A stretch of DNA of 64,000 nt from Oscillospiraceae bacterium. GTDB taxonomy: Bacteria > Bacillota > Clostridia > Oscillospirales > Oscillospiraceae. How positions within the stretch are numbered: position 1 is the stretch's first letter; every line of letters begins with the position of its first letter. A program made the position numbers and the translations under genes. Shown piece after piece: positions 1 to 64,000 of the stretch. The notes below the pieces were generated by a model, which searched no databases, was not told the origin of the DNA, and saw only the letters and a list, made by a program, of their open reading frames with translations. The stretch lies in NCBI GenBank assembly GCA_021203045.1, contig JAJQBY010000040.1, positions 1-64,000 on the forward strand, read 5' to 3'.

Positions 1-59
1 TGATTATATAATACACATAACTTGTGAACAAATTTATGTGTATGTATGAACAAATTATG

Positions 60-94
60 AATTTTAGCGCTCGATGACTTTGAGTGCTAAAATT
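60..94. terminator. Hairpin, probable terminator of the upstream gene
   Basis: aattttagcgctc ... gagtgctaaaatt, ~12 bp stem with one G-T pair. Confidence 0.5.
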
Positions 95-282
95 CCCGCT
101 CATTTTCCCTATGTACTATGCCCTTTTTTACTCGGATTCTTTCAACTCCGCACATTGTAAAATCCAGCCGGCCATGTTATACTGAAAGTCAATACCTTAA
201 TTTATATGAAGTGAAATAACAAAACAGTGCTCTCCATACGCCCCTCGGTCAGGGCTGTTTTGTATTTGAAAGGAGTTTTCCC

Positions 283-1566
283 ATGAGCGACTATCGACCC
301 GATACCATTTGCGTCCAGGGCGGCTATACCCCCGGAAACGGGGAGCCCCGGCAAATCCCCATCATCCAATCCACCACCTTCAAATATGCCACCTCTGAGG
401 ACATGGGAAAGCTGTTCGACCTGGAGGCCAGCGGTTATTTCTATACCCGTCTCCAGAACCCCACCAACGACTATGTGGCCGCGAAGATCGCCGCCCTGGA
501 GGGCGGCACAGCCGGTATGCTGACCTCCTCCGGCCAGGCGGCCAACTTCTTCGCCATGTTCAATATCGCAGGCTGCGGGGACCATATCGTGTCCTCCTCC
601 AGCATATACGGCGGCACCTTTAACCTGATGGCCGTCACCATGGCAAAAATGGGCATCGAGACCACCTTTGTGGCTCCGGACTGCACAGAGGAGGAGCTGA
701 ACGCCGCATTTCGGCCCAACACCAAGTGCGTATTCGGCGAGACCATCGCAAACCCCGCCCTGACCGTGCTGGACATTGAACGCTTCGCCAAGGCCGCTCA
801 CGAGCATGGCGTTCCCCTGATTGTAGACAACACCTTCCCCACCCCCGTAAACTGCCGTCCTATCCAGTGGGGCGCGGATATCGTGACGCATTCCACCACC
901 AAGTACATGGACGGCCACGGGGTGGCGGTGGGCGGAGCCATCGTGGATTCCGGCAATTTTGACTGGATGGCTCATGCGGAAAAATTCCCCGGCCTGTGCA
1001 CCCCGGATGACAGCTATCACGGCATCACCTATGCGGAGAAATTCGGCCAGGGCGGCGCCTTCATCACCAAATGCACCGCTCAGCTCATGCGGGACTTCGG
1101 CGCTATCCAGTCTCCGCAGAACGCCTTTTATCTGAATATGGGACTGGAAAGCCTTCATGTCCGCATGGCCCGTCATTGCGAAAACGGCCAGGCCGTAGCG
1201 GAATATCTGGCCGCCCATCCCAAGGTAGAGCGGGTGATATACTGCGGTCTGCCCGGCGACCCCTATTATCCCCTGGCTCAGAAATATCTGCCCAACGGCT
1301 CCTGCGGCGTTGTGTCCTTCGAGCTGAAGGGCGGCCGGGATGCCGCCAGCGCCTTTATGCGTTCTCTGCGTCTGGCCGCCATCGAGACCCATGTGGCCGA
1401 TGCCCGCACCTGCTGCCTGAATCCTGCCAGCTCCACCCATCGCCAGATGACGGACGAGCAGCTCCGGGCCGCCGGTATCCCCGCAGGGCTGGTGCGTCTG
1501 TCCTGTGGACTGGAGGACAAGCAGGACCTGATCGACGATATATCCAATGCTCTGGAGGCCGTGTAA
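283..1566 (+). CDS. metY: O-acetylhomoserine aminocarboxypropyltransferase / cysteine synthase family (PLP)
   Basis: 427 aa; [33 protein letters not shown] lysine region [12 protein letters not shown]; upstream of metA. Confidence 0.92.
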
Positions 1567-1568
1567 AA

Positions 1569-2510
1569 ATGCCCATCAAAATACCAAACCGCCTCCCTGC
1601 CACCAATGTCCTGACCCAGGAAAACATCTTCGTCATGACAGAGACCAGGGCTGTCAGCCAGCAGATCCGCCCCCTGCAGATTCTGCTGCTAAACCTGATG
1701 CCGGACAAGGCGACCACAGAGACACAGCTTGCCCGCGTATTGGGAAATACCCCCTTGCAGATAGAGATGGAGCTTCTGGCGCCATCAGGCCATGTCTCCA
1801 AAAACACGCCGGAGGAGCACATTCTCGCCTTTTATAAGACCTTTGACCAGGTCTCCGACCGCTATTTCGACGGGCTCGTCATCACCGGCGCTCCGGTGGA
1901 GCTGATGCCCTTTGAGGAGGTGGACTACTGGCCGGAGCTGTGCCAGATCATGGAGTGGTCAAAGACCCACGTCCACTCCACCCTGCATATCTGCTGGGGC
2001 GCGCAGGCGGCCCTGTATTACCATTACGGCATCCCCAAGCGCACCCTGGATAAAAAGCTTTTCGGCGTATTCCAGCATACCGTGGAGGAGCCGAATTACA
2101 TCCTGTTCCGGGGTTTTGACGATAAGTTTTTCGTCCCCCACTCCCGGAACACCACTACAGACCGGGCGGACATTGAGGCCGTTCCGGCGCTGAAGATCCT
2201 GGCGGCCTCCCAAGAGGCCGGCGTATACGCCGTCAAGACGGACCGCTGCCGCCAGGTATTCCTCATGGGCCATGCGGAATACGACCGGGACACCCTGAAG
2301 CGGGAGTATCTGCGAGATGTGGCCGCCGGAAAGGACATCGACCTGCCCAAGAATTATTTTCCCAACGACGATATCACACAGGACCCGGTGGTTAACTGGC
2401 GCTCCTGCGCCCATCTGCTGTATGGGAACTGGCTGAACTACTGCGTCTATCAGACGGTCCCCTATGATATCCAGGATATCCAGCGGGGCGTCCGCACCGA
2501 GGATATGTAA
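1569..2510 (+). CDS. metA: Homoserine O-acyltransferase (MetA type)
   Basis: [44 protein letters not shown]; start trimmed from ORF 1071..2510. Confidence 0.95.
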
Positions 2511-3422
2511 ATGGAACCGATACTTGTTATCATGGCCGCCGGTATGGGCAGCCGTTTCGGCGGGCTGAAGCAGATGACCCCGGTAGATCAGGCGGGCCAG
2601 GTTATCCTGGATTATTCCGTCTATGACGGGATACAGGCCGGATTTCAAAAGGTTGTATGTGTTATAAAGAAGGAGCTGGAAGCGGATTTCCGCGCACAGA
2701 TCGGAAACCGCATTGCCGCCCGCTGCGACCTGCACTATGCCTTCCAAGCGCTGGACGATCTGCCGGAGGGCTTCGCGGTCCCACCGGAGCGGAAAAAGCC
2801 CTGGGGCACCGCCCATGCGGTATGGGCTGCGCGGCAGGAGATCGACGGCCCCTTCGCCGTCATCAACGCGGACGATTTCTACGGCCGCGGGGCCTTTACC
2901 GCCCTGTATGATTTCCTCTCTCTGCCGGGAGACGAGCATACCCACGGCCTGGCGGCCTACCGGCTGAAAAACACCCTGACGGAAAATGGCACTGTGGCCC
3001 GGGGGGTATGCACAACAGATAAAACCGGCCGCCTCCTCACCGTGACGGAGCTGACCGCCATCCGAGGCCCGGCGGACAGCCCTGCTTATACCGCCGACGA
3101 GGGCAAGACCTGGAACGCTCTGGACCCGGAGGCCCCTGTCAGCCTGAACACCTGGGCCTTCCGCAAGAGCTTCATAGACGCCATCGGGCTCCACCTGAGT
3201 GAATTTCTGGAAAGGGATATGCCCGCAAACCCGGAAAAGGCGGAGTTTTTCCTCCCCGGCGTGGTGAATGCCCGTCTCGCCGCCGGAACCGATCAGGTAA
3301 TGATCCTCCCCACCTATGAGGTCTGGCACGGCGTTACCTACCGTGCCGATCTTCCCGCCCTTCAGGCCGCCCTCTGCGAAATGCAGCAACGCGGGGTCTA
3401 CCCGGAACAGCTATGGAAATGA
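2511..3422 (+). CDS. Nucleotidyltransferase (NTP_transferase family)
   Basis: MEPILVIMAAGMGSRFGGLKQMTPVD nucleotide-binding signature; adjacent to metA stop. Confidence 0.8.
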   Translation: MEPILVIMAAGMGSRFGGLKQMTPVDQAGQVILDYSVYDGIQAGFQKVVCVIKKELEADFRAQIGNRIAARCDLHYAFQALDDLPEGFAVPPERKKPWGTAHAVWAARQEIDGPFAVINADDFYGRGAFTALYDFLSLPGDEHTHGLAAYRLKNTLTENGTVARGVCTTDKTGRLLTVTELTAIRGPADSPAYTADEGKTWNALDPEAPVSLNTWAFRKSFIDAIGLHLSEFLERDMPANPEKAEFFLPGVVNARLAAGTDQVMILPTYEVWHGVTYRADLPALQAALCEMQQRGVYPEQLWK

Positions 3423-3425
3423 ATG

Positions 3426-3456
3426 GAGCGCCGCAGCCTTTTGTGCTGCGGCGCTC
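3426..3456. terminator. Strong hairpin between convergent genes
   Basis: gagcgccgcag ccttttgtg ctgcggcgctc. Confidence 0.75.
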
Positions 3457-3490
3457 TTACTGATATCGAATTGAATGCTGCCCGGTCGTT

Positions 3491-3982
3491 TTACGATATC
3501 ACGGACGCGGTCGTATTCAGGGTGACTGCACCGGCGCTGTAGTAGGTCTCCGGCTCATAGGCCATGATCTTCATTTTGATAGCCGCGCCGTCCTCCGGCA
3601 CGGTGTCGAAGGTGATGGATTGCACATACTCCCCCGGTCTGAGAAGCCCTGTCTCTCCCAGGATATTCCCGTCACTGTCCATAATACGCAGCTTCATCCA
3701 TACCTCGTTACCCTCGTCGTTGGTGAAATATATATCCGCGCTGCTGCCGGAGATCACCACCCGGCCACAGACGTGAGCGGAAAAGCTCATTCCCTCCTGA
3801 TAGATCAGGCTCCAGCTCTCATCCGCCGGTTCCGGCGTGCCGGATACCGCCGCCGCATCGAATGCCGGCGGCACAAAGGCCGCTGTCTCCTGTTCCCCGC
3901 CAGTGGCTGTCAGAGCCGCCGCCATAACCGCCAGCGACAGAAGACAGACCACTGCGGCGATACATACGCTTTTATTCTTCAT
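3491..3982 (-). CDS. Small secreted or membrane-anchored protein, function unknown
   Basis: 163 aa with N-terminal hydrophobic segment; start codon overlaps stop of upstream surface protein gene. Confidence 0.7.
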   Translation of the reverse strand: MKNKSVCIAAVVCLLSLAVMAAALTATGGEQETAAFVPPAFDAAAVSGTPEPADESWSLIYQEGMSFSAHVCGRVVISGSSADIYFTNDEGNEVWMKLRIMDSDGNILGETGLLRPGEYVQSITFDTVPEDGAAIKMKIMAYEPETYYSAGAVTLNTTASVIS

Positions 3983-6336
3983 TTCCTTCGCTCATTCCCC
4001 GTGATGGTCACGGTCACCCTGCCGACTACCGCCGAGGTCAGCGCTTCCAGACTCGTCTCGTCCGGCGCTCCCTCTAAGGCCAGCGCAAAGCTCTCCGAGT
4101 CTCCCACCGCCAGCGTAGAGGAAGCTTTGTCGAAGCTTCCTGTGATGCCGCTATAGCCATCCTCCGGCGTATAGCTCAACGCAATGTCCACAGCCGTTTC
4201 CGAGTTGTTTGTCACGGTGATCTTATCTGCGTCCTCCCCACAGTTCCAGCCGCCCGCCGTCTCATTATATGTATGAGTCTCAGGGTCCCAGACCTCCAAA
4301 GCAGCCTGATAGGTGAACGACAGCCCGCCCCACTCGATCTCCACAGAATACACAGTGGAAGACGGCTCGGAGTCCTCGTTATAGTATCCCCTGCTCTCCT
4401 CGTAATACACTGTCTTCCCGGAAAAAACAGGGAATTCGTCCGTACCCAGTGTCTGATACCATACCTGCGTCCCATCCGTGACGCCACTGTTCAGCAGCCA
4501 TGTCACCTCGCCGGAGGAAAATTCCGCTACGGTTTTGGAGGCAAACTCGACGGATGGCGAGCCACTAATTCCTCCCACGCCATCGGCTGCCGCTGTGTCC
4601 AGAAAATAGGAATTGGTAATGGTTCCGTTGCTTTTCACATATCCTGCCACTCCACCGGGAGTATATCCGCTGACAGAGCCAATGCTGTAGCAGTTACATA
4701 CGGTTCCTATTTCTAGATGCCCGACAACACCACCCATATATCCATATGCATTGCTTGAATCGTTGCCATAAACACTCCCACTATTGAAACAATTCGTAAT
4801 AGAACCAGAGCTGCTATACATGTACCCCACCACGCCCCCTACACCATTACTACCGCTAATATTCCCACTGTTGCAACAGACAGCGACACTGCCACTTGCT
4901 AGGCCGCCTATCACGCCACCTACATTCATGCTTGTGCTGTCGACACTTCCACTGTTAGAGCAACCAGATATATTGCCAATTGATGCAGAACCTATCACAC
5001 CACCAACATAATAATAAGTACCGCTGACACTTCCGCTATTTGAACAGTTTTCAACACTATTTGCATTGCTCCGCGCATTACCGACTATGCCGCCTACGCG
5101 CGAATAGCCGCTGACTGTACCAGTATTGTGACAGTTACTGATGATACCGTTCACACTTGTCAAGTCTCCGGCTATACCTCCTACATACATGCCTGCACTT
5201 ACAACGGAACCACCATGTATGCAGTCGGTAACAACGCAGTTAGCTACATGGCCTACTATACCTCCTACACACATCTCTCCTTTTGTCTCCAACACACATT
5301 CTATATATCCATAATAGGCGCATCCGCTGATGAGGCCGGTCTCGGTGCCAGTAAGGGCCACCATGTACCCCACAATACCGCCAATCATCTTCCCTCCCAT
5401 AATGCTGCTGTTAGAAACAACGACATTACTCACCGTTCCGCTGCTTACATATCCGAAGAACCCCTGATAACTCGAAGATTGGTTTATATAAAGCCCAAAG
5501 ATCATATGCCCATCCCCATCAAAGACACCGCAATATTTCTGAGAGGAGCTTCCGATCGCCGTCCATTCCCGGGGCGTTTCGCCGCCGGTATACGTCCCGT
5601 CCTCGGCGCTAAACGTATACCCCGGATTCAGATCGATGTCCGCCGTAAGCACGGCGTTGATGGACGTATCACCGTTGTTCACCTGCTCTGTGAACCAGAA
5701 CAGCTGACCCGCATTGCCGATCTCATAATACCCGTCGCTGTTTTGTTCGGCGGACTGATACCCGCCGCAGCCCGGGCAAATACCGTTATCATAATCATAT
5801 TCTCCACATGTCTCACAAACTTCTTCCGCCTCGTCCGTCAGCACTGTGATACCGCCGCTGAACCAGTCCAGAAGCTCGAACAGCTTCTCACTGTTGGAGA
5901 CCAAGGCCTGCTCCTCCCCGGTCAGCGTATAGTACTCATCACATACCGCCGAGGCTTGGGCATACGCCTGCTCCTGCTCTGCGGCGTCCATGGCCGCCGT
6001 CTCCTCCGCAGAGGGAAGGGCCGCTATCTGCGCCTCTACAGCACAGATGAAACACGCATCAGCGGCATTGCCATGCTCACAAAGCCCCGCCTCACTGTCC
6101 CCGGCTATATTTTCTGCCTCCAGCTCCTCCGTATCATCTGCGGACTCTGCTGCATCCGTCATCTCTTCGGTTTCCATAACTTCCGATTCATCCAAAACCG
6201 CCGCGCTGTCTACAGTCACCGTCGACTCGGCCTCTTCCGGGACATTCTCCGCCTCATCTGCCTGCGCAAAGACAGGAAGGCAGGTCAATATCAAAGCTAT
6301 CGTCAGGAGCATGGATATCGCTTTCTGTCTCTTCAT
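3979..6336 (-). CDS. Secreted GLUG-repeat surface protein
   Basis: 785 aa; signal peptide MKRQKAISMLLTIALILTCLPVFAQA; repeated GGIVGxxx...ISNCxNxGxVSG motifs; Cys-rich CETCGEYDYDNGICPGCGG. Confidence 0.85.
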   Translation of the reverse strand: MKRQKAISMLLTIALILTCLPVFAQADEAENVPEEAESTVTVDSAAVLDESEVMETEEMTDAAESADDTEELEAENIAGDSEAGLCEHGNAADACFICAVEAQIAALPSAEETAAMDAAEQEQAYAQASAVCDEYYTLTGEEQALVSNSEKLFELLDWFSGGITVLTDEAEEVCETCGEYDYDNGICPGCGGYQSAEQNSDGYYEIGNAGQLFWFTEQVNNGDTSINAVLTADIDLNPGYTFSAEDGTYTGGETPREWTAIGSSSQKYCGVFDGDGHMIFGLYINQSSSYQGFFGYVSSGTVSNVVVSNSSIMGGKMIGGIVGYMVALTGTETGLISGCAYYGYIECVLETKGEMCVGGIVGHVANCVVTDCIHGGSVVSAGMYVGGIAGDLTSVNGIISNCHNTGTVSGYSRVGGIVGNARSNANSVENCSNSGSVSGTYYYVGGVIGSASIGNISGCSNSGSVDSTSMNVGGVIGGLASGSVAVCCNSGNISGSNGVGGVVGYMYSSSGSITNCFNSGSVYGNDSSNAYGYMGGVVGHLEIGTVCNCYSIGSVSGYTPGGVAGYVKSNGTITNSYFLDTAAADGVGGISGSPSVEFASKTVAEFSSGEVTWLLNSGVTDGTQVWYQTLGTDEFPVFSGKTVYYEESRGYYNEDSEPSSTVYSVEIEWGGLSFTYQAALEVWDPETHTYNETAGGWNCGEDADKITVTNNSETAVDIALSYTPEDGYSGITGSFDKASSTLAVGDSESFALALEGAPDETSLEALTSAVVGRVTVTITGNERRK

Positions 6337-6550
6337 CGTCTCGTTCCTCTTTTGCAGATGTTTGTTTACATAATTATTTTTATTCGGAGCCCCGATTTTC
6401 TGCTACACAGATCGGGCCGCTTCATCTGTTATTTCTTAGATTATATAACACCCTTTCTCATTTTGCAAGACAACGGATGGAATCGTAATCTTTTGTAATA
6501 TTGTTTTTCAACGACCGTGGCTGTCTCTGCATCAGGGGGCACATAAATTT

Positions 6551-6587
6551 TCGGCGCGGGCGCTCCCATCGAAGGCGCCCGCGCCGA
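6551..6587. terminator. GC-rich hairpin downstream of P-II-like gene
   Basis: tcggcgcgggcgc ... gcgcccgcgccga. Confidence 0.7.
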
Positions 6588-6609
6588 TACCGGTCTATAA
6601 AGCCTGTTT

Positions 6610-7296
6610 TCACCCGAAGCGGATTACATTGTCCAGCGGCACGGACATGATGACCGCCCCCGCGGGGGTCTTCAGGCCGTGCTTTACATTAATCATCTCC
6701 ATAATCGTATTCCGTGTCTGGCCGGAAGCGGCGATAAGGATGATCTCCTTCTCCCCCTGGACGGTGATGCCGTAAAAGCGGGCCACGTCCTCCTCTCCGG
6801 CGTAGCGGGAACGGATGATGGTACCGCCTCTGGCCCCGGCGGCCCGGGCCGTGTTCATTACATCGTCCGTGTGGCCGTTGTTGACGATCACGAAAATCAG
6901 GCTGTTTTCTCCCGCTGTATCCATAGCTGTGCCGTTCTCTCCTGTCTCAGCCGCAGACTGTCCCTGGCGCGCCAGGGCCGCGGCTACAATATTGTTGAGC
7001 CCTGACAGCGCGGCCATCATGGCAATGCCCTTGGCCTCCACCTCCAGGTAGTTTTCATCCAGATATTTCATGAGCCTGTCCCCGCAGCCTGCGGAGCCGA
7101 GACTGAACAAAATGTCTCTCTCCGTACCGCCCAGGCCCAACACGTCCAGCAGCTCCGACGGAGCGGTCCCCCGACCAATGCTGTGATAGTGCCACGGCAC
7201 CTGATGGGCCGTATACAGCGCCGCCACATCCCGGCCCTGGCCCCGCTCCACAACGGTGATGATGAGTTTGACGCCCTCCGGCCTGTCGTTCGCCAT
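6610..7296 (-). CDS. Tandem P-II-like regulatory protein
   Basis: 228 aa; VKLIITVVERGQG ... IFVIVNNGHTDDVMNTARAAGARGGTIIRSRY ... EKEIILIAAS; two P-II-like halves. Confidence 0.7.
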   Translation of the reverse strand: MANDRPEGVKLIITVVERGQGRDVAALYTAHQVPWHYHSIGRGTAPSELLDVLGLGGTERDILFSLGSAGCGDRLMKYLDENYLEVEAKGIAMMAALSGLNNIVAAALARQGQSAAETGENGTAMDTAGENSLIFVIVNNGHTDDVMNTARAAGARGGTIIRSRYAGEEDVARFYGITVQGEKEIILIAASGQTRNTIMEMINVKHGLKTPAGAVIMSVPLDNVIRFG

Positions 7297-7299
7297 AGC

Positions 7300-8823
7300 T
7301 CACGCCTCCCCAAAGAAGATGATGGTATCCTCCACCTCGCCGGCAGGAATCTGCTGTCTGAGGGCTTTGCGGGCCCGCAGCTTATCCACCAGCCCCAGCA
7401 CCTGGATGGTGACCAGCGGCATCATAGCCACCAGGGCCACGATGCCAAAGGCATCTGTCATGACGTTGCCTCCCACCGCCTGGCAGGCCCCGATAGCCAG
7501 AGGCAGCAGGAAGGTCGTTGTCATAGGCCCGCTGGCTACGCCGCCGGAGTCGAAGGCGATGCCGGTAAATATCTGGGGCACGAAAAAGGTCAGGGCCACG
7601 CTGATGATATATCCGGGAATCAGAAACCACAAAATAGATATCCCCGTCAGGATGCGCACCATGGAAAGGCCCACAGCGCAGGCGATACCGATGGACAGAC
7701 TGGTCTGGATGGAGCGGCGGGTGACGGAGCCGTTGGTGATCTCCTCCACCTGACGGGTCAGAACGCCCACGGCAGGCTCCGCCTTGACGATAAAATAGCC
7801 GATCAGCATACCAATGGGCACCAAAAGCCACCGGCTGTCGCTGGCCCCCAGATTCTCTCCCAAAAGCTGGCCCACAGGCATGAAGCCCACGTTCACGCCG
7901 GTGAGGAACAGCACCAGCCCCACATAGGTGTACACAAAGCCTGCAGCCACGCGGATGAGCTGCCGCCGGTGAAAACGGCGGAAAATCAGCTGGAACAGCA
8001 AAAATACCGCCAATATCGGCAGCAGGGCCACCGCCACCTCCCGGCCATATTCCGGCAGGGCCTGGAAAAAGGCTCCGGCCGCCTGCCTGGTGGTGGTGAC
8101 CTCCGCGATAGAGGCGGAGGTATAGCTCACGCTGTCCGGCTGATAGAATATCCCCAGCACCAGCACAGACAGGATCGGCCCCACGCTGCACATAGCCACC
8201 AGACCGAAGCTGTCGGTGGTAGAGTTCTTATCGCTTCGTAGAGAGGCAAGGCCCACGCCCATGGCCATGATGAACGGCACTGTGATGGGCCCGGTAGTGA
8301 CGCCTCCCGCATCGAAGGCGGCAGGGATAAAGGTGTCCGGCGCGAAATAGGCCAGGATGAATACCAAAAGATAGAATATGGACAGGCAGGCGGACAGGGG
8401 TATTTTCAGCAGCATACGCAGCTCCGCGAACGCCAGAAAAAGCCCCACGCCCACAGCCACGGTGATGGTCAGCACCCGATCCGGCACGGCGGGCATCTGA
8501 TTTGCCAGGACAGTCAGGTCCGGCTCCGCCAGGGTTATCAGGACCCCCAGCACCAGGCATACCAGCAGCGGCACCACAATCCTCTTGGAATGACTCATCT
8601 GAACGCCAATACCCTCTCCCATAGGGGTCATGGCCATATCCGCCCCCATGGTGAACAGCCCCATACCAAAGACCACCAGCACCGCCCCAAACAAAAACAG
8701 CACCAGCGTTCCCGCATTCAGCGGCGCGATGGTGATGCTGATAACCAGAACGATGGCGGTGATGGGCAGGACCGATGCCACAGACTCCAACACCTTTTCT
8801 CTCAATAACTGGCCGCGCCCCAC
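7300..8823 (-). CDS. DUF1538-type integral membrane protein (two internally homologous halves)
   Basis: Repeats AFDAGGVTTGPITVPF...TDSFGLVAM and AFDSGGVASGPMTTTF...TDAFGIVAL; GTG start at 8823 follows SD aaggagg; ORF extends to 8874. Confidence 0.8.
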   Translation of the reverse strand: MGRGQLLREKVLESVASVLPITAIVLVISITIAPLNAGTLVLFLFGAVLVVFGMGLFTMGADMAMTPMGEGIGVQMSHSKRIVVPLLVCLVLGVLITLAEPDLTVLANQMPAVPDRVLTITVAVGVGLFLAFAELRMLLKIPLSACLSIFYLLVFILAYFAPDTFIPAAFDAGGVTTGPITVPFIMAMGVGLASLRSDKNSTTDSFGLVAMCSVGPILSVLVLGIFYQPDSVSYTSASIAEVTTTRQAAGAFFQALPEYGREVAVALLPILAVFLLFQLIFRRFHRRQLIRVAAGFVYTYVGLVLFLTGVNVGFMPVGQLLGENLGASDSRWLLVPIGMLIGYFIVKAEPAVGVLTRQVEEITNGSVTRRSIQTSLSIGIACAVGLSMVRILTGISILWFLIPGYIISVALTFFVPQIFTGIAFDSGGVASGPMTTTFLLPLAIGACQAVGGNVMTDAFGIVALVAMMPLVTIQVLGLVDKLRARKALRQQIPAGEVEDTIIFFGEA

Positions 8824-8913
8824 GATGACCTCCTTCCTTATGCCGCGCCCCACCCTCGGAACGCCCTTGAACATAATTTTTTCTATTGACGTTCAGTTTA
8901 TCATATTAGAAAA

Positions 8914-8952
8914 AATTTGGCAACCGGATTTCCCTCCCCGGCTGCCAAATTT
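8914..8952. terminator. Hairpin between DUF1538 and PAP2 genes
   Basis: aatttggcaaccgg ... ccggctgccaaatt. Confidence 0.6.
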
Positions 8953-8961
8953 CAAGTTTAT

Positions 8962-9810
8962 TCATATTTCCGTGGCACGCGCCCCGGCCGTTCTCTCCGT
9001 TATAGCAAAGGTAACCGTCATGGCAAAAGCTGTTAGTGCCGCCCCTGTGATCACATCCGTAGCGTAGTGCATTCCCAAAACCATTCTGGAGAGCATAACA
9101 CACAGGGTAAACCCGATCGAGGCGCACATAGCGATCAAATAGAACCTTCTTGTGTTGTATTTTTCTGCGAACAAGGGAATCAGTAGCACCGCCATACTGG
9201 TGGCTGCCTGGGCGGCATGACCGGAGGGAAAGCTGGAATTTACAGAAAGCGCTGTGTGCGGCTGCCGGGCGAACCAATAGGTAAACTCCGTGACAGGATC
9301 GTCCAGCATGTTAAATCTGGGCCGGGACATAAATTCCTTCAGAAGCATCGGTCCAAATACCGCCGTGCCGCATCCGGCCACGCCGATCACTGCGGCCCGC
9401 CGGAGGCCTGCCCTTTTTCCTGATTTTATCAGTCTTACGGACAGGATCACGGAAGCCGGGAGCCACAGTAGCATGACGATCAGCATGGAAATCCTTCCCT
9501 CCGGCAGTGCGTTTGCAAAGCTCCGATACGCATAGAAGATAAAATAGGCCAGAAACAGTACCCCGAACACCCAGTTCAGCGCCGTTCCCACCTTTCTCCG
9601 CCTGTCACAGGTCAGGAGCCACGCCACGCAGGAAAATATCCCCACAACCGGCATGGGCAACGTGCCGATGATTTCAAAAAATCTGCCAAACGCGCTGTCA
9701 GCATTGTATATCCACAGCGCGATGGGCAAATCCACGAACATAAACCCAAGCATAAGCACACAACAGGCAATAACCATTCCCAGCAGCAGCATAATTCGTT
9801 TTCTATACAC
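8962..9810 (-). CDS. PAP2-family membrane phosphatase
   Basis: SSFPSGHAAQAATS and SRMVLGMHYATDVITGA motifs; multiple TM segments. Confidence 0.88.
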   Translation of the reverse strand: MYRKRIMLLLGMVIACCVLMLGFMFVDLPIALWIYNADSAFGRFFEIIGTLPMPVVGIFSCVAWLLTCDRRRKVGTALNWVFGVLFLAYFIFYAYRSFANALPEGRISMLIVMLLWLPASVILSVRLIKSGKRAGLRRAAVIGVAGCGTAVFGPMLLKEFMSRPRFNMLDDPVTEFTYWFARQPHTALSVNSSFPSGHAAQAATSMAVLLIPLFAEKYNTRRFYLIAMCASIGFTLCVMLSRMVLGMHYATDVITGAALTAFAMTVTFAITERTAGARATEI

Positions 9811-9960
9811 AGCGCACCAGCCCTTCTCTGAATACCTTGAAAAAGCTTATCATGCGCCCTGTAAAGCCCGCTATCAGTTTCCGGTAAAAGGTTTATAAAC
9901 CGGCGGGCAGCGCTCTGCCATCCGCGTCCGGACGACTGACCTCGTCCCCCAAAAAATAAG

Positions 9961-9987
9961 CAGGCGCAGCCGTGGAAGCTGCGCCTG
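9961..9987. terminator. Hairpin terminator of TRAP operon
   Basis: caggcgcagc cgtgga agctgcgcctg. Confidence 0.65.
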
Positions 9988-10004
9988 TGTGAGATCATTT
10001 TATA

Positions 10005-12026
10005 TTACGCCGCGGCGGGAGTCTCCTGCTTTTTGTTGCGCAGGAACTGGAACACGAAGATGGCCACAATGACCACCAGGCCCACCACATCGCTGAGCGT
10101 GCCGGGGTAGATCAGGAACAATCCGCCAGCGGCGGCGACGATGCGCAACGGCCAGGGAACAGAACCCTTCAGGTATCCCTCCAGCGCCACGCCCAGGGAT
10201 ACCATGCCCACGATGGAGGTGATAATCAGCTGGATGACCTCCAAAGCATTCGTATCGATCAGGAGCATGGCCGGGTTAAAGGCGAAGATATATGGCACCA
10301 CAAAGGCCGCAATAGCAAGCTTTGTGGCGTTCACCGCCGTCCTCATTGGCTTCGACCCCGCAATGGCCGAGCCTGCATAGGCCGCCAGAGCCACCGGCGG
10401 CGTGATATCCGCCACGATGCCGAAGTAGAACACGAAGAAATGAGCCGCCAGGGTGGGAACACCCATCTGAATCAGGATAGGTGCGCAGGTGGAGGCCATA
10501 ATGCAGTAGTTGGCAGTGGTGGGAACGCCCATGCCAAGGATGATGCAGCAGATCATGGTCAGCAACAGGGCAACGATCAGATGGCCGTTGGCGATAGTGA
10601 TAACGGCGGTGATGATCTGAGAGGCAAGACCGGTCATGGTGATGCAGCCGGCAATCACACCGGCAATGGCGCAGGCCGCCGCCACTGAGATGCATGACTG
10701 GCCGCCCTTTGCCAGAGCATCGAATAGCACGGCAGGAGTCATGCGGGCATCCTTGTTGAACAGGCTGACCACGATGCAGGCCATAATAGATATGGTAGCG
10801 GCATAGGCCATGGTACGGTTGCCGCTGCATACAAGATAAATCAGTATGACCAGGGGCAGCAGGAGATACAGCTTTTTTGCAAGCATGCGGAACTTCGGCA
10901 GCTGCTCTCTGGGAATGCCCTTCAGTCCCAGGCGCTTTGCCTCCAGATGGACGCAGATGAAGATGCCCAGGAAGTACAGCACCGCCGGCAGGATAGCCCG
11001 GACAATGATGCTGGAATAGGACACGCCCACATACTCTGCCATCAGGAAGGCCGCAGCGCCCATAATGGGAGGCATAATCTGTCCGCCGGTAGAGGCCGCC
11101 GCCTCCACCGCCCCGGCAAACTCCGGCTTATAGCCGGTCTTTTTCATCATGGGGATGGTGACGGAGCCGGTGGTGACGGTGTTGCCCACAGAGGAGCCGG
11201 ACACCATGCCGCACAGGGCGGAGGAGATAACCGCCACCTTGGCGGGACCGCCGCTGGAGGAACCGGCAAGACAGTTAGCAAGACTGATGAAGAAATCAGA
11301 AATGCCCGTGCGCTCCAAAAACGCACCAAATATAAGAAACACCACAATAAACTTGGCGCAAACCTGAATAGGCGTGGTCATAACGCCGGTGGTGGTATAG
11401 GTCAGACGATAGGTGAGCTGGCTGACGGCGTTTCCGAAGCTCAGGCCCTTGCCAATCCAGAAATAATAGATGGCGTAGAGGATAAAGCACCCGGCCACGA
11501 CCATGATGGGAATACCCACACTGCGGCGGCACAGCTCGAACAGGGCCAGGATAGCGATGATGCCCAAGGCGATCTCATACCAATAGAGGTATTTATAGCC
11601 CACAGCCCGGACAGTCAGATCCTTGGCGTTCACCACGATGTACAGGAACGCGCAGGTCCCCAGAATCATAATGATCCAGTCGAACCAGGGAATGTGGTTG
11701 ACCTTCTGCACGCCCTTCTTGGCCGGGAAGTTCAGATAGCCAATGAGCATGATACAGGCCACAAAGGAGGGGTACCGCACCAGATCCAGCCAGGTGGCAA
11801 ACAGCGTCACATAGATGGAAAACAGGGAGAACGCGGCCATCAAGCCGTATACGACCCATTTCTGCCAGCCCTCCCAAATACGGGTGTTGGACTCACGGTC
11901 AAATTTTTTCATGACCGCGTCCACGGCGTCAGCATCGAAGACCGGCTCCTCCGCTGTCGCTGCGGCGGTAGCCTCCGCCGCGGGGGCCGCAGGCTCCTCC
12001 GGCCCTTTCTTTTTGAACAGCGCCAT
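10005..12026 (-). CDS. TRAP transporter fused permease (TAXI-associated)
   Basis: ~673 aa polytopic; SGSSVGNTVTTGSVTIPMMKKTGYKPEFAGAVEAAASTGGQIMPPIMGAAAFLMAEY. Confidence 0.93.
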   Translation of the reverse strand: MALFKKKGPEEPAAPAAEATAAATAEEPVFDADAVDAVMKKFDRESNTRIWEGWQKWVVYGLMAAFSLFSIYVTLFATWLDLVRYPSFVACIMLIGYLNFPAKKGVQKVNHIPWFDWIIMILGTCAFLYIVVNAKDLTVRAVGYKYLYWYEIALGIIAILALFELCRRSVGIPIMVVAGCFILYAIYYFWIGKGLSFGNAVSQLTYRLTYTTTGVMTTPIQVCAKFIVVFLIFGAFLERTGISDFFISLANCLAGSSSGGPAKVAVISSALCGMVSGSSVGNTVTTGSVTIPMMKKTGYKPEFAGAVEAAASTGGQIMPPIMGAAAFLMAEYVGVSYSSIIVRAILPAVLYFLGIFICVHLEAKRLGLKGIPREQLPKFRMLAKKLYLLLPLVILIYLVCSGNRTMAYAATISIMACIVVSLFNKDARMTPAVLFDALAKGGQSCISVAAACAIAGVIAGCITMTGLASQIITAVITIANGHLIVALLLTMICCIILGMGVPTTANYCIMASTCAPILIQMGVPTLAAHFFVFYFGIVADITPPVALAAYAGSAIAGSKPMRTAVNATKLAIAAFVVPYIFAFNPAMLLIDTNALEVIQLIITSIVGMVSLGVALEGYLKGSVPWPLRIVAAAGGLFLIYPGTLSDVVGLVVIVAIFVFQFLRNKKQETPAAA

Positions 12027-12182
12027 ACAGCACCTCCTGATAACAGAATATTGCAAAATCTCCTGCTTTGGAGAAAAATTCTTATATAAGGGCAATTCCT
12101 GTCACAGAAGGAAAACTCTTATATAAATGGGGGATGGAGCGCTGCTGCGCAGCGCCCCGTCCCGAATTGTCATGCGAAATAA

Positions 12183-13292
12183 TTACTCAACGGTCTCCAC
12201 TTCAATGCCGTGCTCCGCGAAGTACTTGGCAGCGCCGCTGGCGAAGGGCACCGCGATGCCTTCGGTAGCGAAGGTCAGGTCGAGCTCAGCGCCCTTGGCG
12301 TGCAGCTCGGTGATGGCCTCGGCATTGTCGAAGATAGTAGCAACGATGGCGTAAGCCGTATCCTCATCCAGATCAGCGCGGCAGACCAGGGTGGCCTTCA
12401 CGGTGATGGTGACGCAGTCCTCGTCAAATCCGGCATAGGTGCCGGCGGGGATGGTCAGAGAGGCATAGTAGGGGCAGCTCTCCAGCAGAGTCTCCATGTG
12501 CTCGTCGTCGATGGAGACGAGATACACAGTCTGGCTGGTAGCCAGGTCGGTGACGGCGGTGGTGGGAGCGCCGGCGCAGATGAAGGCGGCGTCGATCTTG
12601 CCGTCCTTCAGGCTCTCGGTGGAATCACCGAAGGACTGATAGATGGGGGTGATGTCGTCCAGGGTCATGCCATAGGCAGCCAGGATATCAACGGTGTTAT
12701 AATAGGTGCCGGAGCCCACGTCGCCAACGCAGACGCTCTTGCCGGCCAGGTCGGCCACGGAGGTGATCTCCGGGTCAAGGGTCACAATCTGCACGGTCTC
12801 GGCATACAGGGCGCCCAGAACCAGGAAATCGGTGTTGGCCCCGGTCTCCTCGAAGGAGTTGGTACCCTCATAAGCATAGGTCATAACGTCGGACTGAACC
12901 AGCGCCAGGTCATACAGGAACTCGCTGATGCCCTCGATGTTGGCGGTGGTGCCGCCGGTGGACACGGTGTTGATGCTCAGGCCGGTGTTCTGGCCAATGT
13001 AGTTGGACAGCACGCCGCCGAAGGCGTAATAGGTGCCAGACTCGCCGCCGGTGCCCATGGTTAGGCTGCCGGTGATAGCAGAGAAGTCATTAGTAGATGC
13101 ATCCTCCTCAGCCTCAGCCTCCTCGGTTTCCTCGACCTCCTCGGCGGTCTCCTCAGTGGTCTCCTCGACCTCCTCAGTCTCGGTCTCCTCGGTGGTGTCG
13201 GCATCGCTGGAGCTGGAGCAGCCGGCGAACATACCGAGCATCATGACCAGGGCCAGCATAAGCGCAAGCGTCTTCCACAGGGTCTTTTTCAT
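12183..13292 (-). CDS. TAXI-family TRAP transporter substrate-binding lipoprotein
   Basis: Lipobox MLGMFAGCSS; MGTGGESGTYYAFGGVLSNYI; GKSVCVGDVGSGTYYN; upstream of permease. Confidence 0.93.
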   Translation of the reverse strand: MKKTLWKTLALMLALVMMLGMFAGCSSSSDADTTEETETEEVEETTEETAEEVEETEEAEAEEDASTNDFSAITGSLTMGTGGESGTYYAFGGVLSNYIGQNTGLSINTVSTGGTTANIEGISEFLYDLALVQSDVMTYAYEGTNSFEETGANTDFLVLGALYAETVQIVTLDPEITSVADLAGKSVCVGDVGSGTYYNTVDILAAYGMTLDDITPIYQSFGDSTESLKDGKIDAAFICAGAPTTAVTDLATSQTVYLVSIDDEHMETLLESCPYYASLTIPAGTYAGFDEDCVTITVKATLVCRADLDEDTAYAIVATIFDNAEAITELHAKGAELDLTFATEGIAVPFASGAAKYFAEHGIEVETVE

Positions 13293-13626
13293 TGGATTTG
13301 TCCTCCCAAAAACGATTTCTTGCATTTTCTCAACGGGAATAATTCAAGATGGATTCATTATACTCGCATCTTTTTGAATTGGCAAGGAAAAAATGAAATT
13401 TATTTTGTTCAAACTTTCAAAATTATAACTTCTTCCCATGTATTCCCCTGATAGACACCTGTTTTTGTGATTTTTTTACAAACAAAGTACCTGCATCGTA
13501 CCTGCATTTTACCATTAAACTTTTTTAACATTTTATCTTCGTTTCCCTTGACATTTCCCAGCAAGATTATTATAATTATTACAAGCCTAGCTTGATTCTA
13601 ATAGGTTTAGAAAGGAAAATTGGATA

Positions 13627-14916
13627 ATGAAAAAGATCATCGCAATTGTTCTGGCTGCTGTCATGTGCCTGTCTCTGGCAGCGTGCAGCAGCACCGACTA
13701 CACCAGCCAGCTGGAAGACATCCAGGCCTCTCTGGACGGCATCCAGGACCTGCTGGATTCCCTGACCGCCGATGAGACTGAGGCTGAGGAAGCCGAGGTC
13801 GAGGAGGCTGAGACTGAGACCGAGGAGGTCACTGAGGAGACCTCTGACAAGATCACCGTCGATTTCGAGTGGAACGGCCAGATGGAGGTTTGGTCCATCC
13901 TGCCCACCACCGGCGCTGAAGGCCTGGTTCTCATCAACGACGCCATGGGCGCTATGATGGAGGCCGAGGGCTTTACCTATGTGAAGAAGGACGCCCAGGG
14001 CGATCCCTCCGCACAGGTGCAGTTCGTTGAGGACGCTATCAATGCCGGCAACGTGGGCTGCCTGATGATTGCCGCCATGAGCGTGGATATGCTTCAGGAC
14101 GTAGTGCTTGACGCCCTTGAGGCTGGTATCGCTGTAGCCATGCTGGGCGCTGAGCCCACCGAATACGGCATCTCCGGCTGCGTGTACACCGCTTATGAGA
14201 TCACCGGTATGTACGCTGTGCAGGCCGCTGAGGACTGGGTCACCAACCGCGTGGCTGAGGGCGGCAACATCCCCACCAATGCCGACGGTCTCTATGAGGT
14301 CGCCTGCGACGTTTACACTGACATCCAGGACGGCGTTTATCGTTCCAATGCTATGACCGCCACTGTGGACAACTCTGACATTCTTGTCCGCGTGTCCACC
14401 ACCTCCTCCTATGGCGATTCCGCTTACTCCGATGCATATAACAATGCGCAGGACGCACTTGGCGCCCATCCCGACTGCCACATCTTCATCGCTTACGAGC
14501 CGGAAGAGGCCATGGGCGCTGCTGACGCCATCGCCGACTACTGCGGCCAGAACGGACTTGACCTGGCCGACTACTGCGTCATCCCCTGCTACGGCGAGGA
14601 CTCCACCTTCCTGGAGCTGTATGCCGAGGCACTGGATGATCCCTCCTCCACCGCCATCAAGGGCTATTCCACCTACGGCGATCCTGCCGAGACCGACGCT
14701 GACGGCAATGTGACCAAGGACTCCGCCACCCTGACCGGCGAGCACCTGGGCGACATCCTTCTGTCCGCCTGCGGCTTTGATGGTTACGACTTCGAGTATG
14801 GCGCAACCTATTACGACACCATCACCGTGAGCAACATCTACGGCTACTCCGACACCTGGGTCAACGGCAACGACAACCCCGCTATCGAGTACAAGATCAC
14901 CGAGTATATCGGCTAA
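13627..14916 (+). CDS. Sugar-type ABC transporter substrate-binding lipoprotein
   Basis: MKKIIAIVLAAVMCLSLAACSS lipobox; periplasmic-binding fold; followed by ABC ATPase and permease. Confidence 0.87.
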   Translation: MKKIIAIVLAAVMCLSLAACSSTDYTSQLEDIQASLDGIQDLLDSLTADETEAEEAEVEEAETETEEVTEETSDKITVDFEWNGQMEVWSILPTTGAEGLVLINDAMGAMMEAEGFTYVKKDAQGDPSAQVQFVEDAINAGNVGCLMIAAMSVDMLQDVVLDALEAGIAVAMLGAEPTEYGISGCVYTAYEITGMYAVQAAEDWVTNRVAEGGNIPTNADGLYEVACDVYTDIQDGVYRSNAMTATVDNSDILVRVSTTSSYGDSAYSDAYNNAQDALGAHPDCHIFIAYEPEEAMGAADAIADYCGQNGLDLADYCVIPCYGEDSTFLELYAEALDDPSSTAIKGYSTYGDPAETDADGNVTKDSATLTGEHLGDILLSACGFDGYDFEYGATYYDTITVSNIYGYSDTWVNGNDNPAIEYKITEYIG

Positions 14917-14956
14917 TTTAAAAGCCAACACGTATACCCTTAAATCCTAGGCTTTC

Positions 14957-14990
14957 GAGGCGGTGCGACGAGCTTCGCACCGCCTCTTTC
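14957..14990 (+). terminator. Intra-operon hairpin between SBP and ABC ATPase
   Basis: gaggcggtgcga cgagct tcgcaccgcctc followed by ttt. Confidence 0.7.
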
Positions 14991-15035
14991 AAAAAAATCT
15001 CACTTTTATCCAATATAAAAGGCAGGTGCGTTCCT

Positions 15036-16544
15036 TTGACCGAAAAAGAGCCTGTTCTCTCTTTAAAAAACATCATTAAGGTCTTCCCCGGCGTGGTGGC
15101 TCTGAATCATGTCTCCATGGATTTCTATCCCGGAGAGATACACGCCATTGTGGGAGAAAACGGGGCGGGCAAGTCCACCCTGATAAAGACCATCACCGGC
15201 GCTCACGCCCCGGACGGGGGCACCATCACCCTGGATGGGGAGACTTACAGCGCCATGACCCCGGCCCTGGCCCGGCAGCACGGCGTGGAGTGCATCTATC
15301 AGGAATTCAACCTGATCGACGTGCTTTCCACAGCGGAAAATATCTGCTACGGAGAAAATATGGGCCGCCTGGTGAACCAGAAGGCCATGAACGAAAAGGC
15401 CCAGAAGCTGTTCGACGACTTCGGCGTGGACATTAACCCTTCCACCCTGGTGCGGGATCTGACCCCCGGCCATATGCAAATTGTGGAGATTGCCAAGGCC
15501 GTCTCCAAAAACGCCCGCATCCTTATTCTGGATGAACCGACCGCGCCTCTGTCCCTGGCTGAGGTGGATATCCTTATGTCCATCGTGCGCAAGCTGAAGG
15601 CGGACGGCGTGGCGATCATATACATCTCACACCGTCTGGACGAGATATTCACCCTGTCCGACAAGGTCTCCGTCCTGCGGGACGGGGAATACATCGTCAC
15701 CCTGGAAACTGACCAGACCACCCGCCCGGAGCTTATCAAATACATGGTGGGCCGGGAAATGACCCAGACCTTCCCCCAGCGGAATGTGGAGATCGGAGAC
15801 GTGGCCCTGGAGGTCAGGAACCTGACAGGCAACGGCGTAAAGAATATATCCTTCCAGGCCCACAAGGGCGAGATTTTGGGCATATCCGGCCTGGTAGGCG
15901 CAGGCCGCACGGAGATCATGAAGGTCATCTTCGGCGCAGAGAAAAAGCAGTGGGGCGAGATATACGTAAACGGCGAACCCGCCAACATCAGATCCCCGCG
16001 GGACGCCATGCACAAATACGGCATCGGTATGTGCCCGGAGGACAGAAAGCGGGAGGGTTGCTTCCTGGGTGAGACCATCTCCTGGAACCTGGTCTATAAC
16101 GTGCTGGGCAATATCTCCAACCGCATCGGCGTCATCAACCGCAAAAAGGAAAAGGAAATCGCGGACTACTACGGCAAGTCCATGCGCATCAAGGCGCCCG
16201 ATCTGGACAAGACCAAGGTGCTCACCCTCTCCGGCGGCAACCAGCAGAAGGTAGTGGTGGGCAAGGCCCTGGCCGCCAATGCGGAGATCATCATCTTCGA
16301 CGAGCCCACCCGAGGCATCGATGTGGGCGCGAAATATGAGATATACGAGCTGATGAACGGCCTGGTAGAGCAGGGCAAGACCATCATCATGGTCACCTCC
16401 GATATGGAGGAGCTTTTGGGTATGTCCGACCGCATCGTGGTCTTTGGAGAGCGGTGCCTGGCAGGAACGCTGGAAAAGGTGGAATTTTCCCAGGGGCGTA
16501 TCCTTGATATGGCATCCACCAGCGTCCGCGACGACGAGATTTAA
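15036..16544 (+). CDS. Sugar ABC transporter ATP-binding protein (duplicated ABC domain)
   Basis: Walker A GENGAGKSTLIK; LTLSGGNQQKVVVGKALA; DEPTRGIDVGAK. Confidence 0.95.
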   Translation: MTEKEPVLSLKNIIKVFPGVVALNHVSMDFYPGEIHAIVGENGAGKSTLIKTITGAHAPDGGTITLDGETYSAMTPALARQHGVECIYQEFNLIDVLSTAENICYGENMGRLVNQKAMNEKAQKLFDDFGVDINPSTLVRDLTPGHMQIVEIAKAVSKNARILILDEPTAPLSLAEVDILMSIVRKLKADGVAIIYISHRLDEIFTLSDKVSVLRDGEYIVTLETDQTTRPELIKYMVGREMTQTFPQRNVEIGDVALEVRNLTGNGVKNISFQAHKGEILGISGLVGAGRTEIMKVIFGAEKKQWGEIYVNGEPANIRSPRDAMHKYGIGMCPEDRKREGCFLGETISWNLVYNVLGNISNRIGVINRKKEKEIADYYGKSMRIKAPDLDKTKVLTLSGGNQQKVVVGKALAANAEIIIFDEPTRGIDVGAKYEIYELMNGLVEQGKTIIMVTSDMEELLGMSDRIVVFGERCLAGTLEKVEFSQGRILDMASTSVRDDEI

Positions 16545-16565
16545 ATTTGTGGGGGCAATAACAAC

Positions 16566-17618
16566 ATGGAGAAAGTAAAAAACAAGCTGAAGGATATGAC
16601 CATGGTCTTCGTCCTGATCGGGCTGCTGATCATCTTCTTTGTCCTGTGCCAGATCATCACAGGGCGCAACTTCCTGAGTCTGGCAAATCTTCTAAGCATT
16701 CTGGGCCAGAACGCCCATCTTGTCATCATCGGCGTGGGCATCACCTTCATCATGCTGGGCGGCGGCATGGACCTGAGTACCGGCTACCTGGTTTCCACCG
16801 TGGGCATTTCCATGGCGCTGATTAACCTGGGCCTGATGAACAGCGGCATGGCCAGCTTCCCCGCCTTCCTGATCGCGGCCGTAGCGGGTGTGGCTCTGGC
16901 CACCGGGCTTTCCGCCATCAACGGCGTGGTCTATGCCTGGTTGAAGGTGTTCCCCTTCATCATCACCCTGGCTATGCAGTACATACTCAACGGCGCAACC
17001 TATCTGCTGTCCGGCGGTATGACCCAGACCTACCGCAACCTGTCCAACGGCTTCAAGATTCTGGGCGGCTACAACATCAAAATCTTCTCCGGCAACCTGA
17101 AAACCGGCGTGCTGGTGATGGTTCTCATGGTGCTGATCGGCTCCTTTATTCTGAATAAGACCCGCTTTGGCCGGAACGTCTATGCCCTCGGCTCCAACCC
17201 GGAGGCCGTGGCCCTGTCCGGTGTTTCCGTGGCAAAAATGCGCATCGCGGTGTTCGCCCTGGCCGGCGTGTTCTTCGGCATCGCCCAGATCGTGAACATC
17301 GGCCGTATCGGCTCGGTGAACAACTCCATGGGCGTTGGCACAGAATTTACTGTCATGGCCGGCGCCATGCTGGGCGGCGTCAAGATGGGCGGCGGCGGCG
17401 GTAAAATGTCCAACATGGTCGTGGGCGTTCTTATCATCGGCGTGCTGAACTCCGGCATGAACTTCCTGAACCTGAGCCAGTATTGGCAGTATGTGGCCCT
17501 GGGCATCGTCCTTCTGGCCGCTATCATCCTGGATACCCTCCAGACCGAGAACGTCCAGAAACGGGCCAAGCTGGTCACCGGCCAGGACCCCGCCCTTCTG
17601 CAAAAGACCGAGGAATAA
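16566..17618 (+). CDS. Sugar ABC transporter permease (BPD_transp_2 type)
   Basis: GGGMDLSTGYLVSTVGISMA; GRNVYALGSNPEAVALSGVSV. Confidence 0.93.
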   Translation: MEKVKNKLKDMTMVFVLIGLLIIFFVLCQIITGRNFLSLANLLSILGQNAHLVIIGVGITFIMLGGGMDLSTGYLVSTVGISMALINLGLMNSGMASFPAFLIAAVAGVALATGLSAINGVVYAWLKVFPFIITLAMQYILNGATYLLSGGMTQTYRNLSNGFKILGGYNIKIFSGNLKTGVLVMVLMVLIGSFILNKTRFGRNVYALGSNPEAVALSGVSVAKMRIAVFALAGVFFGIAQIVNIGRIGSVNNSMGVGTEFTVMAGAMLGGVKMGGGGGKMSNMVVGVLIIGVLNSGMNFLNLSQYWQYVALGIVLLAAIILDTLQTENVQKRAKLVTGQDPALLQKTEE

Positions 17619-17633
17619 TCTAAACTATCTCTC

Positions 17634-17660
17634 TCCCCCGCTCCGGCGGGGGATTTTTTT
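17634..17660 (+). terminator. Terminator of ABC operon
   Basis: cccccgctccggcggggg followed by attttttt. Confidence 0.8.
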
Positions 17661-17727
17661 ATTGACTTGCTTCTCAGGGTCTAGTAAAATATCGAATCGG
17701 AAACTGATTTCATTACGGAGGCAAAAA

Positions 17728-18948
17728 ATGTCTGGGAAGAAATCGCTTCAGGGCAGGAAAGCCCGCAGCGCGGCCTACGGAGCGCTGAACGGAGCGTATT
17801 GGATGCTGTACTGCGTGGCAGTCAGCTATGCAGGAGTGTATTTGCTGGATCGGGACTATTCCAGCAGCCAGATCGGGGCCATCATCGCGGCGGGCTATGT
17901 GCTGGGCCTGCTGCTCCAATCGGCCGCTGCACCGCTGGCTGACCGGGCAGGCCGGGCGCCGGTGGCAGTCATGTCGGTGGAGGCCGCCGGGATAGCGCTG
18001 ACCCTGCTGGCCCTGATGTCTTCGCCGGAGAAGGGCTTTTTCCTGACCGCGATATTCACCTTACTGATAGCACTGGTGGTCTCCATTCAACCGCTGGTGA
18101 ATGCCTTCACCTTTTATCTGGAGCGATTTGGAACGGAAATCCCCTTCGGCCTGTGCCGTGGCGTCGGCTCCGCCTCCTATGCGGCGTTGTCCGCCGTCAT
18201 GGGCCTGCTGACCGTCCGGGTCGGCATCCTGACCATCCCGGCGGCAGGGCTTATGGTGGCGGTGTTGTTCCTGTTTTTAATGATTCTGTTCTGCCGAGCC
18301 GGAATCCCCCCTGCGCCCCCTCAGAAGCCAAAGTGGACGGAGGACGACGGGGAAAAGCGGGGCCTTGCCGCCTATGCCAGGCGGTACCGCAGCTTTTTGT
18401 TTTTGCTGGGCGGTATGGCCCTGATATTTTTCGGCCACTCCTTCTTTTTGAATTTCACCATCCAGATCGTGAACGGCGTAGGCGGGGACAGCGGAGACAT
18501 GGGTATCCTGAACGCCTATATCGCCATTCTGGAACTGCCGGGCATGTGGATGTTCGACCGGCTGCACCGGAAATATTCCTGCACCGGAATGCTGAAATTT
18601 GCCGGTATCTTTTTTGCCCTGAAAAATACACTGATATTCACTGCCGGCTCCATGCTGGGGCTGTACGGAGCTACCTTCTTCCAGGCTCTGTCCTATCCCC
18701 TGTTCATCCCCGCCTCGGTGCGCTATGTGGGAGAGCATATGGATCTGAAGGACATGAATAAATCCCAGTCCCTTTTGACCGCCATGATAACCATAGGCAA
18801 CATCTGCGTCTCCGCCGTAGGCGGTTTCCTGATCGACGGTGCCGGTCTGAAGATCGCCCTGGCCGTGGCGGCGGCCTGCACTATCGCAGGCGCGGCAGTG
18901 CTTCTGCTTGGCATGAAAAAAGACAGGGCTGACACGATTTCTAATTAG
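17728..18948 (+). CDS. MFS transporter
   Basis: ~406 aa, 12 TM-like; start trimmed from ORF 17491..18948. Confidence 0.8.
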   Translation: MSGKKSLQGRKARSAAYGALNGAYWMLYCVAVSYAGVYLLDRDYSSSQIGAIIAAGYVLGLLLQSAAAPLADRAGRAPVAVMSVEAAGIALTLLALMSSPEKGFFLTAIFTLLIALVVSIQPLVNAFTFYLERFGTEIPFGLCRGVGSASYAALSAVMGLLTVRVGILTIPAAGLMVAVLFLFLMILFCRAGIPPAPPQKPKWTEDDGEKRGLAAYARRYRSFLFLLGGMALIFFGHSFFLNFTIQIVNGVGGDSGDMGILNAYIAILELPGMWMFDRLHRKYSCTGMLKFAGIFFALKNTLIFTAGSMLGLYGATFFQALSYPLFIPASVRYVGEHMDLKDMNKSQSLLTAMITIGNICVSAVGGFLIDGAGLKIALAVAAACTIAGAAVLLLGMKKDRADTISN

Positions 18949-18967
18949 ACGACGGGAGGTCATTTAC

Positions 18968-20380
18968 ATGAAGCATATCCTTATTATCGGCGGCGGCGCG
19001 GCGGGCCTCGCCTGCGCCGTGGCAGCAGCCCAGGCGGGAACCAAGGTAACGGTTCTGGAAAAGCGCAGCTCCGCCGGCGGCAATGGCCGCTATGCCGAGG
19101 GCGTGTTCGGCGCCGGCAGCCGTCTGCAAAAGCGGAACAACATCGACGCGGACCCGGACGTGCTGTTCCGGGAGGCTATGGAGTTTTCCCACTGGAAGGC
19201 GGACGGGCGGCTGACAAGGGCGCTGATAGACGCCTCCGGTCCCACTGTGGACTGGCTGGCGGATATGGGGGTCCCCTTCACACGAGTGCTGCACCATATG
19301 CCGAACCAGTCGCCGGAGGTATTCCACATGGCCTATCCCGCCCCCACCGGGGCGCGGGTCATGGATGTACTGAAAGCACAGTGCGCCGCTCTGGGCGTGG
19401 AAATACACCTGAACGTCCGGTGTCTTTCCCTTACCATGCAAAACGGCGCCGTCACCGGCGCGTCGGCTGAGATAGACGGCAGGTCCTTGGCATTCCAGGC
19501 GGACAGCGTTCTCATCGCCACCGGAGGCTTTGCCGGAGACCCGGACAAAATGCGGGCCATGATACCCGGCAGCGTGCCGGAGGCCTATATGCATCTGAAG
19601 GGCATCCCTATGGCAGGAGACGGACTGACCCTGGCGGAAGGAGCCGGAGCCTCCATCGTGAAGGACATCGCCATCGAGGGCTGCGGCCCGGTATTCAAGG
19701 GCCACAGTGAGATCACCGGCCTGATACGCCGGGAGGACTGCCTGTGGGTCAACGCTTTGGGCCGCCGCTTCTGCGATGAGAGCATTTGCCAGAACTTCAT
19801 CTTCGGCCAGAACGCCGTGGCCCGCCAGCCGGGAAAAATGTGCTGGGCCATCCTGGACAGCGAATCCCTTCGCCGGGCCTATGAGGGCCTCCCCCCCCCC
19901 ATGATGGCCGACCCGGCTATCATGGAAAACGGCATGACAGAGCTGTATACGGCCATGGAAAAGGAGGTAGCCACCGGGAGTGTTTTCCGGGCGGACACCC
20001 TGGAGGCGCTGGCCCAGGCCGCCGGGATAGATCCGGAAGCGCTAACCCGGGAGGTCGGAGACTATAACGCCGCCTGCGCCTGTGGCCATGACGGACTTTT
20101 TGCCAAGGACCGACGGTATTTGAATCCCATCGAAGCGGCTCCCTATTACGCCGTCCGGGCCGGCATGGATATGATCACCACCCACGGAGGCATTGCTGTG
20201 AACGACCATATGCAGGTCATCCAGCCGAATGGACAGCCTATTCCCGGCCTTTACGCCGCGGGGATAGATATTTCCGGCGTGGATTCCGGGGATTACAGCG
20301 GCACCCTGTCCGGCCATGCCTTTGGCTTCTCCCTGGCCGGAGGCCGTCTGGCGGCAGCGGAAATGATGTTAAATAAATAA
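18968..20380 (+). CDS. FAD-dependent oxidoreductase (fumarate-reductase flavoprotein-like)
   Basis: IIGGGAAGLACAVAAAQAGTKVTVLEK; C-terminal GLYAAGIDISGVDSGDYSGTLSGHAFGFSLAGGR. Confidence 0.9.
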   Translation: MKHILIIGGGAAGLACAVAAAQAGTKVTVLEKRSSAGGNGRYAEGVFGAGSRLQKRNNIDADPDVLFREAMEFSHWKADGRLTRALIDASGPTVDWLADMGVPFTRVLHHMPNQSPEVFHMAYPAPTGARVMDVLKAQCAALGVEIHLNVRCLSLTMQNGAVTGASAEIDGRSLAFQADSVLIATGGFAGDPDKMRAMIPGSVPEAYMHLKGIPMAGDGLTLAEGAGASIVKDIAIEGCGPVFKGHSEITGLIRREDCLWVNALGRRFCDESICQNFIFGQNAVARQPGKMCWAILDSESLRRAYEGLPPPMMADPAIMENGMTELYTAMEKEVATGSVFRADTLEALAQAAGIDPEALTREVGDYNAACACGHDGLFAKDRRYLNPIEAAPYYAVRAGMDMITTHGGIAVNDHMQVIQPNGQPIPGLYAAGIDISGVDSGDYSGTLSGHAFGFSLAGGRLAAAEMMLNK

Positions 20381-20389
20381 TTTTGAAAA

Positions 20390-20427
20390 TATTCATCATT
20401 TCCATGAATAAAACTATTGATATTCAT
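20390..20427. promoter_or_regulatory. Candidate ARG-box cluster upstream of argG
   Basis: tattcat-N7-atgaata-N10-tattcat alternating inverted half-sites. Confidence 0.5.
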
Positions 20428-20502
20428 CGCCTTTAGGCGTACCATACGTTCGTTGATGAAAATATTCTATTGAATTTTATTGAATACGGAGGAAACAAAT
20501 CA

Positions 20503-21720
20503 ATGTCTGACATCAAAAAAGTAGTTCTTGCCTATTCCGGCGGCCTGGATACATCCATCATTATCCCCTGGCTGAAGGAGCATTATAATAACTGCGAGGT
20601 CATCGCCGTGGCCGCAAACGTGGGTCAGGGCGATGAACTGGAGGGCCTGGAGGAAAAGGCCATCAAGACCGGCGCATCCAAGCTGTATGTGCTGGACCTG
20701 ACGGACGACTATGTAGACAACTACATCATCCCCACCATGAAGGCCGGAGCAATTTATGAGGAATACCTCCTCGGCACCAGCCACGCCCGGCCCTGCATCG
20801 GCAAGGCCCTGGTAGAGGTAGCCCTCAAGGAGGGCGCGGACGCCATCGCCCACGGCTGCACCGGCAAGGGCAACGACCAGGTCCGGTTCGAGCTGGCCAT
20901 CAAGCATTTCGCCCCCAACATGAAGATCATCGCCCCCTGGCGGGAGTGGGACATCAAGAGCCGTGATGAGGAGATCGATTATGCCGAGACCCATCACATC
21001 CCCCTGCGCATCAACCGGGAGACCAACTACTCCAAGGATAAAAACCTCTGGCACCTGTCCCATGAGGGTCTTGACCTGGAGGACCCCGCCAACGAGCCCC
21101 AGTACGAGAAGGAGGGCTTTTTGGAAATGGGCGTCTCCCCCATCCAGGCTCCGGACAAGCCCACCTATGTGACCATTGACTTCGACAAGGGCGTTCCCGT
21201 TGCCCTGGACGGCGTAAAGATGAGCGCCAAGAACATCATCTATCAGCTGAACGCCATCGGCGGCGCCAACGGCATCGGCCTGCTGGATATCGTGGAGAAC
21301 CGGCTGGTCGGCATGAAATGCCGGGGCGTTTACGAGACCCCGGGCGGCGCAATTCTGTATAAGGCCCACAGTGTTCTGGAGAGCATCTGCCTGGACAAGA
21401 TGACCGCCCATGAGAAGCAGAAGCTGTCCATCACCTTCGCGGAGCTGGTGTATAACGGCCAGTGGTTCACCCCCCTGCGGGAGGCCCTCTCTGCTTTTGT
21501 GGATAAGACCCAGGAGAAGGTCACCGGCACCGTGCGGCTGAAGCTGTATAAGGGCAACATGATAAACGCCGGCGTCACCAGCCCCTACAGCCTGTATTCT
21601 GAGGAGATCGCCACCTTCGGCGAGTCCGATTACAATCAGGCCGACGCCCAGGGCTTCATAAACCTCTATGGTCTTCCCATTAAGGTGCAGGCCATGGTGG
21701 ACGCTCAGAACCATGAATAA
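20503..21720 (+). CDS. argG: Argininosuccinate synthase
   Basis: [36 protein letters not shown]. Confidence 0.97.
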
Positions 21721-23047
21721 TCTCTGGGGCGGCGCGGTAGCCGAGACAGCCAAGGCCCTGAATTCCTCCATCGCCGTGGACAGCCGCATGTGGCGGGAGG
21801 ATATTCAGGGCTCCCTGGCCCACAGCGCCATGCTGACGGCCCAGGGCATCCTCTCTCCGGAGGACGGTCAGGCCATCCAGGAGGGGCTTACCGGCATACT
21901 GAATGATATAGAGAGCGGCGCGCTCCAGATCGACATGGGCGCAGAGGATATCCACACCTTTGTGGAAATGGAGCTGACCGCCCGCATCGGCGACGCAGGC
22001 AAGCGCCTGCACACCGCCCGAAGCCGGAATGACCAGGTAGCCACAGATCTGCGCCTCTATCTCCGGAATCAGGAGGACGAGCTTCTCTCTCTTATCCATG
22101 ATGTGATAAAGGCCCTGCGGGATAAGGCGGCAGAATATGCGGACGCTGTAATGCCGGGTTATACCCATCTTCAGCGGGCCCAGCCCGTCACTCTGGGTCA
22201 TTATCTGTGCGCCTATGCCATGATGCTGACCCGGGACGCGGGGCGGATAAAGGACGCAAGAACGCGCCTGAATCAGTGTCCCTTGGGCGCATGCGCTCTT
22301 GCAGGCACCACCTTCCCCACGGACCGCTCCATGACCGCCGCCGCGCTGGGCTTCGACGGCCCGTGTCTCAACAGCATGGACGCAGTTTCCGACCGGGACT
22401 TCTGCGTGGAGCTGATGAGCGCCTGCAGCCTGATCATGACTCACCTGAGCCGGCTCTCTGAGGAGCTTGTGCTGTGGTCCAGTCTGGAATTCGGCTTTGT
22501 CACCCTGCCGGAGGGCTTTGTCACCGGCTCCTCTATTATGCCGCAGAAGAAAAACCCGGATATGGCGGAGCTAATCCGCGGCAAGACCGGCCGGGTGTAT
22601 GGCGATCTGACCGCCCTGCTGACTGTTTTGAAGGGCCTTCCTCTTGCCTATAACAAGGATATGCAGGAGGACAAGCAGGCCGTCTTTGACGCAGTAGATA
22701 CGGCAAAGCTGTGCCTGTCCGTCATGGCCCCCATGGTGGCCGGCATGACCCCCCATCCGGAAGCCATGCGCAAAGCCGCCGGCACCGGCTTCATAAACGC
22801 CACAGACTGCGCCGACTGGCTGGTGGCTCACGGTGTTCCCTTCCGGGAGGCCTATGGCATTGCTGCCGGTCTTGTCCACGCGGGGACGCCTCTGGAGGAG
22901 GTCTCTATCCAGACCTATCAGGCCGCCTGTCCCGTCTTCGATGAGAGCATTTATGACGCCGTAGACCTGGACAACTGTGTCCGCCGCCGGAACCTCCCCG
23001 TAGCAGATGAGATCGCGTTTTTGGATGAGTTTCTGGCTAAAAATTAA
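21713..23047 (+). CDS. argH: Argininosuccinate lyase
   Basis: [23 protein letters not shown] signature; overlaps argG stop; start trimmed from ORF 21668. Confidence 0.97.
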
Positions 23048-23063
23048 TTGACCTATACCAACA

Positions 23064-23092
23064 AGAGCCGCTCGATACTTCGGGCGGCTCTT
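23064..23092 (+). terminator. Terminator of argGH
   Basis: agagccgctcgatacttcgggcggctcttt. Confidence 0.7.
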
Positions 23093-23397
23093 TATCTATA
23101 TCTACCACACCAACCGTATGTATCTTCCCGTCCGGTTAGCAGTAAGGAACCATAATCCAATTTTGGCATGATTTTGACTGCTGCATGAACTATTTCACAA
23201 ACCAGCAATATCGCTAATATTCATCATAAATTTTTGTTTACTATTTTCCGTGATTATAATAACTTTTGTTGCTCTTTTGAGGCCGTCAGTAGTACAATAT
23301 AGACAAATGTCAGTGTCTCATGTCGTTCATTCATCGATGTTCGACAACCTACGGAAAATTCTATTAATGAATCGTTCCGAATAAAAGGAGGTCAAAA

Positions 23398-23922
23398 ATG
23401 AGCAACGAAACCAACTGTGCCATCGGATGCGCCGAATCGGAGCAGGCACTGCTTGACCGTGTGCGTCAGCTTTTGTCGAGCTATAAGGGCCAGCAGGGCT
23501 CTCTTATCCAGGCTCTTCATACTGTGCAGGGCGTATACGGCTATCTCCCCCTGGAGGTGCAGCGCATCGTCGCCGAGGAACTGGATATCCCCATTGCAGA
23601 GGTATCCGGTGTGACGACGTTCTATTCCTTCTTCTCCGACCAGCCGAGAGGCAAGCACACCATCCGCATCTGCCTGGGGACGGCGTGCTATGTGCGCGGC
23701 GGCGTATCCATCATGGACGCCCTGCAAAAGCAGCTTGGCATCACCGTAGGAAACACCACCAAGGACGGTATGTTCACCTTCGAGGTGGCAAGGTGTATTG
23801 GTGCCTGCGGCCTGGCCCCGGCTATGGTCATCGACACCACCATCTATCCCCAGGTGAAGCCTGACGATCTGGCCGGCATCATCGACAGCTGGTACAAAAA
23901 GGATGAGGAGGAGGGCGTCTGA
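23398..23922 (+). CDS. hydC: NuoE-like [2Fe-2S] subunit of NAD-linked [FeFe] hydrogenase
   Basis: LGTACYVRGG ... CIGACGLAP; upstream of NuoF-like and HydA. Confidence 0.88.
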   Translation: MSNETNCAIGCAESEQALLDRVRQLLSSYKGQQGSLIQALHTVQGVYGYLPLEVQRIVAEELDIPIAEVSGVTTFYSFFSDQPRGKHTIRICLGTACYVRGGVSIMDALQKQLGITVGNTTKDGMFTFEVARCIGACGLAPAMVIDTTIYPQVKPDDLAGIIDSWYKKDEEEGV

Positions 23923-25787
23923 TGTCTATATACACTCTCAAGCTCAACACCGTTAAGGATCTGGAGGAGCTGCGCCAGTCCTTCCAGGAAAGCACCACCG
24001 GCTACCGCCACACGATATATGTCTGCGGCGGCGCAGGGTGCAATTCCTCCAACAGCGACGCCATCGTGCAGGCACTGAAAAAGGCCATCACACTCCGGGG
24101 CCTGTCCCAGGAGGTGCGGCTGGTCGTCACCGGCTGCGTGGGCCTGTGCGCCCAGGGTCCCTGCATGATCGTCGACCCGGAAGGGGTGTTCTATGGCAAC
24201 CTGACCCCGGAAAAGATCAAGATGATCGTGGATAAGCACCTGATCGGCGGCAACGTCATCCGGGAATACTGCTATCAGGACACGGTCACCGGGGAGTATA
24301 TCCCTTACACCAAGGATCTGCCCTTCTTCTCCTCCCAGGTGAAGATCGCACTGCGGAACGTAGGCCGGATCGACTATTCCTCAATCGAGGACTACATAGG
24401 TCACGATGGATATTTTGCTCTGGCAAAGGTCCTGAACGAATACGGCCGTGAGCGCACCATTCAGGAGATCACCGACTCCGGCCTGCGGGGCCGCGGCGGC
24501 GCAGGCTTCCCCACCGGCACAAAATGGAAATCCGGCTTTGATCAGCCGGAGGGCCAGAAATATATCATCTGCAATGCGGACGAGGGCGACCCCGGCGCAT
24601 TCATGGACCGGAGCATTTTGGAGGGCGACCCCCACAGCATTGTGGAGGCCCTGCTCATCGGCGGTTACTGCATCGGCGCCAACAAGGGCTATGTTTACGT
24701 CCGCGCGGAATACCCCCTGGCAGTGGAGCGTCTGACCGAGGCCATTCAGCAGGCCCGGGATACCGGACTGCTGGGCGAGCACATCCTGGGCAGCGACTTC
24801 AACTTTGACATCGAAATACGCATCGGCGCCGGCGCCTTCGTCTGCGGCGAGGAGACGGCCCTGATAAACTCCATCGAGGGCCACCGCGGCGAGCCCCGGC
24901 AGAAGCCTCCCTTCCCCTTCCAGAGCGGTCTTTGGGGCTGCCCAACCACCATCAACAATGTGGAGACCCTGGCGAACGTCCCCGCCATCATCAACATGGG
25001 CGCGGAGAAATACGCCTCCTACGGCGTGGGCCGCTCCAAGGGTACCAAGGTCTTTGCTCTGGCCGGCGACCTGGTCAATTCCGGCATCATTGAGATCCCC
25101 ATGGGCATTCCCCTGCGGGACATCATCTTTAAGATCGGCGGCGGCATGAAGGACGGCAAGGCCTTTAAGGCTGTGCAGACCGGCGGTCCCTCCGGCGGCT
25201 GCCTGACCCAGGAGCATCTGGACGTATCTGTGGATTATGAATCCCTGACCCAGGCCGGCGCCATTATGGGCTCCGGCGGCCTGATCGCCATGGATGAGAA
25301 CACCTGCCTCGTGGATACCGCCCGCTATTTCGTGGACTTCGTGAAGGACGAAAGCTGCGGCCACTGCGTCCCCTGCCGGGATGGCACCACCCGTATGCTG
25401 GAGCTGCTGGAAAAGATCACCGGCGGCCAGGGCGAGATGGAGGATCTGGACAACCTGGAAATCCTGGCCCGCACCATCAGCCAGACTGCCATGTGCGCCC
25501 TGGGCCAGACCTCCCCGAACCCGGTCCTGACCACGCTGAAATATTTCAGAGACGAATATGTAGCCCACGTGCGGGACAAGAAATGCCCGGCCCATGTGTG
25601 CACGGCCCTGTTTACCTATACCATCGACAGCGACAAGTGCCGCGGCTGCACGCTCTGCGCCCGGAACTGCCCTGTAGACGCCATCTCCGGCGAAAAGGGC
25701 CAGCCCCACATCATTGATGCATCTGCCTGCATCAAGTGCGGCACCTGCAAGCAGAACTGCCGCTTCGACGCCATCGTGCTAAACTGA
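23922..25787 (+). CDS. hydB: NuoF-like flavin/Fe-S subunit of NAD-linked [FeFe] hydrogenase
   Basis: GLRGRGGAGFPTGTKW; CGHCVPCRDGT; C-terminal 2x[4Fe-4S] CRGCTLCARNCP, CIKCGTCKQNC. Confidence 0.93.
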   Translation: MSIYTLKLNTVKDLEELRQSFQESTTGYRHTIYVCGGAGCNSSNSDAIVQALKKAITLRGLSQEVRLVVTGCVGLCAQGPCMIVDPEGVFYGNLTPEKIKMIVDKHLIGGNVIREYCYQDTVTGEYIPYTKDLPFFSSQVKIALRNVGRIDYSSIEDYIGHDGYFALAKVLNEYGRERTIQEITDSGLRGRGGAGFPTGTKWKSGFDQPEGQKYIICNADEGDPGAFMDRSILEGDPHSIVEALLIGGYCIGANKGYVYVRAEYPLAVERLTEAIQQARDTGLLGEHILGSDFNFDIEIRIGAGAFVCGEETALINSIEGHRGEPRQKPPFPFQSGLWGCPTTINNVETLANVPAIINMGAEKYASYGVGRSKGTKVFALAGDLVNSGIIEIPMGIPLRDIIFKIGGGMKDGKAFKAVQTGGPSGGCLTQEHLDVSVDYESLTQAGAIMGSGGLIAMDENTCLVDTARYFVDFVKDESCGHCVPCRDGTTRMLELLEKITGGQGEMEDLDNLEILARTISQTAMCALGQTSPNPVLTTLKYFRDEYVAHVRDKKCPAHVCTALFTYTIDSDKCRGCTLCARNCPVDAISGEKGQPHIIDASACIKCGTCKQNCRFDAIVLN

Positions 25788-25800
25788 GGGAGGTAGTAAA

Positions 25801-27579
25801 ATGGTTGAACTGACAATTAACGGCAAGCACGTTTCCGCTCCCGACGGCTCTACGGTCATGGAGGCCGCGAAGCTGGCCGGTATAGACATCCCCCACCTGT
25901 GCCATCTCCCCGGCATCCATACCAACGGCTCCTGCCGTATCTGCGTGGTGGAGATCGAGGGCATGAAGAACCTGATGGCCTCCTGCATCGTAAAAGCCAC
26001 AGACGGCATGGTGGTGCATACCAGCACCGAGCGCGTCCGTTTGGCCCGGAAGATCATCTATGACCTGCTGATCTCCAACCATCCCCAGGACTGCACCTTC
26101 TGCTCCCGGAACCAGAACTGTGAGCTGCAGATTCTCGGCAGCACGCTGGGTATCCAGGAAACCCATATTCATGGTAAGAAAAGTCCTGCCCGTGTGGACA
26201 TCTCCCCGGCCATCGCCCGCAATTCCGCCAAGTGCATCCTGTGCCGCCGGTGCGTCACCGTGTGCCATGATGTGCAGGGCGTAGGCGTTATCTACGCCCA
26301 GAACCGGGGCTTCAACACGGTTATCGCTCCCGCCACATGCGCCCCGCTGGAGAGCACAGACTGCGCCATGTGCGGCCAATGCACACTGGTCTGCCCCACT
26401 GCCGCGCTGACAGAAACAGACAGCACAGAAAAGGTCTGGAACGCCCTGACGAACCCGGAGAAGCGGGTCATCGTCCAGGTGGCTCCCGCTGTCCGCGCCG
26501 CCCTAGGCGAAGACTTCCATATGCCTGTTGGTCAGCCTGTCACCGGAAAGCTGGCTACCGCTCTGCACGATCTGGGCTTTGACGATGTCTTCGACACCAA
26601 CTTTGCCGCCGACCTAACCATCATGGAGGAGGGCACGGAGCTGCTCCAGCGGCTGAAGGCCGCGTTGACCGGCGAAGGCGCCGTTCTTCCCATGATTACC
26701 TCCTGCTCCCCCGGCTGGATCAAGCACTGCGAGCACGCCTTCCCCAGCGAGCTTGACCATCTTTCCACCTGCAAGAGCCCTCACACCATGATGGGCGCGG
26801 TCATCAAGAGCTATTATGCAGAAAAGCTGGGCGTTGAACCCAAGGATATCTATGTAGTCTCCGTCATGCCCTGCACCGCAAAGAAATATGAGATTCAGCG
26901 GCCTGAGATGCAAAACGGCGGCTACCCCAACGTGGACGCCGTGATCACCACCCGGGAGCTGACCCGCATGATCCGCACCATGGGCATCGACTTCCCCAAC
27001 CTGCCGGACGGCAAATTCGATGCGCCTCTGGGCTTCTCCTCCGGCGCGGCGGATATCTTCGGCGTCACCGGCGGTGTGATGGAAGCCGCCCTGCGCACGG
27101 TGTATGAGCTGGTCACAGGCCGGGAGATGCCCGGCGAGAACCTGCATCTCAAGCCCATCATGGGTCTGGAAAAGATCAAGGAGGCCTCTCTCACCTTTGA
27201 GAATGTCAAGCCGGAGTACTCCTTCCTGGAGGGCGTCACCGCCCGCATCGCCGTCACCAGCGGCCTGAAAAACGCCGATGTGCTGATGGAGCAGGTCAAA
27301 AACGGCGAGAGCCCCTACCACTTCATCGAAGTCATGGGCTGCCCCGGCGGCTGCATCAACGGCGGCGGCCAGCCCCGTACCCTCGGTCATGTGGCCGATT
27401 ATCGGGAGCGCCGCATGCAGGCTCTTTACATCGAGGATGAGGGCAAGCAGGTCAGAAAGTCCCACGAGAACCCGGACATCATCGCCCTGTATGAAAACTA
27501 CCTGGGCGAGCCCTGCGGCCACAAATCCCACGAGCTGCTGCATACGACCTACACCCCTCGCGGGAAATTCGATCAATAA
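25801..27579 (+). CDS. hydA: [FeFe] hydrogenase catalytic subunit
   Basis: H-cluster motifs L1 TSCSPGWIKHCE, L2 MPCTAKKYE, L3 EVMGCPGGCINGGGQP; N-terminal [2Fe-2S] and ferredoxin domains. Confidence 0.96.
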   Translation: MVELTINGKHVSAPDGSTVMEAAKLAGIDIPHLCHLPGIHTNGSCRICVVEIEGMKNLMASCIVKATDGMVVHTSTERVRLARKIIYDLLISNHPQDCTFCSRNQNCELQILGSTLGIQETHIHGKKSPARVDISPAIARNSAKCILCRRCVTVCHDVQGVGVIYAQNRGFNTVIAPATCAPLESTDCAMCGQCTLVCPTAALTETDSTEKVWNALTNPEKRVIVQVAPAVRAALGEDFHMPVGQPVTGKLATALHDLGFDDVFDTNFAADLTIMEEGTELLQRLKAALTGEGAVLPMITSCSPGWIKHCEHAFPSELDHLSTCKSPHTMMGAVIKSYYAEKLGVEPKDIYVVSVMPCTAKKYEIQRPEMQNGGYPNVDAVITTRELTRMIRTMGIDFPNLPDGKFDAPLGFSSGAADIFGVTGGVMEAALRTVYELVTGREMPGENLHLKPIMGLEKIKEASLTFENVKPEYSFLEGVTARIAVTSGLKNADVLMEQVKNGESPYHFIEVMGCPGGCINGGGQPRTLGHVADYRERRMQALYIEDEGKQVRKSHENPDIIALYENYLGEPCGHKSHELLHTTYTPRGKFDQ

Positions 27580-27612
27580 GCGTCATTCTTCAAGCGTCAC
27601 AACACAAAACAG

Positions 27613-27640
27613 CCCCGGCGGGAATGTCCCGCCGGGGTTT
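27613..27640. terminator. Terminator between convergent hyd operon and 5'-nucleotidase
   Basis: ccccggcggga atg tcccgccgggg ttt. Confidence 0.8.
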
Positions 27641-27658
27641 GCTTTATGTTATGATGTT

Positions 27659-29743
27659 TTATGCGGCCGGGGTCACGCGACCGGCGGGAGCTACCTCATC
27701 GGGATAGATGGTGTAATCTCCGTTTTCCAGGAACTCACACCAGAGCTGAGCCATTTCGGAATTGGAGGCCACGATCTCCGTGCCGTCCGGCACGGTCATA
27801 TCGCCGCCGCCGACCTCCGCGGCGCAGCCAACCGTCCAATCATCATCCACCAGGTACTCCCCGTGGTCATAGATCAGCTCGTCCCCTACGGTCAGGGTCG
27901 TGACCTCGAAGGTATCCGGATCATAGGTGCAGGTCAGGCCCGCCACCTGATACATGTTATTGTTCTCCTCCCCGATCTTGGAGCAGGAGGTATTCATCAG
28001 ACTGACAAGCTCCTCTGCCGTGTACTCGGCATAGTAGATCTTCAAGGGGTTTGCAAAGACGGACAGCGCGTCCACCAGGGTGATGTCCCCCGCCTCGATG
28101 GAGGCGCGCACCCAGAAGCCGGGATACAGGGCGATGGATATCTCGTCCCCATCCCAAAGCTGCTGAGCAGTATAGAGGATGCCGTCGGCTACCAGGTCGC
28201 CCAGGTTCGTCTCATTGGCGCGGACCCCGCCGCCCACGTCGCCGGAGCTGATACGCTCACCGTTCAGGAAATACTCCGTGGTGGCATATACCTTTGTGTA
28301 GCCGTCCGCCTCCAGGCGGCCATAGCAGCGATCGACCGCAGCCTGGACCTCCTCGTCCGGCTGGATGCCTTCCCACTCGCCCTCGTCGTTGGTGGTAAGA
28401 TTCTCGCTGTCCTTGGCCACTACCTGGCCGTCCTTCAGATACAGATACAGCACGCCGATGGCCTCGCCCTTGCAGTTGGCCTGGTTCACAATGGTGTCGG
28501 ATTCAGATTCGTCAAACAGCCAGCCCTCGCCGTCATTGATGACGGAATGGGTGTGGGCGTCGATGATGGCGTCGATACCGGTGGTCTTCAGCGCCACCTG
28601 CGCAGAGTTGGTATCATTGGAGCTGGCCTCCGTGGAATCGGCTCCCATCCAGCCGGTGTGGCAGACCATAACCACCGCGCTGGCTCCGTCCGCGATCAGG
28701 GCGTCCGTCGCGTTCTGGGCCACGGTGATGGTGGACTGGCCGCCAGCAAAGTAGGCATCTGTGATGGAGCCGCCCTGGGTGGACTCTCCGAACAGCCCGA
28801 TCAGGGTGCCGTTCGCGGTCTCCACGATCACGCCGTCATCCAATACATTGTCTCCGGCGGTAAGGTTATAGCTCTCCAGATCGATGGCGCTGTAGTCGAT
28901 GGTGCCGTCCTCGTTCAGGGACAGGATATCGGAATAGAGATCTACAAATTCCTCTACTCCCACAGCGGGCTCATAGCTCTCCGCATAGGCCACCATGTCG
29001 ATGTCCTCAGATGCGTTCTGGTTCGCCAGCAGAGGGGTCAAGCCGCTCTCCTGGCTCAGGATGGACAGGAAGTATGTACCCAGGCCCTGATCGGTGATGC
29101 CGCCGTCGTTATTGCCCCAGGTGTAATAATCATAGATCATCGCCATGATATAGGGGATGTACTCGCCCTCGTACACATGGGCCGCAGCATAGCCGCCGGC
29201 ATACAGGTCGCCGCCGCTGACAGCCAGGACCAGGCTGTAGTTACCAGACTGCTCCAGCTGCGTCTTCAGGCCCTTCACATAGGGCTCAGTAGTCAAAAAG
29301 CCATGAGTGTCATTCGTGTGGACGATGGCCACCACCTCATCGTAATCACTGACGAACTGGACATTTCCGATAACCTGGCCATTTTCCACCGTATCGCTCT
29401 CAGAAAAGAACACGATCACAGGAAAATCTGCCTCCACCGTGGCCCCGTCCTCGATCTCCAGGCGGTCCACCACGCAGCTGTCCTCTACTGTCCAGGTCTC
29501 TCCGGCAGCTACGGTCACATCACCCAGGCTCTCGCCGTAGTCCTCGCCGGTATAGAGGTCCTCCAGGTCGAGGTCCAGATCCTCTGTCTCCTCATAGGCC
29601 CGATAGCCTATAACATTGTGTTCGCTTTATACCTCTTGGGTGGGGCCCCCGGCGGGTGCCGCCTCCTCTGTGGTGGGGTCTGCCGGCGCTGCCAGGCAGA
29701 AGGCCAGGCAAAGCACCAACAGCAGGCTTACAAATCGTTTCAT
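27659..29743 (-). pseudogene. Secreted bifunctional 2',3'-cyclic phosphodiesterase/5'-nucleotidase-like protein, interrupted by one in-frame TAA after the signal peptide
   Basis: Body 27659..29518 has VAIVHTNDTHGF and C-terminal nucleotidase features; upstream in-frame MKRFVSLLLVLCLAFCLAAPADPTTEEAAPAGGPTQEV*SEHNVIGYRAYEE...; TAA at 29629..29627. Confidence 0.8.
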
Positions 29744-29754
29744 TCGATCTCCTT

Positions 29755-30426
29755 TCAAGATGGTTTTTCCTCTTTTTCTCTCCCAAGGGCAGCCAGCAGC
29801 GCCTCAGGCTCAACCTGTGTCAGGGCGGCGGGAAGCGCCTCCCCCCGGCTGCATACAGCTGCCAGGTACTGACTTGACACATTCTTTACAATTACATTAT
29901 AATCCATAAATCCCCATTCTGGCAAGGGGTGTATTACATTTGTTTGAGAAAGAGTGAGAAATTCCTCATTACTGACCGCCTTGACCCACGCCTCCTTCCG
30001 GGTCCATATACGAAAAAAGGCCAGCTCCCGCTCCTCCTCCGGCTGGGCAGCAAGCCATTCCCGCTCTCCCCGATGAAAGCGTCTGGCGATGGAGAGCTTC
30101 ACCGGCCGCACCTGCTGCACGTCCGCCCCCACAGGCCCGTCCCCTATGGCACACAGCGCCAGGGGACCGGAATTCGAGAGACTGAAAAACACCGTCCCGT
30201 CCGCCGCCACAGGCTTTCCCGCTGGCAGACAAGATACCTGCATAGCAGGGTCAAAACCGTTTTCCTCCATGACCCAGCGCCACAGCAGACCCGTCCATAT
30301 ACTCTCCTCCCTGGCAGCCTGGCGGCGAAGCGCCGCCGCCCGTTCCTGCCGCCAGGCAGGCAGCAGCTCCATAGCGTCTTCCGGCAGGAAAGCGCCGCTC
30401 CAATCTGAAATATAAGCCTTTACCAT
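29755..30426 (-). CDS. 4'-phosphopantetheinyl transferase superfamily protein
   Basis: GPVGADVQQVRP ... FFRIWTRKEAWVKAV (Sfp-type W[TS]xKE motif). Confidence 0.88.
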   Translation of the reverse strand: MVKAYISDWSGAFLPEDAMELLPAWRQERAAALRRQAAREESIWTGLLWRWVMEENGFDPAMQVSCLPAGKPVAADGTVFFSLSNSGPLALCAIGDGPVGADVQQVRPVKLSIARRFHRGEREWLAAQPEEERELAFFRIWTRKEAWVKAVSNEEFLTLSQTNVIHPLPEWGFMDYNVIVKNVSSQYLAAVCSRGEALPAALTQVEPEALLAALGREKEEKPS

Positions 30427-30436
30427 ATATCAAGTC

Positions 30437-32002
30437 TCACCAATCCGGTTCGTACCAATAATTATATATCGTATAATTCTGAATATGGAACAGTGCCAGG
30501 TCCCCATGCCGCTCAGGGCGCGTATCCTCCAGCTCCACGTCATATATCCAGTCTATTCCATCCTCGGGGATAATCACCCAGCTATGGGCGCCATAAAATT
30601 GATTGACCTGACCGGCCACGATATAGGCCGTCTCTCCCAGAAGGCGGGCCAGAATACCGAAGGTCGCCGAATACCCATAGCAGGTCCCACCGCCGTTCTG
30701 GAAAAATCGCAGCGCTCTGGCGTATTCCCAGCCGGTGGTCCCCACATCCTCCGATGTCATATCCTCCGCCGTGACCAGATATTCAAAATTATCCCTGACA
30801 TACCGGTAGACCGCCGCCAGGGCCTCCTCCTGCTCCGGCAGGTCATTCGCGCCGCTCTCCTCCAGGGCCTGAGCCAGATAATCGTCCAGCTCCTCGCTGC
30901 CGGTGGTGTACCGTCCGTCAAGGCCAAAGGTCCAGACGCCGTAATCCATATCGCACATGATAGAGCCATCATCCCAGGCTGCATATAGCCAGCCATACAG
31001 CCGGTGGACGCCCGGCTCCGCCGTCTCCACGGTCCCCTCCGTCAGGGCGTCTGTGACATAGGTCCAGGCCCAGCTGTCCATGCTCATATCCTCCGGGATA
31101 TTTCCGGTGAAGAATAAAGCATCCTCATCAAGGGCCTCGGCCCGGCCGGCCAGCTGCACAAGAATGACGGCGATCTCCCCCCGGCGGAGCAGCTCGTTCT
31201 CCCCCCTGACCTCACCGCTCTCGCTGGTGACGCCGGCAGCCACATCCTCCGCCAGTGCCAATACGCGGGTCCGCTCTGTTCCCGAAAGACGGGAAGCCAG
31301 CCGTGCAAGGGTACCGGCAGTCCAATCCCTTGCGGCATACTGCCCGGGCATGAATTTCCCTCCTGCCACCTCCTCCAACAGCCCTGCCAGATACAGACCT
31401 GTGATGGCGTCATATGCCTCGCTCTCCCGGGTCACATCCGAATAAGGACAGTCCGCCCCCTCCGGCAGGCCGTCCAGCAAAGCCGCCAGCAGCAGACAGA
31501 ACTGGCCTCTGGTCATGCAGTCGTCCTCATGGAACAGTCCGTCTGCCGCCAGACTCATCAGGGCAGGATGATCTGTCTGATCTGCTACGGACAGTCTTAC
31601 ATCAGAGACCGGCGTTGTAACCACCACGGCTGTAGGCTCTGCCGTGGCCGCGGGCTCCGCCGTGGCTGTGGGTTCTGCCGTGGCTGTCGGTTCCGCTGTG
31701 GCTGTGGGTTCCGCCATAGCTGTGGGTTCCGCCATAGCTGTGGGTTCCGCCGTAGCCGTTGGCTCCGCTGTGGCTGTGGGTTCCGCCGTGGCTGTGGGCT
31801 CTGCCGTGGCTATGGGCTCCGCCGTGGCCGCAGACACGACGACAGCGGAGGACGCCGCAGCTTCCTCCGCTTCTCTGGCCGTTTCTTCTGTCCGGCTCAT
31901 AACAGCGTCCTCCTCCCTCACGGAAAGAGAGGAGCGCATTCCGGACAGCATGACAGCCAGCACTATCAGCACAAATCCAATATGTAAAAATCTATATCTC
32001 AT
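30437..32002 (-). CDS. Membrane-anchored SLH-like/transglutaminase-like protein with TAEPTA repeat linker
   Basis: GGTCYGYSATFGILARLLG, AHSWVII, YDVELED (Cys-His-Asp transglutaminase-like triad); SLH-like region; N-terminal TM. Confidence 0.82.
   Translation of the reverse strand: MRYRFLHIGFVLIVLAVMLSGMRSSLSVREEDAVMSRTEETAREAEEAAASSAVVVSAATAEPIATAEPTATAEPTATAEPTATAEPTAMAEPTAMAEPTATAEPTATAEPTATAEPAATAEPTAVVVTTPVSDVRLSVADQTDHPALMSLAADGLFHEDDCMTRGQFCLLLAALLDGLPEGADCPYSDVTRESEAYDAITGLYLAGLLEEVAGGKFMPGQYAARDWTAGTLARLASRLSGTERTRVLALAEDVAAGVTSESGEVRGENELLRRGEIAVILVQLAGRAEALDEDALFFTGNIPEDMSMDSWAWTYVTDALTEGTVETAEPGVHRLYGWLYAAWDDGSIMCDMDYGVWTFGLDGRYTTGSEELDDYLAQALEESGANDLPEQEEALAAVYRYVRDNFEYLVTAEDMTSEDVGTTGWEYARALRFFQNGGGTCYGYSATFGILARLLGETAYIVAGQVNQFYGAHSWVIIPEDGIDWIYDVELEDTRPERHGDLALFHIQNYTIYNYWYEPDW
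31620..31835 (-). repeat. 18-bp coding tandem repeat (~12 copies) encoding TAEPTA/MAEPTA
   Basis: Tandem units of the form gtgggttccgccgtggct read directly from sequence. Confidence 0.9.
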
Positions 32003-32096
32003 GCCCTACAACACGCCGCAGCAGCGCCCCGTTCCCATGGTTGGGAAGCGGGACGCTGCCCGTCAGGTTTGTTACTTCTTTTTCTCTGTCAGGAAA

Positions 32097-34142
32097 TTAC
32101 TGGATAGCGTCCCCAAGCAGAGCGGCCAGCAGGCCGGTGCTGTCCGTAATGGTCAGGATGCCGGCCTCCTCGTCATAGGAGACCTCTGCGCCAATGGCAT
32201 CCAGCAGGTCATTGACGGAAACAGTCAACGCGCCCTCGCTGGAATCGGCAGCCTCATCAGCGCCGTCCTCCACCAGAATCACAACGCCGGTGTACTCCAC
32301 ACCGGGCTCAAAGGACTCGATCTGGGTACCGGTGCTGATATCATAGGTCAGCTCGTCGTTGCTCATGCCGCAGTCCACATAGATGGCAAGGCTCTTGCCC
32401 TCGGGGGCCTGCACCACAGCGCCCTCCTCCAGGGTGAAGCTGTAGAGGTTGGAATCGCCGGTCACGGTCCAGACAGAATCGGCGTCCATGCTCATGCGCA
32501 CGCCCCAGACGGTCTCATAGGTATCGTTATAGATAACGTTCTTCAGAGTGGCCTCCATGGCGGTCAGCTCATCGGTGGCCTCCTCCAGCTCGTCCTCAGG
32601 CAGAGCCTCTACGGCCTCTGTCCAATAGGTATTCCAGGCAGCCAGGGTGGTGCCCACCACAGCGCCGGTCAGGTCGGCGTTCTCCAGGGACAGAATCATC
32701 TTGCGCATATAGTCCTCATGGAGGATATCGCCCTCGGCGGTCAGGTTCGCCAAAACCACCTCGTCGCCCACATACTCGGTGCCGTCCACGGGATAGATGC
32801 CGGAGGCCATGGAATCATAGGTGAACATGGAGTGGACAAGGATGCCGGTCCGGCTGGCAAGCTCGCAGTTGTCGATGACCACCTTGCCGTTGTGGCTGGC
32901 AATGAATACCAGCGCGCCGCTCTGATACTCGCTGATCAGACCGTCCACACCGGTGCTTTCGCTGTCGTCCCAATCCGCATAGGTAGTGCCGTCTGCAAAC
33001 TGAAGGTCTTCGTCCAGGGTAGAGATGTATGCGTTATACAGATAAGCCTCGGCCACGGAATCCGCGCCGGCCATATCCGCATGGATCTTAATTGGGTAAT
33101 CATGGGCGATCAGCTCAGTAGTACCGTCCTCGGTAGCAGATGCGGTCAGCAAGTCAGCCTCGCCGTCATAGGGATCGGTGGCGGTCTCATCCGCATTCTC
33201 CAGGGAATCCACAGTAAGGACAGCGGTCCGGCAAACAGTGATGGCAGTGTTACCGGCCAAGACACGGCTGCCATACACAAAAGCGGTGCAGCCCGCAGCG
33301 TCATAGATAGCGTAGCCGCCGGTGCCGATGTTCTCCACATCAGAGTTGACCACATACATGGTGGTAGAGGTATTATCGTAGCTCAGGCCGCCCCAGGAGT
33401 TCGTCAGGACGGTGGAGTTGAGGAACCACACATCGCCGCCCATCAGGAGAAGGGCACGGGTGGAGTGGTTCACAAACATGCTGTCCACGCAGATCAGGTC
33501 GGGCAGCTGGGTGGCGTTGGAGTCACGGGTGGTAGAGGGAATGTGAACGGTGGGACGCCCGGTGCCGTTGGATTCTACATAGACGTTCTTCAGCTCGATA
33601 GCAGAGCCGTTGAAGGCCAGAGCCACGCCGGGGGCAGTCTCTGTAGCGTCGCTGGCAAGAGTCTCCTCCTCATCGGTCTCCATCACGATGACGGAGTTAT
33701 AGGTCTCCCCATCGGGAGCCTCATAGTAGTCCTCCTCACCACCGAGAACGACCGGGGTGGTCTCATCGGTCAGCTGATTGATGACAAGGCCGCTGTTGCC
33801 CACGGCCTCCTCATCATCCCAATCCTCTGCGCCGCAGTAGATGTAGATACCGCTCAGGGTGTAGGTCTCGCCTTCCTCGGGAGTGGCGACATCCTCCTGA
33901 TACTCTACCTCATAGGCGTCGGTGACGTTCTGACTGACGGTATAGCCGTCCTCCCCGTATTCGATATACAGGGCGGCGCGGGTACCCAGGATATCCACCG
34001 CCTTGGTGGAGTTATCCGGCGGGGAGCTGGTTGCGCTTCCTCCCATGGATGTGTCCGGCATGTCGCTGGATGCGAACGCACCTACGCTCAGCACCATACA
34101 CAGGGCCAGGATCAGCGCAAGGATCTTGCAGCTCTTTTTCAT
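32097..34142 (-). CDS. Secreted beta-helix-like protein with C-terminal stalk (copper amine oxidase N-terminal-like) domain
   Basis: 681 aa; signal peptide; repetitive short beta-strand pattern; C-terminal VSVNDLLDAIGAEVSYDEEAGILTITD. Confidence 0.65.
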   Translation of the reverse strand: MKKSCKILALILALCMVLSVGAFASSDMPDTSMGGSATSSPPDNSTKAVDILGTRAALYIEYGEDGYTVSQNVTDAYEVEYQEDVATPEEGETYTLSGIYIYCGAEDWDDEEAVGNSGLVINQLTDETTPVVLGGEEDYYEAPDGETYNSVIVMETDEEETLASDATETAPGVALAFNGSAIELKNVYVESNGTGRPTVHIPSTTRDSNATQLPDLICVDSMFVNHSTRALLLMGGDVWFLNSTVLTNSWGGLSYDNTSTTMYVVNSDVENIGTGGYAIYDAAGCTAFVYGSRVLAGNTAITVCRTAVLTVDSLENADETATDPYDGEADLLTASATEDGTTELIAHDYPIKIHADMAGADSVAEAYLYNAYISTLDEDLQFADGTTYADWDDSESTGVDGLISEYQSGALVFIASHNGKVVIDNCELASRTGILVHSMFTYDSMASGIYPVDGTEYVGDEVVLANLTAEGDILHEDYMRKMILSLENADLTGAVVGTTLAAWNTYWTEAVEALPEDELEEATDELTAMEATLKNVIYNDTYETVWGVRMSMDADSVWTVTGDSNLYSFTLEEGAVVQAPEGKSLAIYVDCGMSNDELTYDISTGTQIESFEPGVEYTGVVILVEDGADEAADSSEGALTVSVNDLLDAIGAEVSYDEEAGILTITDSTGLLAALLGDAIQ

Positions 34143-34169
34143 AATTTAATTTCTCCTTTCAAACTTTCG

Positions 34170-34199
34170 CGTCATATTTATGACGACAAAAAAATGACG
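34170..34199. promoter_or_regulatory. Inverted repeat in divergent promoter region
   Basis: cgtcatatttatgacg plus extra half-site tgacg at 34195. Confidence 0.35.
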
Positions 34200-34317
34200 T
34201 ATGTTCATTATAACAGACTCCCTGAAAAAAACAATACCCAATTTTCCGCAAATTCATTGACAGGTCAAAATTGAGGCATTATATTATTAGTTATACAAGG
34301 AATCGAGGACAAACCTT

Positions 34318-36279
34318 ATGAAAAGACATTATCTTCTCCCCCTTCTCCTGGTTCTCGCACTGGCCCTGCTATGCGGCTGTACCCAGAACGACACCGGGAC
34401 AGCGGAGGCCGCCGTCACCGAGGCCCCAGCAGTACAGGACACTGCCGAGGCCGCCGTTCTGACAGCCCAAAGCCTGGCCGTTTCAGAGGACGACATCGTG
34501 CTGAACGGGACCACAGCCATTGTGCCGGAGGGCGTCTCCTGTGCAAACGGGGTCATTACCATCGAAGGCGCCGGGACCTACCGGATCGCCGGCTCCCTAA
34601 CCGGGCAGGTGATCGTGGACGCAGACGGCCCGGTGGAGCTGGTCCTGGCCGGCGCCGCCATCACTGCCGCCCAGGCGGGAGAATGCGCCATAGAGATCCG
34701 CTCCGACGAGGATGTGCTTCTGACCCTGGAGACGGGAACAGAAAACACCCTCTCCGACGGCGCAGCTGCCGCCGATAGCTCCGCCTCCGCCACCCTGTAT
34801 TCCAAGGGCAGCCTGACCATTACAGGAAACGGCAGTCTTACCGTCACCGCCGGGGCCAACAACGGCATCCAGTGCAAGGCGGCCCTCACCGTCTCCGGCG
34901 GCCAGCTTACCGTCACGGCGGCCAATCATGGACTGAAATCCGCAGGTCTGCTGACCATTTCCGGCGGAGAGGTGACTGTGCAGTGCGGCGGAGACGGCCT
35001 GTGCGCCCAGGCCGGACGGCTGGTAGCGGGAGATATCCTTCTGTCCGGCGGCAGCCTCTCCGTCAGCGCCGGAGAGCACGGCATGGACAGCGAGGGGGAT
35101 ATATCTATTACCGGCGCTGCAATCGCCATTACCTCCACTGACGACGGTATCCGGGCTGTTAACGTATCTATCACCTCAGGGGATATCATGATAGACGCCG
35201 GTTGCGACGGCATCCAGGCGGAATCCCTTCTTGCTATCGCCGGGGGCGATCTCCGGATCACTGCCGGGGGCGGCGGCGGGGACGCCAGCAGCCACGCCGG
35301 GGAAAGCTTTGGCCCGGGCGGCGCCTCCGGTGAGGCGGAAACCGCCTCAGATATCAGTGCTAAGGGTCTCAAAAGCGACGGAGATATCACCATTTCCGGG
35401 GGCGTTTTTGATTTGAACACCTCCGACGACAGCATCCACTGCGCCGGTCTCTGCACCATAGACGGCGGAACCATGACCATATGCTCCAGCGATGACGCCA
35501 TTCATGCGGACGATATGCTGGTGATAAACGACGGTATTATCACCGTCACCGACTGCTTTGAGGGACTGGAGGCCTTTGCCATCGAAATCCATGGCGGCGA
35601 GATAGACCTCCGTTCCGTCAATGACGGTATTAACGCCAACGGTCCGGAAAACATGGGGATGGGCGGCTTCGGCGGCGCATCCGGCGAAGCAAGCGGCGAA
35701 ACGGAGGAGGACAGCTCATCAGATTCCGTCAGCGGCTCCAGCATCACCTATTACCGGCAGACAGGCGGCAGCGTGAACCTTGTGGTCACCGGCAGCATGA
35801 GCAACGTGGGCGATGGCCTGGATTCCAACGGAAGCGTATATATCGACGGCGGAACGCTCATCATCTCCACCGATGGCAGCACCCAGGAGGGCGCTATCGA
35901 CTACGGCGGCGGAGAATTCGTCATCACCGGAGGCATCGTTATCGCCGGGGGCTCCTCCATGATGCAAGAGAGCCTTTCCTCCAGCTCTACCCAGTGCTGC
36001 GCCATTCTGTCCACCAACACTCAGGCCGCGGGAACGGAAGTGACCATTCTGGACGAGGACGGCAGCGTCATCGCCTCCGCCGTCATGGAGGACACCTTCT
36101 CCTGCCTGATTCTCTCCCACCCGGATATGACCGTGGGCAGCACCTATACCGTGACCTACGGCACTGAATCCACCACCCTGGACTTCACCGGCACCACCGT
36201 GATCAATTTCTCCGGCGGCTTCGGCATGGGCGGTTTCGGCGGCGGCATGCCCGGCGGCATGGGCGGCCCCGGTTTTTAG
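34318..36279 (+). CDS. Carbohydrate-binding domain (beta-helix) lipoprotein with Gly/Met-rich tail
   Basis: Lipobox LALLCGCTQ; repeated GxLTVTAxxxGIxCxxxLxISGG; tail GGFGMGGFGGGMPGGMGGPGF. Confidence 0.8.
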   Translation: MKRHYLLPLLLVLALALLCGCTQNDTGTAEAAVTEAPAVQDTAEAAVLTAQSLAVSEDDIVLNGTTAIVPEGVSCANGVITIEGAGTYRIAGSLTGQVIVDADGPVELVLAGAAITAAQAGECAIEIRSDEDVLLTLETGTENTLSDGAAAADSSASATLYSKGSLTITGNGSLTVTAGANNGIQCKAALTVSGGQLTVTAANHGLKSAGLLTISGGEVTVQCGGDGLCAQAGRLVAGDILLSGGSLSVSAGEHGMDSEGDISITGAAIAITSTDDGIRAVNVSITSGDIMIDAGCDGIQAESLLAIAGGDLRITAGGGGGDASSHAGESFGPGGASGEAETASDISAKGLKSDGDITISGGVFDLNTSDDSIHCAGLCTIDGGTMTICSSDDAIHADDMLVINDGIITVTDCFEGLEAFAIEIHGGEIDLRSVNDGINANGPENMGMGGFGGASGEASGETEEDSSSDSVSGSSITYYRQTGGSVNLVVTGSMSNVGDGLDSNGSVYIDGGTLIISTDGSTQEGAIDYGGGEFVITGGIVIAGGSSMMQESLSSSSTQCCAILSTNTQAAGTEVTILDEDGSVIASAVMEDTFSCLILSHPDMTVGSTYTVTYGTESTTLDFTGTTVINFSGGFGMGGFGGGMPGGMGGPGF

Positions 36280-36289
36280 TCGATATGAC

Positions 36290-36335
36290 ATATGCGCCGC
36301 ACCAGGCATCACACCTGGCGCGGCGCATTTTTTCG
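36290..36335. terminator. Terminator between convergent genes
   Basis: atgcgccgcaccagg catcaca cctggcgcggcgcat tttttt. Confidence 0.8.
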
Positions 36336-36343
36336 GTACGAGG

Positions 36344-36937
36344 TCAGGGCTTAATATTCCCCTTTTGAATGTTCTCCTGCAAAATTTGACAGGTCACATC
36401 GTAAAGCCTTTCAGAACCGGCTTTTGTTCTATCCTGGCGGCCAAAGACCTGGGAGGCCGTAACACCATGGGCACGCCAATCACCGCCGTTATTGCTGTGA
36501 TTCAGCAGCAGAGGCTGGAAATTGTCCATAGCGTGGGCAAAATGGGCTTCCGGGGTCTCGTCCGCCTCAAATTCGTCGAATACCGCCGCCAGCTCCGCCC
36601 CCATATCCTCCGGCAGCAGACCGTATATACGCTCCTTCGCCGCCGCCTCCCGCGCCTGCTGGGTGGCAAGACCTGCCGCGTCATAGGCATAGGTATCCCC
36701 CGCGTCGATCTCCACCACGTCATGGATGAGGCACATGAGCATGACCCGGCCAATATCCACCGGCTCGTTTGCGTACTCCCGCAGCACATAAGCCATCACA
36801 GCCATATGCCAGGCATGCTCCGCATCATTTTCGTTCCGGCCCTGGCCGGTCAGATGGGTCTGGCGGAAAATATTTTTCTCCTTGTCCAGCTCCAGAATAA
36901 AATCTATCTGCCTTGACAGGCGTTCATCTGTTGTCAT
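36344..36937 (-). CDS. HD-domain hydrolase (YfbR-like)
   Basis: NDAEHAWHMAVMAYVL ... MLMCLIHDVVEIDAGDTYAYD. Confidence 0.88.
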   Translation of the reverse strand: MTTDERLSRQIDFILELDKEKNIFRQTHLTGQGRNENDAEHAWHMAVMAYVLREYANEPVDIGRVMLMCLIHDVVEIDAGDTYAYDAAGLATQQAREAAAKERIYGLLPEDMGAELAAVFDEFEADETPEAHFAHAMDNFQPLLLNHSNNGGDWRAHGVTASQVFGRQDRTKAGSERLYDVTCQILQENIQKGNIKP

Positions 36938-37138
36938 AGCACCCTTCGCCGTTTCCCGTGTTCTCCGGCCGCCGAGCCGGGCCCGCTCATTATAGCACGT
37001 CAGCCCCCGTTACGCCATAGCGTTGACTGCCGCTTTTATGCCCAAGACTTGACGAATCCGCCCGAAAAATGTATGATAAGGGAACAACAGAGGAGACAAG
37101 CCCCTATCCATTCAACTGAACAAGGAGGTTCAAACGCT

Positions 37139-38257
37139 ATGAAAAAATGGATCGCACTGCTGCTGGCTGTGGCCATGCTGCTGGCTATGACCGCCTGCGG
37201 GAGCAGCAGCGAGGAGGAAGAAGCTGCGCAAACGCAGATATCGGAGACCGTGGAGGAAACACCAGATCCTGAGGCAGAGACGGAAGCTGAGACCGAAACA
37301 GAAACCGAGGCCGAAGTCTCGCCCGCCGCGGAGGAGACGCAGGTATACACCAACCCCCTGACCGGCGAGATCACGGAAACAGATATCTCCACCAACCGTC
37401 CTATTGCCGTTATGCTGAATCTGCTGAAAATATCCCTGCCTCAAAGCGGCAACGGCAGCGCAGATATGTATATCGAGGCCACGGAGGAGGGCGGCATCAC
37501 CCGCATCATGGCCCTTTATCAGGATATCTCCGGTGCGGGCACCCTTGGGACCATCCGCTCCACCCGGGAATATTTCACCCTACTGGCCATGGGCTTTGAC
37601 GCGCTGATGGTACACGCAGGCGGCAGCAGCTATGCTCTGAATCTGCTCAGCGACACAGGCTATGAATCCATCAACTTCCTGACCATCGGCGACAGCCTCT
37701 ATTGGCGGGACAGCTACCGGCTGAACAACGTTGGCACCGAGCACAGCATGTATACCTCCAGCGACCTGCTCGAGGGGTATCTGGAGACCACCACCAAGCG
37801 CACCACTCATGAGGATAGTTTCGTCTCCCCCTATACCTTCACGGAGGACGGGACACCGGAGGACGGCGCCAGCGCTACGGATGTGACCGTTTCCTTCTCC
37901 AGCTATAAGGATACGGAGTTTGTCTATGACGAGGAGACCGGCGCCTATGCTGTCTATTTCTTCGGCGGCGACCCCTATATAGACGAAAACACCGGCGAGC
38001 AGGTGACTGTGACAAATATCGTCATCGTCTCCACCCTTCAGTACACCAGAGATGACGACGGCCGCCAGGCCTATGATCTGACCAGCGGCACCGGCTATTA
38101 TATTTGCGGCGGCAAGTACATTGAGATCAACTGGGAAAAGGGCGATATGTACGACGCCCTGGTATTCACCAACACGGACGGCTCTCAGCTCGATCTGGGC
38201 GTAGGCAAAACCTATATCTGCCTGCTGGGCGACACCAGGCCGGTCACCTTCGAGTAA
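37139..38257 (+). CDS. DUF3048 (YerB-like) lipoprotein
   Basis: Lipobox MLLAMTACGSS; NRPIAVMLNLLKISLPQSGNGSADMYIEATEEGGITRIMALYQD. Confidence 0.85.
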   Translation: MKKWIALLLAVAMLLAMTACGSSSEEEEAAQTQISETVEETPDPEAETEAETETETEAEVSPAAEETQVYTNPLTGEITETDISTNRPIAVMLNLLKISLPQSGNGSADMYIEATEEGGITRIMALYQDISGAGTLGTIRSTREYFTLLAMGFDALMVHAGGSSYALNLLSDTGYESINFLTIGDSLYWRDSYRLNNVGTEHSMYTSSDLLEGYLETTTKRTTHEDSFVSPYTFTEDGTPEDGASATDVTVSFSSYKDTEFVYDEETGAYAVYFFGGDPYIDENTGEQVTVTNIVIVSTLQYTRDDDGRQAYDLTSGTGYYICGGKYIEINWEKGDMYDALVFTNTDGSQLDLGVGKTYICLLGDTRPVTFE

Positions 38258-38304
38258 AAATCACGCTCGCGCAGCCATTCTTCGGCTGCCGGATATGAAA
38301 CAGA

Positions 38305-38343
38305 AAAAAGGGAGAGACTTCGTAAGGAAGTCCTCTCCCTTTT
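38305..38343 (+). terminator. Terminator hairpin
   Basis: aaaagggagagacttcgtaaggaagtcctctccctttt. Confidence 0.7.
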
Positions 38344-38483
38344 CCCATATGCGCCACGGCTTACGATCCTCATAAGCCCGCCTCACCGCACACCTCCACC
38401 CCTTTGGCATATACTGAAGCAGAACAAAGGGCCCGCGCCCGGAACGGGCGGGGGCCTTTTTATCCTATTGTGAGGTGACAGAT

Positions 38484-40316
38484 ATGTGTTCCATTGCGGG
38501 AGTGATCGACTTTGCCCATGATATGCGCGAGGAGGGGGCGGTGCTGGACGCCATGCATAAAAGCATGACGCATCGGGGGCCGGACCAAAGCGGTACTTAT
38601 TTCTCTCCAAGCGCCGCGCTGCTGCATAACAGGCTTTGCGTCATCGACATCGAAAACGGCCGTCAGCCCATGACCGCCCGCCAGGACGGCAACACCTATA
38701 CACTGGTCTATAACGGGGAATTATACAATACCGACGAGCTGCGCACTCAGCTTATGGCCGCCGGCCACCGCTTCACCGGTCACTCGGACACGGAGGTGCT
38801 CCTGAGAGCCTATATCCAGTGGGGCGGAGCCTGTGTGGAAAAGCTCAACGGCATATTCGCCTTCGCTATATATGAGGAGCCGGCTCAGCGGCTTTTTATC
38901 GCCCGGGACAGGATGGGCGTCAAGCCCTTCTTCTATGCCCTGCGGGGCGGAGCCTTTCTCTTTGCCTCAGAGCTGAAGGGCCTGCTGGCCCACCCCTTGG
39001 TGAAGCCCCAGGCGGACAGGGACTCCGTTCTGGAGCTGCTCCTGATCGGTCCGGGACGGACGCCGGGATGCGGGGTGTTCAGGGACATAGCGGAGCTGCC
39101 CCCCGGCTGCCGGGGCTGGTTCGACCGGAACGGCCTGAAAACGGAAAAATACTGGTCTCTCCAGGCCCATACACATCATGACAGTCTGGACACCACCATC
39201 GACACGGTCCGCTATCTGGTAACGGACGCCATCCAGCGCCAGCTCGTCTCCGACGTGCCTGTGGGCACATTTCTCTCCGGCGGTCTGGACTCCGGCATTA
39301 TCTGCTCCATCGCCAACCGGTATATGGCCGATCGGGGCCGGCGGCTGACCGCCTTCTCCGTGGATTACAGAGACAGCAAAAAATACTTCCACAGCGGCAA
39401 ATTCCAGCCCAACAGCGATACGGACTATATCCCCCTGCTCCGGGACTGGCTGGGCTGCGAGCACCACCTGGTCATTCTGGATACGGATGAGCTGGTGGAG
39501 GGGCTTTTCGAGGCAGTGGACGCCCGCGACCTGCCCGGTATGGCGGATGTAGATTCCTCCCTGCTCCAATTCTGCAAGCGCATCAAGGAGCATGTGACCG
39601 TGACCCCGTCCGGAGAGTGCGCGGATGAGATATTCGGCGGCTATCCCTGGTACCGGGATGAGCAGATACGCATGGCGGAGGGCTTTCCCTGGGCGCAGTC
39701 CACCCAGTACCGGGCCGGCTTCCTGCGGGAGGAGTATCTCCGGGGCGTCGACCCCCGCGAATATGTCATGGCCCGCTACCGGGCCACTGTGGCAGATGCC
39801 TCCACGCTCCCCGGCGATGACCTGACCGACCGGCGGATGCGGGAAATGATGCGGCTGAATACGGACTGGTTCATGCAGACCCTTCTGGACCGGAAGGACA
39901 GGATGTCCATGTACAGCGCCCTGGAGGTCCGGGTTCCCTTCTGCGATCACCGCATTGCGGAATATCTCTATTCCATCCCCTGGGAATGGAAGAATTACAG
40001 GCACTATGAAAAGGGCCTTCTCCGGGCCGCCATGAAGGATATCCCGCCGGAGGAGATCCTCTGGCGCAAGAAAAGCCCCTACCCAAAGACGCACAATCCC
40101 GCCTATATGTCCGCTGTATCCGCCCGCCTGCGGGCCGTTATGGAAAACAGCGCCTCTCCCCTGCTGCGCATCGTGAAAAAGGAGGCGCTGGAAGCGCTCC
40201 TGAACGACGACAAGGCCCAGCCCTGGTATGGGCAGCTCATGACTACGCCTCAGACCGTAGCCTATATGCTGCAAATAAACTACTGGCTGGAAAAATACAA
40301 GGTGGAGCTGGTGTGA
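38484..40316 (+). CDS. asnB: Asparagine synthase (glutamine-hydrolysing)
   Basis: N-terminal MCSIAGVIDF (class II amidotransferase Cys); SGGLDSGIICS; SALEVRVPFCDHRI. Confidence 0.94.
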   Translation: MCSIAGVIDFAHDMREEGAVLDAMHKSMTHRGPDQSGTYFSPSAALLHNRLCVIDIENGRQPMTARQDGNTYTLVYNGELYNTDELRTQLMAAGHRFTGHSDTEVLLRAYIQWGGACVEKLNGIFAFAIYEEPAQRLFIARDRMGVKPFFYALRGGAFLFASELKGLLAHPLVKPQADRDSVLELLLIGPGRTPGCGVFRDIAELPPGCRGWFDRNGLKTEKYWSLQAHTHHDSLDTTIDTVRYLVTDAIQRQLVSDVPVGTFLSGGLDSGIICSIANRYMADRGRRLTAFSVDYRDSKKYFHSGKFQPNSDTDYIPLLRDWLGCEHHLVILDTDELVEGLFEAVDARDLPGMADVDSSLLQFCKRIKEHVTVTPSGECADEIFGGYPWYRDEQIRMAEGFPWAQSTQYRAGFLREEYLRGVDPREYVMARYRATVADASTLPGDDLTDRRMREMMRLNTDWFMQTLLDRKDRMSMYSALEVRVPFCDHRIAEYLYSIPWEWKNYRHYEKGLLRAAMKDIPPEEILWRKKSPYPKTHNPAYMSAVSARLRAVMENSASPLLRIVKKEALEALLNDDKAQPWYGQLMTTPQTVAYMLQINYWLEKYKVELV

Positions 40317-40320
40317 AAGC

Positions 40321-40356
40321 GCCGCCCCGTCCCGCGAGGATCGCAGGGCGGGGCGG
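40321..40356. terminator. Terminator between convergent genes
   Basis: gccgccccg ... cggggcgg hairpin. Confidence 0.55.
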
Positions 40357-40362
40357 AACGAT

Positions 40363-41478
40363 TCAGCGGCTGGAGAGAAGCCCGATGGCGTTTGCCAGCA
40401 ACTCCGCGGCGCCGGCGCGGGTCAGGACCTGGTCGATATCGTCCCAATCGGAGAGCATGACGCTGCAAGCCGTCAGGTTCGCGACAGCCTGCGCCCAGGT
40501 GGTATGGGCGTTATCCTCCCCCACATAGGCCGCCGCGCTGACCACGTCCGTCACCCCAAGGACGCTGTTCAGCATCAGGCAGGCGTCCCGGAGGGTGATG
40601 TCCTCATCGGGATAGAAATTGGCCCCGGTGGAGGTCTCCACGCCCTCCACATACCCCTTCAGCAGCGCCGTCGCCACATAGGGCTTGAGCCAGGCATCGA
40701 TGTCCGCATCGTCTCCAAAGCCGGTGGAGCTGACGCCCCGGAGCAGATCGCAGCCCGCCGCCGTCATGCACATGGTCAGAAACTCGCCCCGTGTCACTGC
40801 GGCGTCCGGGTTAAATACATAGTCCTCCCCCACATATTCCCCGGTGAACACCCCCGCCTCCGTCAGCACGACGGCTGCATATTCCAGGGCACTTCCGGAC
40901 ATATCGGAATAGGTGACCTTGGACTTCTGCCGGAGGAGCCGGATAATGACCGTCCCCTCCTGGGAGACATTCCCGGCGCTGTCCGTGACACGGAAGCCGA
41001 AGTAGTCCTTGCCCCGCTTGCCCTCCTTGGGCGTATAGACAAAATAGCCGTCCGCCGTCAGCTCCACCGACCCCTTGATGGGTTGGGTAGTGATCTCAAA
41101 GGTCAGGCTGTCCCCCTCCGCGTCATAGGCAGTGAGCTGTCCCCCCACGGAGACCCCCCGATAGGTCTCAAGCTCCAGATTCTCCGCTACAGGGGAGGTA
41201 TTCTCCCCTGTGTCCTCCTCACCGGCATCCTCCGATGTGCCGGTAAGGGCCTCCGCCGCCAGGCCCGCCTCATAGTCCGATAACGTTTCCGCGCCGGCGG
41301 ACGTGTCCTCCATAACCGCATTCTCCACGTTTTCCATGGTTTCCGTAGTCTCCGCCGCCTCCTCCGCAAGAGCCGCCTCCAGGGCGGCAGACTCGATGAC
41401 GGAGATATCCGCCAGAGCCGGTGTGGAACCAAGAATAAAAAGCGATAGCAGCATCCATGCTGTTGCAGCTCGTTTCAT
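40363..41478 (-). CDS. Secreted cadherin/tandem-95-like Ig plus SLH-like protein
   Basis: GGQLTAYDAEGDSLTFEITTQPIKGSVELTADGYFVYTPKEGKRGKDYFGFRVTDSAGNVS; two C-terminal SLH-like segments; signal peptide. Confidence 0.85.
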   Translation of the reverse strand: MKRAATAWMLLSLFILGSTPALADISVIESAALEAALAEEAAETTETMENVENAVMEDTSAGAETLSDYEAGLAAEALTGTSEDAGEEDTGENTSPVAENLELETYRGVSVGGQLTAYDAEGDSLTFEITTQPIKGSVELTADGYFVYTPKEGKRGKDYFGFRVTDSAGNVSQEGTVIIRLLRQKSKVTYSDMSGSALEYAAVVLTEAGVFTGEYVGEDYVFNPDAAVTRGEFLTMCMTAAGCDLLRGVSSTGFGDDADIDAWLKPYVATALLKGYVEGVETSTGANFYPDEDITLRDACLMLNSVLGVTDVVSAAAYVGEDNAHTTWAQAVANLTACSVMLSDWDDIDQVLTRAGAAELLANAIGLLSSR

Positions 41479-41555
41479 GTAAACGACCTCCTGTAGTTTG
41501 TATGCTTATTCTTACCCCCACAGGGCGAAATATTCCCTTCCATAGAAAAATATGG

Positions 41556-41650
41556 TTGACTTCCCGAATATGCGTGTTATAATATTCTCATACAGATCGT
41601 GCGGCAGAAGTGTGTAAGTCCAGATGGGACGGGCTCTGCTGTCGTTTTTG
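41556..41650 (+). promoter_or_regulatory. Promoter plus structured leader ending in a U-tract upstream of moeA-like gene
   Basis: ttgact-N16-tataat; stem 41601-41608/41635-41642 enclosing gtcc-agatg-ggac hairpin; followed by tttttgttt. Confidence 0.45.
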
Positions 41651-41716
41651 TTTGCTTGACCTATAGTTTTCCTGAATATCATAATAGCCTATTACAAGGG
41701 AAGGAGCGCGGCATAT

Positions 41717-42916
41717 ATGAAACCAATGAAGCTGACGCCAAAGACGGAGGCCCAGGCCCTCCTGCTGGACGCCTGGACCCTGACGGCGGAGGAGGAGACT
41801 ATCCCCCTGACCGCCTGCCGGGGCCGCGTCCTGGCAAGGAACATATTCGCCCAATATAACATTCCTGTGGTGCGGGCCTCCGCCATGGACGGCGTGGCCG
41901 TGAACGCAGCGGACTTCGCCGATGGCAAAAAGCCGGACTGCACGGGCTGGCGGCCCGGCCGGGAGTATTCCCGGGCCGATACCGGCGATGATTTTGACGA
42001 TCGCTATGACACGGTCATCCCCATCGAGCAGGTGGAGGTCCTGCCGGAGGGCGGTCTGATATTCGCCCCGGACACGGACATCCGCCCCGGCATGAACGTC
42101 AGGCCCTCCGGGTCCCAGGTAGAGAAGGCTTCCCTTCTCTGCAAAAAGGGCGTCCGCCTGACGGCACTGGATATCGCCGCCATCGGCATGGGGGGCTATG
42201 GAGCAGCCCCAGTCCTCCGCCGGCCGAGGGTAGCCTTTGTTCCCACGGGCAGCGAGCTGGTCCCCATAGGAGCGCCTCTCGCCCGGGGCCAGAATTTTGA
42301 CACCAACAGCCTGATGGCCGCCCTCCTGCTGGAGGAGATGGGCGCGAAGCCCATCCTCCGCCCCATCCACCGGGACGACCCGCAGGCCATCGAGCAGACG
42401 CTGAACGAGCTTCTGCCCCAGGCGGATATCATCATCCTGAACGCCGGCACGTCCAAGGGCCAGGAGGATTACTGCGGCCGCCTGTTGTGGGAACGGGGCA
42501 GGCTGCTGTTCAGCGGCGTGGCCGCCGTCCCGGGACGGCCCATGTCCGCCGCGGTCATTGATGAAAAAATGGTTCTGAACATCTCCGGCCCCGCCCTGGC
42601 CGCCTTTTACGCCCTGGACTGGGCCGTGAAGCCCCTGATATGCAAGCATCTGGGCATCCCCGTGCCGAAGCGCCGGACGGCGGAGGCGGAGCTGACCGCC
42701 CCCATGGGCGCGCCGCCCCTATCCATGTGCTGCATGCTCCGGCTCCAGCGCCAGGGGGACAGGCTTCTGGCCACGCCGCTTACCATGCGGGGCCCCGGCA
42801 GTGTGGGTTCCGGCGTCCTCCTGACCGCCGACGCCATGTACGCCACCATCCCCGGCCAGGAGCCGAAGGGCCCCGGCGATACCATCACCGTGGAGCTGCT
42901 GCGGGATATCCCCTGA
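41717..42916 (+). CDS. moeA: MoeA-like molybdopterin molybdotransferase
   Basis: ETIPLTACRGRVLARNIFAQYNIPVVRASAMDGVAV; PTGSELVPIG; NAGTSKGQEDY. Confidence 0.87.
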   Translation: MKPMKLTPKTEAQALLLDAWTLTAEEETIPLTACRGRVLARNIFAQYNIPVVRASAMDGVAVNAADFADGKKPDCTGWRPGREYSRADTGDDFDDRYDTVIPIEQVEVLPEGGLIFAPDTDIRPGMNVRPSGSQVEKASLLCKKGVRLTALDIAAIGMGGYGAAPVLRRPRVAFVPTGSELVPIGAPLARGQNFDTNSLMAALLLEEMGAKPILRPIHRDDPQAIEQTLNELLPQADIIILNAGTSKGQEDYCGRLLWERGRLLFSGVAAVPGRPMSAAVIDEKMVLNISGPALAAFYALDWAVKPLICKHLGIPVPKRRTAEAELTAPMGAPPLSMCCMLRLQRQGDRLLATPLTMRGPGSVGSGVLLTADAMYATIPGQEPKGPGDTITVELLRDIP

Positions 42917-42986
42917 CCGGGGGCTTGAAAAATTGCCTCACCCCGAATAGCCAAATAATATCGACATCGACACGGCAAAGCGCCCA

Positions 42987-43012
42987 ATGTGGCCGAAAAA
43001 TCACATTGGGCA
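42987..43012 (+). terminator. Hairpin after moeA-like gene
   Basis: gcccaatgtg gccgaaaaat cacattgggc. Confidence 0.5.
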
Positions 43013-43861
43013 CTTGTTTCTGCGCTGTGTGTTCACGCTTTGTTAAGCATACAGAAATTTTACCGTTTGCTCGCCTAAATGGCAATCACAATAACAGCAA
43101 TTACAGCCCCACAGTTTTCCATCACGGGCTGCACCAGCATAAAGGCATGGGTCAGATGCAATTCGCCAGCATCATGAGAGGCAAATCCAAAATACCTTAG
43201 CAAAGCAGGGATAGGGCGAATGCCTGTTTTGCGCCGCCAAAGCCCTGAAACACTGCAATCAATCATGATCCAAGAAGACGCGGCCACAGAAACACGGAGT
43301 CGTATGCAGTGGTATCTGTATGCGGCCCAAAGAAACGGACGACTGGTTCTACAAACAATTCAAACATGACAAGGTACGTTACAGCAATCACTATCTGAGC
43401 CGAGATGGTGAAGCGAACGGCATCCTGCATTCGTTTATGTTTTTTACCAATATAATTATAGGCAATCAGAGGAAGAACACCAGATGAAATCCCTTGAGCG
43501 ATCCGAACGGAATGGTTTCCACCTTTTAAATCACGCCTACATCGAAAATTACAACTGCCGAGTATTCCGACATCAGGTTCAGATGAACGCTGATCGACAG
43601 TACGGCCAGTAGAATTTAAAGAATAGCCGATGTGCCGACGGAGAGCAATTCCAGAAAGTTCTGGCTGCCAATCGCTTTTAGAAAGAAGTTTGTCTTGAGC
43701 TAACTATTTTTCCTGCTGTGAACGTAGTATGCAAGCGAATAGGTGGAGCTTATGAGAAAAGTCTGTGAAAGTTTGAAAAATTAATCTTCTATAATAAAAT
43801 CTAAATATCACGAGGGACTTAAAAATATGGCAAGACGAGAAAAACATTACGTCGCGTCCGG

Positions 43862-44096
43862 ATGACCAAAGGCAAAAGAGCGATTATCTAGCAGCTGCTT
43901 CAGGAGTACAATATCCAATCAGCTGAAGACATACAGGATGCCCTGAAAGATCTCCCGGGCAGCATCATCCACAAGATGATGGAAGCTGAGTTGACGTTCT
44001 TCTTTGGTATGAAAAAAACGAGTGGATAGACCGTTCTGAGTGTCTGGATTATCGTAATAGACCAAAACGCAAACAGGTCAGACTCCGTGACCATTA
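43862..44096 (+). pseudogene. Degraded N-terminal fragment of an IS256-family transposase
   Basis: MTKGKRAII*QLLQEYNIQSAEDIQDALKDLPGSIIHKMMEAEL then frameshifted GYEKNEWIDRSECLDYRNRPKRKQVRLRDH*, resembling the IS256-type ...MMEAELDxxLGYEK...YRNG.K.KxV start. Confidence 0.75.
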
Positions 44097-44232
44097 ATGT
44101 CCCATAGAAACGCCAGTCCGTATCAAAACTGCAAAGTTAACGTTTTTCCATCACGTTGGCCTACAAAAAATCTATTCACACATACATCACAGTTTTCCGA
44201 TTGTCAATACCTTGTTATACCTCGTTGGGTAT

Positions 44233-44718
44233 TTATCGTCTCTCCCCCACGAGCTTTTCAAGGGCGTTCAGGATGTTTTCATATCCTGTGCAGCGGCAGA
44301 GGTGGCCGGAGATGGCACGGCGCAGCTCCTCGCGAGTATAGGTCCTGCCGGTTCCTATCAGTTCTACGGCGGTCATAATCAGACCCGGGGTGCAGAAGCC
44401 GCACTGCACGGCGGCCTCGTCCACAAATGCCTGCTGGACAGGATGCAGCTGTCCTGTAGCGGGGCCCCGCAGGCCCTCCACGGTCAGGATGCTCTTTCCA
44501 TCGGCCCAGACCGCCAGATAAATGCAGCTGTTATAGGCCCGCCCATCCACCAGCACACAGCAGGCGCCGCACTCCCCCACCTCGCAGCCGGTCTTGACGC
44601 TTGTAAGTCCAAACTCCTCCCGGAGAAGCTCCGTCAGACTCATGCGCACATCAACGCTGCATGTCCGTTCCCGGCCATTGAGGGTGAACGTGATCGTCTT
44701 AAACTCCATGGATAACAC
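44233..44718 (-). CDS. Xanthine dehydrogenase-type [2Fe-2S] small subunit
   Basis: GCEVGECGACCVLVDGR; CGFCTPGLIMTA; GHLCRCTGYENI. Confidence 0.95.
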   Translation of the reverse strand: MLSMEFKTITFTLNGRERTCSVDVRMSLTELLREEFGLTSVKTGCEVGECGACCVLVDGRAYNSCIYLAVWADGKSILTVEGLRGPATGQLHPVQQAFVDEAAVQCGFCTPGLIMTAVELIGTGRTYTREELRRAISGHLCRCTGYENILNALEKLVGERR

Positions 44719-45589
44719 CTCCCGCCCGCTCTACGCTTTTGAACAGGCAGCGCCGCAGCAGTTCCTGAGCCAGATAGCTCCTAAACTCCGCCTTGGCCCG
44801 CCAGCTCGTCCGGGGATGAACGTCCTCCCCGACCGCCCGGGCCATTTGCTCTATCGTCTCCGGGCAGACGGGCTGTCCCCGCCCCGCCGCCTCCGCCGCC
44901 GGGGCCCGCATCGGCACCGGCCCGGCCACGCCATAGGCGATGCGCACATCCTGAAGCACCTGCTTGTCGGCTGTCAGGCAGACGTTCACGCTGCATCCCA
45001 GGGTGGCGATGTCCATGGCGTTCCGCATGGCATATTTGATATACCAGCCGGCATAGCCCTCATAGGCCGCTTGCGGTATGGTCACGGCGGTCAATATCTC
45101 CCCCGGGCGGATATCCACCTGCCCGGCCCGGATATACCACCGGGCGGCGGGGACGTGCCGCACGCCCTCCGGCCCGGTCAGCTCCATTACACCGTCCCAG
45201 GCCAGCAGGGTGGCCCCTGTATCGGCGGAGGTAACGCCGTTGCAGACATTGCCCCCGATGGTACCGATATTCCGCACCTGAGGGCCACCCACCTGCCCCG
45301 CCGCATAGCCCAGAACAGGGACATGCCGCTTAATCAGCTCATTTTCCGATACATCTGTGAAGCTGGTCAGCGCTCCGATGCGGAGGGTGCCGTCCTCCGC
45401 CATGGAAACGCCCCGCAGCTCGTCTACGGTGTAAATACTTATCAGCTCGCACCCGGCCAGCTTTCCATCCCGCAGCTTGACAAGCTGATCGGAACCGCCG
45501 GCTATGATCTTTGCCTTCGGATGTGCCTGACGGAGCTTCACAGCCTCCGCAACTGAATACGCCTCATACAAGGCCGAAAAGTCAAACAT
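44699..45589 (-). CDS. Xanthine dehydrogenase-type FAD-binding subunit
   Basis: KAKIIAGGSDQLVKLRDGK; IGTIGGNVCNGVTSADTGATLLA; start trimmed to MFDFSALYEAYS. Confidence 0.94.
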   Translation of the reverse strand: MFDFSALYEAYSVAEAVKLRQAHPKAKIIAGGSDQLVKLRDGKLAGCELISIYTVDELRGVSMAEDGTLRIGALTSFTDVSENELIKRHVPVLGYAAGQVGGPQVRNIGTIGGNVCNGVTSADTGATLLAWDGVMELTGPEGVRHVPAARWYIRAGQVDIRPGEILTAVTIPQAAYEGYAGWYIKYAMRNAMDIATLGCSVNVCLTADKQVLQDVRIAYGVAGPVPMRAPAAEAAGRGQPVCPETIEQMARAVGEDVHPRTSWRAKAEFRSYLAQELLRRCLFKSVERAGGVIHGV

Positions 45590-47867
45590 GGATAAGCCCC
45601 TCCTCCTGAAGTCGCTCAAAGAGCACATGAGGCGTCATAGGCAGATGGTCTATCTCCACTCCGGTGGCCTGCAATATTGCATTGCGGATGGCCGGCGCAG
45701 GAGATACGGCGGGAGGCTCTCCCAGGGCCTTGGTACCAAAGGGGCTGGTAGGCTCCGGATTTTCCACGAACAGCGCCCCCAGGTCGGGATGATCCATGGC
45801 AGTAGAGATCTTGTAGTCCAAAAGATTATTGTTCAGAGGGCGGCCGGTCTTTTCATCGAATTTCAGCTCCTCTCCCATGGCGTAACCGATGGACATGCTC
45901 ATGCCCCCGTGCACCTGGGCCTGGGCAAGCTGTGGATTGATGAGCGTGCCGCAGTCGTGGACATTCACGATATTCAAAACCCTCACCTTACAAAGGGGAA
46001 TATCCACCTCCACCTCCGCAAAGGAGCAACCGAAGGAATAGGCGTTGGACTTGACCTGGGTGGTATCCTCCGCCGTAATATAAGCGGCCCGTTCCATGCT
46101 GTAGGTGGCCTCCGTCGCCAGAGCCTCCAGGGTCATGATCGTCTCCCCATGGGAGACGATATTGCCGTCTCGCAAATCCAGCTCCTCCGCCGGAAGCTTT
46201 GTGAGCCAGGAGGCATAGGCCAGTATCTTTTCCCGGAACTGACGGCCCACGTTCGTAATGGCAAAGCCCTCCACATAGGTCTGGCGGGAGGCATAGGCCC
46301 CGGTGCCGTAGCCAGTCACATCCGTATCCTGGCAGGTGACAACGTGTACCTTTTCCACTGGCACGCCCACCACCTGGGCTACCATCTGGGTATAAGCGGT
46401 ATCCGCGCCCTGGCCGATCTCCGTCTCGGCGCACATATACTGCACCGAGCCGTCCTGATTGAGCATCATCCGGCTGGTGGTAGCCTCCAGGGATATGGGC
46501 CAGACGGCGGTGTTATACCAGAATATAGCCATCCCAACCCCCCGGCGCACCGGGCCGGACTGATTCTGGTAGGCCTTGTATTTCTCCTGCCAGCCGATAT
46601 ATTCCATACCCTTTTCCATGCACTGACCGTGGCTGTCCTGCCAGTTCACATTGCCGGTAAAAGCGTCCCGATATCCCACAGGCATCCGGTTTTTATTCCG
46701 CAGCTCAATGGGACTCATGCCGAGCATCTTCGCTATATCGTCCACATGGCTCTCCATGGCGAAGGAGACCTGGGGCATTCCATAGGCTCGCATGGCCCCG
46801 GCGGTGGGGGTATTGGTATAGACAGAATAGGCATCAAAATGATAGGCCTCGCAGGGATACATCTGCACAAAGCCATTGGTGGCCTTGGCCGCCGTGGAAT
46901 GACCGTGAGACGTATAGGCCCCCTGCTGGGAGTATTCCTCCATCCGGCGGGCCACAAAGGTCCCATCCCGGCGGAAGTATGTAACAAGATGGAATTTCCC
47001 TCCGTGACGCACCCGGTTATTCACAAAGGTCTCCTCCCGGGATACATCCAGCTTGACCGGACGGCCGTCGGTCAGCGTGGCAAGGTAGGCACACAGCGGC
47101 TCATACAGAGCGTCCTGCTTGTTGCCGAAGCCTCCGCCGATATAGGGCTTTATGACCCGTATCTCTCCCCAGGGGCGTCCCAGGGCCTGGCCCACGCAGC
47201 GGCGGACGATATGGGGGATCTGCGTGGAGGACAATATGGCTATCTTCCGTCCCTCTGTCCAGGCGCAGCAGATATGATTTTCTATGTGACAGTGCTGAAC
47301 GATGGGGGTCTCATACCATTTATCCACACACAACAGCCCCGGCTCGGCTATGGCCTTGTCCCAATCCCCGGCGCTGCCGGAGGTATGCTTCAGGATGTTG
47401 TTGGGATACTCCGGATGGAGCAGGGGCGCCCCCTCCTTGACGGCCTCCAGGGGATCGAGAACGAAAGGATAGGTCTCATACTCCGCCTTTATCAGCCGCA
47501 GGGCCCGCTTTGCGGCGATCTCATCCTCCGCAATGACGGCGGCCACGTCATCCCCGTAATACAGGGGCCGGTCTGTCAGCAGCAGCCGGTCGGCCACGTC
47601 CTGATGAGCCGGGTCAGTGCTCCAGGGGTGACCTGCGGTGGGAAAATAATACTTGGGCACGTCAAAGCATGTGACGATACGCACCACGCCGGGGACCTTC
47701 AGTGCCTCGCTGATGTCCAGTGAAAGTACTCTGCCGTTGGCCACAGTGGAGCGGAACACCTTTGCCACCAGGGCATCCCGGCTTATCAGATCTGCCGTAT
47801 ACTTGGCCCGGCCCATGGCCTTGTCCGGGCCGTCCACACGCTTCATGCTGACGCCTACTGCCTCCAT
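45582..47867 (-). CDS. Xanthine dehydrogenase-type molybdopterin-binding subunit
   Basis: KRVDGPDKAMGRAKYTADL; KPYIGGGFGNKQDA; AMRAYGMPQVSFAMESHVD; AETEIGQGADT; LGEPPAVSPAPAI. Confidence 0.95.
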   Translation of the reverse strand: MEAVGVSMKRVDGPDKAMGRAKYTADLISRDALVAKVFRSTVANGRVLSLDISEALKVPGVVRIVTCFDVPKYYFPTAGHPWSTDPAHQDVADRLLLTDRPLYYGDDVAAVIAEDEIAAKRALRLIKAEYETYPFVLDPLEAVKEGAPLLHPEYPNNILKHTSGSAGDWDKAIAEPGLLCVDKWYETPIVQHCHIENHICCAWTEGRKIAILSSTQIPHIVRRCVGQALGRPWGEIRVIKPYIGGGFGNKQDALYEPLCAYLATLTDGRPVKLDVSREETFVNNRVRHGGKFHLVTYFRRDGTFVARRMEEYSQQGAYTSHGHSTAAKATNGFVQMYPCEAYHFDAYSVYTNTPTAGAMRAYGMPQVSFAMESHVDDIAKMLGMSPIELRNKNRMPVGYRDAFTGNVNWQDSHGQCMEKGMEYIGWQEKYKAYQNQSGPVRRGVGMAIFWYNTAVWPISLEATTSRMMLNQDGSVQYMCAETEIGQGADTAYTQMVAQVVGVPVEKVHVVTCQDTDVTGYGTGAYASRQTYVEGFAITNVGRQFREKILAYASWLTKLPAEELDLRDGNIVSHGETIMTLEALATEATYSMERAAYITAEDTTQVKSNAYSFGCSFAEVEVDIPLCKVRVLNIVNVHDCGTLINPQLAQAQVHGGMSMSIGYAMGEELKFDEKTGRPLNNNLLDYKISTAMDHPDLGALFVENPEPTSPFGTKALGEPPAVSPAPAIRNAILQATGVEIDHLPMTPHVLFERLQEEGLIHV

Positions 47868-47926
47868 TCTATCCCCCGCCTTTCCTGAATATATTCTCTG
47901 CAGCCCGGTTTCACCGGGCATTCTGC

Positions 47927-49186
47927 CTATTCGCCTGCTACGTATTTTTCCTTGACCATGCAGCTATCACCCAAATAGATGAGCTTTTCAAACCGGGCCT
48001 CCATAGGCTCTCCCCCTTGGCAACTGACAGAATCATCCACCACCACCGCGTCGAACTCGTATCCAGGCTGGAAGGAGCCTACCTTTCCGAAGAAGGAACC
48101 GCCGCCCTCTGTAGCCATATAAAACGCCTCCTGGGCCGTGAGATAGGCCGGGTGGCTCTCGTCCAGCTGCCACAGAGCGCGGGAAACGCCGATGGTCTGA
48201 CGTATAACCTCCGCCATATCCAGGGTATGACCGCCGGATATATCGGAACCAAGGCAGGTATGCAGGCCCATATCCAAATATTTTCGCATGGGGGCTATGC
48301 CGCTGCGGACATTGGTGTTCGAGGTGGGACAGTGAACGACATACGCCCCCCGCTCCCGCATCAGTGCACATTCCTCATCGGTCATATAAATGCAGTGGGC
48401 CATCAGGGTGTTCGGGCCGAGAAGTCCGTTTTCATCGTATACCGCGGCATAGCTGGGACTATCCGGATGGAGCTGATGCACCCATTCGATCTCGTCCCGG
48501 TTCTCGTCCAAATGGCTCTGCAACGGCAGGCCAGTCTCTCCGGCCAGCTCTCCCAGCCCCTGCAAAAGCGCCGGAGAGCAGCTGGGAACAAACCGAGGCG
48601 TCAGGATAGGCTGAGTGCGCCGGAAGTGCTTTTCCTTTACCTGGGCCAGCCAGTCCCTGGTCTCCGCCAAGGAATAATCTGCGTCCCGCTCCCGGATGGA
48701 GTCGGGGGCATTGCTGTCCATATTCACCCGGCCCACAAAGGTTTTCAGGCCGGAGCGCTCCAGCTCCTCCATAAGCAGCACGGTGGCTTCTGTATGGGCA
48801 GTGGAAAATATGGCGGCGCGGGTGGTGAAGCTGCCGGCCAGCTCTGCCACCAATGCACCGTACACCTTTTTCGCAAAATCCAGATCCCGGAACATGGACT
48901 CCTCCGGATAGGTCAGCTCCTCCAGCCACTGAATGAGCTGCATATCCATTCCCCGGCCAAGATTCCTGTACTGTCCTGCATGGAGGTGCATATCACAGTA
49001 TCCGGGTATGGTGATAAAATCCCGGCAGTCGTTCAGCCTTATGCCGTTGAATTTGTCCGGCAGCCGTTCAAATATGCCTTCGCACAGGCCGTTTTCGTTG
49101 CAGACAGCAAAGCTGTTGGGCCGCAGGCACAGCCTTTCCGGCCCCTCCGTATATATAAAATTGCCCCATATGGCAAATGGTTCCAT
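47927..49186 (-). CDS. guaD: Guanine deaminase-like amidohydrolase
   Basis: GYCDMHLHAGQYRNLGRGMDMQLIQWLEELTYPEESMFRD; LQSHLDENRDEIEWV; GSDISGGHTLDMAEVIRQTI. Confidence 0.85.
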   Translation of the reverse strand: MEPFAIWGNFIYTEGPERLCLRPNSFAVCNENGLCEGIFERLPDKFNGIRLNDCRDFITIPGYCDMHLHAGQYRNLGRGMDMQLIQWLEELTYPEESMFRDLDFAKKVYGALVAELAGSFTTRAAIFSTAHTEATVLLMEELERSGLKTFVGRVNMDSNAPDSIRERDADYSLAETRDWLAQVKEKHFRRTQPILTPRFVPSCSPALLQGLGELAGETGLPLQSHLDENRDEIEWVHQLHPDSPSYAAVYDENGLLGPNTLMAHCIYMTDEECALMRERGAYVVHCPTSNTNVRSGIAPMRKYLDMGLHTCLGSDISGGHTLDMAEVIRQTIGVSRALWQLDESHPAYLTAQEAFYMATEGGGSFFGKVGSFQPGYEFDAVVVDDSVSCQGGEPMEARFEKLIYLGDSCMVKEKYVAGE

Positions 49187-49370
49187 AGTCTTGCTCCTTC
49201 TTATATGCTGCGATTGAATAACAAGCTCTCCTATATCGTCATTATAACACATTCCGTCTCCCAGGGACAGAGTATTTGGCTAATTTTTTGGCAGGGAGGG
49301 TTGTTTTCCTCCGCCGGTTTTATTATAATAGAGAAAAATGCCAACACTATTTTAACGAGGAGTACATCCT

Positions 49371-50828
49371 ATGATCGACCTGACGATTCATTCCGACGGC
49401 CTTGCCCATAACATAGCGAGAGCCAGGGCAAACGGCATCGTCATCCCCACCTTCGCGCAAATGAAGGACCCCAGCCTGATACCGCAGGATATTCTGGATA
49501 GACTGTTCCATACCGGGCTGTGGGACGTCGACCCGGTGAACCTGTTTCGCGTCAACTGGCACAATGAGCCAAAGCAGTCCGGCGGACTTTTCGGGACACC
49601 GAATTACATTGAATTCCCCCCCGCTCTGACCGGCGTCCCCTGCCGCATCGTGGCCCTTGTAGGCAAGTGGTTCCCCACCGGCTGCCATAAGGTAGGAGCC
49701 TCCTTCGGCTGCCTGGTGCCCCGACTGGTCACAGGCCAGTTCGATGCAGACAGGCACAAGGCCGTCTGGCCCTCCACCGGCAACTATTGCCGGGGCGGCG
49801 CTTTCAACTCCAAACTCCTGGGCGTCCACGCCATCGGCATCCTGCCGGAGGAAATGAGCCGGGAGCGGTTCGACTGGCTGCGCTCCATAGGGGCGGAGAT
49901 CATCGCCACGCCGGGCTGCGAGTCCAACGTCAAAGAAATATTCGATAAGACCCACGAGCTGGCAGAGGACCCCTCCAATATGATCTTTAACCAGTTCGAA
50001 CAAATGGGCAATCATCTCTGGCATTATGAGGTCACCGGCAACGCCATCGCGGAGGTGTTCGAGCATATCCGCCGTCCCGGCGACCGCATGGCCGGAGCAT
50101 GCTTCACCACCGGCTCCGCCGGGGCTATCGGCTCCGGGGACAGGCTGAAGGAGCTGTATCCCACCATGAAGCTGGCCGCAGGCGAAGCCCTTCAGTGCCC
50201 CACCCTGCTGGATAACGGCTTCGGCGGCCACCGCATCGAGGGCATCGGAGATAAGCACGTTCCCTGGATACATAACGTCCGCAACACCGATATGGTCATC
50301 GATATCGACGACAACGACAGCCAGGAGCTGCTCCGCCTGTTCAATGAGCCGGAAGGTGCAGACCTTCTTATCCACGACCTTGGCCTTGACCCGGAGCTCG
50401 TCCAGCGGCTCTCATGGCTCGGTATCTCCGGCATCGCAAACCTTTTGTGCTGCATCAAAATGGCCAAATACTATGAATTTACCGGCCAGGATGTGGTCTT
50501 TACCCTGTTGACAGACTCGGCGGAAATGTACGGCAGCCGCCTGGAGGAGCTGCAGGAACAGGATGGCCCCTATACCCACGAGAAGGCCGCCGTGGACTGC
50601 GCCCTGCATCTGCAGGGCCAGAAAACAGACAACCTTCTGGAGCTGACCTATACCCAGCGCAAGCGGGTGCATAACCTGAAATACTACACCTGGGTAGAAC
50701 AGCAGGGCAAGACTGCCCAGGAGCTGAACGACCTGTGGTACGGCACAGAATTTTCCGATGTTCACACCCAGGCCGCCGCCATCGACGAGCTGATAGAGCA
50801 GTTCAACCGGGCAGTGAAAAAGGGCTGA
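49371..50828 (+). CDS. PLP-dependent enzyme of the cysteine synthase/threonine-ammonia-lyase fold, substrate unknown
   Basis: 485 aa; GKWFPTGCHKVGASFGCLVPRLVTG (candidate PLP Lys); TGSAGAIGSGDRLKELYP. Confidence 0.75.
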   Translation: MIDLTIHSDGLAHNIARARANGIVIPTFAQMKDPSLIPQDILDRLFHTGLWDVDPVNLFRVNWHNEPKQSGGLFGTPNYIEFPPALTGVPCRIVALVGKWFPTGCHKVGASFGCLVPRLVTGQFDADRHKAVWPSTGNYCRGGAFNSKLLGVHAIGILPEEMSRERFDWLRSIGAEIIATPGCESNVKEIFDKTHELAEDPSNMIFNQFEQMGNHLWHYEVTGNAIAEVFEHIRRPGDRMAGACFTTGSAGAIGSGDRLKELYPTMKLAAGEALQCPTLLDNGFGGHRIEGIGDKHVPWIHNVRNTDMVIDIDDNDSQELLRLFNEPEGADLLIHDLGLDPELVQRLSWLGISGIANLLCCIKMAKYYEFTGQDVVFTLLTDSAEMYGSRLEELQEQDGPYTHEKAAVDCALHLQGQKTDNLLELTYTQRKRVHNLKYYTWVEQQGKTAQELNDLWYGTEFSDVHTQAAAIDELIEQFNRAVKKG

Positions 50829-50857
50829 GACACCTGACTGATTTCCCCAATAGTATA

Positions 50858-50894
50858 AAAACCGCAGCGGCTGTAAACCAGTCGCTGCGGTTTT
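50858..50894. terminator. Terminator between convergent genes
   Basis: aaaaccgcagcggctg taaac cagtcgctgcggtttt. Confidence 0.75.
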
Positions 50895-50910
50895 CCTTTA
50901 TCGCACCTTT

Positions 50911-51509
50911 CTAATGAGAATCAGTCTGGCACAGCTCTATAAACAGCTGCATGGGCTGGCTGATCCATTTGTTTTTATGGTTCGCGCACACGGCGGATAT
51001 CTCCTTATGCTCATTTGCTGTCGGTATCTCTGCCAACTCCCCCCTGTCCAGTTCTTCTTCGGCAGCGAATACCGGGAGAAAGGTAATTCCAACATTACTT
51101 TTCACAAGGTTCTTTATCGTCGGGATGCTCCACAGCTCGATGGTGTGGTCGGGCGAAATGGCTTTGCTCCGTAGATACTGCTCAAAGATCTGCCGGAAAA
51201 CACAATTTTTCTCATTGATAATAAATGGAACGGGGAACGTTCTATCCGGCGTTATAAAATCCGGAAACTGGCGACTGACCTCCGGCGAGGCCAGCAGGGC
51301 TACAGGATAGGTCCCGACCGGATATGTAACAAGACTTGAGCCAAGCCCCTCCACATCGCTGTAAAACACCCCCAGATCCAGCGAACCATCCAGCAGGCCG
51401 TCGCGTATCTCATAACAGTTCATAGAGCGCAACAGTAGCCGTACATTAGGCGCCTGCCGGTGGAACTCCTTCAACACACCCGGCAGTCTGTAGCACAATC
51501 GGGAACCAT
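50911..51509 (-). pseudogene. LysR-family regulator remnant (substrate-binding domain only, HTH missing)
   Basis: YRLPGVLKEFHRQAPNVRLLLRSMNCYEIRDGLLDGSLDLGVFY...; upstream reading runs into the divergent MFS gene with no wHTH. Confidence 0.75.
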
Positions 51510-51532
51510 CAAATAAGCAAGGGGAATTTAAA

Positions 51533-52759
51533 ATGGAGCATTTACACGGCCCCGATAAGGTCAAAGACAAAAGCAGCCTGTTCAAATGCATTGTGATCGT
51601 GGCGGCCGCCTGTCTCGTTCACGGTGTTATGCAGGGCGTACATAACAACTACGGGATTATGCTGAACGGCCTGCTGGAGTCCACCGGAATCGACTACGCA
51701 TCCATCAGCTTCTGTATAGGCGTGGGCGCCCTGGTCTATGGCTTTGCACAGCCATTTCTCGGTATGCTAGCATTGAAAAGATCAAACGTATTCGTTATCC
51801 TGTTAGGTATCCTTTTTATGGTAATTGGCCTTATCGCGACACCTTTATGCAGAAATTTTTTCAGTCTTCTTTTGTTTTTCGGCCTTATCTTGCCATTCGG
51901 AACCACAGGCTTGTGTTTCGGGATCGTTATGGGCGCGATCACCCCTGTAATTGGAGAAAAAAGAGCTGCCGCCGTTTCCGGCATCATCCAGGCAAGCGCC
52001 GGCGTCGGCGACGCCCTGATGTCTCCCGGACTGCAAACACTTATCGCAGAGCTCGGCATTCAATCAGCCATGTGGCTGCTCGTGATTCCCTTTCTTCTCA
52101 TGATCCCCATAATCCTGTGGCTCGGCAGGACCAATAAAAGGACCGCCGTTACAAAGGAAAAAACAGAGCCGCAGGTATCTTTGATCGCTATACTTCGAAG
52201 CGCCCTGGGGGTCAAAGACTACCGGCTGCTTGTCATAAGCTTTGCCACCTGCGGGTTTAATATGTCTATTATAGAAAACCATCTTTTCTCTCAGTTTCTC
52301 GCCTATGGGATATCCGGCAGCGCCGCCTCGCTGGCGCTGACTGTATATGGGATCGCAACCATGATCGGCGCCGCCGGGGCAGGCTTTCTCGGTGTAAAAT
52401 TTCCCATGAAAAATGTTCTCGGAAGTGTCTATGCAGTCCGTGTTCTGATCTCCCTGGGGTTTATTTTCCTCCCGAAATCAGCGGCATTTGCATTCATCGC
52501 GACAGCGCTTCTGGGATTAAGCGGAGATTCAACCGTCCCACCTACGTCCGGTATCATCAGCAAAAAATTCGGAGCGAAAAAAATGGCCGTCTTATATGGG
52601 TTTACACTAATCGGACACCAAATCGGGGCCTTTACAAGCTCCTACCTCGGCGGTGTATTCGTGGAACACGGTCTTGGATACACGCCGCTGTGGATCATTA
52701 ATATGTGCCTAGCCGCTATCGCAGCTGCGGCAAGCTTTTCCATCCAGCAGGAGAAATAA
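51533..52759 (+). CDS. MFS transporter (oxalate/formate antiporter-like)
   Basis: 408 aa polytopic; GIMLNGLLESTGIDYASISFCIGVGALVYGFAQPFLGMLALK. Confidence 0.82.
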   Translation: MEHLHGPDKVKDKSSLFKCIVIVAAACLVHGVMQGVHNNYGIMLNGLLESTGIDYASISFCIGVGALVYGFAQPFLGMLALKRSNVFVILLGILFMVIGLIATPLCRNFFSLLLFFGLILPFGTTGLCFGIVMGAITPVIGEKRAAAVSGIIQASAGVGDALMSPGLQTLIAELGIQSAMWLLVIPFLLMIPIILWLGRTNKRTAVTKEKTEPQVSLIAILRSALGVKDYRLLVISFATCGFNMSIIENHLFSQFLAYGISGSAASLALTVYGIATMIGAAGAGFLGVKFPMKNVLGSVYAVRVLISLGFIFLPKSAAFAFIATALLGLSGDSTVPPTSGIISKKFGAKKMAVLYGFTLIGHQIGAFTSSYLGGVFVEHGLGYTPLWIINMCLAAIAAAASFSIQQEK

Positions 52760-52907
52760 GTGCTCTGCATCTACGCTATGTGCTAAAATTCTGTCCCCCC
52801 ATTTCGGTTTTCCCAACCATACGACAAAAAAATCCATAGCCACCGTAATGAAGCGGCAACCATGGAATAATATGCACTAAAGCCTCCCGCAAAGTGGGAG
52901 GCTTCAG

Positions 52908-53353
52908 TCGGTCTGTCAAAAAAGCACCCCCTCTACCGCCAAGGAAGTGGTAAACTAGAAGGACAGGGGTGTAATACATGGAGGACAGGAAAAAGGATGC
53001 GCGGCGGGAAGTCGTGATGATAATACAGATACACTAGTACCTCAAGACCATCTGCTGCGAAAGGTGAAGAAGGTTATGGATTACGAATGGCTGGATGAAC
53101 AGCTGAAGCCATATTATAACCACGAGGTCGGCCGCCATGGAACAGACCCGGTCGTGCTCATCAAAATGGTACTAATCCAACACCTGTACGAAATACCCGC
53201 CCTTCGACAAATTTGCTTCCATGAACCTAAAAAAACTGGCAATCTGGAGCTGGAACCGCTCCTTTTTGCCTGTTTCTTACTGCTTTTTCTCTTTTTCACC
53301 CTCTTGCATCTGTTCTTGTCTTACTTAATAGCGCTTTCTTTGACAGACTGAGC
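52908..53353 (+). mobile_element. Internally deleted IS1182-like element with imperfect terminal inverted repeats
   Basis: Left end gtctgtcaaa-aaagc (52911) vs right end gctttctttgacagac (inverted); inside MEDRKKDARREVVMIIQI [frameshift] DTLVPQDHLLRKVKKVMDYEWLDEQLKPYYNHEVGRHGTDPVVLIKMVLIQHLYEIPALRQ then C-terminal-like MNLKKLAIWSWN. Confidence 0.75.
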
Positions 53354-53409
53354 CAGCATCGACGCTAAGCGTTGATGCTGCCTATTTTTTCATAAAAGAC
53401 TTTTGAATA

Positions 53410-53712
53410 TTATAGTATACTCTGTATTTCCTTGATGGCTTTCATCACCTGCTGTTTGTAGATTATGCCCAATGCTCCCGTCAAATCCTGCTCGCTGCAA
53501 AAAACGTTTACCCATCCTGAAATCTGAACTGTGTTGTTTTCCGAGTATTCAATCTTTATGTATTTCAAAGCGGTCATAACTGATCCGTTTTTCCATACGT
53601 TTTCATTTTTCTCGGTAACGTTTTTATAGCCGTTCTTCTGGAGCAGCTTTGGAATACGGATTTGCAAATCATTAAAGTCTGTATACGATTGTTTAAGTGT
53701 TGTACGGACCAT
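53410..53712 (-). CDS. Small protein of unknown function
   Basis: ~100 aa MVRTTLKQSYTDFNDLQIRIPKLLQKNGYKNVTEKNENVWKNGSVMTALKYIKIEY. Confidence 0.6.
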   Translation of the reverse strand: MVRTTLKQSYTDFNDLQIRIPKLLQKNGYKNVTEKNENVWKNGSVMTALKYIKIEYSENNTVQISGWVNVFCSEQDLTGALGIIYKQQVMKAIKEIQSIL

Positions 53713-53944
53713 TCTGATTTCCTCCCTCGTTTTGTAATGGACGACCACAAACTGGACAGTGTGTACATTCCTCAGATACGTTTATTTTACAGGTGCTACA
53801 ATATTTTTGCTTAGTAGCATTGACAAGGGAATCAACTGAATCTTTATTTTTCTTTTGTGCCCAGCCAAAAAACATCATTACAATCCCTACACCCACTAAC
53901 ACAATAAGGATGATTGCGACGCCTACTACTGTATCCTCTGTCAT
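53693..53944 (-). CDS. Single-TM zinc-ribbon protein
   Basis: MTEDTVVGVAIILIVLVGVGIVMMFFGWAQ; KYCSTCKINVSEECTHCPVCGRPL; overlaps next gene. Confidence 0.6.
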   Translation of the reverse strand: MTEDTVVGVAIILIVLVGVGIVMMFFGWAQKKNKDSVDSLVNATKQKYCSTCKINVSEECTHCPVCGRPLQNEGGNQNGPYNT

Positions 53945-54162
53945 TCCAAACGATCTAAGAGTTCTGGGTGAATTTGCCCATGTCGTCACTAACCATGCTG
54001 TTAAAAAAATGAAACCGCGCTCATTATTGAACCTATCGCATACATTTCTCTTTCCTTTCTTGTACATTCTTCCCCAATTATGGGTCGTATTAGTGTATAT
54101 ATGTTCAGTCAGAATTTTCCCAATTTGAAACAAGGCTTCCCCTTAAGCGTGCTATTGAATTG

Positions 54163-54508
54163 TTAATTCAAGTAGGAAAAATATTCCTGAGCAAGTACAT
54201 CCTTTTTTTCGCTTTGTGTCCAATTAATGCTATAATTTCCTGTCCAAAGGCCAAAAGCATCCATCCCTGTCGCTGCGAGAGGTAAAGCTGACATAAATGC
54301 AGGCATGGTCTGTCCCTCCATTTTTTATATACTTCCAATTACTCTCGTTACTATAAATGAAGTCCACAACGGCTTTCGCGTCACTGGATAGGTCATCATA
54401 GGCAACTTGCGTTTCTTCCTCGGCAACATTTTCATCATCGGAGGTGTTCCCATTGGCGCAGCCAGACAACGCTAACATGGAAAGGAGTATTGCCGTCAAA
54501 AACAGCAT
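54163..54508 (-). pseudogene. Small lipoprotein gene frameshifted at an A6 run
   Basis: LSMLALSGCANG lipobox; removing one A at 54321-54326 restores ...NWKYIKMEGQTMPAFMSALPLAATGMDAFGLWTGNYSINWTQSEKKDVLAQEYFSYLN*. Confidence 0.55.
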
Positions 54509-54646
54509 ACATCGTCTAAACCATGTTGAAACAAACCGTTCTTTCAGCGTTTAAATCCCCCCGTCTTCACAAAAAATCCAGTGAATTTCTCTTTTTTATT
54601 CTTAACATTTTCGTCCCAGCACTCCTTTCTTGACTTTCTCGAATAC

Positions 54647-54688
54647 ATCCCAAAATGGGATATATTGATTATACCATCCTGGTATAAT
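54647..54688 (+). promoter_or_regulatory. Tandem palindromes overlapping an extended -10 upstream of XRE gene
   Basis: atccca-aaa-tgggat and tatacca-tcc-tggtata; TGgTATAAT at 54680-54688. Confidence 0.55.
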
Positions 54689-54705
54689 GCTGTTAAGGTG
54701 TTTTT

Positions 54706-54909
54706 ATGCGTTTGAAGGAATTACGGGAAAAGCTGGGAATCTCCCAATTAAAGCTGGCTATGGAGCTGGGACTGAACCAGAACAGTATTAGCCGATACGA
54801 AACCGGGGCGCGAGAGGCTGATTACAAGGCGCTGATCGCGCTGGCCGATTATTTTGACGTTTCTATTGACTACCTGCTCGGTCGTACCGATCGGCCGGAG
54901 CATTACTGA
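54706..54909 (+). CDS. XRE-family HTH regulator
   Basis: 67 aa MRLKELREKLGISQLKLAMELGLNQNSISRYETGAREADYKALIALADYFDVSIDYLLGRTD. Confidence 0.92.
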   Translation: MRLKELREKLGISQLKLAMELGLNQNSISRYETGAREADYKALIALADYFDVSIDYLLGRTDRPEHY

Positions 54910-54929
54910 TAATGTTTATAATATATAAA

Positions 54930-54965
54930 GAGGCTGTACCAACACACGTTGATACAGCCTCTTTC
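54930..54965. terminator. Terminator between XRE and Fe-S subunit genes
   Basis: aaagaggctgta ... tacagcctcttt. Confidence 0.8.
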
Positions 54966-54982
54966 GTCAGATGTTTTGCGGT

Positions 54983-55855
54983 TTATTCCGCCTTTTCCAG
55001 ATAGGTGATTCCTACATAGTGGTCATGGTCGGTGCGCTCGCCCTCGTAGCGAACGGGCTTGAATCCGGGGTAGGTGATCTCCACCGTCCAGGTCTTTTCC
55101 TTGGGGAGATCCTCAAACTCATAGTCACCGGCCCAGTTTGTCTCCATCTCGTGGCTCTCGCCGGTCTCGGTGCAGGTGATTTTTACCTTCGCGCTGATGC
55201 AGACCTCCTCCAGCTCCTTGGGATAGGCCACCGTACCGGCCAGGAAGGCGCTGGGGATGTTCAGATGCACCACACTGGAGCCCATATTGCCCAGCGCCTC
55301 AAGCTGCGTCACCTTGTTTGCAGCGATCAGCTTGGAAATTTCGCTGTCCGGGTCGGCCAGGTCGCCGAATACCAGGGCCTGATTGGGGCAGGCCTCCACG
55401 CAGCGGGGTTCAAAGCCGGGATAATCCGGGTCGTCCAGCAGCTCGGCGCACATGGTGCATTTCTGGGGCAGGTTCAGCTCCTCGTTCCAATACACCGCAT
55501 GGATGGGGCAGGCGTCCACGATCTGCTTCTGGCCCACGGCCTTCTCCGGGTCGATGATGACGATACCGTCTGGCCGCTTATATGCGGCTCCGTCCTTGGC
55601 TGCCGCCACGCAGGCGGGGTTATCGCAATGGGAACAGGGAGTTGGAACGGTGGCGGTCTTGACCCGGCGCGTGTTGTCGCCTCTCTCCCATTCCACAATG
55701 TTCATCCAATACTGGCCCAGCTCCGGCTGGGATTTCGTCAGGGCGCTGTCCCAGCCGCAATGCTCGTCCTTGCAGGCCATAAAGCAGGCGTAGCAGGCCA
55801 TGCAACGGGCAGAATTGATGGCTATGCCGGGCTTTTTCATCGGTTTCTTCAGCAT
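54983..55855 (-). CDS. [4Fe-4S] electron-transfer subunit with C-terminal transthyretin/Cna-B-like domain (AthS-like)
   Basis: CMACYACFMACKDEHC, CSHCDNPACV, CTMCAELLDDPDYPGFEPRCVEACP; C-terminal ITCTETGESHEMETNWAGDYEFEDLPKEKTWTVEITYPGFKP. Confidence 0.88.
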   Translation of the reverse strand: MLKKPMKKPGIAINSARCMACYACFMACKDEHCGWDSALTKSQPELGQYWMNIVEWERGDNTRRVKTATVPTPCSHCDNPACVAAAKDGAAYKRPDGIVIIDPEKAVGQKQIVDACPIHAVYWNEELNLPQKCTMCAELLDDPDYPGFEPRCVEACPNQALVFGDLADPDSEISKLIAANKVTQLEALGNMGSSVVHLNIPSAFLAGTVAYPKELEEVCISAKVKITCTETGESHEMETNWAGDYEFEDLPKEKTWTVEITYPGFKPVRYEGERTDHDHYVGITYLEKAE

Positions 55856-55856
55856 C

Positions 55857-58595
55857 TTACACAGCCTCCTTTTTCAATATCTGTTCTCTCTCGCCCCAGA
55901 GAAGATCCGCCTCGGCAGAGGTGCGGATGGGACGGGCGGTCTCCAACTGCTGCTTATCCACTGCGTCCAGGATATGCTCGAAGCCCTGGCCGTAGTTGGG
56001 ATCGGGATCGCATTTTTCAATGTCGATATTGCAGCTGTAAGGGGCCATGGCGGGCACATAGTCGCCGATAAGGCGACCAGGAGTCAGGACGTTTATGCTG
56101 CCGCCCTTATCCCAGCTCATGTATTCGCCATAATTGATGGGGTTATAGATGCCGGAGGAGGTATAGGCGTGGATGGTCTCCGGGTTGAGCCGATAGGTGA
56201 CGCGGGCTACGCAAAGCACGCTGCCACGGTCGTTGAACAGGCGCACCACGTCGCCGTCCTTGATGCCCTTCTGCTCCGCCACCTTGGGGTTGATATGGCA
56301 GACCAGGTAGGGGTTGCCGTTTATGATGACGCGGTTTTTAGGTATCTCCCACAGCCACTTGGCGTGCTGGTTATAGTGGGTGTGGTAGTCAAAGCGGGGA
56401 TGGGGGGAGATAAGGCCGCAGGGGAACTTATCCGCCGACAGGGACTTGTGGCCCTCCCAGGAGTCCTGGTACTGGGGGATGGGGCGGCGGGCCTCATCGT
56501 CGGGCGCCCAGTAGGTAAGGGACTCGGACACAAACTCGAATTTGCCGGAGAAGGTACCCAGCTTGCCCTCCTCCTGGAACACCTTGTGGTTCATGGTGTC
56601 GCAGGGACGGTTCTCCGCGAACCACTGGAAGCCGGGGTAACGATCCCAATTTTCGATCAGGCCGGTCTCCGGGTCCACATTCTCCTCCTTATAGGAGACG
56701 GGCGGGATATAGTAGCCCTTCTTTTTGAAGTCCTCCCAGGAGATGTGCTTGGGCAGGTCGGAGAACTGCCAGAAGCGCTTGGCCCATTCCTCCTCCGTCC
56801 GGCCCTCGGTGAAGCGCTCGCCCCAGCCGAGGCGGGCCGCCACCTGGGAGAATATCCAGAAGTCGGAGCGGGAATCCCACAGGGGTTCAATGGCCTTGTC
56901 CTGATAGACGATGACCTGCCAGGAGTTGCCGGTCTGGGAGTGGGAGCAGTAGCCGCCGTTACCGGAGTTGCCCACCTCGCCGATGTCTATCCGCTCCAGG
57001 TTGGAGCAGGCAGGCAGGATCACGTCCGCATGACGGGTTTCCGGGGTCATAAAGATGTCCTGGTTTATCACAAACTCCAGCTCCGGGCTTTTATACATCT
57101 TGGCCCATTTGTTGGTGTCCAGCATAGTACCGAAGAAGGAACCGCCGTAGCGCCAGAAGCAGTGAACCTTGTTATAGCCGGGGGCGGGGTATACATGGCG
57201 GGTAAATTCCTGATCCACGCCGCCGCCGCAGAAGCCCTCCCCGTACCACTCATAATGGCCGTCCAGAATGGCGTCCGGCAGATTGGGGCGGTACAGCACC
57301 TGCTCCACGGAGTTTACGGGCACGTCGTCGCAGATGGGCGCACCGGCGATGGAGGACAGGGGGTCGGAATAGCCGCCAAACCAGAAGTTATAGTTCATGG
57401 GGCCGCCGCAGGCGGGAGACCAGAAGGCGCGGCCCGGCTTGCCCATGCCCTGCATGGCGAACAGCAGGGTCATCAGACGGGCGTACTCCGTGCCGTTGGA
57501 GTGGCGGCACGCACCGCCGAATCCACCGCGCATACCCGAACCGCCGGTGGTGACGGTGCTGGCCCAGCGCCGGGCGATGGCCTTGATGTCCATGGCAGGA
57601 ACCAGGGACAGCTCCTCCGCCCAGCGGGGGGTCTTGGGGGTGCCGTCCGGGCCGAGGCCCAGGATATGATCCTCAAACTCCTTGAAGCGGTGGCCGTGCT
57701 GCTTTACGTATTCCTTATCGTATGTCCCCTCCGTAATCCACACGTAGGCAATGGCCTCCAGGATAGCGGAGTCCGTGCCCATGCGGGGGCCGATCCATTT
57801 GTCGGCGTGCTTGACGGAGGTATAGTTGTTGAAGGGGTCGATATAGATAAACTCGATACCCATCTCCTTCATCCACCAGCGCCACAGGGCGGATTCCTGG
57901 GCGGAATAGCCGCCGCGGCTGGTGTCCGGGTCAGTGGACCAGCAGATGATGGTCTCGGCGTTCTGCATGGCCATTTCCAGCATATCATAGGGTTCCGGGC
58001 CGCCCAAACGCCAGTAATAACCGTAGGAATGGGGCGTGCCCCAGTGGAAGCCCTCCCAGGAGTCCGGGTTATCCGCGATGCGGGTGTAGCCCATCATGGA
58101 GAAAAACCGCTTGAACAGGGAAATCTTATAGCCCACCAGACCCCAGCTATGGTGGGAGGAGGTGCAGGCGGTGATGGTCTCCTTGCCATAGGTCTTTTGC
58201 AGACGCTTGATTTCCCGGGTCACCAGGCTCAAAGCCTCATCCCAGGAGGCGCGGCGGTAGCCGGATTTGCCCCGGTTTTCCGTGTTGCGGTTCTTGCCGT
58301 CCGGGGTCTCCACAAAGTCCTCCCGGATCATGGGGTATTTCAGCCTGTCATAGGCGTAGGTCTTATCCCTCTCGCAATAGCCCAGCAGGGACATGGTAGT
58401 CTTGCGCTGGGGGGTATACTGCTTGCCGCGGGCCTTGATGACCCAGCCCGCGGGGTCGTCGTCCGTCAGGACGATGGGACGAACACGGCGGATAACGCCG
58501 TTATAGGTATGCAGGGTCATGGGGCCGCCCACGCATACGCTGTGGGTAATGCGCTCGTCCTTGCTGACGGAACGCATGGAAACTTTCTCAGCCAT
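55857..58595 (-). CDS. Molybdopterin oxidoreductase of the pyrogallol-phloroglucinol transhydrogenase / catechol dehydroxylase type
   Basis: 912 aa; SSHHSWG and NPDSWEG (His148, Asp178, Ser179); no N-terminal CxxCxxxC Fe-S motif; no Tat signal; paired with AthS-like subunit. Confidence 0.85.
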   Translation of the reverse strand: MAEKVSMRSVSKDERITHSVCVGGPMTLHTYNGVIRRVRPIVLTDDDPAGWVIKARGKQYTPQRKTTMSLLGYCERDKTYAYDRLKYPMIREDFVETPDGKNRNTENRGKSGYRRASWDEALSLVTREIKRLQKTYGKETITACTSSHHSWGLVGYKISLFKRFFSMMGYTRIADNPDSWEGFHWGTPHSYGYYWRLGGPEPYDMLEMAMQNAETIICWSTDPDTSRGGYSAQESALWRWWMKEMGIEFIYIDPFNNYTSVKHADKWIGPRMGTDSAILEAIAYVWITEGTYDKEYVKQHGHRFKEFEDHILGLGPDGTPKTPRWAEELSLVPAMDIKAIARRWASTVTTGGSGMRGGFGGACRHSNGTEYARLMTLLFAMQGMGKPGRAFWSPACGGPMNYNFWFGGYSDPLSSIAGAPICDDVPVNSVEQVLYRPNLPDAILDGHYEWYGEGFCGGGVDQEFTRHVYPAPGYNKVHCFWRYGGSFFGTMLDTNKWAKMYKSPELEFVINQDIFMTPETRHADVILPACSNLERIDIGEVGNSGNGGYCSHSQTGNSWQVIVYQDKAIEPLWDSRSDFWIFSQVAARLGWGERFTEGRTEEEWAKRFWQFSDLPKHISWEDFKKKGYYIPPVSYKEENVDPETGLIENWDRYPGFQWFAENRPCDTMNHKVFQEEGKLGTFSGKFEFVSESLTYWAPDDEARRPIPQYQDSWEGHKSLSADKFPCGLISPHPRFDYHTHYNQHAKWLWEIPKNRVIINGNPYLVCHINPKVAEQKGIKDGDVVRLFNDRGSVLCVARVTYRLNPETIHAYTSSGIYNPINYGEYMSWDKGGSINVLTPGRLIGDYVPAMAPYSCNIDIEKCDPDPNYGQGFEHILDAVDKQQLETARPIRTSAEADLLWGEREQILKKEAV

Positions 58596-58610
58596 TCACA
58601 TCTATCCTCC

Positions 58611-59132
58611 TTACTTTACTTCTACCATCTGGCGGGCATACTCGGAGCGGGGGTCAATCTCCACCATCGTTCCGACATACTTGCCGTCCTTGCGCTCAAA
58701 GCAGCGCATATCAAAATCCTCAATAACGGGTATCCAGAAGACCCGTCCGTCCGGCCCCTGATAGTGCTTGCCCATATGGAATTGGTGCTGCAGCATTTCC
58801 ACCGCGCCGCCGGGAGCGTCTGCCCGCTTCTGGGCCTCGGCATAATGCAGGTTCAGGAAGCTGGGGTTCACCACGCCGTAGCGCTCCCAGCGCATAGGTC
58901 CGATGTCCTGCCAGTCCTCCGGCATGGAGCGGATGGCCTCGATGATGCACTCGTACACGTCCGTGGGGGGCATACCGCAGCCCTCAAAGTTTTCATACCA
59001 GACCCGGAAGGCGTTGATATGCTCGCTGGGATGGTCTTTGACTGCCTCCTTCACCTTGGCGAAAAGCTCCTCCTTCGTCATGGTGACAAGGCCCTCCGGC
59101 AGATGCAGAATATATTTTTTAGTAAGCTCCAT
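58611..59132 (-). CDS. Uncharacterised operon protein, 173 aa
   Basis: SD gaggagagggag before ATG; 15 nt upstream of molybdoenzyme start. Confidence 0.75.
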   Translation of the reverse strand: MELTKKYILHLPEGLVTMTKEELFAKVKEAVKDHPSEHINAFRVWYENFEGCGMPPTDVYECIIEAIRSMPEDWQDIGPMRWERYGVVNPSFLNLHYAEAQKRADAPGGAVEMLQHQFHMGKHYQGPDGRVFWIPVIEDFDMRCFERKDGKYVGTMVEIDPRSEYARQMVEVK

Positions 59133-59144
59133 ATCTCCCTCTCC

Positions 59145-59444
59145 TCATCGAATCACGTTGTTCCCGACCAGGTCGCCGATTTCGCCAGTCGGGCCGCTCT
59201 GGCGCTGGTCGTCATAGCCGTAGCTCCAGTCCACGGCCAGATCGTAGGACGTTACAAGCTTTGCCTCGCCAAGAAGCACCCCGGTGCCGTAAAACTCGTC
59301 CCGGAAATTCTTCTCCGCCAGGGCCTTTGCTTCCTCCTCGCTGGCCGCGATAACCGTGGTCTGGGCCGGAGGGCAGAACAGGTAGTCCGGCTCGGTGGGC
59401 TTTTCACGCTGGGTCTTCGCCGCCTCATAGATATATTTTTTCAT
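59145..59444 (-). CDS. Uncharacterised operon protein, ~99 aa
   Basis: MKKYIYEAAKTQREKPTEPDYLFCPPAQTTVIAASEEEAKALAEK; tightly packed in operon. Confidence 0.7.
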   Translation of the reverse strand: MKKYIYEAAKTQREKPTEPDYLFCPPAQTTVIAASEEEAKALAEKNFRDEFYGTGVLLGEAKLVTSYDLAVDWSYGYDDQRQSGPTGEIGDLVGNNVIR

Positions 59445-59458
59445 GTCCCTCGCCCCTC

Positions 59459-59923
59459 TCAATACATTCTCACGTCGGGGATGACGCGGCCGTTAATCCA
59501 TGGGTCGTACTTCGCCATGAAGTTCTTGTCGTCCCCGTCAAAATCGTACTTTCCAAGCTCCGAGGGATGCACCCAGCACATCTCGGTATAGATGTCGCTC
59601 TTCGGCTGGGTCTGCCAGGTGTTCACGGCCTCGTAATAGTTGTGGTAGTCGCATCTGGTGTTGGTGTTGTGGGTGATGTTGCCGTTGAGGATATGCTCGG
59701 AATAGCCGTCCTGGGGGCGCTTGTGGCCCACCATGGTGCATTTGCCCACGCTCACCTTGATACCCAGGGTCTCCCACGCAATGCGCTGGCAGGCCTCCTG
59801 CGCGGTCTCATTGGTGCGCTGGCGGCCTGTGGGGAACGTCCAGGTTCCCTCCGGGGTCTTCCCGATAAGCACCCGGCCCATAGGCCCAGCGATGTTTTGA
59901 ATCAGCACTGATATGTAATTCAT
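59459..59923 (-). CDS. Nudix-fold protein with degenerate Nudix box
   Basis: GRQRTNETAQEACQRIAWETLGI aligns to GX5EX7REUXEEXGU but two Glu are replaced (I and T). Confidence 0.75.
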   Translation of the reverse strand: MNYISVLIQNIAGPMGRVLIGKTPEGTWTFPTGRQRTNETAQEACQRIAWETLGIKVSVGKCTMVGHKRPQDGYSEHILNGNITHNTNTRCDYHNYYEAVNTWQTQPKSDIYTEMCWVHPSELGKYDFDGDDKNFMAKYDPWINGRVIPDVRMY

Positions 59924-59936
59924 AAGCTCTCCCCCC

Positions 59937-60134
59937 TTACAGCGTGTACTGGCCGGGGGCCGGGGTATAGCCCTGGGTCTCCAGCTCCTGAGCGACCCTC
60001 TCCCGGAACTGGCGTACCGTCTCCATGTGGACGTCCCGGTCGATGCGACAGACCTCCTGACCGTCCTCCATGGCCACCGCCCACTCGGTAAAGCCCTGCC
60101 GGGTGCTCCGGCAGTAAAAGCGGTATGTTTTCAT
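59937..60134 (-). CDS. Uncharacterised small operon protein, 65 aa
   Basis: MKTYRFYCRSTRQGFTEWAVAMEDGQEVCRIDRDVHMETVRQFRERVAQELETQGYTPAPGQYTL; 4-nt ATGA overlap with upstream gene. Confidence 0.65.
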   Translation of the reverse strand: MKTYRFYCRSTRQGFTEWAVAMEDGQEVCRIDRDVHMETVRQFRERVAQELETQGYTPAPGQYTL

Positions 60135-60559
60135 TCGTGTTCCTCCTTGTCTTGCTCCTCATATGGGGCCATAAAATCCGTGTCCTCCGCCGGAAGCGTC
60201 CCCAGCATATCCATCAGGCGGATGATGCCGGTCTCCGCCGCCACCATGACACCCATCATGTCCATATGGGGTTTAAATTTTATCTCAAAAAGATAATCCG
60301 CCGCCGCCGGAAGATTTTTCAGCATGGCCGTGTTGCGCTCGTTTATCTCCCAGTCCTTATGTCGGCCCTCCTCCGCGTCCATCTTGTGAATGAAGCACTG
60401 ATACCGGCCTCCATAAAGAAAGGTATACATGATTTCCATGCCGGAAACGACGGCCACCATGTTTCCCGCCTGGATGGAGTTCATCAGCTTGTCCCCCTCC
60501 TTACCCAGGGGGCCGATCTCCACATCGTTGTCGTGTTCCCGTGCTCTTGTCTCTGCCAT
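60131..60559 (-). CDS. Uncharacterised operon protein, 142 aa, first gene
   Basis: SD ggaggtga upstream of ATG; overlaps next gene. Confidence 0.75.
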   Translation of the reverse strand: MAETRAREHDNDVEIGPLGKEGDKLMNSIQAGNMVAVVSGMEIMYTFLYGGRYQCFIHKMDAEEGRHKDWEINERNTAMLKNLPAAADYLFEIKFKPHMDMMGVMVAAETGIIRLMDMLGTLPAEDTDFMAPYEEQDKEEHE

Positions 60560-60582
60560 GACTCACCTCCAAGCCGGTAGTA

Positions 60583-60607
60583 TGATAAGCTTTACACATT
60601 TTTATCA
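60583..60607. promoter_or_regulatory. Candidate LysR operator in divergent promoter region
   Basis: tgataa-N13-ttatca inverted repeat between divergent genes. Confidence 0.4.
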
Positions 60608-60715
60608 AGTCAATCTTAATATACACTTTACAAATTCCGCTGTCAATGGTAATATAGAAAATATTTTTTCCATTATAAACATCTTTTATCATTGTTCAAC
60701 CCGGAGGGTATCTTC

Positions 60716-61600
60716 ATGGACATCACACAGCTTCGTTACTTCATTTCCGTGGCCCAAACCCTGAATTTCACAGAGGCCGCCCGGCGTTCCGGGGTGACAC
60801 AGCCGCTGATAAGCCACCACATCGTCGAGCTGGAAAAACAGCTGGGAGGCAAGCTGTTTCTGCGTAGCCGCCACCAGGTCACGCTGACCGACGCGGGACG
60901 GCGGTTTCTCCCGGCGGCGATGGAGATCGTGGAGCTGGCGGATAAAGCCGTCTTTCAGCTTCATCAGGACCAGCAGGGCAAATCCGGCCACTTGGCCATC
61001 ACCAGCCTGACCACCTCCAGCGCGGTGCTGGCAGAGGCGCTGGCCGCCTTCGCCGCAAAGTATCCCGATATCACCGTGGATATCGACGTGACCCCCGGCC
61101 CAAAGCAGAGTCTTGCCATGAACGACAATAAATACGACTTCCATTTTGCAGCCCTGGAAATGGTCCCCGTGGGCGAGACCTATGATTATGTGGTCACACA
61201 CAGCGACAGCCTGTGCGTGGTGTTTCCCACAAACCATCCTCTGGCAAGCCAGCCCCTGGACTTTGCGGCGCTGAAGGACGAGCGGTTCATCTCCACCGCC
61301 CCATCCGACAGCCCCGCCATGTATGACCGGGTGCGAGAGGTCTGCCAGGCCAGAGGGTATATTCCCAATGTGGTCTATCAGTATGACCGGGTGGAGGCGG
61401 TAGTCCTATCTGTGGGCGCAGGGCTTGGCATCTCCATCCTGCCGGAGGCCCTCAGCCGGGTATTCTATGCCGAAAACGTCACCTTCAAGCGCATCCCCGG
61501 CGAGGACAGCGTCCGCCCCTATGTGGTCGCCTGGCAGAAAAACCTGACGAACCCCGCCGCCGCTCTGTTCGTAGAGACCGTGCGGGAGCTGTTCGGGTAA
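60716..61600 (+). CDS. LysR-family transcriptional regulator
   Basis: MDITQLRYFISVAQTLNFTEAARRSGVTQPLISHHIVELEKQLGGKLFLRSRHQVTLTDAG. Confidence 0.96.
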   Translation: MDITQLRYFISVAQTLNFTEAARRSGVTQPLISHHIVELEKQLGGKLFLRSRHQVTLTDAGRRFLPAAMEIVELADKAVFQLHQDQQGKSGHLAITSLTTSSAVLAEALAAFAAKYPDITVDIDVTPGPKQSLAMNDNKYDFHFAALEMVPVGETYDYVVTHSDSLCVVFPTNHPLASQPLDFAALKDERFISTAPSDSPAMYDRVREVCQARGYIPNVVYQYDRVEAVVLSVGAGLGISILPEALSRVFYAENVTFKRIPGEDSVRPYVVAWQKNLTNPAAALFVETVRELFG

Positions 61601-61612
61601 TCATCCCCCGCT

Positions 61613-62197
61613 TCAAATGAAGGTGTCTCCGCAAGCGTTTTTATCTGTGGAAGTCAGCAGCCTGTACATCCATTCCGTGCAATAAGAGGCTAACGCCTTC
61701 GGTTCCTCTGTCATGCCATCCTTCAGCCAGCACCCGATCACGCCACGCATACCATATACGACAAAATAACAGTTCCATCTGCGGCGTGAATCTGTTTCAT
61801 ATCCATCAAAAAGCTTTGTATCAGCATCCGCTTTTTCCAGGCACATGGACAGGCACATATCCATCACATTGCTTTCAAAGTTAGGAGAAGAAATCAGTTC
61901 ATAAAGCCGGGCATTGTCCCTCATATCCTGGAGCTGCCTGGTCAGGATATCGCTGACGCTTGTTGGCGCGTCAGCCTTCAGCACAATATCGGAAGTACGC
62001 GTCAGACATTCCTTCTCCAGCTGCTCCTTCCAGTCGTAAATATCCCTATAGTATTTATAGAAGGTCGTCCGGTTTATCTCCGCCAAGCGACAAACCTCAG
62101 TCAGTGTGATTCTATGGAACGGCTTCTCCCGGACAAGCGCTATCACGCTGTCCTGAATGACTTTTTTGGTATATCTTACTCTTGCGTCCGTGCCCAT
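61613..62197 (-). CDS. TetR-family transcriptional regulator
   Basis: RYTKKVIQDSVIALVREKPFHRITLTEVCRLAEINRTTFYKYYRDIYD. Confidence 0.92.
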   Translation of the reverse strand: MGTDARVRYTKKVIQDSVIALVREKPFHRITLTEVCRLAEINRTTFYKYYRDIYDWKEQLEKECLTRTSDIVLKADAPTSVSDILTRQLQDMRDNARLYELISSPNFESNVMDMCLSMCLEKADADTKLFDGYETDSRRRWNCYFVVYGMRGVIGCWLKDGMTEEPKALASYCTEWMYRLLTSTDKNACGDTFI

Positions 62198-62342
62198 ATC
62201 AATTCCTCCGACAATTATTTCAAAGCAGAAAGTTCATCAACAAAACCCCAAAATCTGTTGACTATCCTACCGATGCGGCGAAGTCTGCTGATTGCTTTCG
62301 ACTTGGTTCTTGGATAAGATTATAATTACAACGCGGAAGAAA

Positions 62343-62359
62343 ATCAACACGTTGTTGAT
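62343..62359. promoter_or_regulatory. Candidate TetR operator
   Basis: atcaaca-cgt-tgttgat perfect inverted repeat; looser half-site pair at 62236-62262. Confidence 0.5.
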
Positions 62360-62395
62360 GGATGGCCCGTAAATCTTTTGGAGGAAAACGAACCA

Positions 62396-62995
62396 ATGAA
62401 CGAGTATATAGAAGAAAGCAGAAAGCTGCGCTTCCCAACGTCCGGCATACAGAGCATCCATATTTCCTGCAAAAACTACAGGGTGCATTTCGTACCGGGA
62501 AGCAATGAGGAAATTACAGTAAGGTTCCACAACAATCGCTTTCGCCAGATACAGGCCTCCCGGAATGGAACAACATTATACCTTGAGGAGAAAATGGCAG
62601 TTACATTCTATGGACTTTTCCGTCTCATGGAGCTGATGAAGGATAACGTACTTGAGATAGAAATTCCCGCAGATCATACCGGTATCACGCTAAATGTTGA
62701 GACAGATGTGACAGAAATCGTGGTCGATGGGATTCATGCCGATCAAATCTATTTGAAATCCAGCAGCGGCCAGATCAGCATCCGACATGCTTATGTTGAT
62801 AAAATTCTTTCCGCCCACAGTGCTGCCGGCATGGTAACCTGCTGCCTACCCGGCACACAGGGAGACTATGATATAGACTGCCGTGCAGAGAGAAAGGATG
62901 TCTGCCAGCCATACTATGCGCCGAACCCGGATGCAGGAAAGAAAATCATACTGCGTTCCAATATGTATGTGCCGGAGCTTACCTTCTTAAGATAG
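62396..62995 (+). CDS. DUF4097-like protein
   Basis: IQSIHISCKNYRVHFVPGSNEEITVRFHNN ... LEIEIPADHTGITLNVETDVTEIVVDGIHADQIYLKSSSGQISI. Confidence 0.65.
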   Translation: MNEYIEESRKLRFPTSGIQSIHISCKNYRVHFVPGSNEEITVRFHNNRFRQIQASRNGTTLYLEEKMAVTFYGLFRLMELMKDNVLEIEIPADHTGITLNVETDVTEIVVDGIHADQIYLKSSSGQISIRHAYVDKILSAHSAAGMVTCCLPGTQGDYDIDCRAERKDVCQPYYAPNPDAGKKIILRSNMYVPELTFLR

Positions 62996-63018
62996 GGGAC
63001 TGTCTAAAACAATCATTT

Positions 63019-63050
63019 GGGGATGTATCAAAGGCTGTGATACGTCCCCA
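63019..63050. terminator. Terminator between convergent genes
   Basis: ggggatgtatca aaggctg tgatacgtcccc attttt. Confidence 0.75.
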
Positions 63051-63053
63051 TTT

Positions 63054-63617
63054 TTATGCCGCTAAAAAATTGATGATACCTAAACAGTTCAGCACCAGCT
63101 TAATCCCCAGCAAACACAGCACCATTCCCCCTCCCAGTCGGGCCGCACGGCGACAGGTCGCGCCGAAATGACTGCCGAAGGCGGCTCCTGTCAGGGACAG
63201 GGAGCCCATAACCACAGCCACCAGCGCCCCCGCCTGCCACGCAGGCACCTCCAGAAAGGCAAAGGCCACCCCCACAGTCAAGGCGTCCACGCTGGTGGCC
63301 AAAGCCAGAGCCGCCGTGGAGAGGACAGCCCCTGAGCTGCACTGCGGGTCCGCCTTCCCTGCCTGGCGCATCATATTCAGCCCCATGCCCGCCAGCAGCA
63401 CAGACGCTGTCCATGGGTATATATGGGCTATGCTCTCCGGACGCCCCGCCCCCAGAGCATAGCCTACCAGCAGCATCAAAACATGAAAGCCGCTGATAAG
63501 TCCCGCTACCGGCCCGATTTTCCGCCTGGCGGCCACGCCCATACACACCGAGGCCGCAAATCCATCCATGGACAGTCCCAGCACCAACAATAGCTGCTCC
63601 AAAAAATGCAAACGCAT
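63054..63617 (-). CDS. mntP: MntP-like manganese efflux pump
   Basis: LGLSMDGFAASVCMGVAARRK ... ALATSVDALTVGVAFAFLEVP (two DxF/DxL repeats). Confidence 0.85.
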   Translation of the reverse strand: MRLHFLEQLLLVLGLSMDGFAASVCMGVAARRKIGPVAGLISGFHVLMLLVGYALGAGRPESIAHIYPWTASVLLAGMGLNMMRQAGKADPQCSSGAVLSTAALALATSVDALTVGVAFAFLEVPAWQAGALVAVVMGSLSLTGAAFGSHFGATCRRAARLGGGMVLCLLGIKLVLNCLGIINFLAA

Positions 63618-63729
63618 ACCCTCCCAACAGACGCAATGCGCGTCTATTGCAGGATATGCCATGAGCGGAAAATGGGTGCGGTATAAGCGCCTCACAGCCT
63701 GGGCAAAATACAGTCAGAGGTGATATGCA

Positions 63730-63930
63730 GTGGCAAAAAAGAAGCATAAGAAAGCCAAAAAGGACGAACCCAGGCCGCCCCTGCCCATAGACGACAATCT
63801 GCGCCTTGACCCGGAACAGCGCCTATGCGCCAAATTCGACAGCGAGAGCATCGCAAAATTTCCGGTGGCCAGCCGGGAGAATATGGGCTTTCGGGTGCTG
63901 GACAACTGCGCAGAGGAAAATATGAAATAA
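63730..63930 (+). CDS. Small Lys-rich N-terminus protein, unknown function
   Basis: 66 aa, GTG start after SD gaggtga; followed by hairpin at ~63973-63997. Confidence 0.5.
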   Translation: MAKKKHKKAKKDEPRPPLPIDDNLRLDPEQRLCAKFDSESIAKFPVASRENMGFRVLDNCAEENMK

Positions 63931-64000
63931 TGCCGACTGCCGATATCAAAGGCTGGTATAAAACTGAAAACGCGGAGCTGCTCATCACAGCTCCGCGCCT

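Follow-up and report, generated by a model that had tools for sequence, protein, structure and literature searches.

A conserved operon of uncultured gut Clostridia pairs a predicted AthL/AthS-type transhydroxylase with five small proteins

To our knowledge, the biochemistry of transhydroxylases rests almost entirely on one enzyme, the AthL/AthS of Pelobacter acidigallici. Phloroglucinol is degraded in C. scatologenes by the products of a CtfAB-SDR-HCDH-thiolase-BKACE-cyclase gene set (PMC10470551), and gut catechol dehydroxylases (Dadh, Hcdh, Cadh, Dodh and Cldh) have also been described (PMC7028382). Here, we examined a window of 64,000 nucleotides (the whole stretch of DNA analysed) from an Oscillospiraceae bacterium, in which genes for an AthL/AthS-type enzyme follow five genes for small proteins. 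We propose, at a probability of roughly 0.6, that this locus encodes a pyrogallol-to-phloroglucinol transhydroxylase whose product enters phloroglucinol-type ring cleavage, together with an accessory cassette specific to its subclade.

Seven open reading frames (ORFs) of 142, 65, 154, 99, 173, 912 and 290 aa, all on the minus strand, occupy positions 54983-60559, in agreement with an earlier note made from the sequence alone, which had described a single operon here. That note gave gaps of 0-15 nt; the intergenic gaps are 1, 15, 12, 14 and 13 nt, and the first two genes, a and b, instead overlap by 4 nt. A purine-rich Shine-Dalgarno-like stretch precedes every start, as also noted earlier. A promoter-like site, TTGACA-N17-TATATT (60618..60646, minus strand), lies 58 nt upstream of gene a and was identified only by its match to consensus (11/12), while an intrinsic terminator-like hairpin with a 17-bp stem and T-rich tail (54927..54964, minus strand) directly follows the small-subunit gene; these two elements (60646-60618 and 54964-54927) bound the seven genes as one unit. 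Divergently oriented on the plus strand is a gene for a LysR-type protein of 294 aa (60716..61600), identified by Pfam and by its linkage to the operon both in the most closely related species and in G136, a genome of another genus, and this protein is likely the regulator of the operon. Its start was placed at the ATG common to relatives; with the TTG located upstream at 60692 as start, the protein would have 302 aa.

The 912-aa large subunit (55857..58595) is predicted from Pfam, PDB searches, alignment and phylogeny to be a bis-MGD molybdoenzyme of AthL type. Pfam domains PF21423 (AhtL-like domain 1), PF00384 and PF01568 were detected; a Pfam scan found no N-terminal Fe4S4 domain (PF04879), which the L014 enzyme, unlike the present one, does carry, and the N-terminus shows no twin-arginine, bearing out the earlier observation that both the N-terminal [4Fe-4S] cysteines and a Tat signal are missing. 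Searches of the PDB returned the AthL subunit of 4v4c at 694 bits (~42% identity), the next family at 215 bits and acetylene hydratase at 39 bits. Alignment confirmed the proposed correspondence of His148, Asp178 and Ser179 to AthL His144, Asp174 and Ser175, and also placed Tyr409 at Tyr404. In AthL these residues act in the active site, Ser175 as the molybdenum ligand. His144, Tyr152, Asp174, Ser175, Trp176, Tyr404, Phe468 and Tyr560 (AthL numbering) are kept in 22/22 sequences of the subclade to which the enzyme belongs, here termed AthL1. Three pocket positions differ from the Pelobacter enzyme (Cys557 to Ser, Arg153 to Lys and Trp354 to Phe), and the subclade is further marked by 88 clade-fixed differences, a C-terminal extension (866-912) and a short 10-residue insertion (635-644).

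Phylogenetic reconstruction recovered AthL1 as a distinct clade with strong support, set apart from Pelobacter AthL, and a 28-row assemblage including the AthL of Pelobacter and of the clostridial genome G554 was separated from a second clade, AthL2 (100/100). AthL1 groups with Pelobacter AthL rather than with an unrelated molybdoenzyme clade, on a branch joining it to the Pelobacter and G554 enzymes that is supported at only 88/81. The 290-aa small subunit (54983..55855) matched AthS at 2e-42 in the PDB search and carries three [4Fe-4S] cluster motifs comprising 12 cysteines (18, 21, 24, 28; 74, 77, 82, 116; and 133, 136, 152, 156), followed by a C-terminal domain assigned by Pfam to CarboxypepD_reg (PF13620), the transthyretin-like ending anticipated in the earlier note. 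Judged by their sequences, both subunits are members of the pyrogallol:phloroglucinol transhydroxylase (AthL/AthS) family.

Upstream of the large subunit lie genes a (60131..60559; 142 aa), b (59937..60134; 65 aa), nud (59459..59923; 154 aa), c (59145..59444; 99 aa) and d (58611..59132; 173 aa). For gene c, a mechanical ORF list gives 105 aa; the shorter form starting at 59444 was preferred because relatives mostly start at the methionine of an MKKY motif. The earlier note recognised none of the five as known partners, and four of them indeed match no family: a, b, c and d lack matches in Pfam or NCBIfam, and Pfam scans of all members of the four families gave only stray sub-threshold matches. 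Profile comparisons found no relation of d to Nudix or of c to b, and a PDB profile search with d returned no match. AlphaFold models of a (pLDDT 77) and d (pLDDT 66) had no Foldseek match at E <= 0.001; the best matches for a were sliding clamps, which at a TM of ~0.2 are meaningless. The fifth protein has a Nudix fold (PF00293, 4.6e-8), also examined by PDB profile search. Its box reads R-I/V/A-x-x-E-Q/T-x-G rather than an intact GX5EX7REUXEEXGU, and across 23 homologues only the central Glu of the REUXEE part is kept. Two of the three catalytic glutamates are thus replaced, making hydrolysis doubtful, and this Nudix fold has probably lost catalysis.

Conservation of the cassette was traced in GTDB contigs. 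All seven genes occur in the same order at 20/20 loci with enough sequence, and the order is also kept in another genus; the lack of such linkage in related genomes, named in the earlier note as grounds for refutation, was not seen. The cassette is restricted to the AthL1 subclade: b, c and d were not encountered apart from AthL1, and other AthL genes sit in clusters lacking the cassette. Gene d is highly conserved and occurs only directly before an AthL1 gene; it is absent from genomes whose AthL are all of other types, and a search of the class sample found nothing beyond the AthL1-carrying clade. Gene c is the fastest evolving of the five. A search of the order sample with gene a identified, beyond the clade, only a diverged homologue in G243, standing alone just upstream of a thiolase gene whose product is 65% identical to the pathway thiolase.

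The genomic context of AthL genes points to phloroglucinol metabolism, a link that lay beyond the reach of the earlier note. A thiolase and a BKACE-family (TAL-like) gene directly follow AthS at nine loci, and in a related genus AthL, AthS, thiolase, SDR, cyclase, HCDH and BKACE are contiguous. The G554 AthL, 55% identical to that of Pelobacter, lies inside a CtfAB-SDR-HCDH-thiolase-BKACE-cyclase cluster. Molybdenum-related genes were also identified, with MoeA/MoaA at six loci of relatives and ModABC beside the red deer locus. BKACE (beta-keto-acid cleavage enzyme) occurs in 9/9 operon species vs 1/26 others of the genus and a matching cyclase of ~300 aa in 7/9 operon species; across the operon, six of the nine genomes that carry it are nearly identical, so these co-occurrence counts are not independent. 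In the present genome, a cyclase (PF04199), 3HCDH, CtfAB (CoA_trans), SDR, BKACE and thiolase, assigned at class level, are encoded on other contigs over three loci. Its cyclase shares only 26% identity with the cyclase of the G554 cluster, and its TAL-like proteins, read by eye, have Gly (C87) or Val (C133) at the substrate position, where G554 keeps Trp. The C133 SDR matched 5g4k, which we take to be phloroglucinol reductase (its PDB label is generic), at ~1e-23, with other SDRs scoring better; no clear orthologue of this structure was found among the genome's own SDRs.

Taken together, these findings suggest a cytoplasmic AthL/AthS enzyme that would carry out polyhydroxybenzene transhydroxylation, in which hydroxyl transfer most likely turns pyrogallol, derived from gallate and tannins, into phloroglucinol, with flux presumably in that direction. 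A bis-MGD molybdenum centre would be held by Ser179, and His148, Asp178 and Tyr409 would provide acid-base chemistry. Because net transhydroxylation is redox-neutral, a membrane anchor would be unneeded, and AthLS may likewise need no electron donor. Pyrogallol could be supplied by a VdcC-type UbiD decarboxylase, present in 3/9 operon genomes, with its flavoprotein partner. Phloroglucinol would then pass to an SDR reductase, a cyclase-family ring hydrolase, a 3-hydroxyacyl-type dehydrogenase, BKACE, thiolase and CoA-transferase encoded elsewhere in the genome, and transhydroxylation probably prepares the tannin-derived phenol ring for fermentation. Counting against this reading are the identity to the characterised AthL of only ~42%, the three changed pocket positions, the missing Trp in the TAL-like proteins, the want of a clear 5g4k orthologue, the location of the pathway genes on other contigs, the UbiD in just 3/9 operon genomes, the non-independent co-occurrence counts and the failure of the a and d models to match any structure. 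The five small proteins would be a dedicated cassette of soluble proteins that evolved alongside the AthL1 subclade; most likely they would dock on the additional tail at the AthL C-terminus to assemble with or mature AthLS, or else handle the co-substrate.

The same mechanism might instead act on another substrate, such as hydroxyhydroquinone, 1,2,3,5-tetrahydroxybenzene or a ring that bears substituents, for example gallate or the B-ring of a flavonoid, with the linked ring-cleavage genes tuned accordingly. The separate AthL1 clade, its three pocket substitutions and 88 fixed differences, the diverged cyclase, and TAL-like proteins lacking the Trp of the characterised enzyme (Trp16 in C. scatologenes; PMC10470551) would all fit such a shift, which we nevertheless regard as unlikely: every catalytic residue considered is unchanged, and the linked genes match the phloroglucinol route class for class. 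Far less probable is a reductive dehydroxylase whose Fe-S subunit passes electrons from a soluble donor. A three-cluster Fe-S subunit is present, hydroxyl transfer is here a predicted activity, and solubility and a small 4Fe-4S partner are likewise predicted for some Gordonibacter dehydroxylases, but catechol dehydroxylases branch separately, close to acetylene hydratase and distant from AthL (PMC7028382). The present enzyme is set apart from them by its score to acetylene hydratase (39 vs 694 bits to AthL), its retained AthL residues and the published phylogeny (PMC7028382). Of the molybdoenzyme class first proposed, the pyrogallol-transhydrogenase assignment therefore stands, and the catechol-dehydroxylase reading was rejected.

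The cassette itself allows further interpretations. The idea that the small ORFs are not real genes, or lie here by chance, has practically nothing in its favour beyond four proteins without a database match, and was rejected given the order kept at 20/20 complete loci and across genera, and substitutions biased to third codon positions. Homologues beyond the nearest relatives are 38-78% identical, with substitutions mainly at those positions; on these comparative grounds a, b, nud, c and d are genuine genes. A real possibility, if not the favoured one, is that the five proteins act apart from AthLS, as an enzyme or a sensor module within the same pathway, and only share its operon; the solitary gene a homologue of G243 and the cassette-free clusters of other AthL genes suggest this, whereas the confinement of b, c and d to AthL1, the strict gene order and the clade-specific tail and insertion argue for a closer tie. 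More speculatively, and on balance doubtfully, the five proteins and AthLS may constitute, in uncultured Clostridia that ferment tannins in the gut, a new multi-component molybdoenzyme, in which four new families and a non-catalytic Nudix scaffold alter the capability of AthL; such a cassette might generate or channel the tetrahydroxybenzene co-substrate, or permit a different ring substrate.

The favoured reading, a pyrogallol-to-phloroglucinol transhydroxylase with an accessory cassette, adds a distinct, highly conserved AthL subclade carried by uncultured Clostridia in the guts of animals that include ruminants, mice and chickens. It also puts names to genes by which anaerobes of the gut may turn pyrogallol from tannins into short-chain fatty acids by fermentation, a process that bears on rumen methane, the tolerance of tannins and the nutritional role of polyphenols, and ties four new protein families to one defined reaction, making their function testable.

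Compared with known systems, the 154-aa protein resembles MutT-type Nudix hydrolases at the level of fold, unlike them in its replaced box glutamates. With gut catechol dehydroxylases the enzyme shares a bis-MGD cofactor, polyphenol rings as substrates and a home in gut anaerobes, and some of those enzymes, too, are predicted to be soluble and paired with a small Fe-S protein; they differ in clade and in their net reductive reaction (PMC7028382). The enzyme classes of the C. scatologenes cluster (PGR-DPGC-TfD-TAL, thiolase and CoA-transferase; PMC10470551) are represented in the present genome, and in its relatives directly follow AthS; here, however, the pathway proteins are only 26-45% identical to those of the canonical-type cluster of G554 and are encoded at three loci, the TAL substrate residue is a different one, and the assignment of a PGR orthologue is uncertain. 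The closest likeness is to Pelobacter acidigallici AthL/AthS (PDB 4v4c-4v4e), with the same two subunits, AhtL-like domain 1, active-site His/Asp/Ser/Tyr and three-cluster Fe-S small subunit with a transthyretin-like domain. From this enzyme the present one is distinguished by its moderate identity, C557S, R153K and W354F, its C-terminal tail and 10-residue insertion, and it is preceded by five small genes lacking at the other AthL loci examined, all of them outside Pelobacter.

We identified in the window all seven minus-strand ORFs that an earlier note had read from the sequence, comprising gene a (142 aa; 60131-60559), gene b (65 aa; 59937-60134), the Nudix-fold gene nud (154 aa; 59459-59923), gene c (99 aa; 59145-59444), gene d (173 aa; 58611-59132), and the large (912 aa; 55857-58595) and small (290 aa; 54983-55855) subunits of a molybdoenzyme of the AthL/AthS type. 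The close spacing claimed for them holds (gaps of 1-15 nt), except that its minimum of 0 nt gives way to a 4-nt overlap of a and b, and purine-rich, Shine-Dalgarno-like stretches were present at all seven starts, as had been stated. Consensus matches to a promoter (TTGACA-17-TATATT, 58 nt upstream of the operon) and to a 17-bp terminator-like hairpin 3' of the last gene would jointly bound exactly these seven genes, and a divergent LysR regulator (start ATG at 60716) faces the operon. Elsewhere on the contig, a short ORF resembling a transposase start (53064-53351; no Pfam match) is probably an insertion-sequence remnant. An MFS transporter gene (51533-52759) has, about 22 kb further along the contig (C102; positions 14327-14554 of locus L014), a short stretch 82% identical to part of it, suggesting a duplicated, decayed copy. 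Locus L014 also encodes, a few kb beyond the window end, a further bis-MGD enzyme (L014 positions 7235-9400; 721 aa) with an N-terminal Fe4S4 domain, beside a 653-aa gene resembling Old Yellow Enzyme-type reductases.

The large subunit possesses Pfam domains PF00384, PF01568 and PF21423 ("pyrogallol hydroxytransferase large subunit-like, domain 1") and lacks an Fe4S4 domain, consistent with the N-terminal [4Fe-4S] cysteines reported missing. Against PDB sequences it scored 694 bits with the Pelobacter transhydroxylase (4v4c), 215 with DMSO reductase and 39 with acetylene hydratase; the small subunit matched AthS at 2e-42 and carries three sets of cluster cysteines, 12 in all, as well as the transthyretin-like C-terminal domain already noted. 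For residue comparison, the 4v4c chain was rebuilt from its PDB-search alignment and aligned with the homologues found. His144, Tyr152, Asp174, Ser175, Trp176, Tyr404, Phe468 and Tyr560 (Pelobacter numbering) are kept in 22 of 22 members of the window's subclade, AthL1. In the window protein, the predicted His148, Asp178 and Ser179 were recovered and Tyr409 rounds out the set, positions which we take to be catalytic from the published AthL structure. Differences from Pelobacter comprise Cys557 to Ser, Arg153 to Lys and Trp354 to Phe. Unlike the other AthLs compared, AthL1 is also extended at its C-terminus (about 866-912) and has residues inserted at 635-644; both features might serve as docking sites for the cassette of five small genes.

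Phylogenetically, AthL1 forms a clade of 22 rows (support 100/100), whose sister is an AthL from another genus (G136, contig C1) lacking the cassette; around these lies an assemblage of Pelobacter AthL, clostridial AthL and more AthLs from the same bacterial family. The branch uniting all 28 Tyr404-type rows reaches only 88/81. A second clade, AthL2 (12 rows; 100/100), lacks Tyr404, Tyr152, Trp147 and Tyr560 and presumably catalyses a different reaction; in six GTDB loci, a large-subunit gene of this type precedes the small-gene cassette. The window's genome encodes one pair of each type, and since its AthL2 pair (contig C104; locus L015, 6565-10084) lacks Tyr404, Tyr152 and Tyr560, this second pair probably performs another reaction.

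Gene d was detected in 9 of 35 species in the genus sample, all sharing the same operon, contig ends aside, and in the 394-genome class sample only in the window's own genome. Scanning GTDB r220 (one genome per species) yielded 28 further or overlapping loci, all in Clostridia MAGs whose sources, where given, point to the gut (sheep, yak, buffalo, red and roe deer, mouse, chicken). The earlier note had proposed looking for the small families next to the large subunit in relatives: the order a-b-nud-c-d-AthL-AthS held in 20 of 20 loci with sufficient sequence, the remaining eight being interrupted by contig ends, and recurs with LysR in a different genus (G136, contig C7). Gene d was not found in three genomes with only other AthL types (G243, G263, G554). 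One sheep jejunum MAG (RGIG5918, labelled Lachnospiraceae) possesses two d-AthL-AthS units, reflecting either duplication, horizontal transfer or a binning error.

The small genes are conserved as proteins, with mean column identities of 82% (d), 78% (b), 76% (nud), 60% (a) and 56% (c), and substitutions are biased to third codon positions. Between positions 55857-60559 of the window and locus L084, third-position divergence is 29% in the large subunit and about 40-57% in the adjacent small genes; the lower value may reflect local recombination or a constraint on codons imposed by high expression. The earlier note had recognised none of the five small genes as a known partner. For a, b, c and d, scans of all members returned no convincing Pfam family; the window's four proteins matched no NCBIfam model, and predicted structures of d and a (middling confidence) no solved fold. 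The Nudix-like call for nud is supported by PF00293 and a PDB profile match (1.8e-9). Because its family reads R-I/V/A-x-x-E-Q/T-x-G at the REUXEEXGU position, two of three metal-binding glutamates are absent.

Genes of a phloroglucinol-type ring-cleavage route accompany these enzymes. A thiolase and a BKACE-family (TAL-like) enzyme continue the operon in nine GTDB loci, CtfAB occurs at two, MoeA/MoaA genes lie downstream in six, and ModABC sits alongside in a red deer locus. The window itself holds MoeA (41717-42916, plus strand) and, on the minus strand, xanthine dehydrogenase XdhA and the accompanying FAD subunit (44699-47921), and thus a second molybdenum system; an amidohydrolase gene (47927-49252, minus) adjoins the latter. 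Among genomes without gene d, G263 has a contiguous AthL-AthS-thiolase-SDR-(MerR)-cyclase-HCDH-BKACE run, and G554, whose AthL is 55% identical to that of Pelobacter, a CtfAB-cupin-SDR-HCDH-thiolase-BKACE-cyclase-permease-AthL-AthS-LysR cluster, for whose Clostridium scatologenes counterpart phloroglucinol degradation has been demonstrated (PMC10470551).

Genome-wide, BKACE occurs in 9 of 9 operon species versus 1 of 26 others in the genus (naive p about 1e-7, inflated by relatedness), and a matching cyclase of roughly 300 aa in 7 of 9; cyclase matches found elsewhere were weaker or of another kind. In the order sample of 300, PF21423 was present in four genomes, and a near-orthologous cyclase (74% or more) only in three of these, the window's own included. 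This genome encodes MerR-cyclase-HCDH-CtfAB (contig C110), MarR-SDR-HCDH-BKACE (C133) and thiolase-BKACE (C87). It also has a UbiD decarboxylase of the VdcC type, paired with a UbiX-like flavoprotein (contig C36; locus L163, 1174-3194), that could plausibly decarboxylate gallate or a phenolic acid; only 3 of the 9 operon species were found to have UbiD. Read by eye, the genome's BKACE proteins have Gly or Val where C. scatologenes TAL has Trp, a position occupied by Glu in lysine-pathway Kce and by the TAL-type Trp in G554. Given this replacement, and since a search among its SDRs gave no firm identification of a phloroglucinol reductase, the route may be a diverged phloroglucinol pathway or a related-ring pathway.

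Alongside the family, residues, operon, cassette restriction and co-occurrence established here, we propose that the enzyme would convert pyrogallol to phloroglucinol, with flux onward to acetyl-CoA and butyrate, and that the cassette could act as an assembly, scaffold or co-substrate module. A pure AthL-chaperone view of the cassette calls for caution: in G243, which lacks gene d, a solitary diverged gene-a homologue (40% identity) immediately precedes a thiolase that shares 65% identity with the pathway thiolase (contig C60; locus L168, 7568-9277), tying gene a, at least, to the pathway more widely. AthLS catalyses hydroxyl transfer between polyhydroxybenzenes, overall redox-neutral. The operon is ordinary in mechanism class and unusual in composition: AthL1 forms a new subclade of an enzyme that is seldom encountered, and its cassette of unknown proteins appears to be obligate.
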